Program-made: the position numbers and the translations under genes | The notes under the pieces: generated by a model | Seen by the model: the letters and a program-made list of their open reading frames with translations, nothing else | Database searches by the model: none | What the model was told of the DNA's origin: nothing | Shown here: piece by piece, positions 1 to 41,386 of the stretch | Position numbering within the stretch: the stretch's first letter is position 1 | How the letters are laid out: the number at the start of each line of letters is the position of its first letter | Assembly (NCBI GenBank): GCA_000415505.1 | Contig: KE354237.1 | Span: 1 to 41,386, forward strand | From: Streptomyces afghaniensis 772 | Lineage (GTDB): Bacteria > Actinomycetota > Actinomycetes > Streptomycetales > Streptomycetaceae | Direction: 5' to 3' | Length of the DNA stretch: 41,386 nt

Positions 1-52
1 CGCTGCCGACGGCCCGGCCGGCCCCGCGGTCCACGCCCGCGCGCACGCCTGA
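1..52 (+). CDS. C-terminal tail of an upstream gene (partial)
   Basis: Reading from base 2, 16 sense codons end at a TGA at 50-52, and nearly every codon ends in G or C, as expected for coding DNA in this genome. The visible residues are Ala/Pro/Gly/His-rich and match no domain I can name. The body of the gene lies outside the window. It is followed by a short tandem repeat (cctgacgag twice). This could be chance open frame, so confidence is low. Confidence 0.35.
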   Translation, partial: AADGPAGPAVHARAHA

Positions 53-66
53 CGAGCCTGACGAGC

Positions 67-95
67 AGGACTGAAATGCCCTGCTCCCGTAGCGT
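67..95 (+). promoter_or_regulatory. Candidate promoter for a leaderless flavoenzyme mRNA
   Basis: AGGACT (67-72), a 17-base spacer and TAGCGT (90-95) fit a relaxed HrdB-type promoter. The -10 box ends so that transcription would start at the A of the ATG at 102. No Shine-Dalgarno sequence lies upstream of that ATG, which agrees with a leaderless message. Confidence 0.4.
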
Positions 96-101
96 GTTCG
101 C

Positions 102-1493
102 ATGAACATGAGCCGTACGCGCAGGGAGCGACTGGTCGTGATCGGCGGCGACGCCGCGGGGATGTCCGCGGCGTCGCAGGCCCGCCGTCTGAAGGGCCGC
201 GACGAGCTGGAGATCGTGGCGTTCGAACGCGGCCACTTCACGTCGTACTCGGCGTGCGGCATCCCGTACTGGGTGGGCGGTGACGTCACCGACCGGGACC
301 GGCTCATCGCCCGCACCCCCGAGGAGCACCGCGCGCGGGACATCGATCTGCGACTGCGCACCGAGGTCACGGACATCGACCTCGACGGACAGCGGGTGCG
401 CGCGCGTGACGTCGACTCCGGCGCCGAGTCCTGGACGTCGTACGACAAACTCGTGATCGCGACCGGAGCCCGGCCGATCCGTCCGGACATGCCCGGCATG
501 GACGCCCCCGGGGTGCACGGCGTGCAGACGCTGGACGACGGCCAGGCGCTGCTCGACACGCTGGCACGCACGCGTGGCCGCCGCGCGGTGGTCGTCGGGG
601 CCGGCTACATCGGCGTGGAGATGGCCGAGGCCCTCATCAACCGCGGCTACGAGGTGACGGTCGTCAACCGCGGCAGCGAGCCCATGTCGACCCTCGACCC
701 CGACATGGGCCGCCTGGTGCACAAGGCCATGGAGGGCCTGGGCATCACGATGGTGAACGACGCCGAGGTCACCGGGATCCTCACAGGGGACGACGACCGG
801 GTCCGGGCGGTGGCCACCCCGGACCGCGACTTTCCGGCGGACGTCGTCGTGCTCGGCATCGGCGTCCGCCCTGAGACGACCCTCGCGAAGGCGGCGGGCC
901 TCCCCCTCGGTATCCACGGCGGCCTCCTCACGGACCGCTCGATGCGGGTGCGCGGCCACGAGAACATCTGGGCGGGCGGCGACTGCGTCGAGGTCCTCGA
1001 CCTGGTCTCCGGCCAGGAACGGCACATCGCGCTCGGCACCCACGCCAACAAGCACGGCCAGGTCATCGGCACCAACGCGGGCGGCGGTTACGCCACCTTC
1101 CCGGGCGTGGTCGGCACGGCGGTCAGCAAGGTCTGCGACCTGGAGATCGCGCGCACGGGCCTGCGCGAGAAGGACGCCCACCGCGTGGGCCTGCGCTTCG
1201 AGGCGGTCACCATCGAGTCGACCAGCCGCGCGGGCTACTACCCGGACGCCTCCCCCATGACGGTCAAGATGCTCGCCGAACTCCGCACGGGCCGCCTCCT
1301 CGGCGTCCAGATCGTCGGCCGGGAGGGCGCGGGCAAACGGGTCGACATCGCGGCGGTCGCCCTCACGGCGGGCATGACGGTGGAACAGATGACGACCCTG
1401 GACCTGGGTTACGCCCCACCGTTCTCCCCCGTCTGGGACCCGGTCCTGGTGGCGGCCCGCAAGGCGGCGGCAAAGGTGCGCGGTTCTTTGTAG
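102..1493 (+). CDS. FAD/NAD(P)-dependent pyridine nucleotide-disulfide oxidoreductase, CoA-disulfide reductase / NADH oxidase type
   Basis: A 463-residue cytoplasmic flavoprotein. An N-terminal FAD dinucleotide fold (VVIGGDAAGMSAA, about 12-24) is followed by SACGIPYW with Cys52 at the redox-cysteine position of CoA-disulfide reductases and Cys-type NADH oxidases. A second dinucleotide fold (VVVGAGYIGVEMAE, about 167-180) should bind NAD(P)H, and IWAGGDCVE near 290 is the second FAD motif. A dimerisation domain fills the C-terminal third. Length is normal for the family. Likely reactions are reduction of CoA disulfide or another low-molecular-weight disulfide, or NADH oxidation; the sequence does not decide. 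ATGs at 102 and 108 are both possible. No ribosome site precedes either, and a -10-like box is placed for a leaderless start at 102. It converges on the small gene at 1593-1925. Confidence 0.88.
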   Translation: MNMSRTRRERLVVIGGDAAGMSAASQARRLKGRDELEIVAFERGHFTSYSACGIPYWVGGDVTDRDRLIARTPEEHRARDIDLRLRTEVTDIDLDGQRVRARDVDSGAESWTSYDKLVIATGARPIRPDMPGMDAPGVHGVQTLDDGQALLDTLARTRGRRAVVVGAGYIGVEMAEALINRGYEVTVVNRGSEPMSTLDPDMGRLVHKAMEGLGITMVNDAEVTGILTGDDDRVRAVATPDRDFPADVVVLGIGVRPETTLAKAAGLPLGIHGGLLTDRSMRVRGHENIWAGGDCVEVLDLVSGQERHIALGTHANKHGQVIGTNAGGGYATFPGVVGTAVSKVCDLEIARTGLREKDAHRVGLRFEAVTIESTSRAGYYPDASPMTVKMLAELRTGRLLGVQIVGREGAGKRVDIAAVALTAGMTVEQMTTLDLGYAPPFSPVWDPVLVAARKAAAKVRGSL

Positions 1494-1516
1494 GGGACGG
1501 TGGGGCTAGGCACCTC

Positions 1517-1562
1517 GGGGGCGCGGGGAACTGCGCGAACGACCACAACGAGCCCGCACCGG
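1517..1562 (+). repeat. Interspersed Streptomyces-type intergenic repeat, copy A
   Basis: A 23-base stretch at 1518-1540 is identical to the reverse complement of 16269-16291, and similarity continues with a C/A-rich tail (gaccacaacgagcccgca). Both copies lie just beyond gene 3' ends between convergent genes. I recall similar elements scattered widely through Streptomyces intergenic regions, but only two clear copies are visible here. Confidence 0.6.
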
Positions 1563-1592
1563 GCAACGCACCCGCACCCCTAGGGCGAAACG

Positions 1593-1925
1593 CTACGCAG
1601 TCCCGGCCGAACCATTGATCCGGTCGATCGCCTGCCGAGCCTGCTCCGCCGGAGGCCGAGACGGCAAGGACGACACCGACGCCGAAGCGGCCGTCACCGC
1701 CGGCGGCTGCTCCCCCGCCGGCTTCGCGTGGGAAGCCACCCGCGTCGACCGCAACCGGTGACTCACGGCCTCCTCCAGCGTCACCGGCCGCCGCAGCTGG
1801 GCCGCCAGCCGCCCGGCATCCTGGCCCAGCCGGGCCACGTCCTCCCACGGGAGCCGCACCACCAGCGTCAGCTCCGCCTCGCCGTCGGGCAGGGCGTGCA
1901 TCGGAGGAGTAACTCGGTCGTTCAT
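1593..1925 (-). CDS. Small hypothetical protein, 110 aa
   Basis: The start is the ATG at 1925, preceded by a good ribosome site (GAGGAA, about 7 bases upstream). Residues 17-60 form an amphipathic, charged region (LTLVVRLPWEDVARLGQDAG) that looks folded. The second half is low-complexity Ala/Ser/Pro-rich and ends in a short helix-like segment (EQARQAIDRING). There is no signal peptide, membrane segment or known motif. I do not recognise a family. The leucine-rich first half could be a small protein-interaction or antitoxin-like domain, but nothing next to it supports that. Confidence 0.7.
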   Translation of the reverse strand: MNDRVTPPMHALPDGEAELTLVVRLPWEDVARLGQDAGRLAAQLRRPVTLEEAVSHRLRSTRVASHAKPAGEQPPAVTAASASVSSLPSRPPAEQARQAIDRINGSAGTA

Positions 1926-2062
1926 CGCCTGTTCCTCACGTCGGCCCCGCGACCCGCCTTCCCCGCGCCGCGGGCGGTTGCCGAGACATACGCACGGCCG
2001 GACGACCGCGTTCACCGCCGCACCCGATTCACCGGCGACTCGTGCGGTGTGCTCACCGCCCG

Positions 2063-2707
2063 TCAGCCGGTCATGGCCAGCCGCAGCCCCAGTCCGACGA
2101 TGACCGTGCCCGTGATCCGGTCCAGCACGCGGCGAGCCGCGGGACTCTGGAGCCGGACGCGCAGGGCGCGGGCGCAGCCGATGAGGGCCGCCGACCAGAC
2201 CAGGCCCAGGGCGATGTGCACCAAGGCGAGCAGCACGCCGGTGGTGAAGTGCGGTGCGCCGTCGGGGATGAACTGCGGCAGCACGGCGACGTAGAAGACG
2301 CCCACCTTGGGGTTGAGAAGGTTGGTGAACGCGCCCTGACGCCACCCCTCCCCCAGGCTGTTGCGCACGGTCACCTCGCCGGGCGCGTCCCCGGCCGTCG
2401 AGCCCCGGTGGCGCAGCGTGTCCACCAGCATGCGTCCGCCGAGCCACAGGAGGTACACGACGCCCGCCCAGCGCAGGACCTCGTACGCCGCCCGGGAGGC
2501 GGTGATCAGGGCCGTGAGCCCGAGGGAGGTGAGAACGCCCCACACCAGGACGCCGGTCTGAACTCCCAGGACCACGCCCCAGGCCCTGCGGTGGCGGCCG
2601 AGCGCGGCGGTTCGCAGGATGAGCGCGGTGTCGATGCCCGGCGTGAGGGTGAGCAGCCCGACGACCAGGACGAAGGACCACAGTGCGGAGTCAGGGGCCA
2701 TGGCCAT
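2063..2707 (-). CDS. LysE/RhtB-family amino-acid exporter
   Basis: A 214-residue membrane protein with about six hydrophobic segments and the family signatures: a TPGID variant of the TPGPD motif near residues 22-26, and the NPK motif (LLNPKVGVFY) near 130. Family members export amino acids such as lysine, threonine, homoserine or derivatives. The ATG at 2707 has GGAAGG eight bases upstream and lies inside the end of the XRE regulator gene (17-base overlap), so the two are co-translated. The pair is divergent from the kanosamine/diaminopropionate operon. I infer that it may export an amino-acid product of that operon, such as diaminopropionate or its carbamoyl derivative. A housekeeping amino-acid exporter is the alternative. 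Confidence 0.85.
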   Translation of the reverse strand: MAMAPDSALWSFVLVVGLLTLTPGIDTALILRTAALGRHRRAWGVVLGVQTGVLVWGVLTSLGLTALITASRAAYEVLRWAGVVYLLWLGGRMLVDTLRHRGSTAGDAPGEVTVRNSLGEGWRQGAFTNLLNPKVGVFYVAVLPQFIPDGAPHFTTGVLLALVHIALGLVWSAALIGCARALRVRLQSPAARRVLDRITGTVIVGLGLRLAMTG

Positions 2708-3518
2708 GCGGGGAGCCTTCCGTGGGCAGCAGCAGGACGTAACGGAGCTCCTGCCGGTAGGCGGGGAGCAGGACCTGTGAGGTGACGGTGATCGTCTCGG
2801 GGGATACGTGGGGCAGGCGCAGTTCGTAGCGGTGCCCGTGCCGGTAGGCGAGGACCTTCGGGCTGCGGTCCCACAGTCCGCGGCACACGGGGGCGTCCAG
2901 GACGGCGTCGCGCAGCGCGGTGAGGTCCTCGTCGTCGGGACGGGTCACCAGCGCGAAACGCAGCAGGGCGAGGTACTGCACGGCGTGCCGTGGCCAGTCC
3001 ACGATCTGCTCGCGGGCCGTGGCGGTGGTCAGTGCCCAGCGCATGAGGTTGGCTCCCGGTTCACGGACCCAGGGGAACCAGTGGGCCATGGCCGCGTTGT
3101 GGTCGAGGACGTTCCACGCCCGGTCGGTGAGGTAACTGGGGAATTCGGTCTGCGCCGAGGCGAGTACGGCCAGCTCGTCCATGAAGTCCGGCGGGCCTTC
3201 GTCCTCGTCCGACTGTCCGCCGGCACCGGCGAGCGCGTGCCCGTACAGCGCCATGCGTTCGTCGGGGCCGAGCAGCAAAGCCTGGGAAAGGCGTTCGAGC
3301 ACCTCGGTGGAGAGCGGTACGCGCATGCCGGTCTCGAGATTCCGATACCAGCGTTCACTCACACCCATGCGGTCGGCTACTTCTTTTTGGGGTAACGGTC
3401 TCCCCCTGTTCATTTTGCTTCCCGCTTCCACCCGCCAAGCACGCAACAGATCGGGCAGCACATCGGTGCCGCACGTGTTGTCCGACACGGAAGAAACAGA
3501 TTGGGTGCGACGTGACAC
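2691..3518 (-). CDS. XRE-type helix-turn-helix regulator with MmyB-like ligand-binding domain, containing a TTA codon
   Basis: An XRE helix-turn-helix (QKEVADRMGVSERWYRNLET) sits near the N-terminus, followed by an MmyB-like sensor domain that includes WNVLDHNAAMAHWF and a conserved FALVTRPDDEDL region. This architecture is common in actinobacterial one-component regulators. I chose the GTG at 3518 because AGGGAG lies 12 bases upstream; a longer form from the GTG at 3560 has no ribosome site. Codon 3393-3395 is TTA (Leu42 of this form, inside GRPLPQKE just before the HTH) and sits among unusually A/T-ending codons. In Streptomyces, TTA needs the developmental tRNA of bldA. It overlaps the LysE gene and diverges from the biosynthetic operon, so it is the likely cluster-situated regulator. 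Whether it activates or represses cannot be read from sequence. Confidence 0.82.
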   Translation of the reverse strand: MSRRTQSVSSVSDNTCGTDVLPDLLRAWRVEAGSKMNRGRPLPQKEVADRMGVSERWYRNLETGMRVPLSTEVLERLSQALLLGPDERMALYGHALAGAGGQSDEDEGPPDFMDELAVLASAQTEFPSYLTDRAWNVLDHNAAMAHWFPWVREPGANLMRWALTTATAREQIVDWPRHAVQYLALLRFALVTRPDDEDLTALRDAVLDAPVCRGLWDRSPKVLAYRHGHRYELRLPHVSPETITVTSQVLLPAYRQELRYVLLLPTEGSPHGHGP

Positions 3519-3677
3519 TGCTCGGAAACACTCCCTCTGCGTATCGCCGGGAGAACACACCGTAACAAGGCCGGGACTGACTCGCGAAAGCGGGGCTACG
3601 AAAAGTGAAGGCCGTCACGCCGACACACGGAGTCCGCTCGGGGACATATGCCCTGCTCGGCGCGGTAAGACCGGAGA

Positions 3678-3697
3678 ACCGGCAGAAAATTGCCGGT
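3678..3697. promoter_or_regulatory. Inverted-repeat operator candidate, copy 1
   Basis: A perfect dyad, ACCGGCA-N6-TGCCGGT with an A/T-rich spacer, lies in the 555-base gap between the divergent regulator (start 3518) and ntdA (start 4074). A second copy with one mismatch lies 81 bases downstream. Two matching dyads in one divergent promoter region suggest a dimeric regulator, most simply the neighbouring XRE protein. Confidence 0.55.
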
Positions 3698-3758
3698 CCT
3701 CGACCGGTCGCCCGCCCCGTTCCGAGGTGCTCTTCCGGGAATTCCAGGACCGCAAAGG

Positions 3759-3778
3759 AACGGCAAAAAGCTGCCGGT
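3759..3778. promoter_or_regulatory. Inverted-repeat operator candidate, copy 2, abutting a -35-like box
   Basis: AACGGCA-N6-TGCCGGT differs from copy 1 by one arm base and keeps the six-base A-rich spacer. Its last base is the first T of TTGACG (3778-3783), so a bound protein would touch the putative -35 region of the rightward operon. Confidence 0.55.
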
Positions 3779-3807
3779 TGACGGACGTTGTCGGCCGCTG
3801 ACAGCAT
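3778..3807 (+). promoter_or_regulatory. Candidate promoter of the ntdA-led operon
   Basis: TTGACG (3778-3783), an 18-base spacer and CAGCAT (3802-3807) make a good -35 with a weak -10. Transcription from here would leave a leader of about 260 bases before the ATG at 4074. The rest of the 3561-4073 gap is less GC-rich than the genes and shows no convincing reading frame. Confidence 0.35.
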
Positions 3808-4035
3808 CACCGACGTGTGCCGCTCACCCATCCATCGCGGAACAGTTGCATACGATCCGTCCGGGCCTGAGAACCGGATTCCATACCGCATTCCGCGCGA
3901 CATTCACCGCGCAGTTCAGTTCACGTCCGTTCGCTATTCCTGCTCGCCAACGGGGCAGCCGGCGACCGATTGTCCGCAGCATTCCGTATGCCCATAGACA
4001 TGCGTCCGCGCAGGGATTATCCGCTGCCCAGATCT

Positions 4036-4062
4036 TTCGAACACTTCGAACGCCTCGAACCC
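4036..4062 (+). repeat. Three 9-base direct repeats just upstream of the ntdA ribosome site
   Basis: Three contiguous units, ttcgaacac, ttcgaacgc and ctcgaaccc, end one base before AGGAG (4064-4068). Each carries TCGAAC. The position suggests a role in the leader (protein-binding or translational site), but simple slippage is also possible. Confidence 0.5.
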
Positions 4063-4073
4063 CAGGAGTACGC

Positions 4074-5444
4074 ATGACCGTCGCCACCGCCGAGCCCGGC
4101 ACGTTCACCGGCTCCCCCCTCCCCGGGGACAGCAGCAGTCTGCACCGGGTGGTCCAGGACCTCGCCCGGGGCGTGCGGACCGCCCACCCCGTGCGGGACA
4201 CCCTCGCCAACAAGGAGCTGGCGAAGGTTCTCTCGTCCTGGGACTCCTCCCCCGCTCCCGTGCACCCCGACACGCTCGTCGCTCCCCTCTTCCCCGAGCC
4301 GTCGCGTGCGGCGGGCGTCCCCTTCCTGCCGAAGGAGCGGCTCCTGTCGCGGGAGGAGAAGAGCGCCGCCGCCGACGCTTTCACGCGGGTGTTGGAGAGC
4401 TGCGAGTTCACCAGCGGTCCCGCCGTCACCGCCTTCGAGGACGCCGTCGCCGACTACCTGGCCCTGCCCTGCGCCGTCGCGACCGGCAGTGGGACCGACG
4501 CGCTCGTGATCGCTCTGCGTGCGGTGGGGGTCGGGCCGGGCGACGAGGTGATCATGCCGGCCAACAGCTTCGCCGCCACCGAGAACGCGGTCTTCGCCTG
4601 CGGTGCCGTGCCCGTGCTCGCGGACGTGACCCGGCCCGACGGGAACCTGGACCCGGAGTCGGTGGCGGAGCTGATCACTCCGCGCACCGTGGCCGTCCTT
4701 CCCGTCCATCTGTACGGCAAGCTCGCCGACATGGCGGGGCTGCGTGCCGTCGCCGACCGGCACGGTCTGCGGATCGTCGAGGACGCCTGCCAGGCACTCG
4801 GGGTGACCGGTGTGGGGCAGTACTCCGACGCGGCCGCCCTCAGCTTCAACCCGTACAAGAACGTCGGGCTGTGCGGGAAGGCCGGTGCCGTCGTCACCGG
4901 CTCGGCCGAGATCGCCGAGCGCTGCCGGGTGATCGGCTACCACGGCTTCGAGCCGGGCCGGAAGAACTTCAAGTGCGAGGCGTTCGGGCTCAACGCGCGC
5001 ATCGACAACACCATGGCCGCGATCGGTCTGGCCCTGCTGCCCTGGACCAGTCTGCGCGGACTGCGGCGCACCTATCTCGCCCGGCGCTACGTGGACGCGC
5101 TCCGCCCCCTCGCCGAGGAGGGCGTGCTCGAAGCGCCCGCCTTCGCTCCCGACCACTCCTGGCACCTGTTCCCCGTGCTGCCGGCCGGCGGCGCGGCGGC
5201 CCGCGACGCGCTGCTGGAGGACCTGGCGCGGACGAGCCGGGTGGAGTCGGACGTCTACTACCCCGTCCTGACGCACCGGCAGGAGACACCGGTGCGCGAG
5301 CGGCTCTTCGGACAGGCTCACCTGCCGCGGACCGAGTGGCTGCACAACCGGGTGCTGCACCTGCCACTGCACGCGGGTCTGTCCCTCGGCGAGCAGGACC
5401 GCGTGGTCGAAGCCCTGTACGCGGCGACGCGCCGGGTCCGGTGA
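4074..5444 (+). CDS. ntdA: NtdA-like PLP aminotransferase: 3-oxo-glucose-6-phosphate to kanosamine-6-phosphate
   Basis: A 456-residue DegT/DnrJ/EryC1/StrS-fold aminotransferase with an extra N-terminal region of about 85 residues, like Bacillus subtilis NtdA (about 440 aa). Visible PLP features are GSGTDAL (138-144, phosphate binding), the VEDACQ Asp237 that contacts the pyridine nitrogen, and the Schiff-base Lys262 in FNPYKN. NtdA transfers an amino group from glutamate to C3 of 3-oxo-glucose 6-phosphate. The specific call rests on the next two genes being the matching phosphatase and dehydrogenase in NtdA-NtdB-NtdC order. The ATG at 4074 has AGGAG six bases upstream; the open frame extends further 5' but that part has no ribosome site. 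It heads a seven-gene operon and ends four bases before ntdB. I saw no TTA codon in any of the seven genes. Confidence 0.85.
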   Translation: MTVATAEPGTFTGSPLPGDSSSLHRVVQDLARGVRTAHPVRDTLANKELAKVLSSWDSSPAPVHPDTLVAPLFPEPSRAAGVPFLPKERLLSREEKSAAADAFTRVLESCEFTSGPAVTAFEDAVADYLALPCAVATGSGTDALVIALRAVGVGPGDEVIMPANSFAATENAVFACGAVPVLADVTRPDGNLDPESVAELITPRTVAVLPVHLYGKLADMAGLRAVADRHGLRIVEDACQALGVTGVGQYSDAAALSFNPYKNVGLCGKAGAVVTGSAEIAERCRVIGYHGFEPGRKNFKCEAFGLNARIDNTMAAIGLALLPWTSLRGLRRTYLARRYVDALRPLAEEGVLEAPAFAPDHSWHLFPVLPAGGAAARDALLEDLARTSRVESDVYYPVLTHRQETPVRERLFGQAHLPRTEWLHNRVLHLPLHAGLSLGEQDRVVEALYAATRRVR

Positions 5445-5448
5445 CGGC

Positions 5449-6333
5449 ATGACCGACACCCTGCCGTTCGACACCACCGGCGGCCCGGCCCCCGGCCCGC
5501 CACCCCACCTGCGCCTGCCGGAGGCGGTGGGCTGGGCCGCGTTCTCCGACTTCGACGAGACCTACCTGGCCCATGCCGCGACCCCTGGGCAACGGGCCCA
5601 CCTCGCGGCGCTGGAGGAGTTCCTGCTGACGGAGGCCGTGGAGCACGGTCTGCTCTTCGGCTGGGTCACCGGCAGCTCGCTGGCCTCCGTGCGGGAGAAG
5701 ATGGCGCGCTGCGGCGCCCGTGTCCTGCCACACTTCGTGGCCGGCGCGCTGGGCACCGAGCTGACGTTCTTCCCCGACGGCGTCGCCCGCCCGGACCCCG
5801 AGTGGCGGCAACTGCTGCTGGACAGCGGATTCGACCGGGACCGGGTCACGAAGGCCGTGGACCGTCTGGCCCGGCACCGGGTCGAGCTGTTCCCGCAGAA
5901 CGCCCCGCACACCGGGAACCCGACCGAGTTCCTGGTCAACTACTACTTCCGCTCCCTCGGCGACCCGCGGCGCGACGAGCAGAGCCTCGGCCTCGTGCGC
6001 GACCTCGCCCGCGAGCACGGCCTCGGGCTCAACATCAGCCGCTGCAACCCCGCCACCGGGGACCCCGCCGACTGCTACGACGTCGACTTCCTCCCGCCGG
6101 TGTGCGGCAAGCGCAACGTCGTCAGGCACCTGTGCGCCCGCTTCGGCGTCGCGCCGGAGCGGACCCTCGCGTTCGGCGACAGCGGCAACGACCTGGAGAT
6201 GCTGGCCGCCGTGGGCCACGGCTACCTCGTCGCCAACTGCACGCCCGAGGCCAGGAGCCGCTTCCCGCAGGTGTCGCCGCACCCGCACGCCCAGGCCCTG
6301 CTCACCGCCTTCCGTCACCACCTCCGCCGCTGA
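5449..6333 (+). CDS. ntdB: NtdB-like HAD phosphatase: kanosamine-6-phosphate phosphatase
   Basis: A 294-residue HAD-superfamily hydrolase of the Cof/sucrose-phosphatase type (C2B cap). All four catalytic motifs are present: FSDFDET with nucleophile Asp34 and acid/base Asp36, WVTGSS with Thr74, Lys221 in CGKRN, and GDSGND with metal ligands Asp244 and Asp248. The first 25 residues are Pro-rich and probably disordered. In the B. subtilis pathway NtdB removes the phosphate from kanosamine 6-phosphate to release kanosamine. The four-base gap after ntdA points to translational coupling. A general sugar phosphatase role is possible, but operon context favours kanosamine. Confidence 0.83.
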   Translation: MTDTLPFDTTGGPAPGPPPHLRLPEAVGWAAFSDFDETYLAHAATPGQRAHLAALEEFLLTEAVEHGLLFGWVTGSSLASVREKMARCGARVLPHFVAGALGTELTFFPDGVARPDPEWRQLLLDSGFDRDRVTKAVDRLARHRVELFPQNAPHTGNPTEFLVNYYFRSLGDPRRDEQSLGLVRDLAREHGLGLNISRCNPATGDPADCYDVDFLPPVCGKRNVVRHLCARFGVAPERTLAFGDSGNDLEMLAAVGHGYLVANCTPEARSRFPQVSPHPHAQALLTAFRHHLRR

Positions 6334-6392
6334 ACCGCTTGCCCCGGTCCGGCGGGTCCGGACCGGAGGGCCGTCACTGAGAGAGGCAGACC

Positions 6393-7466
6393 ATGCAGAT
6401 AGGAATCATCGGCGCCGGCGGCATCGCCCTCGCCCACCTGCGCGCGGCCGAGACCGTCCCCGGCGTCGTACCGGCCGGTGTGTACGACGTGCTGCCGGAG
6501 AAGGCAGCGGAGCTGGCCGAGCGCTTCGGCTGCCCCGTCTTCTCCTCGACGACCGAGCTGTACCGGCACGTCGACGCCGTCGTCATCGCCTCGCCCAACC
6601 ACACGCACGCCGACTACGCCGAGGAGGCCGTCCGGCACGGCAGGCACGTGCTGTGCGAGAAGCCGATGACGACCACGGTGGCGGAGGCCGAGCGCATCAC
6701 CGCGCTGGCCGAGGAGAGCGGCCTGGTGTGCGCCATGGGCTTCAACTACCGCTATCTGGAGGCCATCGGCGAGATCAGGAACCTGGTACGGAGCGGGGAG
6801 CTGGGCTCCATCCTCTTCGTGGAGGCCGGTTTCCGGCGCGGCAGCGCCCTGACCCGCTCCCGTTTCACCTGGCGGGACAGCGCCCTGGGCCGCTCCACCA
6901 GCGGCTCCCTCGGCGACCTGGGCGTGCATCTGGTCGACATGCTCGACCGCCTCTTCGACAGCCCGGTCGACAGCACGAGCTGCCGCACCAAGCTCCAGGT
7001 CAACGTGCCGCAGAAGGAGGGCCAGGACGTCCAGGTCGACGACTACGCCTTCGTCACCGGCCGTCTGGAGAACGGCACCTTCTTCAACCTGGTCACGTCA
7101 AAGTCCTCGCTGCCGGAGGAGCTCGGCTTCTCGCTGAAGATCATCGGAGACCGCAAGGAGCTGTACTACCACTCCAAGGACGACACGACCTACTTCCTGA
7201 AGTCCCGTGTCACCTGGGAACAGGGCACGTTCACCCGCGAGGAGACGCTCGCCTCTCCGCCCGGTGAGGTACCCGGCTGGAGCGACACCTTCCGGCACCA
7301 GCTGCGGGAGTGGCGCGACGCGGTCACCGCGCGGGACACCGGCACCGCGCGGAGCGCCGACAGCGCCCTGGCCTGCTTCGGCGACGGGCTGCGCAGCCAG
7401 CGGGTGCTGGAGCGCCTGCTGGCGGGCGACCAGCAGGACGCGCTCGCCCCTTCGGTGACCTCGTGA
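6393..7466 (+). CDS. ntdC: NtdC-like glucose-6-phosphate 3-dehydrogenase (Gfo/Idh/MocA family)
   Basis: A 357-residue NAD-dependent sugar dehydrogenase. The Rossmann motif IGIIGAGGIALAHL starts at residue 3, the family CEKP motif has Glu89-Lys90-Pro91, and the catalytic-type segment GDLGVHLVD supplies Asp175 and His179. Length matches B. subtilis NtdC (about 350 aa). NtdC oxidises C3 of glucose 6-phosphate to the unstable 3-oxo sugar that NtdA then aminates, so it acts first in the pathway although third in the operon. The ATG at 6393 is preceded by a purine-rich ribosome site (gagagagg). Gfo/Idh/MocA enzymes are diverse, so the substrate rests largely on the ntdA/ntdB neighbours. Confidence 0.83.
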   Translation: MQIGIIGAGGIALAHLRAAETVPGVVPAGVYDVLPEKAAELAERFGCPVFSSTTELYRHVDAVVIASPNHTHADYAEEAVRHGRHVLCEKPMTTTVAEAERITALAEESGLVCAMGFNYRYLEAIGEIRNLVRSGELGSILFVEAGFRRGSALTRSRFTWRDSALGRSTSGSLGDLGVHLVDMLDRLFDSPVDSTSCRTKLQVNVPQKEGQDVQVDDYAFVTGRLENGTFFNLVTSKSSLPEELGFSLKIIGDRKELYYHSKDDTTYFLKSRVTWEQGTFTREETLASPPGEVPGWSDTFRHQLREWRDAVTARDTGTARSADSALACFGDGLRSQRVLERLLAGDQQDALAPSVTS

Positions 7467-7515
7467 CACCGCGCGACGCACACGCCAGGGGCGCGACAGG
7501 GAAGAGGAACGTCTC

Positions 7516-8736
7516 TTGACCGGGACCTCGGCGCAGGCCGCGCCACCCCGCACCACCGTGGCGCGGCCCCTGTTCAGTCCGTTCGCCGTCGTCGCGTCGT
7601 GCGTGGGCTTCGCCCTGATCGGGGCCCTGCAGGCGCTGTACGGTCCGGCGATCCCCGCGTTCCGCACCGAGTTCGGCCTGTCGCCGGCCGCCGCCGGGCT
7701 GAGCCTGAGCGCTCACTTCGTCGGCGGCGTGGCCGGTGTGCTGCTGCTCAACCGGGTGCACGGGCGGCTGGGCAACAGAACGCTGCTGTCCGCCTCGTAC
7801 GCGCTGATGGCTCTCGGCGGGGCCGGCTTCGCGCTGGCCCCGGCCTGGCCGTGGGCGCTGGCCTGCGCGCTGGTGACCGGGGTGGGCTTCGGCGGCATCG
7901 ACTACGGCCTCAACCAGCTGTTCTCGGTGGGGTTCGGCCGCCGCAGCCCCGCCATGCTCAACATCATCGGCGCGGCCTACGGCCTCGGTGCCGTGGGCGG
8001 TCCCGCACTTCTGGGGCTGCTGGGCCCGGGCGAGTACCCGGCCGTCTTCGCCGGGTTCGCCGCGCTGTCCGCCGCACTGGTGCTGGCGCAGCGCGGCGTG
8101 CGCGAGGGCGGGGACGCGCCCGCCCCGTCGCCGTCAGGCGAGGAGGGCGAGGAGAGCGAGGCGGGGACTCCCGGGCTGCGGTCCTCGGTGGCCCTGGTCG
8201 TCTCGGTCTTCATCGCGCTGTACGTCCTGATGGTGGCGGTGGAGACCGGGGTCGGCGGCTGGGAGCCGACGCATCTGGAGTCCGTCGGGCACGACGCGGC
8301 GACCGCCGCCACGGCGACCTCGGCCTTCTGGCTCATGGTGACCGTGGGACGACTGCTGGTCGCACCGCTGACCCTGCGCTGGTCCGTGCAGACGATCATG
8401 GTCGTCAGCTCCGTCGGCATGGTGGTCTGCCTGCTGCTCGCCCTCGTCCCGGCGGCGGCGCCCTACGCGTACGCCGGTGTCGGCCTCTTCCACGCGCCGA
8501 TCTTCCCGACGGGGCTGCCGTGGCTGTCCCGGGCGGTGCCGCGGGCGCGGCGGGCCGGGGCCTATGTGATCGCGGCCTCGATGATCGGCGGGGTGGCCGC
8601 CGGGCCGGTGCTGGGCAAGGGCATCGAACTGGCCGGTGTCGACGCCGTACCGGTGCTGCTGGCCCTGCCCGCGGCCGGTTGCCTCGCAGCCACCTGGTGG
8701 CTGATCCGGGCCACCCGGGACCGCTCGCCCTCCTGA
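7516..8736 (+). CDS. MFS transporter, probable product exporter
   Basis: A 406-residue integral membrane protein with about 12 hydrophobic segments and a charged loop (GDAPAPSPSGEEGEESEAG, about 196-214) splitting two six-helix halves, as in the Major Facilitator Superfamily. The start is a TTG at 7516 with a strong ribosome site (gaagagga) seven bases upstream; no better start is nearby. It sits between the kanosamine genes and the diaminopropionate genes, only 49 and 30 bases from them. I infer export of kanosamine or the final product and hence self-protection. Sugar uptake by an FucP/NanT-type carrier cannot be excluded from sequence. Confidence 0.82.
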   Translation: MTGTSAQAAPPRTTVARPLFSPFAVVASCVGFALIGALQALYGPAIPAFRTEFGLSPAAAGLSLSAHFVGGVAGVLLLNRVHGRLGNRTLLSASYALMALGGAGFALAPAWPWALACALVTGVGFGGIDYGLNQLFSVGFGRRSPAMLNIIGAAYGLGAVGGPALLGLLGPGEYPAVFAGFAALSAALVLAQRGVREGGDAPAPSPSGEEGEESEAGTPGLRSSVALVVSVFIALYVLMVAVETGVGGWEPTHLESVGHDAATAATATSAFWLMVTVGRLLVAPLTLRWSVQTIMVVSSVGMVVCLLLALVPAAAPYAYAGVGLFHAPIFPTGLPWLSRAVPRARRAGAYVIAASMIGGVAAGPVLGKGIELAGVDAVPVLLALPAAGCLAATWWLIRATRDRSPS

Positions 8737-8766
8737 ACCGCGAACTCGCTCACGTGAGAGGCTGCC

Positions 8767-9729
8767 ATGCTGTACGAGAACGCCAGCGACGTCATACTCG
8801 ACGATATTTTCCTCGAGCTCACCGGCTTCGTCCCCGGAGTGGAACTCGCCCTGAAAATGGAGGGGTTGAACCCGGCCGGGTCGATCAAACTGAAAACGGC
8901 GGTGGGACTCGTGGAGGCCGCCGAGAACAGCGGCGCCCTCGTCCCCGGCGGCCATGTCATCGAGTCCTCGTCGGGCAACCTGGGCATCGCGCTCAGCTCC
9001 GTCTGCGCCGCCCGGGGGTACGCCTTCACCTGTGTGGTGGACCCGAACACCTCGCAGCAGAGCAAGGCGCTGATGCGAGCCCTCGGAGCCGAGGTGGTCC
9101 TGGTCGGCGAACGCGACGCCTGCGGCGGCTATCTGCAGTCCCGCATCGACTACATCGCGGCGCGACTGCGCGAACACCCCTCGCTGGTTTGGCCGAACCA
9201 GTACGCGAACCAGGCCAATCCCCAGGCGCACCACGACACGACCGCACCCTCGATCATCAAGCAGTTCCCCACGGTCGACCACCTGTTCGTCGGGGCGGGC
9301 ACCACCGGGACGCTGATGGGCGTGGCCCGGTACTTCCGGCAGTACTCGCCGCGCACCCGGATCGTCGCCGTGGACACTGCAGGATCGATCACCTTCGGCT
9401 TCCCTCCGGGCCCCCGGCGCATCCCCGGACTCGGTACCAGCCGCCGGCCCGAGATCTTCCGTCCCGGTCAGGCCGACGAGACCGTCCTGGTGCCCGAGTC
9501 GGACGCGATCCGCATGTGCCGCCGGCTCGCGGCCGAACGGGGGCTGCTCCTCGGCGGATCGACCGGAGCTGTGCTGTCGGGTGTGCAGCGGCTGCGCGCG
9601 GACATCCCCTCCGGGTCCCGGGTGGTGGCGATCTCCCCGGACAACGGCGACCGCTACCTCCAGACCGTCTACAGCGACGAATGGGTCCTCGGCCACTACT
9701 CCCCCGCCGCCCTGGAAACGGCCGGCTGA
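8767..9729 (+). CDS. sbnA: SbnA-like PLP synthase: N-(2-amino-2-carboxyethyl)-L-glutamate synthase
   Basis: A 320-residue fold-type II PLP enzyme related to cysteine synthase. Lys41 in NPAGSIKLK is the Schiff-base lysine, SSSGN (67-71) is the substrate-carboxylate loop, and GAGTTGTLMG (about 177-186) binds the PLP phosphate. SbnA of staphyloferrin B synthesis replaces the phosphate of O-phospho-L-serine with the amino group of glutamate; SbnB then cleaves the adduct to L-2,3-diaminopropionate. The pairing with an SbnB homologue immediately downstream (37-base gap) is the standard signature of diaminopropionate synthesis in siderophore and antibiotic clusters and separates it from a housekeeping cysteine synthase. 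Confidence 0.87.
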   Translation: MLYENASDVILDDIFLELTGFVPGVELALKMEGLNPAGSIKLKTAVGLVEAAENSGALVPGGHVIESSSGNLGIALSSVCAARGYAFTCVVDPNTSQQSKALMRALGAEVVLVGERDACGGYLQSRIDYIAARLREHPSLVWPNQYANQANPQAHHDTTAPSIIKQFPTVDHLFVGAGTTGTLMGVARYFRQYSPRTRIVAVDTAGSITFGFPPGPRRIPGLGTSRRPEIFRPGQADETVLVPESDAIRMCRRLAAERGLLLGGSTGAVLSGVQRLRADIPSGSRVVAISPDNGDRYLQTVYSDEWVLGHYSPAALETAG

Positions 9730-9766
9730 ACCCGCGAACACCGTCTTGGGAGAACAGGAACAGAGC

Positions 9767-10774
9767 ATGTTCGAATTCAGCGTCATAGGGGGCCGAACGG
9801 CCCGGCAGATCATCGCCGACCACCGTCCCGGCATCGTGAGCGAGGTCAGGGAGACCTACCTCACCCACCGGGCCGGGGACACGGTGAACCCGGACAGCCA
9901 CTTCCTCCGCTTCCCGGAGAAGCCGGACAGCCGGATCATCGCCCTCCCCGCCTATCTCGGCGGCAAGCACGGGCTGGCGGGGATCAAGTGGATCTCCAGC
10001 TTCCCGCGCAACATCGAGCGGGGCGTTCCCCGCGCCTCGGCGGCCCTGCTGCTCAACGACTACACGACCGGCTACCCCTTCGCGGTGCTGGAGGCGTCCC
10101 AGATCAGCGCCGCCCGCACCGCGGCCTCCGCGGTGCTCGCCGCGGAGGTGCTCACGGGCGGCACCGCCGCCCGGCGGGTCCTCCTGGTGGGCGGCGGCAT
10201 CATCGCCCGCAACATCACGGAGTTCTTCGCCGCCCGGGGCTGGACCTTCGACAGCGTCGCGGTCCACGACCGCAGCCCGGAGTACGCCGCGGCGCTGGCC
10301 GACCACACCTCCGCCCGGCTCGGGTACGCCCCGGAGGTGGTGTCCGACCTGTCGGCCGAGCTGGAGAAAGCCGACCTCGTCGTCCTCGCCACCACCGCCG
10401 CCGTGCCGCACATCGTCGATCCGGGCTCCTTCGCCCCGGGCCAGGTGGTGCTGAACATCTCGCTGCGGGACATCGCCCCGGAGATCATCGCGGAGTCGTA
10501 CAACGTGGTCGACGACGTCGAGCACTGCCTCAAGGCCGACACCTCCGTGCATCTGGCCGAGCAGAAGTACGGCCATCGCGACTTCATCACCGGGACGCTG
10601 GCCGACGTCATGCGCGGGGACGCCGTGGCGGCAGACGACAAGCCCTTGGTCTTCTCGCCGTTCGGACTCGGCGTCCTGGACCTGGCGGTCGGCGCCTTCG
10701 TCTACCAGAAGGCCGTGGAGACCAACTCCCACACCGTCATCGAGGACTTCTTCGGGGAGACCCGGCGCTGGTAG
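9767..10774 (+). CDS. sbnB: SbnB-like dehydrogenase forming L-2,3-diaminopropionate (ornithine cyclodeaminase/mu-crystallin fold)
   Basis: A 335-residue NAD-dependent enzyme of the ornithine cyclodeaminase/mu-crystallin family. The Rossmann motif VLLVGGGIIARNI lies at about 138-150, with the family region GIKWISSFPRNIERGVPRASA upstream. SbnB oxidises N-(2-amino-2-carboxyethyl)-L-glutamate with NAD and water, giving L-2,3-diaminopropionate and 2-oxoglutarate. The ATG at 9767 has an AGGAA ribosome site; the frame stays open further upstream but overlaps sbnA and lacks one. With SbnA it forms a complete diaminopropionate module. Confidence 0.87.
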   Translation: MFEFSVIGGRTARQIIADHRPGIVSEVRETYLTHRAGDTVNPDSHFLRFPEKPDSRIIALPAYLGGKHGLAGIKWISSFPRNIERGVPRASAALLLNDYTTGYPFAVLEASQISAARTAASAVLAAEVLTGGTAARRVLLVGGGIIARNITEFFAARGWTFDSVAVHDRSPEYAAALADHTSARLGYAPEVVSDLSAELEKADLVVLATTAAVPHIVDPGSFAPGQVVLNISLRDIAPEIIAESYNVVDDVEHCLKADTSVHLAEQKYGHRDFITGTLADVMRGDAVAADDKPLVFSPFGLGVLDLAVGAFVYQKAVETNSHTVIEDFFGETRRW

Positions 10775-10841
10775 CCGCCGGCTCGCAGCCACCCGTCATC
10801 CGCTCGCGCCCGTCACCGCCCCTTCCGAAAGAGGACTAGCC

Positions 10842-11807
10842 ATGCAGCCCGCCCGCTTCCTGCCCGGCCCGCCCGCTCCCCGTCCGGAGCGCGGGATCTT
10901 CTCCCTCGGCGAACTGACGTCCGAGACCGTGCACCGACTGGCACGCCGCGCCTGCGACTTCCACGACGACCCGAAGGCCGGCGGACGGCCGCTGGACGGC
11001 CGGACGGTCGGAGTCCTGTTCACCCGGACCTCCACCCGGACCCGCACCGCGTTCACGGCCGGCGCCATCAAGCTCGGCGGTACGCCCGTGACGTTCGGTC
11101 CGGACGACCTCCAGACGAACACGGGCGAGTCGCTGACGGACACCGGTCGCGTGCTCGGTTCCATGCTGGACCTGCTGGTGGCCCGGACCTCGGGCCCGCT
11201 CCACGAGCTGCGCACGCTCTCCGGCTCCGGAGGCATCCCGGTGATCAACGCCATGGCGACCGAGGAGCACCCCACCCAGGGCATCTGCGACCTGGCCACC
11301 ATCTCCCTGGTCAGGGGCAGCCTCGAAGGCGTCAGGGTCCTGTACGTCGGAGAGGGCAACAACACGGCGACCGCCCTCGCCCAGGGGCTGTCACACGTCC
11401 CCGGCTGCCGGGTCACCTTCGCCACCCCGCCCGGGTACGGGCTCCCCGCGGACGTGCTGGAGGAGGCCGCCAAGCGCGGCGCCGAGCACGGCACGGAGTT
11501 GGTCGAGTCGCACTCCATGGACGAGCTGCCCGACCAGGTCGACTTCGTCTACACCACGCGCTGGCAGACGACCGGCACCAGCAAGGGCGACGCGCACTGG
11601 CGGCAGACGTTCCGCCCCTTCCACGTCGACGAGGCCCTCATGAACCGCTGGCCGGACGCCTGGTTCCTGCACGACCTGCCGGCGCACCGCGGCGACGAGG
11701 TCGCGGCCGGGGTGCTGGACGGAGAGCGGTCCGTGGCCTGGATCCAGGCCCGGATGAAGCTCACCAGCGCCATGGCGGCACTCGAGTGGGCGGCCGGGAC
11801 GGCCTGA
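10842..11807 (+). CDS. Ornithine/aspartate-carbamoyltransferase-family enzyme, predicted to carbamoylate diaminopropionate
   Basis: A 321-residue member of the ATCase/OTCase superfamily. The carbamoyl-phosphate site is intact: STRTRT (64-69) and HPTQ (143-146). The acceptor side is not that of ornithine carbamoyltransferase. The SMG loop is replaced by YTTRWQTTGT (237-246), and the HCLP motif reads HDLPA (277-281). This predicts a non-ornithine acceptor. Being directly downstream of sbnA/sbnB, the likely acceptor is L-2,3-diaminopropionate, giving 3-ureidoalanine (albizziine), as ureido-type diaminopropionate units arise in viomycin/capreomycin and zwittermicin pathways. The amino group of kanosamine is a less likely acceptor. 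The ATG at 10842 has a GAGGA ribosome site. Last gene of the operon; a hairpin follows at 11810. Confidence 0.8.
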   Translation: MQPARFLPGPPAPRPERGIFSLGELTSETVHRLARRACDFHDDPKAGGRPLDGRTVGVLFTRTSTRTRTAFTAGAIKLGGTPVTFGPDDLQTNTGESLTDTGRVLGSMLDLLVARTSGPLHELRTLSGSGGIPVINAMATEEHPTQGICDLATISLVRGSLEGVRVLYVGEGNNTATALAQGLSHVPGCRVTFATPPGYGLPADVLEEAAKRGAEHGTELVESHSMDELPDQVDFVYTTRWQTTGTSKGDAHWRQTFRPFHVDEALMNRWPDAWFLHDLPAHRGDEVAAGVLDGERSVAWIQARMKLTSAMAALEWAAGTA

Positions 11808-11809
11808 GA

Positions 11810-11825
11810 CCTCCGGTGCCGGAGG
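11810..11825 (+). terminator. Hairpin at the end of the biosynthetic operon
   Basis: CCTCCGG-TG-CCGGAGG is a perfect 7-base inverted repeat starting three bases after the carbamoyltransferase stop codon. It has no T-tract, as usual for Streptomyces terminators. Confidence 0.55.
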
Positions 11826-11832
11826 CCCGGGC

Positions 11833-11882
11833 CGTCAGCGGGCGGTTTCCGTGTGGACGTGCGCGGCGAGCCGGGCCGGCGC
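11833..11882 (-). pseudogene. Degenerate duplicate of the hemE 3' end
   Basis: Read leftward, this segment encodes RLAAHVHTETAR followed by TGA, against [15 protein letters not shown] at the true end of hemE 80 bases away (11915-11962). About 35 of the last 48 bases match, and many differences fall at third codon positions, as between diverged homologous genes. The 80-base offset puts it out of frame with hemE, so it is not translated as part of HemE. It lies exactly between the accessory operon and hemE. Confidence 0.6.
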
Positions 11883-11914
11883 GGGGTGGGTGCGGCCCCG
11901 CGCTCCGGGCCGCG

Positions 11915-12982
11915 TCAGCGCGCCGTGTGCGTGTGCACGTACTCCACCAGCCGCGTCAGCGCGTCCGGGTCCGTCGACGGCATGACGCCGTGGCCGAGGT
12001 TGAAGACATGGCCCTCGAGGTCCTTCGCCGAGTCCAGGACCTCGCGGGTCTTGGCCTCGACGGCCTCCGTCGGGGCGAACAGCACGGTCGGGTCGAGGTT
12101 GCCCTGGAGCGCCTTGCCGGGCCCGACGCGACGGGCGGCCTCGTCGAGCGGGACGCGCCAGTCGACGCCGACGACATCGGCGCCGGCCTCGCCCATGAGC
12201 CGCAGCAGCTCGCCGGTGCCGACGCCGAAGTGGATGCGCGGGACGCCGTAACCGGCCACGGCCTCGAAGACCTTCGCCGACGCGGGCAGCACCGAGCGCC
12301 GGTAGTCGACGGGGGCCAGCGCCCCAGCCCAGGAGTCGAACAGCTGGACCGCCGAGGCGCCTGCCTCGATCTGGACCTTCAGGAACGCGGCCGTGATGTC
12401 CGCGAGGCGGTCGAGCAGGTCGGCCCACAGCTCGGGGTCGCCGTACATCATCGCCTTGGCGTTCTCGTACGTCCGGGACGGGCCGCCCTCGACGAGGTAG
12501 CTGGCGAGGGTGAAGGGGGCGCCGGCGAAGCCGATCAGGGGCGTGCTGCCGAGTTCGCGGGTGAGCAGGCCGATGGCCTCGGTGACGTAGGAGACGTCCT
12601 CGGGGGTCAGATCGCGCAGCTGGGCGAGGTCCGCGCGGGTGCGGACCGGGCGCTCGACGACCGGGCCGACACCGGGCTTGATGTCGAGGTCGACGCCGAT
12701 GGCCTTGAGCGGGACGACGATGTCGCTGAAGTAGATCGCCGCGTCGACACCGTGCCGGCGCACCGGCTGGAGCGTGATCTCGGTGACCAGTTCGGGCCGC
12801 ATGCAGGACTCGAGCATCGCGATGCCCTCGCGGACCTTGCGGTACTCCGGCAGTGAGCGCCCGGCCTGCCGCATGAACCACACCGGCGTGTGCGGCACGG
12901 GCTCGCGCCGGCAGGCCTTGAGGAAGGCTGAGTCGTACGTGGCGGACGGCTGCTGGGCCCGGGGGGCGTCGTTGGCACTCAC
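11915..12982 (-). CDS. hemE: Uroporphyrinogen III decarboxylase
   Basis: A 355-residue cytoplasmic enzyme that removes four carboxyl groups from uroporphyrinogen III to form coproporphyrinogen III in haem synthesis. The family signature [16 protein letters not shown] lies at about 32-47 and carries the substrate-binding arginines, and the second signature region ([12 protein letters not shown]) is near 150. Length is normal. The start is a GTG at 12982. It diverges from the DUF3000 gene across about 100 bases and converges on the accessory operon. Housekeeping gene, as expected for this chromosomal neighbourhood. Confidence 0.95.
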
Positions 12983-13071
12983 GGGCCAAGTTTCGCACGC
13001 CCCCGATGGGCGTGATCCAGCCCCTGGAGAGGCGCGGGGTGTCTAGCCCGGCACCCGGGCTCCGGTCCCCG

Positions 13072-13077
13072 TAATCT
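13072..13077 (+). promoter_or_regulatory. -10 box for a leaderless DUF3000 mRNA
   Basis: TAATCT fits TANNNT and ends six bases before the ATG at 13084, placing the transcription start at the A of the start codon. No Shine-Dalgarno sequence is present. The -35 region is not recognisable. Confidence 0.45.
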
Positions 13078-13083
13078 TCCGGC

Positions 13084-13758
13084 ATGGCTGCGGCTCAGGG
13101 ACGACTGTCGGACGGCGCTGGCGGAATGGACGAAGCGAAGGACACCGAGAAAGACCGGCGGGAGGCGGACACCGCCCCGCTGCCCTTCCGGGCCGCCGTC
13201 GACGCGCTCAGGTCGGCGCGGCTGCGGCCCCAGATCGAGGTCGAGCCGACGCCCCCGCCGAAGCGGCTCGCCCCCTACGCCCACGCCCTGGAGGCCGCGG
13301 TCGTCGACGGTGACCAGGACCTGGCCGACGGCCGGCTGGTGCTGCTGCACGACCCGGCGGGGCACGACGCCTGGCAGGGCACGTTCCGGCTGGTGACGCT
13401 GGTGCGCGCGGAACTGGAGCCGGAGATGGCCGCGGACCCGCTGCTGCCGGAGGTGTGCTGGTCCTGGCTGACCGGCGCGCTCCAGACGCGCGGGCTGACG
13501 TACGGGGAGCCGAGCGGCACCGTCACGCGGGCGAGTTCGCACTACTTCGGCGGTCTCTCGGCGCGCCCGGCCGCCTCGCAGATCGAGATCCGAGCCTCCT
13601 GGACGCCGCGCGAGGGCCTGGGCGGGGTCCCGGACACGGCCGCGCACCTGGCGTCCTGGTGCGATCTGCTCGCCCAGGTCGCGGGGCTGCCGCCGGCCGG
13701 GCCGGGGGACGCGTCGGTGGTGACGCTGCCGCAGCGGCGAGGACCGCAGTCCCGCTGA
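13084..13758 (+). CDS. DUF3000-family protein
   Basis: A 224-residue soluble protein that I recognise as the DUF3000 protein conserved in actinobacteria beside hemE and ribonuclease D. The first 35 residues are charged and probably disordered. The core (about 36-200) includes LPEVCWSWLTGALQTRG and SHYFGGLSARPAASQIEIRASW. No catalytic motif, signal peptide or membrane segment is visible and no biochemical function is known to me. The start at 13084 looks leaderless. A perfect 8-base hairpin follows the stop. Confidence 0.85.
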   Translation: MAAAQGRLSDGAGGMDEAKDTEKDRREADTAPLPFRAAVDALRSARLRPQIEVEPTPPPKRLAPYAHALEAAVVDGDQDLADGRLVLLHDPAGHDAWQGTFRLVTLVRAELEPEMAADPLLPEVCWSWLTGALQTRGLTYGEPSGTVTRASSHYFGGLSARPAASQIEIRASWTPREGLGGVPDTAAHLASWCDLLAQVAGLPPAGPGDASVVTLPQRRGPQSR

Positions 13759-13773
13759 CCGAACCAGTTCCGA

Positions 13774-13800
13774 CCCCGTACTGATCGAACTTGTACGGGG
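13774..13800 (+). terminator. Hairpin after the DUF3000 gene
   Basis: CCCCGTAC and GTACGGGG are perfect 8-base arms around an 11-base loop, 15 bases after the stop codon. It separates this gene from the developmentally controlled whiI promoter downstream. Confidence 0.6.
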
Positions 13801-13975
13801 CGGTCAACCATGCCCTGTCGACGATCACACCTGCGTCCCCCTCTTGGCCGAATCACTTTGTCGATACGGCCACTTTCGACCGCGTACCGACGCAGACCGA
13901 AACCGTCCGGCCTTCGAATGATCGACCGCGTGTCCGAATTGTACGGATTGTTATCACCGATTCGTGATCATTCTC

Positions 13976-14003
13976 TAAAGGCGGACGGGCTGGGTGCCGA
14001 AGA
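13976..14003 (+). promoter_or_regulatory. Sigma-WhiG-type promoter of whiI
   Basis: TAAA (13976-13979), exactly 16 bases, then GCCGAAGA (13996-14003). The sigma-WhiG (flagellar-type) consensus is about TAAA-N15/16-GCCGATAA. It lies about 80 bases upstream of the whiI GTG in a relatively A/T-rich stretch. whiI is an established sigma-WhiG target in S. coelicolor, so motif and context agree. The remainder of the 13759-14081 gap shows no gene. Confidence 0.85.
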
Positions 14004-14081
14004 CGACTGTGACCTTGAAAGCACGGTTCGTCCCGGCTTAAACCCCACGAGCCGGTCCCGTCCCGCACCCCAGGAGGCCTG

Positions 14082-14744
14082 GTGTCCGTTCTCCTCGAGC
14101 AGCCCGCAAGCCTGGTCGCCTACCGCCCGAACAAGCCGACCGCCATGGTGGTCGTGGCCGACCCGCGCGTCCGCTCCACCGTCACCCGCCACCTGTGGGC
14201 GCTCGGTGTGCGCGATGTCATCGAGGCCTCGTCCATCGCGGAGGCTCGTCCCCGCATCGGCAACCCCCGCGACATCTGCGTCGCCGACGTCCACCTGCCG
14301 GACGGCTCCGGCCTCACCCTGCTGTCGGAGACCCGCGCCGCGGGCTGGCCCAACGGGCTCGCTCTCTCCGCCGCCGACGACATCGGCGCCGTGCGCAACG
14401 CGCTCGCCGGCGGTGTGAAGGGCTACGTCGTCACCGGCACCCGCACCAACGTCGGGCTCCCCACCCGGCCGGGTGCCGCTCCCATCGGCGCCGCCGCCGC
14501 GCGCCTGCACCGCCGCCCCCCGGGTGCCCCGAGCCACCCGGGCGGCTACCGCGAGCTGTCCGGCCGCGAGGTCGAGGTGCTGCGGCTGGTCGCAGAGGGC
14601 CAGTCGAACAAGGCGATCGGCGTATCGATGGGCCTGTCCGCACTGACCGTCAAGAGCCACCTCGCCCGCATCGCCCGCAAGCTCGGCACGGGTGACCGCG
14701 CCGGCATGGTCGCGGTGGCCCTGCGTACCGGAATCATTCACTGA
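14082..14744 (+). CDS. whiI: WhiI, orphan atypical response regulator for sporulation
   Basis: A 220-residue regulator with an N-terminal receiver-like domain (about 18-125) and a C-terminal LuxR/NarL helix-turn-helix (SGREVEVLRLVAEGQSNKAI region, about 158-217). In the receiver, the phospho-acceptor-position Asp69 (VADVHLPDGSG), Ser96 and Lys113 are present, but the usual acidic pair after strand 1 is reduced to one residue (Asp27 in VVADPR), so ordinary phosphorylation is doubtful. No histidine kinase is adjacent. WhiI is known to be required for sporulation septation in aerial hyphae and to bind DNA as a heterodimer with BldM. The GTG at 14082 has AGGAGG four bases upstream. Expression is expected from the sigma-WhiG promoter at 13976. 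Confidence 0.93.
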   Translation: MSVLLEQPASLVAYRPNKPTAMVVVADPRVRSTVTRHLWALGVRDVIEASSIAEARPRIGNPRDICVADVHLPDGSGLTLLSETRAAGWPNGLALSAADDIGAVRNALAGGVKGYVVTGTRTNVGLPTRPGAAPIGAAAARLHRRPPGAPSHPGGYRELSGREVEVLRLVAEGQSNKAIGVSMGLSALTVKSHLARIARKLGTGDRAGMVAVALRTGIIH

Positions 14745-14786
14745 CCCGCTTCACGATGACCTTTTGTGATCATGCGCTCACGTGAA

Positions 14787-14807
14787 CGGGACCGGCCGCG
14801 GGTCCCG
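14787..14807 (+). terminator. Hairpin after whiI
   Basis: CGGGACC and GGTCCCG are perfect 7-base arms with a 7-base loop, 43 bases after the whiI stop. A plausible T-less terminator separating whiI from rnd. Confidence 0.5.
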
Positions 14808-14870
14808 CTCATGTCACTCACGGTTCGCGCACCCGACACTCCCCCGACCTGACTGGTTTGCGACCCCCGG

Positions 14871-14904
14871 GCGCCCGTCGACGGAACGTTCCGTCGACGG
14901 GCGC
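14871..14904. repeat. 34-base perfect palindrome upstream of rnd
   Basis: The 17-base half-sites 14871-14887 and 14888-14904 are exact reverse complements with no spacer, centred on AACGTT. It could form a very stable hairpin (second terminator for whiI) or be a double-stranded protein site. It overlaps the expected -35 region of the leaderless rnd promoter. Confidence 0.75.
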
Positions 14905-14924
14905 TGTCCATACACGGATACCCT
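14894..14924 (+). promoter_or_regulatory. Candidate leaderless promoter of rnd
   Basis: TACCCT (14919-14924) fits TANNNT and ends six bases before the GTG at 14931, so transcription would start at the start codon. A weak -35-like TCGACG (14894-14899, 19-base spacing) is part of the palindrome. No ribosome site is present. Confidence 0.4.
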
Positions 14925-14930
14925 TGACAT

Positions 14931-16220
14931 GTGACCGACGCCCACGAGACCGCAGCAGACAGCTCACTGCGAACCACCGGAGGCGCTCCTCCGGACGACG
15001 GCGGATCTTCTGCTACGGAGGCGCCGATCCCCTTGCTGGAACCGCGCGAGGGCATTCCGCCCGTGATCGCGGACGAGGCCGCCCTGGCCCGGGTGATCGC
15101 CGCCTTCGAGGCGGGCTCCGGACCGGTCGCCGTCGACGCCGAGCGGGCCTCCGGCTACCGCTACGGCCAGCGCGCCTACCTGGTCCAGCTGCGCCGCCAG
15201 GGCGCCGGAACGGCTCTCATCGACCCCGTCGCCTGCCCCGACCTGTCCGCCCTGGGCGAAGCCCTGTCCGGCGTCGAGTGGGTGCTGCACGCCGCCACCC
15301 AGGACCTGCCCTGCCTGCGTGAGATAGGCATGGTGCCGACGCGGCTGTTCGACACGGAGCTGGCCGGGCGGCTCGCCGGCTTCCCCCGGGTCGGCCTCGG
15401 CGCGATGGTCGAGGGCGTCCTCGGCTTCGTCCTGGAGAAGGGGCACTCCGCCGTCGACTGGTCGACCCGGCCCCTGCCCGAGCCCTGGCTGCGGTACGCG
15501 GCGCTGGACGTCGAGCTGCTCGTCGACCTGCGCGACGCGCTCGAGAAGGAGCTGGACCGGCAGGGCAAGCTGGAGTGGGCCCGCCAGGAGTTCGACGCGA
15601 TCGCCTCCGCCCCGCCGCCCGAGCCGCGCAAGGACCCCTGGCGGCGTACGTCCGGCATGCACAAGGTGCGCCGGCGGCGGCAGCTGGCCGTCGTACGGGA
15701 GCTGTGGCAGACCCGGGACCGGATCGCGCAGCGGCGGGACGTCTCGCCGGGCAAGGTGCTCGGGGACGCGGCGATCGTGGAGGCCGCGCTGGCTATTCCG
15801 GCCAACGTGCACGCGCTGGCCGCGCTGAACGGTTTCGGCCACCGGATGAGCAAGCGGCAGCTGGAGCAGTGGCAGGCGGCCGTGGACCGGGCGAAGGCGC
15901 TGAGCGAGGCGCAGTTGCCGCAGCCGGGGCAGCCGGTGACCGGTCCTCCGCCGCCGCGGGCCTGGGCCGACAAGGATCCGGCGGCCGCGGCTCGGCTGTC
16001 CGCGGCCCGGACGGGTGTTTCGGCGCTGGCCGAGCAGCTCAACATGCCGCAGGAGAATCTGATGACGCCGGACACGGTTCGGCGGGTGTGCTGGGAGCCG
16101 CCGGCGGTGGTGGATGCGGAGTCCGTGGGGGCCGCGCTTGCCGGGTACGGTGCGCGACCGTGGCAGGTGGAGTTGGTGACGCCGGTGTTGGTGGAGGCTC
16201 TGTCCGCGAAGGAGGCCTAG
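14931..16220 (+). CDS. rnd: Ribonuclease D-type 3'-5' exoribonuclease with HRDC domain
   Basis: A 429-residue protein with a DEDDy exonuclease domain followed by an HRDC domain. Exo I is VAVDAERASGYRYG (about 65-78, metal ligands Asp and Glu), Exo II is HAATQDLPCLREIG (about 121-134), and Exo III is YAALDVELLVDL (about 189-200) with the Tyr and Asp spaced as in RNase D. HRDC follows (VRELWQTRDRIAQRRDVSPG and downstream, about 255-330). It trims 3' ends of tRNA and other stable RNAs. The first 40 residues are low-complexity. The GTG start at 14931 has no ribosome site and appears leaderless; no better downstream start is visible. A 9-base hairpin overlaps the stop codon. Confidence 0.9.
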   Translation: MTDAHETAADSSLRTTGGAPPDDGGSSATEAPIPLLEPREGIPPVIADEAALARVIAAFEAGSGPVAVDAERASGYRYGQRAYLVQLRRQGAGTALIDPVACPDLSALGEALSGVEWVLHAATQDLPCLREIGMVPTRLFDTELAGRLAGFPRVGLGAMVEGVLGFVLEKGHSAVDWSTRPLPEPWLRYAALDVELLVDLRDALEKELDRQGKLEWARQEFDAIASAPPPEPRKDPWRRTSGMHKVRRRRQLAVVRELWQTRDRIAQRRDVSPGKVLGDAAIVEAALAIPANVHALAALNGFGHRMSKRQLEQWQAAVDRAKALSEAQLPQPGQPVTGPPPPRAWADKDPAAAARLSAARTGVSALAEQLNMPQENLMTPDTVRRVCWEPPAVVDAESVGAALAGYGARPWQVELVTPVLVEALSAKEA

Positions 16221-16250
16221 CCGCCGTAGCGCTTCGTGGCGTACGGCGGC
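16220..16250 (+). terminator. Hairpin at the end of rnd, between convergent genes
   Basis: GCCGCCGTA (16220-16228) and TACGGCGGC (16242-16250) are perfect 9-base arms around a 13-base loop. It begins at the last base of the rnd stop codon and may act in both directions. Confidence 0.6.
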
Positions 16251-16291
16251 TGCGGGTTCCTTGGGGTTGTTCGCGCAGTTCCCCGCGCCCC
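16251..16291 (-). repeat. Interspersed Streptomyces-type intergenic repeat, copy B
   Basis: Bases 16269-16291 are the exact reverse complement of 1518-1540, and the flanking tgcgggttccttggggtt corresponds to the C/A-rich tail of copy A. Like copy A it lies between the 3' ends of convergent genes, directly after a terminator hairpin. Confidence 0.6.
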
Positions 16292-16306
16292 TTGAAAGAA
16301 GGCCCC

Positions 16307-17137
16307 CTATTTCGTGGCCCCTCGAGTGAAACCGTTGTAGATGAACCGCTGGAGGAACAGGAAGACGATCAAGGTGGGGGCGATGACGAGGATCGCGCCT
16401 GCCGAGATGGTCTCCCAGTGGGCTCCGAAGGGGCCCTTGAAGCGGAACAGGGACGTCGAGATCACGCCAAGATCTTCGGAGGGCATGTAGAGGAAGGGGA
16501 TGTAGAAGTCGTTGTAGACGTTGATCCCCTTCACGATCACGACCGTCGCGATCGCGGGCTTGAGCAGCGGGAAGATGATCTTCCGGTAGACGGTGAAGGC
16601 GTTGGCGCCGTCGATGCGGGCCGACTCGTCCAGTGAGACGGGGATGGCCCGTACGAACTGCAGGAAGATGTAGATCGACACGATGTCCGTGCCCATGTAG
16701 AGCGCGATCGGCGCCAAGAGGCTGTCGAACATCCCGAAGCTGTTCACGATCTGGAAGGTGGCCACCTGGGTGGTCACCCCGGGGACCAGCGCGGCGACCA
16801 GGAACAGGGCCAGGACGAGCTTCCGGAAGCGGAACCGGAAGCGGTCGATGGCGTACGCCGTCATCGAGCCGATGAGGACCGTGCCCCCGATGGCGACGAC
16901 CAGGATCACCGCCGTGTTGCCGAACGCCGAGAGCATCCGGCCGTCCTGGAACGCCGTCACGTAGTTGTCGAAGTTGAGCGGGTCGTCGGGCAGCGTGAGG
17001 GCGCCGCTGTCGTCCGCCATCTCCCCGGAGGTCTTCAGCGAGGTCAGGAAGACCACGGTGAGCGGCAGCAGCACGACCAGCGTCGCGACGACCAGCGACA
17101 GGTACACGAGGACACGGGCCACGGCACGGCGCGTCAT
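16307..17137 (-). CDS. Carbohydrate ABC transporter permease, MalG type (CUT1)
   Basis: A 276-residue inner-membrane protein with about six transmembrane helices. The EAA loop (DESARIDGANAFTVYRKIIFPLLKPA, about 180-205) contacts the ATPase. The ATG at 17137 overlaps the stop of the other permease as ATGA, so they are co-translated. Together with 17134-18084 and the lipoprotein at 18084-19397 it forms a sugar importer. No ATPase is encoded here; in Streptomyces such importers usually share the MsiK ATPase, which is inference for this case. The divergent beta-mannosidase suggests manno-oligosaccharides as substrate. Confidence 0.9.
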   Translation of the reverse strand: MTRRAVARVLVYLSLVVATLVVLLPLTVVFLTSLKTSGEMADDSGALTLPDDPLNFDNYVTAFQDGRMLSAFGNTAVILVVAIGGTVLIGSMTAYAIDRFRFRFRKLVLALFLVAALVPGVTTQVATFQIVNSFGMFDSLLAPIALYMGTDIVSIYIFLQFVRAIPVSLDESARIDGANAFTVYRKIIFPLLKPAIATVVIVKGINVYNDFYIPFLYMPSEDLGVISTSLFRFKGPFGAHWETISAGAILVIAPTLIVFLFLQRFIYNGFTRGATK

Positions 17138-18084
17138 ACGAGGTCCACCTTGTCGTCCGGGACGAGGCGCCGCTGCACCCAGGTCACCGCCAGGATGATC
17201 AGCAGCAGTACGACGGCCGCCGCCGAGGCGAGGCCCGTCTTGTTGAACTGGAAGGCCAGCTTCACGGTCTGGATCACGAAGGTCTCGGTGCCGGTCGCGC
17301 CGCCGGTCATGATGTAGGGGATCTCGAAGACCGACAGCGACCCGGAGACGGACAGGATCACCGACAGGCTCAGCACGGGCCGGATGCCGGGCGCGATGAT
17401 GTGGCGGAACTGCTGCCAGCGGTTCGCCCCGTCCAGTTCCGCCGCCTCGTACAGCTCTCCCGGGATGGACTGGATCGCGCCGAGGAAGAGGACGAAGTTC
17501 AGGCCCAGGTAGCGCCAGACGGAGACGCCTGCGAGGGAGACGTTGGCCGACGTGGGTGTGCCGAGCCAGGCGCGGTCGCCGTCGTGGCCGAAGAGGCTCA
17601 GGATCGCGTCGAGGGTGCCGCCGTCCTGGAAGAAGTACAGGAAGACGAAGCCGATCGCGACGCCGTTGATCAGGTACGGGAAGAAGAGCACGCCCTTGAA
17701 GAAGCTGCGGAAGCGGACGTTGAAGCTCAGGACGGTGGCGAAGTAGAGGGCGGCGGCGATCTGCACCACGGACGCGGCCAGGTAGTAGCCGCTGACGAAG
17801 AACACCTCGAACAGTTCGGGCCGGGTGAAGAGTTCGGTGTAGTTCTCGGCGCCCGTGTAGTGCAGCTCGGGGCTGACGCCGTCCCAGTCGGTGAAGCTGT
17901 ACGCGACCATGTTGAGGATCGGCGCGTAGGTGAAGGCGATCAGCAGGGCGAGCGGGGCGATCAGGAACAGCCAGGGGGTCACGCCCCGCCACCGCCGCGG
18001 ACGGCGCGCGGCGGACGGCGGTGTCGGCCCGGCGGGCGCGGCCGGCGGCACCGGCCGCGCCGCCTTCCGGGTGGTGTCGGTCAT
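17134..18084 (-). CDS. Carbohydrate ABC transporter permease, MalF type (CUT1)
   Basis: A 316-residue permease. A Pro/Ala/Arg-rich cytoplasmic N-terminus (about 1-35) precedes about six transmembrane helices; the EAA loop (YEAAELDGANRWQQFRHIIAPGIRP) lies near 205-230. The ATG at 18084 overlaps the stop codon of the binding-protein gene by one base (TGATG), and its own end overlaps the MalG-type gene, giving a tight three-gene operon. Substrate is inferred from the neighbouring beta-mannosidase. Confidence 0.9.
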   Translation of the reverse strand: MTDTTRKAARPVPPAAPAGPTPPSAARRPRRWRGVTPWLFLIAPLALLIAFTYAPILNMVAYSFTDWDGVSPELHYTGAENYTELFTRPELFEVFFVSGYYLAASVVQIAAALYFATVLSFNVRFRSFFKGVLFFPYLINGVAIGFVFLYFFQDGGTLDAILSLFGHDGDRAWLGTPTSANVSLAGVSVWRYLGLNFVLFLGAIQSIPGELYEAAELDGANRWQQFRHIIAPGIRPVLSLSVILSVSGSLSVFEIPYIMTGGATGTETFVIQTVKLAFQFNKTGLASAAAVVLLLIILAVTWVQRRLVPDDKVDLV

Positions 18085-19397
18085 CAGGACCCCAGGTTCT
18101 GCTGCGCCTCGGTCCACTTCTCGCCCAGCCCGGTCAGGAAGTCGTCCAGGCTGCCCTTGCGGGCGCCGCGGGCGAGGTCGACGAGTTCCTGGCGGTAGTC
18201 GGGCTTGTAGATGCCGACCTCGGACTGGTTGTCGATGGACTTCACCTCGGCGCCCTTGGTGTCGTCGATGTCGAGGAGCTTCACGCCCGCCTCCTCGTAC
18301 GGCCCCAGGACGTCGGGCAGCGGGGCGTCCTTGAGGGGCGAGAGGGCGAGGTTGGCGTTCGCGTAGCCGGACTTGTCGGTGAACCAGTCGATCCAGGCGC
18401 GGGCGGCGGCCTTGTGCTCGGAGTGGACGTTGACGGCCTGCTGGTAGTCGGGCGACGTCACCGCGCAGAAGGTGCCGTTCTTCTGGGCGGGGAACGGCAT
18501 GAAGCCGATGTCGGCCGGGTCGGTGCCCGCCTGCTTCGCCGCGTCCTGCATCTGCACGATCGCCCAGGAGCCGAGCCACATCGTGGCGATCCGGCCCTTC
18601 GCCATGCGGGGCTTGGAGGCCTCCCAGTTGGTGGTCGTCGGGTCCTTCTCGATGAGGTCCGACTTCACGATGTCGTGGAGCAGCGTGTCACCGACCCGCA
18701 GGTCGGCGCCTTCCGCCCAGGGGTTCCCCTCGGCGAGCCGGGTGGTGGCCTGCGGGTCGCAGCCGACCGAGCCGTTGACGTTCGTCCACTGGGTCAGCGG
18801 CCACATGTCCTTGAAGTTGGTGTAGTACGGGACCGCGTCGGTCTTGGCCTTGATGGCCTTCAAGTCGTCGAGGAACTCGGCCGGGGTCGTGGGCCAGTCG
18901 GTGACGCCGGCCGCGCTCCAGACCTTCTTGTTGTAGACGAAGCCCGGGACCACGCCGATCGGGCTCTGCCCGTAGACCTTGCCCTGGACGGTGGAGTAGT
19001 CGGTGAAGCGGTACTTCTTGCTGCGCTCGGACCGACTGCCCAGCGAGGCGAAGAACTTCGGGTAGTCCTTCTTCTCGATCACGGCCGGGATCATCAGGAC
19101 GTCGCCGTAGTTCTCCGTGTTCATACGGATCTTGACCTCACCCTCGTAGTCGGTGAGGCCGTCGAACTCGACCTTCACCTTGGGGTAGGTCTTGTTGAAC
19201 TCGGCGGCGTACTTCTTCATCGTCCCGTCCTGCACGAGGTCGGTCCGGTGGGTGAGGACGGTGATGGTCCCGTCGACCTTGGCGGGATCGTCGGGCGCCT
19301 TTGCATCCGCGCCCTTGGAGGTGCCTCCGGTGCCGGTACAGCCCGAGGCCAGCAGGGCTGCGCCCACGGCGAGGGCGAGGACGGTACGGCGGTTCAT
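18084..19397 (-). CDS. Extracellular sugar-binding lipoprotein, probably for beta-mannosides
   Basis: A 437-residue family-1 solute-binding protein. The signal peptide MNRRTVLALAVGAALLASGC ends in a lipobox with Cys20 as the lipidation site. A Gly/Thr/Ala-rich linker precedes the two-lobed domain (TITVLTHRTDLVQDG and onward). I prefer the ATG at 19397, nine bases after GGAG, over the in-frame ATG at 19403, which is only three bases from it. First gene of the importer operon; it diverges from the beta-mannosidase across 164 bases containing LacI-type palindromes, so both directions are probably co-regulated. Confidence 0.9.
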   Translation of the reverse strand: MNRRTVLALAVGAALLASGCTGTGGTSKGADAKAPDDPAKVDGTITVLTHRTDLVQDGTMKKYAAEFNKTYPKVKVEFDGLTDYEGEVKIRMNTENYGDVLMIPAVIEKKDYPKFFASLGSRSERSKKYRFTDYSTVQGKVYGQSPIGVVPGFVYNKKVWSAAGVTDWPTTPAEFLDDLKAIKAKTDAVPYYTNFKDMWPLTQWTNVNGSVGCDPQATTRLAEGNPWAEGADLRVGDTLLHDIVKSDLIEKDPTTTNWEASKPRMAKGRIATMWLGSWAIVQMQDAAKQAGTDPADIGFMPFPAQKNGTFCAVTSPDYQQAVNVHSEHKAAARAWIDWFTDKSGYANANLALSPLKDAPLPDVLGPYEEAGVKLLDIDDTKGAEVKSIDNQSEVGIYKPDYRQELVDLARGARKGSLDDFLTGLGEKWTEAQQNLGS

Positions 19398-19469
19398 GTG
19401 CATCAGCTCCGTTCGCGGAGGGGAACTCGGGACGGAAGAGCACGTGCGGTATGGCTGGTTCGGCACTCT

Positions 19470-19481
19470 GACAGCGCTTTC
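19470..19481. promoter_or_regulatory. Palindrome with AGCGCT core, LacI-family-like
   Basis: GACAGCGCTTTC is a near-perfect dyad around AGCGCT, the core seen in some LacI-family sites such as those of CebR. It abuts the ACCGGT site at 19482. Confidence 0.4.
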
Positions 19482-19493
19482 TCAACCGGTAAA
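19482..19493. promoter_or_regulatory. LacI-type operator candidate 1 (ACCGGT core)
   Basis: TCAACCGGTAAA is an imperfect dyad centred on ACCGGT. It shares the pattern TnnACCGGTnnA with the second site at 19540-19551. Located in the divergent importer/beta-mannosidase promoter region, it is a likely target of the LacI regulator at 21891. Confidence 0.6.
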
Positions 19494-19539
19494 GTCCCAT
19501 TCCCGCCAACGCTGCGAAAACCTGTACACGACTCTTTAC

Positions 19540-19551
19540 TTGACCGGTTAA
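19540..19551. promoter_or_regulatory. LacI-type operator candidate 2 (ACCGGT core), overlapping the beta-mannosidase leader
   Basis: TTGACCGGTTAA is a near-perfect dyad ten bases upstream of the beta-mannosidase ATG. Binding here would block transcription or initiation. The centre-to-centre distance to site 1 is 58 bases, suitable for looping by a tetrameric or paired repressor. Confidence 0.65.
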
Positions 19552-19561
19552 GGGAGTGCGC

Positions 19562-21931
19562 ATGCTGGAGGCCACACCGCTCGGCGACGGATGGATCCTG
19601 CGGCACGAGCCGGGCCCGCTCCCGGCCTCCGTGCCGGGCTGCGTGCACACCGACCTGATGGCGGCCGGGGCGATCCCGGACCCGTTCCTGGGCCTGGGCG
19701 AGTCCGAGGTGGCGTGGGTGGGGCGCCGGGACTGGACGTACGAGCGCGAGCTCACGAGCGCGTCCGCGCAGGAGCAGACCGACCTGGTCTTCGACGGGCT
19801 CGACACCGTCGCCGAGATCTCCCTGGACGGGCGGCTGCTGGGCAAGGTGCGGAACATGCACCGCTCGTACCGGTTCGACGTGACGGGGCTGTCCGGGCGG
19901 CTGTCCGTGCGGTTCGTCTCCGCCTACGCCGAGGCCGAAGCCGTGCGGGGACGGCTGGGCGAGCGGCCCGCCGCCTACGCCGAGCCCTACCAGTACCTGC
20001 GCAAGATGGCCTGCTCCTTCGGCTGGGACTGGGGGCCGACCCTGGTGACGGCCGGGATCTGGCGGCCGGTGCGCCTGGAGCACTGGTCGACGGCCCGGAT
20101 CGCCCGGGTGCGTCCGCTGGTCACCGTCGACGAGGGCGTGGGCGTCGTCGAGTTGGCCGTCGACGTGGAGCGGACCCGGGTGGAGGCGCCGCTCGCCCTG
20201 GAGGCGACGGTCGGCGGGGTGCGGGCGCGCGCGGAGATCGACGGGGCGGGCGGGGTCGTACGGCTGCGGGTGCCGGACGTCCGGCTGTGGTGGCCGCGCG
20301 GCTACGGCGAACAGCCGCTGTACGACGTCGAGGTGCGGCTGCTGCACGGCGACGACGCGCTGGACGTGTGGCGGCGGCGGATCGGCTTCCGGACCGTGGA
20401 ACTGGACCTACGGCCCGACGCGCACGGCACCGGATTCACGCTCGTCGTCAACGGCGAGCGGCTCTTCGCGCGGGGCGTCAACTGGATCCCCGACGACGTC
20501 TTCCCGTCCCGGATCACCCGCGAGCGGTACCGGGAGCGGCTGGAGCAGGCCGTCGGGGCGGGCGTGGACCTCGTACGGGTGTGGGGCGGCGGGATCTACG
20601 AGAGCGAGGACTTCTACGACGCCTGCGACGAACTCGGGCTGCTGGTCTGGCAGGACTTCCCGTTCGCGTGCGCGGCCTACCCGGAGGAGCAGCCGCTGCG
20701 CGGTGAGGTGGAGGCCGAGGCCCGGGAGAACGTCGTACGGCTGATGCCGCATCCGTCGCTGGTGCTGTGGAACGGCAACAACGAGAACCTGTGGGGCTTC
20801 AGGGACTGGGGCTGGGAGCCGCGGCTGGCCGGGGACTCCTGGGGCGAGGGGTACTACCTGGGCGTACTGCCGCGGGTGGTGGCCGAGTTGGATCCGACAC
20901 GGCCGTACACGGCGGGGAGTCCCTGGTCCGGGTCATGGGACCGGCATCCGAACGATCCGGAGCACGGCACGCACCACTCCTGGGAGGTGTGGAACCGGGA
21001 GGACTACGCCGACTACCGGCTGAGCGTCCCCCGGTTCGTCGCCGAGTTCGGCTGGCAGGCGCCGCCCGCGTACGCCACGCTGCGGCAGGCGCTGCCCGGG
21101 GAGGAGCTCGCACCGGACTCCCCCGGCATGCTGCACCACCAGAAGGCCGACGACGGCAACGGGAAGCTGGAACGGGGGCTGGCCCGGCACTTCGCCGTGC
21201 CGAAGGGGGACTTCGACCGCTGGCACTACCTGATGCAGGTCAACCAGGCACGGGCGGTCGCGGCCGGGATCGAGCACTGGCGTGCGCACTGGCCGGTGTG
21301 CGCGGGCACGGTCGTCTGGCAGCTCAACGACTGCTGGCCGGTGACCTCCTGGGCGGCGATCGACGGGGACGGGCGGGAGAAGCCGCTGTACCACGAGCTG
21401 AGGCGGCTGTACGCGGACCGGTTGCTGACGCTCCAGCCGCGGGACGGCGGGCTGGTGCTGGCGGCCGTCAACCAGGCGGCCGGAAACTGGACGCCGGCCC
21501 TTACCCTGCGGCGGATGTCCGTCGGGGGCGAGGTGCTGGGGCAGGTGGCGGTGGAGGTGACCGCCGGGGGGCGGACGGTGGCGCGGGTGGATGTTCCGCG
21601 GGAGCTGACGCCGGCCGGGCCTGAGGAGTTCCTGGTCGTGGACGCGGACGGTATGCGTGCGGTGCACTTCCCGGTGCCGGACCGTGAGGTGCCCTACCCC
21701 AGGCCGGAGTTCGATGTCGCGCTCGCCCCCGACGGCATCACCGTCACCGCCCGCACCTTGGTCCGGGACCTGCTGCTCCAGGCCGACCGGCTGGATCCGC
21801 GGGCGCGGGCCGACCGGGGGCTGGTCACGCTGCTGCCGGGGGAAGAGGTGACCATCGGCGTGCGCGGCTGGAAGACTCCGGACGCGGAGAGTGCTCGTTC
21901 GGCCCTGTACTGCGTGGAGCCCACCCGATGA
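19562..21931 (+). CDS. Beta-mannosidase, glycoside hydrolase family 2
   Basis: A 789-residue intracellular GH2 enzyme (no signal peptide). An N-terminal jelly-roll carries the family-typical FGWDWGP region near 150; immunoglobulin-like and TIM-barrel domains follow. The acid/base is Glu408 in WNGNNEN and the nucleophile is Glu495 in AEFGWQ, both as in GH2 beta-mannosidases. It releases mannose from the non-reducing end of imported beta-manno-oligosaccharides. I chose the ATG at 19562, six bases after GGGAG, over a GTG at 19556. It diverges from the importer operon, and its end overlaps the start region of the LacI regulator gene. Confidence 0.92.
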   Translation: MLEATPLGDGWILRHEPGPLPASVPGCVHTDLMAAGAIPDPFLGLGESEVAWVGRRDWTYERELTSASAQEQTDLVFDGLDTVAEISLDGRLLGKVRNMHRSYRFDVTGLSGRLSVRFVSAYAEAEAVRGRLGERPAAYAEPYQYLRKMACSFGWDWGPTLVTAGIWRPVRLEHWSTARIARVRPLVTVDEGVGVVELAVDVERTRVEAPLALEATVGGVRARAEIDGAGGVVRLRVPDVRLWWPRGYGEQPLYDVEVRLLHGDDALDVWRRRIGFRTVELDLRPDAHGTGFTLVVNGERLFARGVNWIPDDVFPSRITRERYRERLEQAVGAGVDLVRVWGGGIYESEDFYDACDELGLLVWQDFPFACAAYPEEQPLRGEVEAEARENVVRLMPHPSLVLWNGNNENLWGFRDWGWEPRLAGDSWGEGYYLGVLPRVVAELDPTRPYTAGSPWSGSWDRHPNDPEHGTHHSWEVWNREDYADYRLSVPRFVAEFGWQAPPAYATLRQALPGEELAPDSPGMLHHQKADDGNGKLERGLARHFAVPKGDFDRWHYLMQVNQARAVAAGIEHWRAHWPVCAGTVVWQLNDCWPVTSWAAIDGDGREKPLYHELRRLYADRLLTLQPRDGGLVLAAVNQAAGNWTPALTLRRMSVGGEVLGQVAVEVTAGGRTVARVDVPRELTPAGPEEFLVVDADGMRAVHFPVPDREVPYPRPEFDVALAPDGITVTARTLVRDLLLQADRLDPRARADRGLVTLLPGEEVTIGVRGWKTPDAESARSALYCVEPTR

Positions 21932-22880
21932 CGGCAACGCCGACCCCCGCGTCACCATCAAGGACGTCGCCGCGCGCGCCGGTGTGTCCAAGGGTGCCGT
22001 GTCGCTCGCGTTCAACCACAAGCCCGGGCTGTCGGAGGCGACCCGGGACCGGATCTTCCGGGCGGCACGGGAGCTGGGCTGGGCGCCGAACCTCACGGCG
22101 CGGACGCTGGCCGGTTCGCGCGTGGACGTGGTGGGGCTCGCGGTGTGCCGGCCGGCGCGGATGCTCGGGCTCGAACCCTGGTACATGGAGTTCGTCTCGG
22201 GCGTGGAGAGCGTCCTGGCCGAGCACTCCTGCTCCCTGCTGCTGAGACTCGTACGGAATCTGGACGAGGAGGTGGGGGTCCAGGAGTCGTGGTGGCGGGG
22301 CCGGCAGATCGGCGGGTCGATCCTCGTCGACTTCCGGGCCGGCGACCCCCGGGTGGACCTGGTGGAGCGGCTCGGGCTGCCGGTGGTCGCGGTCGGGCAT
22401 CCCTCGCTGACCGGGGGGCTCACCTCGGTGTGGACCGACGACGCGACGGCCGTGACGGAGGCGGTGCGGTATCTGGCCGCGCTGGGGCACCGGCGGATCG
22501 CCCGGGTGGGCGGGGCGGCGGCCCTCGGGCACACGGCCATCCGGACGGCGGCGTTCGACGAGGCGGCGGGGGCGCTGGCGCTGGCCGGGGCGTGGCAGGT
22601 GGCGACGGACTTCTCCGGGGACGCGGGGGCGCGGGCGACGCGTTCCCTGCTGACGGCGGCGCCGCCGGACCGGCCGACGGCGATCGTGTACGACAACGAC
22701 GTCATGGCGGTGGCGGGGTTGTCGGTGGCGGCGGAGATGGGATTGCGGGTGCCGGAGGATGTGTCACTGCTGGCCTGGGACGACTCGCAGCTGTGCCGGC
22801 TGACGCATCCGACGCTGTCCGCGATGAGTCATGACGTGCACGGTTCGGGGCGGAGGTGGCGCGGACGTTGTTCTCGGTGA
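21891..22880 (+). CDS. LacI-family transcriptional regulator, probably frameshifted at both ends
   Basis: An N-terminal LacI HTH (VTIKDVAARAGVSKGAVSLAFN) is followed by a periplasmic-binding-protein-like sensor domain. Two anomalies are visible. First, the only start in this frame is the GTG at 21891, with no properly spaced ribosome site, 41 bases inside the beta-mannosidase gene; a classical ATGA start at 21928 would join the HTH frame if one base were restored in the C-run before 21951. Second, after MSHDVHGSG the frame turns into Arg-rich text and stops at 22880, while another frame continues with EVARTLFSVITGDGATG and ends at 22963; one missing base in the G-run at 22847-22850 explains this. 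So it is either a pseudogene or two homopolymer sequencing errors. Likely controls the beta-mannoside locus. Confidence 0.75.
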   Translation: MLVRPCTAWSPPDDGNADPRVTIKDVAARAGVSKGAVSLAFNHKPGLSEATRDRIFRAARELGWAPNLTARTLAGSRVDVVGLAVCRPARMLGLEPWYMEFVSGVESVLAEHSCSLLLRLVRNLDEEVGVQESWWRGRQIGGSILVDFRAGDPRVDLVERLGLPVVAVGHPSLTGGLTSVWTDDATAVTEAVRYLAALGHRRIARVGGAAALGHTAIRTAAFDEAAGALALAGAWQVATDFSGDAGARATRSLLTAAPPDRPTAIVYDNDVMAVAGLSVAAEMGLRVPEDVSLLAWDDSQLCRLTHPTLSAMSHDVHGSGRRWRGRCSR

Positions 22881-23005
22881 TCACGGGCGATGGGGCGACT
22901 GGGTCACATCCTGTGCCGACGCCTGTTCTGACGCCCAGGGGATCCACTGCGCCGCCTCGGTGAGATGGGTGTGACCTTCGCCGCTCGCCATGTCAGGACT
23001 GTGCA

Positions 23006-23026
23006 GCTACGTTACTCATAAGTAGC
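23006..23026. promoter_or_regulatory. Nested inverted repeats upstream of the thiolase operon
   Basis: GCTAC (23006-23010) and GTAGC (23022-23026) enclose TACT-CATA-AGTA (23013-23024). The site is about 35 bases upstream of the thiolase ribosome site, in an unusually A/T-rich pocket. It looks like an operator of a TetR-type fatty-acid regulator, but I cannot name the protein. Confidence 0.45.
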
Positions 23027-23074
23027 ATGGGATGAGCAAGCGCTCAGCGTCCTGGACCCTGGAGGAGAGCCATC

Positions 23075-24292
23075 GTGCCTCGTACCGTCAGGGACGTCGT
23101 CTTCGTAGACGGCGTCCGCACCCCGTTCGGCAAGGCGGGCCCGAAGGGCATCTACCACGAGACCCGTGCCGACGACCTCGTCGTGAAGGCGATCCGGGAG
23201 CTGCTGCGCCGCAACCCCGGCCTCGACCCGAAGAAGATCGACGAGGTCGCCATCGCCGCGACCACGCAGATCGGCGACCAGGGCCTCACCATCGGCCGTA
23301 CCGCGGGGATCCTCGCCGGTCTGCCGCAGTCCGTCCCCGGTTACTCGATCGACCGCATGTGCGCGGGCGCCCTGACGGCCGTGACCACGGTCGCCGGTTC
23401 CGTCGCCTTCGGTGCCTACGACGTCGCCATCGCCGGCGGTGTCGAGCACATGGGCCGCCACCCCATGGGCGAGGGCGTGGACCCGAACCCGCGGTTCGTC
23501 AGCGAGAAGCTGGTCGACGAGTCGGCCCTGTTCATGGGCATGACCGCGGAGAACCTGCACGACCGTTACCCGCAGATCACCAAGCTGCGCGCCGACGAGT
23601 ACGCCGTGCGCTCCCAGGAGAAGGCCGCCAAGGCGTACGCCAACGGCAAGATCCAGGCCGACCTGGTGCCGGTCTCGGTGCGCCGCACCAACGCGGAGGC
23701 CGGTGAGACGGGCTGGGGCCTGGTCACCGCCGACGAGCCGATGCGCCCGGGCACGACCCTGGAGAACCTCCAGGGCCTCAAGACCCCGTTCCGCGTCCAC
23801 GGCCGGGTCACCGCCGGTAACGCTGCCGGTCTGAACGACGGCGCCACCGCCTCGGTCATCGCCTCCGAGGAGTTCGCGCGGGAGAACGACCTCCCCGTGA
23901 AGATGCGCCTGGTCTCCTACTCCTTCGCGGGCGTCGAGCCGGAGGTCATGGGCTACGGCCCGATCCCGGCGACGGAGAAGGCGCTGGCCCAGGCCGGCCT
24001 GTCGATCTCCGACATCGGCCTGTTCGAGATCAACGAGGCCTTCGCCGTCCAGGTCCTGGCCTTCCTCGACCACTACGGCATCGCCGACGACGACGAGCGC
24101 GTCAACCAGTACGGTGGCGCCATCGCCTTCGGCCACCCGCTGGCCTCCTCCGGCGTCCGTCTGATGACGCAGCTGGCCCGCCAGTTCGAGGAGCAGCCGC
24201 ACGTCCGCTACGGCCTGACGACCATGTGCGTCGGCTTCGGCATGGGCGCGACGGTCATCTGGGAGAACCCGCACTTCGAGGGGGACAAGTGA
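23075..24292 (+). CDS. Acetyl-CoA C-acyltransferase (thiolase)
   Basis: A 405-residue thiolase. The acylated cysteine is Cys96 in SIDRMCAGAL; the GHPLASSG histidine (near 352) and the CVGFGMG cysteine (near 384) complete the active site. The start is the GTG at 23075 with a strong GGAGGAGAG ribosome site. It overlaps the next gene by GTGA, and the two form a beta-oxidation unit: FadB-type enzyme for hydration and oxidation, thiolase for CoA-dependent cleavage (FadA role). A biosynthetic acetoacetyl-CoA role is less likely because of the partner. Confidence 0.92.
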   Translation: MPRTVRDVVFVDGVRTPFGKAGPKGIYHETRADDLVVKAIRELLRRNPGLDPKKIDEVAIAATTQIGDQGLTIGRTAGILAGLPQSVPGYSIDRMCAGALTAVTTVAGSVAFGAYDVAIAGGVEHMGRHPMGEGVDPNPRFVSEKLVDESALFMGMTAENLHDRYPQITKLRADEYAVRSQEKAAKAYANGKIQADLVPVSVRRTNAEAGETGWGLVTADEPMRPGTTLENLQGLKTPFRVHGRVTAGNAAGLNDGATASVIASEEFARENDLPVKMRLVSYSFAGVEPEVMGYGPIPATEKALAQAGLSISDIGLFEINEAFAVQVLAFLDHYGIADDDERVNQYGGAIAFGHPLASSGVRLMTQLARQFEEQPHVRYGLTTMCVGFGMGATVIWENPHFEGDK

Positions 24293-26418
24293 GCACCACC
24301 GCCGAGCTTCTGAAGCAGGCTTCCGAGCTGTTCCCGGACGAGGTCGTCACGCAGGCGCACGTACGCCACTTCGACCTCCCGTCGGGTGCCGGGCGCTTCG
24401 CCCTGATCACCCTGGACAACGGCCTGGACCACACCAAGCCGACCACCTTCGGCCCGGCCTCGCTGGCGAACCTGAACGCCGCGATCGACCAGGTCGAGAA
24501 GGAGGCCGCGGACGGCGAGATCGTCGGCGCCGGCATCACCGGCAAGCCGTTCATCTTCGCGGTCGGCGCCGACCTCAAGGGCGTGGAGATCCTCAAGGAG
24601 TACGAGCACGCGCTCGCCATCGGCAAGGGCGGCCACGAGGTCTTCAAGCGGCTGTCCAAGCTGGCCGTGCCGACCTTCGCGTACTACAACGGCGCCGCGA
24701 TGGGCGGTGGCGTCGAGGTCGGTCTGCACTGCACCTACCGGACCGTCTCCGCGGCCCTCCCGGCGTTCTCGCTCCCCGAGGTCTTCCTCGGCCTGGTCCC
24801 GGGCTGGGGCGGCTGCACGCTGCTGCCGAACCTGATCGGCGCCGACAAGGCCGTCTCGGTGATCATCGAGAACAGCCTCAACCAGAACAAGCAGCTCAAG
24901 GGCAAGCAGGTCTACGAGCTCGGGATCGCCGACGCGCTCTTCGAGGGTGCGGACTTCCTGGAGCAGTCGCTGATCTGGACCGCGTCCGTCCTCAAGGGCG
25001 AGATCGAGGTCGAGCGCCCGGTGATCGACCGCGGCGAGGGCTGGGACCAGGCCGTCGCCAAGGGCCGTTTCATCGCGGACTCCAAGGTGCACGGCGCCGC
25101 CCCGGCCGCCTACCGCGCGCTGGACATCATCGCCGCCGCCAAGAACGGCGACCTCCAGCAGGGCTACGACGCCGAGGACAAGGCGCTCGCCGACCTGATC
25201 ATGGGCGGTGAGCTGCGCTCCGGCATCTACGCCTTCAACCTGGTGCAGAAGCGCGGCAAGCGCCCGGCGGGTGCCCCGGACAAGAACCTGGCCCGTCCGG
25301 TCACCAAGGTCGGTGTCGTCGGCGCCGGCCTGATGGCCAGCCAGCTCGCGCTGCTGTTCCTGCGCCGCCTGGAGGTGCCGGTCGTGCTGACCGACATCGA
25401 CCAGGAGCGCGTCGACAAGGGTGTGGGCTACGTCCACGCCGAGATCGACAAGCTGCTCGGCAAGGGCCGTATCAACCAGGACAAGGCCAACCGCCTCAAG
25501 GCGCTGGTGACCGGTGTCCTGGACAAGGCCGAGGGCTTCGCGGACGCGGACTTCATCATCGAGGCCGTGTTCGAGGAGATGGGCGTCAAGCAGAAGGTGT
25601 TCGCGGAGGTCGAGGCGGTCGCCCCGGCGCACGCGATCCTGGCCACCAACACCTCCTCGCTGTCGGTGTCGGAGATGGCGTCGAAGCTGAAGAACCCCGA
25701 GCGGGTCGTCGGCTTCCACTTCTTCAACCCGGTCGCCGTGCTGCCGCTGCTGGAGATCGTCCGCGGCGAGCAGACCGACGAGGCCTCCCTGGCCACGGCG
25801 TTCGGTGTCGCCAAGAAGCTGAAGAAGACCGCGGTGCTGGTGAAGGACGCCCCGGCGTTCGTCGTGAACCGCATCCTGACCCGCTTCATGGGCGAGATCC
25901 AGAACGTCATCGACGAGGGCACCCCGGTCGAGGTGGCCGAGAAGGCCGTCGAGCCGCTGGGCCTGCCGATGTCGCCGCTGGTCCTGCTGGAGCTGGTCGG
26001 CCCGGCGATCGGCCTGCACGTCTCCGAGACGCTCAACAAGGCGTTCCCGGACCGCTTCACGGTCTCCCCGAACCTCAAGGCGGTCGTCGAGGCTGGCAAG
26101 CGCGGCTTCTACGTCTACGACAGCGGCAAGCCCGAGCTGGACCCGGAGGTCGCCGCGCTGCTGAAGCAGGGCGACAGCGTCCTGACGGAGGAGCAGGTGC
26201 GCACGCGCGTGCTCGACGCGGTGGCGCAGGAGATCGGGCTCATGCTCGACGAGGGCGTCGTCGCCGAGGCGCAGGACATCGACCTGTGCCTGATCACGGG
26301 CGCCGGCTGGCCGTTCCACCTGGGCGGCATCACGCCGTACCTGGACCGCGAGGGCGTCTCCGAGCGGGTCAACGGCAAGAGGTTCCTGGCGCAGGGCGTG
26401 GCGAGCGTCCCCGCGTAA
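24289..26418 (+). CDS. fadB: FadB-type multifunctional fatty-acid oxidation enzyme (enoyl-CoA hydratase / 3-hydroxyacyl-CoA dehydrogenase)
   Basis: A 709-residue fusion. The N-terminal crotonase domain (about 1-300) has the oxyanion region GAAMGGGVEVGLH and LPEVFLGLVPGWGG. The NAD-binding dehydrogenase domain starts near 340 (VGVVGAGLMASQLA) and contains the FHFFNPVAVLPLLEI signature near 480; a C-terminal dehydrogenase domain completes it. It hydrates trans-2-enoyl-CoA and oxidises the 3-hydroxyacyl-CoA. The GTG at 24289 overlaps the thiolase stop (GTGA). A strong hairpin follows the stop. Confidence 0.93.
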   Translation: MSTTAELLKQASELFPDEVVTQAHVRHFDLPSGAGRFALITLDNGLDHTKPTTFGPASLANLNAAIDQVEKEAADGEIVGAGITGKPFIFAVGADLKGVEILKEYEHALAIGKGGHEVFKRLSKLAVPTFAYYNGAAMGGGVEVGLHCTYRTVSAALPAFSLPEVFLGLVPGWGGCTLLPNLIGADKAVSVIIENSLNQNKQLKGKQVYELGIADALFEGADFLEQSLIWTASVLKGEIEVERPVIDRGEGWDQAVAKGRFIADSKVHGAAPAAYRALDIIAAAKNGDLQQGYDAEDKALADLIMGGELRSGIYAFNLVQKRGKRPAGAPDKNLARPVTKVGVVGAGLMASQLALLFLRRLEVPVVLTDIDQERVDKGVGYVHAEIDKLLGKGRINQDKANRLKALVTGVLDKAEGFADADFIIEAVFEEMGVKQKVFAEVEAVAPAHAILATNTSSLSVSEMASKLKNPERVVGFHFFNPVAVLPLLEIVRGEQTDEASLATAFGVAKKLKKTAVLVKDAPAFVVNRILTRFMGEIQNVIDEGTPVEVAEKAVEPLGLPMSPLVLLELVGPAIGLHVSETLNKAFPDRFTVSPNLKAVVEAGKRGFYVYDSGKPELDPEVAALLKQGDSVLTEEQVRTRVLDAVAQEIGLMLDEGVVAEAQDIDLCLITGAGWPFHLGGITPYLDREGVSERVNGKRFLAQGVASVPA

Positions 26419-26432
26419 CGCGTAACCCCTGA

Positions 26433-26480
26433 GGGGGTGGGGCGTACGGTAACGATCCGGACGCCCCGCCCCCCTTCTGC
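26433..26480 (+). terminator. Terminator of the thiolase-fadB operon
   Basis: Arms GGGGGTGGGGCGT (26433-26445) and ACGCCCCGCCCCC (26461-26473) form a 13-base stem with one G-U pair and a 15-base loop, followed by cttct. Confidence 0.7.
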
Positions 26481-26579
26481 ATACCGTCACAGATAGGATC
26501 CTCACACAATCTGACCATTGTTTACCGTGCCCTGACGGTCTCCACCGGAGACCACCGGGTGTCCTCGAAGGAGTCGTTC

Positions 26580-28022
26580 GTGGCGTCCTCCCGCCGCCGC
26601 CCACCCGGACGCCGGGTCTGGCCCAAGATCAGGCTCCTGCTCCTGGTGGCGGTGGTCGCCGCCGGCGGCACGGCGCTGTATCCCGTGTGGAAGGCGGCGA
26701 ATCCGGACCCGCCCGAGCTCAAGGTCCGCTACCGGACCGACACCCCGGCGACCGCGACGGCCGCCAAGCCATCGCTGGAGGTCTTCAACGACACGGAGAA
26801 GCCACTGCCGTTGAGCGATGTGACGCTCCGGTACTGGTTCACCGCCGACGGCGCCGCCTCCTATGCCTTCAACTGCGTCAACGCCGCCTTCGGCTGCTCG
26901 AACGTCGCCGGCCGGATCGTCGCGATGGACAAGGCCACCGACAGCGCCGACCACTACTTGGAGGTCAGATTCACGGCCGGCGCGGGCAGCCTCGAGCCCG
27001 GCGCCAACAGCAAGGGCATCGACCTCCAGCTCTTCCGCACCGACCACAAGCAGTTGAAGCAGTCCGACGACCGCTCCTTCGACGCCGAGATGACGTCGTA
27101 CAAGGAGGCGGAGAAGGTCACCGCCTACAAGCGGGGCGTCCTCGCCTGGGGCGAGGAGCCGGACGGCACCGAGGCCAGTGCCGAGAAGAAGGCCTCGGCT
27201 CAGGCCGCCGCGCCCGACCCGCTGCCGGCTCCCCCGGCCGGGGTGCTGTTCGACGACTTCACGTACCTGGGTGCCAAGGACCCGGCCCTGTTCAAGCACG
27301 GCTGGCTGGTCCGCACCAGCAAGGGCGGCCCCGGCATCGAGAGCACCTGGTCGGCGGACGGCGTCACCTTCCCCGCCACCGAGGGCGCCCACGAGGACGG
27401 CCAGGTGCTCAACCTGCGCGCCAGCACGGACGGCACCAGGGCCGGGACGAAGCAGGCTAGCCTCGGCACGGCCGCGAGCAAGTTCCGCGACGGCACCTAC
27501 GCGGCCCGGATCCACTTCAGCGACGGGCCGGCCACCGGAGACCCCGGCGACCACGTCAACCAGACCTTCTACACCATCGGCGGCACGGGCTCGAAGTACA
27601 GCGAGCTGGACAACGAGTACATGCCGAACGGCGGCTGGGGCCGTCCCGGTCCCAAGCTCGACACCGTGACCTGGTTCGACCACAAGACGAACGACCGGGT
27701 CTACGAGACCACGAACAAGAGCCTCGCCGCCTGGCACACCGTGCTGATCAGGGTGAAGGACGGCGTGGTCGCCTACTGGCTCGACGGCAAGAAGCTCTTC
27801 CTCAGCAACGGGAAGTACGCCCCGCGCGCGGACATGTCCGTGAACTTCAACCACTGGTTCATCGATCTGCCCTTCAAGGGAAACCGTGCTTGGGACATGA
27901 AGGTGGACTGGCTCTACTACAACGCGAACGAGACCCTGTCGGCGAAGCAAGTGCAGTCCGCTGTCGACGGCTTCACCGACGAGGGCATGAACTACTTCGA
28001 CACGGTTCGGGAGTCCCGGTGA
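26580..28022 (+). CDS. Membrane-anchored protein with family-3 carbohydrate-binding module and GH16-like domain
   Basis: A 480-residue protein. A basic N-terminus (RRRPPGRRVWPK) precedes one transmembrane segment (about 18-35, no clear cleavage site), so it is probably a type II membrane protein facing outward. Residues about 46-185 look like a CBM3 module (KPSLEVFNDTEKPLPLSDVTLRYWF is split here; key marks are the Cys pair in FNCV and GCSNV, and KRGVLAWGEEP at its end). An Ala/Pro linker leads to a jelly-roll domain with ELDNE (342-346), matching the GH16 ExDxxE-type catalytic motif. Expected role: binding and cutting or remodelling a beta-glucan-like polymer at the cell surface. The GTG at 26580 has AAGGAG six bases upstream; a GTG at 26559 lacks one. 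Co-translated with the deacetylase (GTGA overlap). Confidence 0.75.
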   Translation: MASSRRRPPGRRVWPKIRLLLLVAVVAAGGTALYPVWKAANPDPPELKVRYRTDTPATATAAKPSLEVFNDTEKPLPLSDVTLRYWFTADGAASYAFNCVNAAFGCSNVAGRIVAMDKATDSADHYLEVRFTAGAGSLEPGANSKGIDLQLFRTDHKQLKQSDDRSFDAEMTSYKEAEKVTAYKRGVLAWGEEPDGTEASAEKKASAQAAAPDPLPAPPAGVLFDDFTYLGAKDPALFKHGWLVRTSKGGPGIESTWSADGVTFPATEGAHEDGQVLNLRASTDGTRAGTKQASLGTAASKFRDGTYAARIHFSDGPATGDPGDHVNQTFYTIGGTGSKYSELDNEYMPNGGWGRPGPKLDTVTWFDHKTNDRVYETTNKSLAAWHTVLIRVKDGVVAYWLDGKKLFLSNGKYAPRADMSVNFNHWFIDLPFKGNRAWDMKVDWLYYNANETLSAKQVQSAVDGFTDEGMNYFDTVRESR

Positions 28023-29506
28023 GCAAAAGGCGGTCCGGCGCCCACAGGCACGCTGCACAGGCAACGGAGGACAAGCCGGTGGTGAGCAGGCGCTCCGCGC
28101 TGCTGATGGGCGGTACAGGAGGCGTCGCCATGGCAGGCGGCGGCGCGTGGCTGGGCAAGGTGGTGGCGCAGCCCGCCGCCGCGCCGGCCGCCGAGGGAGC
28201 CATCGGAGGCCTCGCCACGCCTCCCCTCTACGCCCCCTCCGGCCGCCGACCCAAGTACCGCCGGGCCGGCTGGTCCCAGCAGTTCCAGGCGTCCCACGGC
28301 TGGACGCCCGGGGGTGCGGGCACCGCGTCGGCCGAGGCGAACGACAAGTCCGTCTTCGTGCGCGGCACCCAGTCGGTCCGGGTGACCACGAACGGCAGCG
28401 GCAAGCAGTCCTACGTCCGCAAGACCGGCATGCCAGCGGTGAGCCTGACCGGCAAGATGATCCGGCTCGTCTTCCGCGTCGACGACGTGACGAACCTGGC
28501 CAAGCTCGTCTTCTACCTGGGCAGCGGCTCCCTCGCGAACCACTTCGCCTGGACCTTGCACACCCACTCCAAGACGTCGGCCAACTACGTCCAGTCCGGG
28601 GAGTGGGTGACGGTCCACCTCCAGTGGGCGGACGTCAACGCGGCGGCCGGCACGTATTCCATCGGCGCCGACGGCAAGCCGTCCACGAAGACCGGCTTCA
28701 CCGACATGTCGTTCGCCGTGTACGACAACGCCGGCGGCCCGGTGACGTACCGGCTCCAGGCCGTGGAGCTGATACCGGACACGGTCTCGGTCTTCCCCAA
28801 GGGCGTCGTCTCCATCACCTTCGACGACTCACACAAGTCGATCCACGACCTGGCCCGCCCGGTCATGGACCGCTACGGCTTCCCGGGCACGGTCTACAAC
28901 ATCGCCGACGCCATCGGCACCGGCAGCTTCCTGACGCTCAACCAGATGCGTTCGATGCAGGACTTCTCCGGCTGGGAGATGGCGGGCCACTCGTACGCGA
29001 ACGCCGTCCACACGGCGAGCTATCCCAAGCTCACCGCCGAGGAGGCCGACGCCGACTTCCGGAAGCTGCGCGAGTGGCTGGTGTCCAACGGCTTCACCAG
29101 CGAGCACTTCGCGTATCCGCACGGCGCGTTCCAGAAGACGACCGACGGAGTCCCGGTCGACCAGATCGCGAGCCGGCATTTCACCACGGCCCGGTCGATC
29201 ATCTCCGAGACGATCGAGTCGTTCGCGCCGGCGATGCCGTACCGTCTCAAGGCGCTGACCGGCATCAACGACGGCACCGGCATCGGCGGTACGGCACTGT
29301 CGAAGCTGACCGGCGCGGGCGGCCGGCTCGACCGGTGCGTGAACAGCGGTGACTGGCTGATCCTCTGTCTGCACAAGGTCACCGAGGGCGCCCCCGCGAC
29401 GAGCACCGAGATCGGCAAGGCGGGCCTGGAGACGCTGATGAAGGCGATCGACGACCGGGACATCCCGGTGCTGACGGTCGAGGAGGCGATGGCCTCGTAC
29501 ACCTGA
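28019..29506 (+). CDS. Exported polysaccharide deacetylase (carbohydrate esterase family 4-like)
   Basis: A 495-residue protein. A twin-arginine-type signal (VSRRSALLMGGTGGVAMAGG, about 22-41) suggests folded export. Residues about 85-250 form a beta-sandwich-like accessory domain. The NodB-type domain begins at VSITFDDS with Asp269-Asp270, followed by GHSYAN (His324) and FAYPHGAF. The usual HSxxH metal motif reads HSYAN, so the second metal-binding His is Asn328, with another His at 331; metal binding or substrate choice may differ. Likely removes acetyl groups from an N-acetylhexosamine-containing surface polymer. The GTG at 28019 overlaps the upstream stop (GTGA). Convergent with the synthase operon on the other strand. 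Confidence 0.83.
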   Translation: MSKRRSGAHRHAAQATEDKPVVSRRSALLMGGTGGVAMAGGGAWLGKVVAQPAAAPAAEGAIGGLATPPLYAPSGRRPKYRRAGWSQQFQASHGWTPGGAGTASAEANDKSVFVRGTQSVRVTTNGSGKQSYVRKTGMPAVSLTGKMIRLVFRVDDVTNLAKLVFYLGSGSLANHFAWTLHTHSKTSANYVQSGEWVTVHLQWADVNAAAGTYSIGADGKPSTKTGFTDMSFAVYDNAGGPVTYRLQAVELIPDTVSVFPKGVVSITFDDSHKSIHDLARPVMDRYGFPGTVYNIADAIGTGSFLTLNQMRSMQDFSGWEMAGHSYANAVHTASYPKLTAEEADADFRKLREWLVSNGFTSEHFAYPHGAFQKTTDGVPVDQIASRHFTTARSIISETIESFAPAMPYRLKALTGINDGTGIGGTALSKLTGAGGRLDRCVNSGDWLILCLHKVTEGAPATSTEIGKAGLETLMKAIDDRDIPVLTVEEAMASYT

Positions 29507-29530
29507 GGCCCGGACGCACCAGACCGGACA

Positions 29531-29569
29531 CATGAGAGAGGGGCGGCCCCCCGGCCGCCCTCTCTCATG
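29531..29569. terminator. Bidirectional terminator between convergent polysaccharide operons
   Basis: Arms 29531-29548 and 29553-29569 are complementary over 17 bases with one bulged G and a CCCC loop. It lies between the two stop codons and should serve both operons. Confidence 0.75.
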
Positions 29570-29588
29570 CCCGTCCGACGGAGGCGGC

Positions 29589-31334
29589 CTACCAGCCGCC
29601 CTGGCCGTTCCCCTGCTGCCAGGAAGGGTCCTGGTACGGGTACGCGCCCTGCTGGGGCTCGTGGCCATGTCCCGGGTACTGCTGCTGGTACTGGTCGGGG
29701 TAGCCGTCATACCCGCCCTGCCACTGCTGATGGCCGGCCGGTTCCGGTGTCCCCCAGCTCACGCGCTGCTGCGGGGCCGCCGCGTGCTGCTCCTCGTCGT
29801 AACCGGGGATCGGCTGCGGCTGGGCCGGGATGCCGCCGGACGGGCGGGGCCGGGTGCGCAGGGCCACGCCCTCCAGACGCATCAGCTGGAGCGTCTCGGT
29901 GACCTTCTTGTCGGAGTACGGGTCCTCTTCCTCGAAGATCTCCGTCACATCGGACTCGTGGTCACCGGCCACGGACACCTCGACACCGCCCTGGCGGGTG
30001 CCCCAGCTGCCCTTGTGCAGGGTGAACAGGGCGTAGAAGCGCAGCGGGGTGAGCAGGGTCAGCTGGATCACGCCGTAGATCGGGGCGAGCAGGAACATGC
30101 CGAACCGCTTGACGAAGCCCATGCCGCGGCGCGGGAAGTCGAGGTAGCGCACATTGCGCAGGTAGCCCATCAGGACCATGAAGACCAGGTAGTCACCGAT
30201 GTGGTTGACGAACTGCTCGGGCTTGATGATGGGCAGGATGACCATCGAGTAGAACATCGCCGAGCCGAAGACCAGCCACAGCGCGAGTTCCATGCAGGTC
30301 AGCCAGAAGGCGGGCCGGTACTTCTTCTGGTGCCGGAAGGCCCACAGCGACTCGCGGAAGAAGGACTTGTTCCAGCGGACCTGCTGGCGCAGGAAGTGCG
30401 GCAGTTTCTCGGGGACGGCGGTGTAGCCGACGGCCGTCTCCTGGAAGACGACCTGGCCCTCCATCAGGCAGTAGTTGGTCATGCGGCGGTCGTCGCCGAA
30501 GACGGCCGGCTTGCCCAGGAACTGCTGGTTGAGGAAGTCCGGCAGGTACTTGCGCACCAGCGTGCCGCGGTAGGCGGAGAGCGCGCCGCAGCAGCACAGG
30601 ACCGACTTCAGCCGCGAGTAGGCGGCCCGCTCGAAGAGGAACGAGTTGCCGTATCGCAGGTCCTGCAGGCGCGTGAAGATGTTGCTGTCGTGGTTGAGCG
30701 CCAGCACCATGCCGGTGGAGGCCATGATCTTCTCGTCGGCCAGCGGCAGCAGCAGTTCGCGCACGGTGTCCCGGGACAGCACGGTGTCCGAGTCGACGCA
30801 GAGGAAGATGTCCGAGTACGGCGCGGCCTCGAAGCCCAGCGCCAGCGCCTCGCGCTTGCCCTTGTTCTCGGGCTGGACGCTGACGGTGTACTTGACGCCC
30901 TTGGCCTCGAACTCGCGGCGCATCTTCTTGGCCGCGCGGATGCCGGAGTCGTCGGCGCTGGCGTCGTCGATGATGTGGATCTCGTTGGGCAGGCGGCTCT
31001 GCGCGAGGAGGCTGCGCATGCCCTGCTCGAACATCACCGGGTCCTCGTTGTAGATCGGGATGACCGCGGTGACCCAGGCGTTCTCCAGGTACTCCAGCTC
31101 CTCCCGTCCGGCCTTGGCCGGACGGTAGAAGAGCGCGCCGAACATCTTCAGGGCGAGCAGGCCCATGGCACCCATCGAGTACAGGTGCAGGGACCCGGCG
31201 TCGAGCCGGGTGGCGATCAGCGCGGCCAGGCCCAGGAAGACGAAGTACGAGACCTTCAGGTGCCGCCGTTTGCGGTGCGCGCGGCGGCCGCCGGAGTCGA
31301 CGGCCCCGGGTATGTACGTGTCTTCGGTTGTCAC
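29589..31334 (-). CDS. Hyaluronan-synthase-like processive glycosyltransferase (GT2) with long disordered tail
   Basis: A 581-residue membrane GT2. Two N-terminal helices (about 28-68) precede the catalytic domain: VIPIYNEDP (91-99), DDASADDS (123-130), NKGKREAL (157-164), DSDT (181-184), GDDRRMTN (280-287) and the processivity motif QQVRW (317-321). RWNKSFFRES downstream closely resembles streptococcal HasA. Four or so further helices form the export channel. Residues from about 505 onward are a Gln/Tyr/Pro/Gly-rich tail absent from HasA (about 419 aa). It polymerises UDP-sugars and extrudes the chain. The GTG at 31334 overlaps the stop of the UDP-sugar dehydrogenase gene (GTGA), which ties an acidic sugar to the product. 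Confidence 0.87.
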   Translation of the reverse strand: MTTEDTYIPGAVDSGGRRAHRKRRHLKVSYFVFLGLAALIATRLDAGSLHLYSMGAMGLLALKMFGALFYRPAKAGREELEYLENAWVTAVIPIYNEDPVMFEQGMRSLLAQSRLPNEIHIIDDASADDSGIRAAKKMRREFEAKGVKYTVSVQPENKGKREALALGFEAAPYSDIFLCVDSDTVLSRDTVRELLLPLADEKIMASTGMVLALNHDSNIFTRLQDLRYGNSFLFERAAYSRLKSVLCCCGALSAYRGTLVRKYLPDFLNQQFLGKPAVFGDDRRMTNYCLMEGQVVFQETAVGYTAVPEKLPHFLRQQVRWNKSFFRESLWAFRHQKKYRPAFWLTCMELALWLVFGSAMFYSMVILPIIKPEQFVNHIGDYLVFMVLMGYLRNVRYLDFPRRGMGFVKRFGMFLLAPIYGVIQLTLLTPLRFYALFTLHKGSWGTRQGGVEVSVAGDHESDVTEIFEEEDPYSDKKVTETLQLMRLEGVALRTRPRPSGGIPAQPQPIPGYDEEQHAAAPQQRVSWGTPEPAGHQQWQGGYDGYPDQYQQQYPGHGHEPQQGAYPYQDPSWQQGNGQGGW

Positions 31335-32602
31335 AGCTTGACCACCCGCGGGTGGTCGGCGGACTTGCCCCGGGTGTCGAAGAGTGTGCGGGCCCGGTCG
31401 GCGAGCACGTCCAGGTCGATCTCGCGGTGCGGCTGGAGCAGGATGGTGAGGTCGGCGGCCTCGGCGGCGGCGAGATAGTCCTCGGCACGCTCGACGGGGG
31501 CGCCACCGACGCGCCAGTCCTCGACCCGCGGGTCGAAGTAGACGAGTTCGGCGCCGCGCGCGAGGAGGTTCTCCGCGACGGCCAGCGCCGGGCTCTCGCG
31601 CTGGTCGGAGATGTCCGGCTTGTAGGTCACGCCGAGCAGCAGGACGCGCGAGCCGCGCACGGCCTTGCCCTGGTCGTTGAGCAGATCGGCGGCCCGGTTG
31701 ACGACGTGCACGGGCATCCGCTGGTTGATCTCCTGCGCCAGCTCCACGAACCGGAACGGAATGCCCAGCGAACGGACCTTGTACGACAGGTAGTTGGGGT
31801 CGATCGGGATGCAGTGCCCGCCGACGCCGGGGCCGGGGTAGAAGGGCGCGAACCCGAACGGCTTCGTGGACGCGCACCGGATCGCGTCCCACAGGTCGAC
31901 ACCGATCTCACGGCAGAACATCGACATCTCGTTGACGAGCGCGATGTTGACGTGCCGGTAGGTGTTCTCCAGCAGCTTGGCCATCTCGGCCTCGCGGGTG
32001 CCCTTGGCCTCGACGACCCGGTTCACGAAACGCTCGTAGAGGGCGCGGGCGGCCTTGGTGCAGTCGGCCGTGACGCCGCCGACGACCTTGGGCGTGTTCT
32101 CCAGCCCGAAGGAGGCGTTGCCCGGGTCGATGCGCTCCGGGGAGAAGGCGAGGTGGAAGTCGGCGCCGACGCGCAGCCCACCGGCCTCCAGCCGGGGCCT
32201 GACGACTTCGTCGGTGGTCCCCGGGTACGTCGTCGACTCCAGCACCACGAGCGTGCCGGCCCGCAGATGGGCGGCGATGTCGTCCACGGCCGCGTGCACC
32301 GCGCCGAGGTCCGGAGCACCGTGGTCGGTGAGCGGCGTCGGCACGCACACCACGACCGCGGCGGCATCCGCGATGACCCCGGCGCGGTCGGTGGCCTCGA
32401 AGCCCCGCTCCAGCATGGCGCGCACATCGGAGTCGGTGATGTCGTCCACGTGCGAACGGCCGGCGTTCAGCCCGTCGACCACCCGTCGGCTGCGGTCGAG
32501 ACCGACCACCTTGAGGCCGGCGGCAGCCGCGGACCTGGCCAACGGCAGCCCCACGTAACCGAGTCCGACAACCACAAGATCCACCGCGGAGGATCTGCTC
32601 AC
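31331..32602 (-). CDS. Nucleotide-sugar 6-dehydrogenase, WbpA/TviB-like (UDP-N-acetylhexosamine type)
   Basis: A 423-residue enzyme of the UDP-glucose/GDP-mannose dehydrogenase superfamily. The NAD motif VVVGLGYVGLPLA lies at residues 10-22. The catalytic Cys264 is in GPGVGGHCIPIDPNYL. That context is the form typical of UDP-GlcNAc/UDP-ManNAc 6-dehydrogenases; UDP-glucose dehydrogenases usually have GGSCFPKD. So the product may be a UDP-N-acetylhexosaminuronic acid instead of UDP-glucuronate; this is inference from the motif. The GTG at 32602 is preceded by GGGGA seven to eight bases upstream; the open frame extends 22 codons further without a ribosome site. It heads the two-gene synthase operon. 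The gap at 32603-32810 contains an A/T-rich pocket (about 32690-32710) that may be promoter. Confidence 0.85.
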   Translation of the reverse strand: MSRSSAVDLVVVGLGYVGLPLARSAAAAGLKVVGLDRSRRVVDGLNAGRSHVDDITDSDVRAMLERGFEATDRAGVIADAAAVVVCVPTPLTDHGAPDLGAVHAAVDDIAAHLRAGTLVVLESTTYPGTTDEVVRPRLEAGGLRVGADFHLAFSPERIDPGNASFGLENTPKVVGGVTADCTKAARALYERFVNRVVEAKGTREAEMAKLLENTYRHVNIALVNEMSMFCREIGVDLWDAIRCASTKPFGFAPFYPGPGVGGHCIPIDPNYLSYKVRSLGIPFRFVELAQEINQRMPVHVVNRAADLLNDQGKAVRGSRVLLLGVTYKPDISDQRESPALAVAENLLARGAELVYFDPRVEDWRVGGAPVERAEDYLAAAEAADLTILLQPHREIDLDVLADRARTLFDTRGKSADHPRVVKL

Positions 32603-32810
32603 GACATCATTCCCCAACCCCGTTGCCGCGGCCCCGGCCAGACGCAGCGGCAACCGGCCCCCCAGCAAATCGAACAGTGCGAGGAGGCTAACAAAACCTT
32701 CACTTTATGACCATGTTCACCCGAGGTGCGTCTCGTCACGCACACATCCCTACAACCCTTGTCACACTTCGAGTGTCCGGAGCGACGGGAGCCTCAGAAG
32801 GAACGGGGTG

Positions 32811-33827
32811 TCAGATCTCCCGCCAGGCCTCAAGCGCGAGCCCCGGCTCGTCCTTGCGGCGGGTGAGGAACAGCTTCCCGGTCGACGGCGAGAGGGAGGC
32901 CGCGACGACCTCGTCGTGCTCGTCGAGCGCCAGCGACACGGCGGCGTCGGCAGGCAGCTGGGGTCCGGACTCGGTCCACCAGGCCCCGGCGGACTCCTGT
33001 TCGGTCGGATAGGCGGCGAACGCGACCCGGCCACTGGAGGACCGCTGGGCGAGCACGGTGACGTCGTGCCCCTCGATCTCACAGCGCACGGCGGACACGG
33101 GACCCGGCCCCGCGGAGGCGATGAGCGTCACCGGCTTCTCCCCCGGGCGCCAGGCGCACAGGTCGCCGGAGACGTCCGTGAAGAAGAGGGTGGTGTGCTC
33201 GGCGGACGTGGCGATCGCCCGGAGGGTCCCCGGACGCGCGGGCACGTCGGCCCCCTCTCCCCGCACCGGGGTCCGGCCCGGCTCCTCCTGCCGCCAGTGC
33301 AGAATCCCGCCGCCCGCACTCGCATACACCTCGACCAGCCCCGACTCCCCCGTGACGGCGGCCAACTCCCCCTCCACGTCATGCCCCTCGAGGTCCTGCC
33401 AGGGCCCCCAGCCGCCCTTCTCCTTCTGGTTGCGCAGGCTCACTCCGCCGCCCTTGTTACGGACGAAGACATAGCCACGCCCCTGGGCGTCGACGGCGAC
33501 GGCCGGCTCGCCCGTCCGGTCGCCCTTCTTGTCGGGATGCCCGATCGGAACCCAGTCCAGGGGCGCGAGCCGGGGCCGGAAGTGCGTGGAGTGCACGAGG
33601 CCCGACTCGCCCGGCACGGTGGGCCGCCAGGCGGCCAGATGGGCGTAGCCGTCGGCACCCTGGCCGACCGCGACGCCCGGGTGCAGCTTCTGGGTGCCGC
33701 CGACGGTTCGGGGGGCGTCCCAGGAGCCGGCGGGGCCGCGTTCCGCACGGCACAGGACGGCGTCGCCGGAGGGCAGGTAGACGGTGAGGCGGCCGTCGCG
33801 GCCGCGGATGAGCCAGTCGCCGTTCAC
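32811..33827 (-). CDS. Hypothetical propeller-like repeat protein
   Basis: A 338-residue soluble protein with no signal peptide. It is built from repeating strand-rich units with SGxLxxWR-like ends (GDLCAWRPGEK, GGILHWRQEEP, GRGYVFVRNKG), consistent with a beta-propeller of the kind found in fucose-binding or sialidase-like lectins. I recognise no catalytic motif. The start is the GTG at 33827; AAGGTG just upstream can be read as a weak ribosome site or as part of a leaderless -10 (TAAGGT at 33839-33834). It diverges from the NYN-domain gene with 81 bases between. Confidence 0.7.
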   Translation of the reverse strand: MNGDWLIRGRDGRLTVYLPSGDAVLCRAERGPAGSWDAPRTVGGTQKLHPGVAVGQGADGYAHLAAWRPTVPGESGLVHSTHFRPRLAPLDWVPIGHPDKKGDRTGEPAVAVDAQGRGYVFVRNKGGGVSLRNQKEKGGWGPWQDLEGHDVEGELAAVTGESGLVEVYASAGGGILHWRQEEPGRTPVRGEGADVPARPGTLRAIATSAEHTTLFFTDVSGDLCAWRPGEKPVTLIASAGPGPVSAVRCEIEGHDVTVLAQRSSSGRVAFAAYPTEQESAGAWWTESGPQLPADAAVSLALDEHDEVVAASLSPSTGKLFLTRRKDEPGLALEAWREI

Positions 33828-33908
33828 CGGTTCACCTTACGCGGACGGGACGCGTTGACGACCCGCCCGCCCCTGCCCGGCCGGGATCCGCCGTGCGACC
33901 CTGACCAC

Positions 33909-34286
33909 ATGAACAGCAACGCTCCCCTGCTTGTCGTCGTCGACGCCGCGAATGTCGTCGGGTCGGTGCCGGACGGTTGGTGGCGGGACCGGAAGGGGGC
34001 GGCGGAGCGGTTGCGGGACCGGTTGGCGTCGGACGGGGTGCCGGGGGTGGCTGCCGCCGGGGCGGTGGAGATCGTGCTCGTGGTGGAGGGGGCGGCGCGC
34101 CGGGTGGAGTCCGTGGCGGGGGTGCGGGTGGAGTCGGCGCCGGGCAGTGGGGACGACCACATCGTGGAGGTGGTCGCGTCGGCCGGTGACCGTTCCGTAC
34201 TGGTGATCACGGCGGACCGGGAGCTGCGGAGGCGGGTCGGGGAGCTGGGGGCGGAGGTGGCGGGGCCAAGGTCGGTACGGCCGTAG
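33909..34286 (+). CDS. NYN/PIN-like RNase-fold domain protein
   Basis: A 125-residue single-domain protein. LLVVVDAANVVG puts Asp12 and Asn15 where NYN/PIN nucleases hold metal-binding residues; further acidic positions occur in GDDHIVEVV and in VLVITADRELRRRV, the usual late-strand motif of the fold. Length fits a minimal NYN domain (YacP-like). Probable metal-dependent ribonuclease, with no partner antitoxin next to it. The ATG at 33909 has no obvious ribosome site. The 3' half is very GC-rich and repetitive in sequence. Confidence 0.7.
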   Translation: MNSNAPLLVVVDAANVVGSVPDGWWRDRKGAAERLRDRLASDGVPGVAAAGAVEIVLVVEGAARRVESVAGVRVESAPGSGDDHIVEVVASAGDRSVLVITADRELRRRVGELGAEVAGPRSVRP

Positions 34287-34512
34287 GGGCGGGGGACGCT
34301 CAACCCGGTGCTGCAGCGGCTGCCCGGGGCGGGCGGACCCGCAACCCGGCGGAGCGGGGTGCCGCTGCGCCCACCCGTGCCGCCTGGGGGCACCTCCAGG
34401 CCCTAAAGGCACTGGGGGAGGCACGACTGCCCGCAGCTAGGGCAACCACGACGCGCCCGCACCCCCCGGCGCGGCCCCGACCCACCGCCCGGCGTCAGGC
34501 GCAGGGGGCGCG
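34287..34512. repeat. 226-base non-coding gap with palindromic GC-rich element
   Basis: Between the NYN gene and the permease stop codon lies a segment with GTGCC/GGCAC boxes around CCTGG...CCAGG (about 34378-34425) and a downstream C-rich stretch. It resembles palindromic intergenic elements I recall from other Streptomyces genomes; no second copy is in this window. No reading frame here looks real. Confidence 0.35.
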
Positions 34513-36012
34513 CTAGAGCGCCTCCTCCGGCTTGGTTGCCTCTCCCCTCGCGAGGCGGCTGTGTGTGCGGCCGTAGAGGAAGTACACGACGAACCCGGCG
34601 GCCATCCAGATGCCGAACCGCACCCACGTCTCCGCTGGCAGGTTGATCATCAGCCACAGTGAGGCGCACACCGACAGGATCGGGATGACCGGCACCCACG
34701 GCGTGCGGAACGCCCGGTGCAGGTCGGGGCGGGTCCTGCGGAGGACGAGCACACCGATGGCGACGACCACGAAGGCGAACAGCGTGCCGATGTTCACCAG
34801 CGCGGCGAGCTCCGTCAGCGGAGTGAAGCCGGCCAGGATCGCGATGATCACGCCGAGCAGGATGGTCGGCCGGTGCGGGGTCCTGAACCGCGGGTGGACG
34901 TGCGAGAAGAACCGCGGCAGCAGCCCGTCACGGCTCATCGCGAAGAACACGCGGGTCTGACCGAGCAAGAGGATCATGCACACCGTCGTCAGACCGACCG
35001 CGGCGCCGAAGCTGATGAACCCCGCGTACCAGGGATGCCCGGTGGCCTTGAACGCGTCGGCGAGCGGCGCGTCGACGGACAGCCGGCTGTAGTGCTGCAT
35101 GCCGGTCACGACGATCGACACGGCGACGTACAGGGCCGTGCAGATGAGCAGCGAGCCGAGAATGCCGCGCGGCATGTCGCGCTGCGGATTCCGGGTCTCC
35201 TCCGCCGCCGTGGCCACGACGTCGAAGCCGATGAAGGCGAAGAACACGACGGAGGCGGCGGTGAAGATGCCCATCACGCCGAAGTTGGAGGGCGCCCAGC
35301 CGAACATGAGCTGGATCAGCGGGGAGTCGAGACTCGACCCGGCCTCCACCGGCTTCTCCTTCGGGATGAACGGGTCGTAGTTCTCACCCTTGATGAGGAA
35401 CGCCCCCGCGATGATCACGACGAGGACGACCGTCACCTTGATGGCGACGACGAGCGACGTGATCCGCGCGGACAGCTTCATGCCGAGTACGAGGATGAAG
35501 GTGAGGACGAGGACGAGCGCGGCGGCGAGGATGTCGAAGCCGAAGACGTCGGCACCCTCTCTGCTGCCCAGGGCCGCGGGCATCTCCCAGCCCGCGTTGT
35601 CCATGAGCGACTGGATGTAGCCCGACCAGCCGACGGCCACCACCGCCGTACCGAGCGCGAACTCCAGCACCAGGTCCCAGCCGATGATCCAGGCGGGCAG
35701 CTCACCGAGGGAGGCGTACGAGAACGTGTAGGCGGACCCGGCGACCGGGACCGTCGACGCGAACTCGGCGTAACAGAGCGCGGCCAGCGCGCACGCGACG
35801 CCGGCCGCGACGAACGCCAGGGCCGTCGCGGGCCCGGCGTTGTTCTTCGCGACTGTTCCGGTGAGGACGAAGATGCCGGTGCCGATGATCACGCCGACGC
35901 CGAAGACGGTCAGATCCAGCGCGGACAAGGACTTCTTGAGCGCGTGCTCTGGCTCCTCGGTGTCGAGGATGGACTGCTCGACCTTCTTCGTCCGGAAGAG
36001 GGTGCTGCTCAC
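34513..36012 (-). CDS. APC-superfamily amino-acid permease (cationic amino acid transporter type)
   Basis: A 499-residue membrane protein with about 12 transmembrane helices. The first contains the substrate-site glycine motif GVGVIIGTGIFVLTG (about 38-52); FFAFIGFDVVATAAEETRNPQRD (helix 6 and loop) is typical of the CAT-like branch. It imports amino acids using an ion gradient; substrate not determinable. The GTG at 36012 has a perfect GGGAGG ribosome site six bases upstream. Transcribed in the same direction as dxs but separated from it by a long hairpin, so probably an independent unit. Confidence 0.9.
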   Translation of the reverse strand: MSSTLFRTKKVEQSILDTEEPEHALKKSLSALDLTVFGVGVIIGTGIFVLTGTVAKNNAGPATALAFVAAGVACALAALCYAEFASTVPVAGSAYTFSYASLGELPAWIIGWDLVLEFALGTAVVAVGWSGYIQSLMDNAGWEMPAALGSREGADVFGFDILAAALVLVLTFILVLGMKLSARITSLVVAIKVTVVLVVIIAGAFLIKGENYDPFIPKEKPVEAGSSLDSPLIQLMFGWAPSNFGVMGIFTAASVVFFAFIGFDVVATAAEETRNPQRDMPRGILGSLLICTALYVAVSIVVTGMQHYSRLSVDAPLADAFKATGHPWYAGFISFGAAVGLTTVCMILLLGQTRVFFAMSRDGLLPRFFSHVHPRFRTPHRPTILLGVIIAILAGFTPLTELAALVNIGTLFAFVVVAIGVLVLRRTRPDLHRAFRTPWVPVIPILSVCASLWLMINLPAETWVRFGIWMAAGFVVYFLYGRTHSRLARGEATKPEEAL

Positions 36013-36094
36013 GGGGTACCTCCCACGCTTGTCGTCCTCGACATGATCGAGAGGGGGCACCATCCGTATGCCCCGGCACGGACGCATTCACGCC

Positions 36095-36140
36095 AATGGG
36101 CCGGTTCCACCACCCTTCACGGTGGCGGAACCGGCCCATT
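36095..36140 (-). terminator. Long hairpin terminator of dxs
   Basis: Arms 36095-36114 and 36121-36140 pair over 20 bases with one mismatch around a 6-base loop. It begins nine bases after the dxs stop in the direction of transcription. Confidence 0.75.
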
Positions 36141-36148
36141 CGGCGGCG

Positions 36149-38080
36149 TCAGTCGCGCGCGGGTTCCACGGAGTCGACGGCGTCGGCCGCGGAGCGTTCG
36201 TACCGGCCGTCCAGCCTGGCGACCAGCCCGGTCACCTGGCGGGCGATGTCCGGCGCGGTGAGGCCGATCTCGGCCATGACCTCGGCGCGCGAGGCGTGGT
36301 CGAGGAAGCGCGGCGGGATGCCGAAGTCGCGCAGCGGCACGTCGACGCCCGCGTCCCGCAGCGCCTGCGCGATCGCCGAACCGACACCACCGACCCGGCT
36401 GTTGTCCTCGACGGTGACGACCACGCGGTGCCGCTCCGCGAGCGGGGCCATGGCCTCGTCGACGGGTTTGACCCAGCGCGGGTCGACGACGGTGGCGGAG
36501 ATGCCCTGCTTGTCGAGCAGCCCGGCGATCTCCAGGCACATCGGCGCGAGGGCACCGACGGAGACCAGCAGCACATCGGGCCGGTCGGTGCCGGGCTCGC
36601 GCAGCACGTCCATGCCGCCGACGCGGCCCACGGCGGGGACGGCGGGACCGACGGCGCCCTTGGAGAAGCGGACCACGGTCGGCGCGTCGTCGACGGCCAC
36701 GGCCTCCCGCAACTGGGCGCGGACCTGGTCGGCGTCACGCGGCGCGGCCAACCGCAGCCCCGGCACGACCTGGAGGATCGACATGTCCCACATGCCGTTG
36801 TGGGACGCCCCGTCGGTGCCGGTGACACCGGCCCGGTCCAGGACGAAGGTCACCCCGCACTTGTGCAGGGCCACGTCCATCAGCACCTGGTCGAAGGCGC
36901 GGTTGAGGAAGGTCGCGTACACCGCGAACACCGGGTGCACCCCGCCCGTCGCCAGGCCCGCGGCGGACACGGCGCCGTGCTGCTCGGCGATGCCGACGTC
37001 GTAGACCCGCTCGGGGAAGCGCTTGGCGAACTTGTCCAGGCCCACCGGCTGGAGCATGGCGGCGGTGATGGCGACGATGTCCTCGCGCTCCTCGCCGAGC
37101 TTGACCATCTCCTCGCCGAACACGGAGGTCCAGTCGGCGCCGGAGGAGGCGATCGGCAGGCCCGTGTCGGGGTGGATCTTGCCGACGGCGTGGAAGCGGT
37201 CGGCCTCGTCCTGGAGGGCGGGCTGGTAGCCGCGGCCCTTCTCGGTGAGGCAGTGCACGATGACGGGGCCGCCGAACCGCTTGGCCCGCGCGAGGGCGGA
37301 TTCAAGGGCCTCCAGGTCGTGCCCGTCGATCGGGCCGACGTACTTCAGGCCGAGGTCCTCGAACATGCCCTGCGGGGCGATGAAGTCCTTCAGGCCCTTC
37401 TTGGCGCCGTGCAGGGTGTCGTAGAGCGGCCGGCCGACGACGGGGGTGCGCTCCAGAACCTCCTTGGTGCGGGCGAGGAACCGCTCGTAGCCGTCCGTCG
37501 TGCGCAGCGTCGCGAGGTGGTTGGCGAGACCGCCGATCGTCGGCGCGTAGGACCGCTCGTTGTCGTTGACGACGATGACGAGGGGCCGGTCCTTGGCGTC
37601 GGCGATGTTGTTCAGCGCCTCCCAGGCCATGCCGCCGGTCAGCGCGCCGTCACCGATCACGGCGACGACGTGGCTGTCGCGCTCGAGGAGCTCGTTGGCC
37701 TTGGCGATGCCGTCGGCCCAGCCGAGGACCGTCGAGGCGTGCGAGTTCTCGATGATGTCGTGCTCGGACTCGGCCTGCGAGGGGTAGCCGGACAGGCCGC
37801 CCTTCATCTTCAGCTTCGAGAAGTCCTGACGGCCGGTGAGCAGCTTGTGCACGTAGGACTGGTGGCCGGTGTCCCAGAGCACCTTGTCCTTGGGCGATTC
37901 GAAGACCCGGTGCAGGGCGATGGTGAGCTCCACCACGCCGAGGTTGGGGCCGAGGTGACCGCCGGTCTTGGAGACCGCTTCGACAAGGAAGGTCCGGATC
38001 TCCTCCGCCAGCTGGTTCAGCTCTTCCAGGCTGAGCCGGTCCAGATCGCGCGGTCCCCTGATACGGGTCAGCAGCGGCAC
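36149..38080 (-). CDS. dxs: 1-deoxy-D-xylulose-5-phosphate synthase
   Basis: A 643-residue thiamine-diphosphate enzyme, the usual length. It condenses pyruvate and glyceraldehyde 3-phosphate in the first step of the MEP isoprenoid pathway. Visible marks: GGHLGPNLG with His42, [10 protein letters not shown] with His73, the ThDP/Mg motif starting GDGALTGG at 143, and [13 protein letters not shown], whose Glu activates the cofactor. The GTG at 38080 is preceded by AAGGAGG. Streptomyces often carry more than one dxs; this position matches the conserved chromosomal copy. Confidence 0.95.
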
Positions 38081-38207
38081 CCGTGCCTCCTTGCAGTAGA
38101 GCTGTTGCCGGGCTTGTCGAGTCTAATGTTCCGCCTTCGCGGGCGGCGCCGAGGCCATGCGTCGTACGTCACGCGTTCGGCTGTACCCAAGTTGTGCCAC
38201 ACCTACG

Positions 38208-38251
38208 ACATGACTGTGCCCGGCACCTGGCGGTGCCGGGCACAGTCATGT
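38208..38251 (-). terminator. Perfect 20-base-pair hairpin ending the sugar ABC operon
   Basis: Arms 38208-38227 and 38232-38251 are exact reverse complements around a TGGC loop. It starts ten bases after the permease stop in the transcribed direction and may also shield dxs from read-through. Confidence 0.8.
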
Positions 38252-38260
38252 TCCTCGGAG

Positions 38261-39562
38261 CTACGCGCGCCCCGCGGTCTTCTGCGTCTTGCGCGTCACC
38301 GCGTCGATCACGACCGTGGCCAACAGCACACCACCCGTGATCATGTACTGCACCGGAGAGGCGATGCCCTCCAGAGCGAGCCCGTACTGGATCGACACGA
38401 TCACCAGCACACCGAGCAGCGCGTTCCACGTCCGTCCACGGCCGCCGAACAGCGACGTACCGCCGATCACCGCGGCCGCGATCGCGTTCATCAGCAGGTC
38501 ACCTCCACCGGCGCCCTGGTTCGCCGCGGCGATCTTCGACGCGATGAACAGACCGCCGACCGCCGCGAACGTCCCGGAGATCGCGAAGACCGAGATCCGG
38601 ACCATCTCCACGTTGATACCGGCCCGGCGCGACGCCTCGACGCTGCCGCCGAGTGCGAACACCTTCCGCCCGTACGCCGTGCGCCGCAGTACGAAGTCCG
38701 TGACCAGCAGCACCACGATGAAGATCACCACGGCCAGCGGCAGGCCCTTGTACTGGTTGAAGACGATGGCGACGGCGAACGCAACGACCGCCAGCAGCAC
38801 CGTCCGCACGATGGTCTCGCTCAGCGGCCGCGACGGCACCCCGGCGGCCTCACGGCGCCGGTTGCCGAGGAAGGAGCTGAGGAAGAACCCGGCGGTCACC
38901 ACGGCGGCCAGGCCGTACGCGGCGGCCACGTCCGAGAAGTAGTAACTGGTCAGCTGGGCCACGACCCCGTCCGGGTCGAGGTTGATCGTGCCGTTGTCAC
39001 CCAGGATCTGGAGCATGAAGCCGTTCCAGAACAGCAGTCCGGCCAGGGTGACGGCGAACGCCGGGACGCCGATCTTCGCGAAGAAGAAGCCGTGCAGCGC
39101 GCCGGCGACGGTGCCGGTGACGATGGCCAGCACGAAGGCGAGCCACTCGTTCATGCCGTTGGTGACGTTCAGCACGGCGAAGCTCGCGCCCGCCACACCG
39201 CTGACCGAGCCGACCGACAGGTCGATCTCGCCCAGCAGCAGCACGAACACGATACCGACGGCGATCATGCCCGTGCCGACCATGGCAACGGACATGTCGG
39301 ACAGGTTGCCCGCGGTGAGGAAGTTGGAGTTCAGGCTCGTGAAGATGAGCCAGATGATCGCCAGACCGATGACGACCGGGATGGAGCCCAGGTCACCGGA
39401 CTTCATCTTCCGCTTGAACTCGGTGACGTAGCCGGCGAGACCCTGCTCGCGCACCAGCAGCCGGGGGTCGACGACCGTGACGGCGGCCTTGGCCGCCTCG
39501 GGGTTCTCCACGACGTGGTCCTCGGGGGCTCCCGTGGCCGCGGAGGTCTTGTCGATGCTCAC
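38261..39562 (-). CDS. xylH: Sugar ABC transporter permease, xylose/ribose type (CUT2)
   Basis: A 433-residue permease with about 10-12 transmembrane helices after a cytoplasmic N-terminus of about 55 residues. ILLGEIDLSVGSV-type and AAVIGGTSLFGGRGR segments are hallmarks of RbsC/XylH-family permeases. The GTG at 39562 has GGGGAGG seven bases upstream and overlaps the ATPase stop (GTGA). The length above 400 residues favours the xylose-type subgroup; the exact sugar is inferred. Confidence 0.85.
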   Translation of the reverse strand: MSIDKTSAATGAPEDHVVENPEAAKAAVTVVDPRLLVREQGLAGYVTEFKRKMKSGDLGSIPVVIGLAIIWLIFTSLNSNFLTAGNLSDMSVAMVGTGMIAVGIVFVLLLGEIDLSVGSVSGVAGASFAVLNVTNGMNEWLAFVLAIVTGTVAGALHGFFFAKIGVPAFAVTLAGLLFWNGFMLQILGDNGTINLDPDGVVAQLTSYYFSDVAAAYGLAAVVTAGFFLSSFLGNRRREAAGVPSRPLSETIVRTVLLAVVAFAVAIVFNQYKGLPLAVVIFIVVLLVTDFVLRRTAYGRKVFALGGSVEASRRAGINVEMVRISVFAISGTFAAVGGLFIASKIAAANQGAGGGDLLMNAIAAAVIGGTSLFGGRGRTWNALLGVLVIVSIQYGLALEGIASPVQYMITGGVLLATVVIDAVTRKTQKTAGRA

Positions 39563-40341
39563 TTGGAAACCTCCCCGTTCGTGCGCGCCGCACGGCGGGT
39601 CACGGCGTTGTCGGTGGCGCCGGTGATGGCGGAGATGATCTCTTCCTGCGAGGTCGACTTGACCTCGAAGACGCCGTTGTTGCGCCCGAGGCGCAGCACG
39701 GCGACCTTGTCCGCGACGGCCTTCACATCGGCCATGTTGTGGCTGATGAGGATCACGGCGTGGCCGCGCTCGCGCAGCCGCTCGACCAGGTCGAGGACCT
39801 GCGCGGTCTGCTCGACGCCGAGGGCGGCGGTGGGCTCGTCGAGGATGACCAGCTTGGGCTCGCCGAGCATGGACCGGGCGATGGCCACGGTCTGGCGCTG
39901 GCCGCCGGACAGCGAGGCGATCGGGATGCGCACGCTGGGGATGCGGATCGACAGCGTGTCGAGGAGCTCGCGGGAGCGGCGCTCCATCTCCACCTCGTCC
40001 AGGACACCGCGCTTGCGGATCTCCCGGCCCAGGTAGAGGTTGCCGACGACGTCGATGTTGTCGCACAGCGCGAGGTCCTGGTAGACGGTCGCGATGCCCA
40101 GATGCTGGGCGTCGTGCGGCTTGTTGATCTGGACGGACCTGCCGTCCCATTCGATGACGCCCTCATCGATGGGGTGCACGCCGGCGATCGTCTTGACCAG
40201 CGTGGACTTTCCGGCGCCGTTGTCGCCGACCAGGGCGACCACCTCACCGGCGTGGACCTCAAGCTCTACGTCGGTGAGCGCCTGTACGGCACCGAACCGC
40301 TTGGAGACCCCGCGCAACGCCAGCACGGGCGTAGCGGACAC
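39559..40341 (-). CDS. xylG: Sugar ABC transporter ATP-binding protein, single-domain CUT2 type
   Basis: A 260-residue ATPase: Walker A GDNGAGKST (39-47), signature LSGGQRQ, Walker B LVILDEPTAALG and the switch His in LISHNMAD. Many CUT2 ATPases (RbsA, E. coli XylG) are double-domain proteins of about 500 residues; this one has a single domain and should act as a homodimer. I chose the GTG at 40341, nine bases after AAGGAG, over the ATG at 40350 that directly abuts it and the longer form from 40407 that overlaps the intergenic hairpins. Confidence 0.87.
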   Translation of the reverse strand: MSATPVLALRGVSKRFGAVQALTDVELEVHAGEVVALVGDNGAGKSTLVKTIAGVHPIDEGVIEWDGRSVQINKPHDAQHLGIATVYQDLALCDNIDVVGNLYLGREIRKRGVLDEVEMERRSRELLDTLSIRIPSVRIPIASLSGGQRQTVAIARSMLGEPKLVILDEPTAALGVEQTAQVLDLVERLRERGHAVILISHNMADVKAVADKVAVLRLGRNNGVFEVKSTSQEEIISAITGATDNAVTRRAARTNGEVSK

Positions 40342-40406
40342 GTGAACCATCTCCTTCGCCGCCTGACCCGGCGGGAGGTTGTGCAGAAGTGTGGGAGGAG
40401 TGATCA

Positions 40407-40455
40407 CTCCGGCGCCCCGCAGAGCTTGCGGGGCTGATGTGGCGGGGCGCCGGAG
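40407..40455 (-). promoter_or_regulatory. Competing hairpins between binding-protein and ATPase genes
   Basis: In the transcript, segment A (CUCCGGCGCCCCGC), segment B (GCCCCGC) and segment C (GCGGGGCGCCGGAG) follow one another. C can pair with A over 14 bases or with B over 7 bases. The structure lies 66 bases before the ATPase start and may limit downstream expression or protect the 3' end of the binding-protein message. Confidence 0.55.
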
Positions 40456-40487
40456 GAACTCGGGGCAGCGGGTCCCGTACGGGGGTA

Positions 40488-40512
40488 ACGGGAGCCCGGT
40501 CCGGACTCCCGT
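40488..40512 (-). terminator. Hairpin shortly after the binding-protein gene
   Basis: ACGGGAG and CTCCCGT form a 7-base stem with an 11-base loop, 25 bases past the stop codon. With the competing hairpins it may cause partial termination, giving more binding protein than ATPase and permease. Confidence 0.45.
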
Positions 40513-40537
40513 GCCCCTCCGGGGACTTGGTGGCTGC

Positions 40538-41386
40538 TTACTTGAGACCGATCTTGTCGCAGGCGGCCTTGTACTTGCCGCTGCAGATCTCGCTCACGGT
40601 GTAGATGCCGTCCTTGATGACGGTGTCGTTGATGTTGTCCTTGGTCAGCGAGACGACCGGGACCAGGACGGAGGGGATGGCCTTGGTGGTCGGGCTGTCG
40701 ACCTTGTCCTTGGCGATCGAGTCGAGCGACTTGCCCTGGGCGAGGGCGACGGCCATCTCGGCCGCGACGTCCGCCTCCTGCGGGTAGGGCTTGTAGACGC
40801 TCATGTACTGCTCACCGGTGACGATGCGCTGCACGCCGGAGAGTTCGGCGTCCTGGCCGGTGACCGGGATGTCGGCGATGCCGGCGGCCTTCAGGGCGGT
40901 GATGATGCCGCCCGCCATGCCGTCGTTGGCGGAGTAGACGCCGACGATCTTGTCCTTGCCGAGGGCGGAGATGGCGCCCTCCATGTTGGCGTTGGCGTTC
41001 TCCGGCTTCCACTCCTTGGTGTCGTACTCGCGGCCGATCTTCACCTTGCCGTCGAGGACGGAGTGCGCGCCCTTCTTGAACTGGGCGGCGTTCGGGTCGG
41101 TGGACGACCCGTTCATCATGACGATCTGGCCGTCCTTGGCCTTGGAGCCCAGGGCCTTCAGCAGGGCCTCGCCCTGGGTCTTGCCGACGGTCTCGTTGTC
41201 GAACGAGGTGTAGGCGTCGATCGGGCCCTCGGCCAGGCGGTCGTAGGCGACGACGGGGATGCCGGCGTCCTTGGCCTTCTTCACCGAGCCGGCGATGGCC
41301 TTGGAGTCCACCGCGTCCACGATCAGCACGTCGACCTTGTTGGTCACCATCGTGTCGACCTGCTGGTTCTGCGTGCTGGCGTCCTG
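40538..41386 (-). CDS. xylF: Sugar-binding protein of a xylose/ribose-type ABC transporter (5' end outside window)
   Basis: The last 282 residues of a family-2/type-4 periplasmic-binding-protein-like domain are present; the signal peptide and start lie beyond the right edge, and the frame stays open to 41386. Typical segments are VDVLIVDAVDSKAIAGSVKKA, GIPVVAYDRL, VGVYSANDGMAGGIITAL and IPVTGQDAELSGVQRI, which match XylF/RbsB-type proteins (cleft residues Asp and Asn in AYDR and SANDGMA). First gene of the operon, followed after 196 bases of hairpin-rich spacer by the ATPase and permease. Confidence 0.87.
   Translation of the reverse strand, partial: QDASTQNQQVDTMVTNKVDVLIVDAVDSKAIAGSVKKAKDAGIPVVAYDRLAEGPIDAYTSFDNETVGKTQGEALLKALGSKAKDGQIVMMNGSSTDPNAAQFKKGAHSVLDGKVKIGREYDTKEWKPENANANMEGAISALGKDKIVGVYSANDGMAGGIITALKAAGIADIPVTGQDAELSGVQRIVTGEQYMSVYKPYPQEADVAAEMAVALAQGKSLDSIAKDKVDSPTTKAIPSVLVPVVSLTKDNINDTVIKDGIYTVSEICSGKYKAACDKIGLK

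Follow-up and report, generated by a model that had tools for sequence, protein, structure and literature searches.

Does a single run of genes in Streptomyces afghaniensis 772 that joins homologues of the kanosamine enzymes to homologues of enzymes of L-2,3-diaminopropionate (DAP) biosynthesis serve two molecules or one? In the window, by which the whole 41,386-nucleotide stretch analysed is meant, seven intact genes lie in one direction at 4074-11807 on the forward strand, in the order NtdA, NtdB, NtdC, MFS carrier, SbnA, SbnB and carbamoyltransferase. The original prediction had described these as consecutive, co-directional genes with small gaps, as is the case, and had left the choice between two converging molecules and one conjugate. 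The reading proposed here from the sequence is that the locus probably, although by no means certainly, encodes two pathways, whose products kanosamine and albizziine would be exported separately and act as an antimetabolite pair.

Organisation of the locus

The gaps between the seven genes are, in order, 4, 59, 49, 30, 37 and 67 bases, with SbnB counted from the ATG at 9767. A purine-rich stretch is clear before the start codon in six of the genes, and is weak in NtdB, which lies 4 bases behind NtdA. No sigma-70-type site was found in a promoter scan, and terminator matches were near chance (three against a mean of 2.1). Ten genes aligned with those of Streptomyces africanus contain no stops, with pairwise dN/dS of 0.11-0.42. 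The predicted identities of the genes are borne out by profile, Pfam and structure matches and by relatives of the locus.

The kanosamine genes

The first gene (4074-5444, +; Pfam DegT/DnrJ/EryC1) has NtdA as its best match among solved structures (4k2b, E 3e-111) and presumably encodes the 3-oxo-glucose-6-phosphate aminotransferase. It is followed by an NtdB-like HAD phosphatase (5449-6333, +; best structure 3gyg, NtdB, E 4e-55), in which the motifs DFDET and GDSGND are invariant across the 4/4 aligned sequences and which we take to be the kanosamine-6-phosphate phosphatase. The matches of the third gene (6393-7466, +) are to the GFO/IDH/MocA family in general, and the name NtdC is given because its relatives accompany NtdA and NtdB, as they do in 19 of 21 loci, the other two (Macrococcus) having NtdB alone; it is assumed to be the glucose-6-phosphate 3-dehydrogenase. 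Homologues of all three enzymes are thus together, as expected of a kanosamine pathway, and NtdC, NtdA and NtdB would convert glucose 6-phosphate to kanosamine. The Bacillus ntdABC operon for NTD/kanosamine has the same NtdA-NtdB-NtdC order, often then an MFS gene, and its proteins are just 37-45% identical to those of the window. In contrast to the Bacillus loci, the window adds DAP genes, a carbamoyltransferase and a LysE exporter, for which no match was found in the flanks examined, of up to 10 kb on either side of the Bacillus genes.

The carrier after NtdC (7516-8736, +; Pfam MFS_1) possibly exports the sugar. It is 92-97% identical to counterparts in four sister loci, 74% to that of Streptomyces sp. 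WAC 01529 and 22-23% to those of ten Bacillus/Paenibacillus loci, and is unmatched in five further NtdABC loci from actinobacteria. A fold search with its structure model (mean pLDDT 78) returned MFS proteins generally, with NorA first and G6PT1 third, and indicated no substrate.

The diaminopropionate genes and the carbamoyltransferase

SbnA (8767-9729, +) scores 402.7 bits against TIGR03945, for which the cut-off is 349.95, and SbnB (9767-10774, +) scores 416.6 bits against TIGR03944 (cut-off 326.9); the latter lies in a longer open reading frame from 9581, its start being placed by relatives. Together, SbnA and SbnB would produce DAP. The last gene (10842-11807, +; Pfam OTCace_N and OTCace) encodes a predicted DAP transcarbamylase, with the motifs TRWQTTG (11556-11576) and HDLP (11670-11681). 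A (T/S)RWQTTG loop with HDLP is described as characteristic of DAP transcarbamylases, whilst diaminobutyrate enzymes have HDLP in common and TRWQSMG instead (PMC4581275). Among 36 chosen rows of close matches (33 distinct), HDLP is present in 36/36 and (T/S)RWQTTG in 34/36, and in other clusters relatives of SbnA and SbnB accompany close relatives of the carbamoyltransferase. An ornithine carbamoyltransferase was ruled out, with a score against TIGR00658 (215.5 bits) below the cut-off of 280.85 and with DxxxSMG and HCLP absent. Since the genome's own ArgF has the ornithine motifs (DVWVSMG and HCLP) and the window enzyme those for DAP, the latter likely yields L-3-ureidoalanine (albizziine), which is an analogue of glutamine. 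The carbamoylation of DAP that had been proposed for this gene is therefore supported by signature motifs and by linkage to SbnAB.

The divergent exporter and regulator

Upstream, on the reverse strand, are a LysE/RhtB amino-acid exporter (2063-2707; Pfam LysE) and an MmyB-type regulator (2691-3560; HTH_31 and MLTR_LBD), which is divergent from NtdA and has a TTA codon at position 56. The exporter is an addition to the original prediction. Its presence agrees with that of the DAP genes in all six loci with an NtdABC-MFS core, and it would probably export the amino acid. The LysE subfamily is widespread in Streptomyces, with 38 of 295 genomes having it, that of the window included, and its position in one locus could therefore be chance. 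The gene is not confined to the window and WAC 01529, since relatives of 60-72% identity are present in 37 other genomes of the 295.

Related loci and descent of the two modules

The NtdABC-MFS core is common to six loci, counting the window. The core with SbnAB, carbamoyltransferase and LysE is present in three of them, namely the window, S. africanus and WAC 01529. In WAC 01529 the gene order and the flanking genes are different. A sister genome, G197, has the DAP genes and LysE as remnants: a stretch corresponding to 8765-11743 is missing, and with it sbnA, sbnB and all of the carbamoyltransferase but its 3' end, which is left as a scar; of LysE a fragment survives. Its NtdABC and MFS genes have no stops and pairwise dN/dS values of 0.18-0.27, which also span time preceding the deletion. 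The kanosamine part of G197 is kept intact, and it can therefore stand alone. Neither DAP genes nor LysE were found at the core loci of Streptomyces olindensis and G341. The branches setting these two apart have support of 87/89 and 88/90, compatible with either gain or loss, and the flanking genes did not separate G341, S. olindensis and G197 from one another. The idea that foreign DNA was recently inserted in the window alone was discarded, given the seven-gene unit in S. africanus and the scar in G197.

In trees of NtdA and NtdC, built by a quick method, WAC 01529 stands next to the window group. Tests of whether the window, S. africanus and WAC 01529 form a single clade rejected this for SbnA (p 0.0014) and SbnB (p 5e-10), and did so weakly for the carbamoyltransferase (p 0.019); the SbnB and carbamoyltransferase tests came after the trees had been viewed, the grouping itself being taken from cluster content. 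A single origin of the DAP genes in the window and WAC 01529 is therefore rejected in the case of SbnA and SbnB, and no more than weakly in that of the carbamoyltransferase. With NtdA and NtdC as sisters and SbnA and SbnB not, these phylogenies suggest that DAP genes were probably joined to a kanosamine core twice, although there may instead have been one joining and a later replacement of SbnAB.

Two products, one product or neighbours

DAP or ureidoalanine could be a building block of a nonribosomal peptide encoded elsewhere, with kanosamine unrelated, a reading considered unlikely. Viomycin and zwittermicin A are both made with the help of DAP transcarbamylases, which yield beta-ureidoalanine (PMC4581275, PMC6022934). 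The window enzyme has the same motifs and predicted reaction, and the genome holds a second gene of this kind on contig C673, adjoining a 2502-codon open frame, and six SbnB relatives, the window's included. Nevertheless, those other genes are available for such use, the linkage to LysE suggests a free amino acid, and the joining of a core of the same family to SbnA and SbnB of other descent would be coincidence. Unlike viomycin and zwittermicin A clusters, where an NRPS accompanies the DAP genes, the window has an amino-acid exporter and kanosamine genes, and no NRPS domain among the 30 proteins scanned.

One conjugate, such as 3-ureidoalanyl-kanosamine, joined by an enzyme encoded elsewhere or unrecognised, would suit the single direction and small gaps and the occurrence of both modules together in three loci, but is thought improbable. 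Neither an NRPS nor an ATP-grasp domain is present among the scanned proteins, as had been noted of the operon, and the core occurs without DAP genes in G197 (where it is intact), S. olindensis and G341. Loss or absence of the DAP genes in these loci, with the amino-acid exporter tracking that module only, favours two separately exported products over a conjugate, and of the two possibilities first raised it is the pair of molecules that is supported. Least probable is a chance neighbourhood of two unrelated abutting operons, which agrees with the sister loci that have the core without DAP genes but not with modules just 30 bases apart or with WAC 01529, where the combination and LysE recur in other order, with other flanks and SbnA/SbnB descent.

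Bacillus cereus UW85 reportedly makes both kanosamine and zwittermicin A, and B. subtilis is said to make kanosamine and bacilysin. The genes for these pairs are in separate clusters, whereas those of the window are in one run. A combined kanosamine and 3-ureidoalanine cluster appears rare in Streptomyces, and a search of the open-access literature was consistent with the earlier statement that none had been described there.

The putative shared target

In the proposed antimetabolite pair, albizziine would inhibit glutamine amidotransferases and kanosamine, once phosphorylated in the target cell, glucosamine-6-phosphate synthase, which may be the shared target. Kanosamine 6-phosphate is reported as a weak inhibitor of this enzyme (Ki 5.9 mM) in an inhibitor review, in which albizziine has 0 occurrences (PMC9272926). 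Albizziine is described as inhibiting glutaminases reversibly and competitively, and has been applied to HisFH (PMC8115485). WAC 01529 carries DdaG-like, AsnB-like and ATP-grasp genes beside its kanosamine core, like dapdiamide/A19009-type systems. The DdaG-like protein scores 376.8 bits, below the cut-off of 700, and these ligases point to acyl-DAP dipeptides there, a class in which inhibitors of glucosamine-6-phosphate synthase are known, including a fumaramoyl-DAP dipeptide (PMC9272926). By analogy, this neighbourhood may lend indirect support to the proposed target. The window shares with dapdiamide/A19009-type antibiotics the logic of a DAP-derived glutamine-site antimetabolite; in contrast to them, it would use a carbamoyl rather than a fumaramoyl group, and none of the DdaG, amide synthetase (AsnB-like) or ATP-grasp ligases that accompany SbnAB in the dapdiamide type was found in its 30 scanned proteins. 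The window has no self-resistance glmS gene, and a pair of glmS copies is the norm, being present in eight of nine genomes examined regardless of the cluster, with one copy in WAC 01529.

Implications

Sister strains that differ in whether they carry the DAP module provide natural controls. If the proposed pair is real, the locus would be a compact genetic unit for natural combination therapy, in which two inexpensive antimetabolites that require no NRPS are aimed at glutamine-dependent cell-wall precursor synthesis, and the fact that it was put together more than once, with different DAP genes, would indicate real synergy.

Layout of the operon and identity of its genes

On sequence grounds the window cluster is real and intact. 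As originally predicted, the genes for NtdA, NtdB, NtdC, an MFS carrier, SbnA, SbnB and a carbamoyltransferase lie co-directionally on the forward strand (4074-11807), with intergenic gaps of 4 to 67 bases. The homologies were borne out, the best matches of NtdA and NtdB being their solved namesakes from the NTD operon, and SbnA and SbnB exceeding the curated NCBIfam equivalog cut-offs. On one side the set borders on an MmyB-type regulator, which is divergent, and a LysE exporter; on the other it borders on hemE. The regulator (2691-3560) has at position 56 a TTA codon, the rare leucine codon read in Streptomyces by the bldA tRNA; TTA is absent from all seven operon genes and LysE. A Pfam scan covering 30 of the window proteins revealed no NRPS or ATP-grasp domain, and the glycosyltransferase found among them, a family 2 enzyme, lies about 18 kb from the operon. 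Grouped at 26559-31892, and apparently unrelated to the operon, are genes for a polysaccharide deacetylase, a CBM_3 protein and a glycosyltransferase of family 2 that weakly matches chitin synthase.

Acceptor of the carbamoyltransferase

The window carbamoyltransferase retains the carbamoyl-phosphate motifs STRTR and HPTQ. Its identity as an ornithine carbamoyltransferase was rejected, since it scores 215.5 bits, below the cut-off of 280.85, and has TRWQTTG and HDLP at the sites where ornithine enzymes show DxxxSMG and HCLP; the ornithine motifs are present in the genome's own ArgF. In passages of a review defining transcarbamylase motifs, (T/S)RWQTTG and HDLP are features of L-2,3-diaminopropionate (DAP) transcarbamylases, which supply the viomycin and zwittermicin A pathways with beta-ureidoalanine; HDLP also occurs in diaminobutyrate enzymes, but together with TRWQSMG, a difference termed less obvious (PMC4581275). 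Among 36 aligned rows (33 distinct), chosen from close matches of the window enzyme and from related loci, HDLP occurs in all 36 and (T/S)RWQTTG in 34. Because of these motifs and the adjoining SbnAB, the expected product of the three enzymes is L-3-ureidoalanine (albizziine). The same genome encodes a second DAP-type carbamoyltransferase, on contig C673, and five further SbnB-family genes above the cut-off; together these genes lie on contigs C598, C576, C796, C501, C674 and C673.

Distribution and separability of the modules

The NtdCAB route leads from glucose 6-phosphate to kanosamine. Two NtdB peptide patterns, scanned over one genome per species (84,980 species), gave 97 matching stretches; relatives are encoded in 21 of these, although divergent members may escape such exact patterns; NtdA and NtdC are also present at 19 of the 21 loci. 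NtdB was found in 5/295 genomes of the genus (one a fragment) and 6/391 of the order, with three genomes common to both lists, and the pathway is therefore rare in Streptomyces. Two genomes carry a second glmS at a distance of roughly 20 kb from their NtdA/NtdB locus (G053:C7:313354-315177 and G052:C1:3095400-3097223), possibly marking a former self-resistance link; of the two, G052 has just a fragment of NtdB, and no NtdC was found there.

The NtdABC-MFS core is common to six loci: the window, S. africanus NRRL B-24243 (L064), genomes G197 (L010) and G341 (L171), S. olindensis (L065) and Streptomyces sp. WAC 01529 (L066); L085 of G093 belongs, judging by length, position and an overlap of 100% identity, to the same chromosome as L066 and was counted once. 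Five of the six share one chromosomal site, before hemE. The proposed search for co-occurring modules recovered the DAP genes (SbnA, SbnB and carbamoyltransferase) also in S. africanus and WAC 01529.

S. africanus has the entire window unit at 95-97% amino-acid identity. G197 has the four core genes at 92-96% identity, while the region equivalent to window 8765-11743 is missing: the alignment breaks off immediately ahead of the sbnA start, and 13 unaligned bases separate this point from where it picks up again, in the final codons of the carbamoyltransferase. Its LysE is only a fragment, and its NtdABC and MFS genes are free of stops, with pairwise dN/dS against the window of 0.18-0.27. At the NtdABC-MFS loci of G341 and S. 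olindensis no DAP genes and no LysE were found, so that the state of the two is concordant in 6/6 loci. Our reading of these sequences is that there are two modules, that the kanosamine module can exist on its own and that LysE goes with the DAP module. There is a precedent in AmbA of Pseudomonas, a LysE-type gene linked to an antimetabolite amino acid for which export is proposed in the part of PMC4357302 concerned. The original prediction offered two molecules or one conjugate; the G197 deletion and the LysE concordance favour two modules, and their separability weakens the conjugate.

Probable repeated joining of DAP genes to the kanosamine core

In WAC 01529 gene order and flanking genes differ from the window. 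The cluster comprises a carbamoyltransferase (66%), LysR regulator, LysE (65%), 2-hydroxyacid dehydrogenase, SbnA, SbnB, a DdaG-like ligase (376.8 bits, below the cut-off of 700), an AsnB-like amidotransferase, an ATP-grasp protein, MFS, NtdA, NtdB, NtdC and the core MFS (74%). Trees of NtdA and of NtdC, built by a quick method with a branch test alone, place it beside the window group. Single descent of SbnA and SbnB in the window, S. africanus and WAC 01529 was rejected, the three-member clade failing for SbnA (p 0.0014) and SbnB (p 5e-10); for the carbamoyltransferase it was weakly rejected (p 0.019). The clade was chosen from cluster content, and the SbnB and carbamoyltransferase tests were made after viewing their trees. 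The SbnB tree places WAC 01529 in a starred group with L153 and L154, Streptomyces loci with SbnAB, DdaG-like, AsnB-like and ATP-grasp genes; L156 has the same genes without an ATP-grasp match. The order in all three is SbnA-SbnB-DdaG-like-AsnB-like, the stretches around them gave no NtdABC match, and by gene content they are candidates for dapdiamide or A19009-type dipeptides. Most simply, DAP chemistry would have become linked to a kanosamine core on at least two occasions; a single joining with later replacement of SbnAB may be an alternative.

A separate cluster recurs in six Streptomyces genomes (L056/L086, L155, L157, L158, L159, L044/L087), with LysE (36-37%), an AurF-type N-oxygenase, DAP-type carbamoyltransferase, SbnA, SbnB and a formyltransferase-like gene. 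The stretches around it gave no NtdABC match, and its product is possibly an N-oxidised ureidoalanine.

Possible shared target and significance

Dapdiamides act on glucosamine-6-phosphate synthase. They are not named in the passages available of an inhibitor review (PMC9272926), which describes acyl-DAP compounds, a fumaramoyl-DAP dipeptide of Streptomyces among them, as glutamine analogues that inhibit this enzyme, reportedly with selectivity for it. In fungi, according to the same passages, kanosamine is imported by glucose transport and phosphorylated, and then competes with fructose 6-phosphate on the enzyme (Ki 5.9 mM). Albizziine has 0 occurrences in the review; it is described in part of PMC8115485 as a reversible competitive glutaminase inhibitor, applied to HisFH. 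Because phosphorylated kanosamine competes on glucosamine-6-phosphate synthase and albizziine is a glutaminase inhibitor, the two products could converge on one enzyme, as the predicted dual attack holds, but albizziine may instead target other amidotransferases. The shared-target idea is stronger for WAC 01529 than for the window, because of the DdaG-like genes in its cluster.

No described cluster combining kanosamine with diaminopropionate (and a carbamoyltransferase) was found in the open-access literature searched, consistent with the original view; the open-access text naming both kanosamine and diaminopropi- terms is PMC9272926. The parts are all known, and it is their combination, apparent repeated assembly and separability that appear new to us; the finding would gain weight if synergy on glucosamine-6-phosphate synthase proved true.
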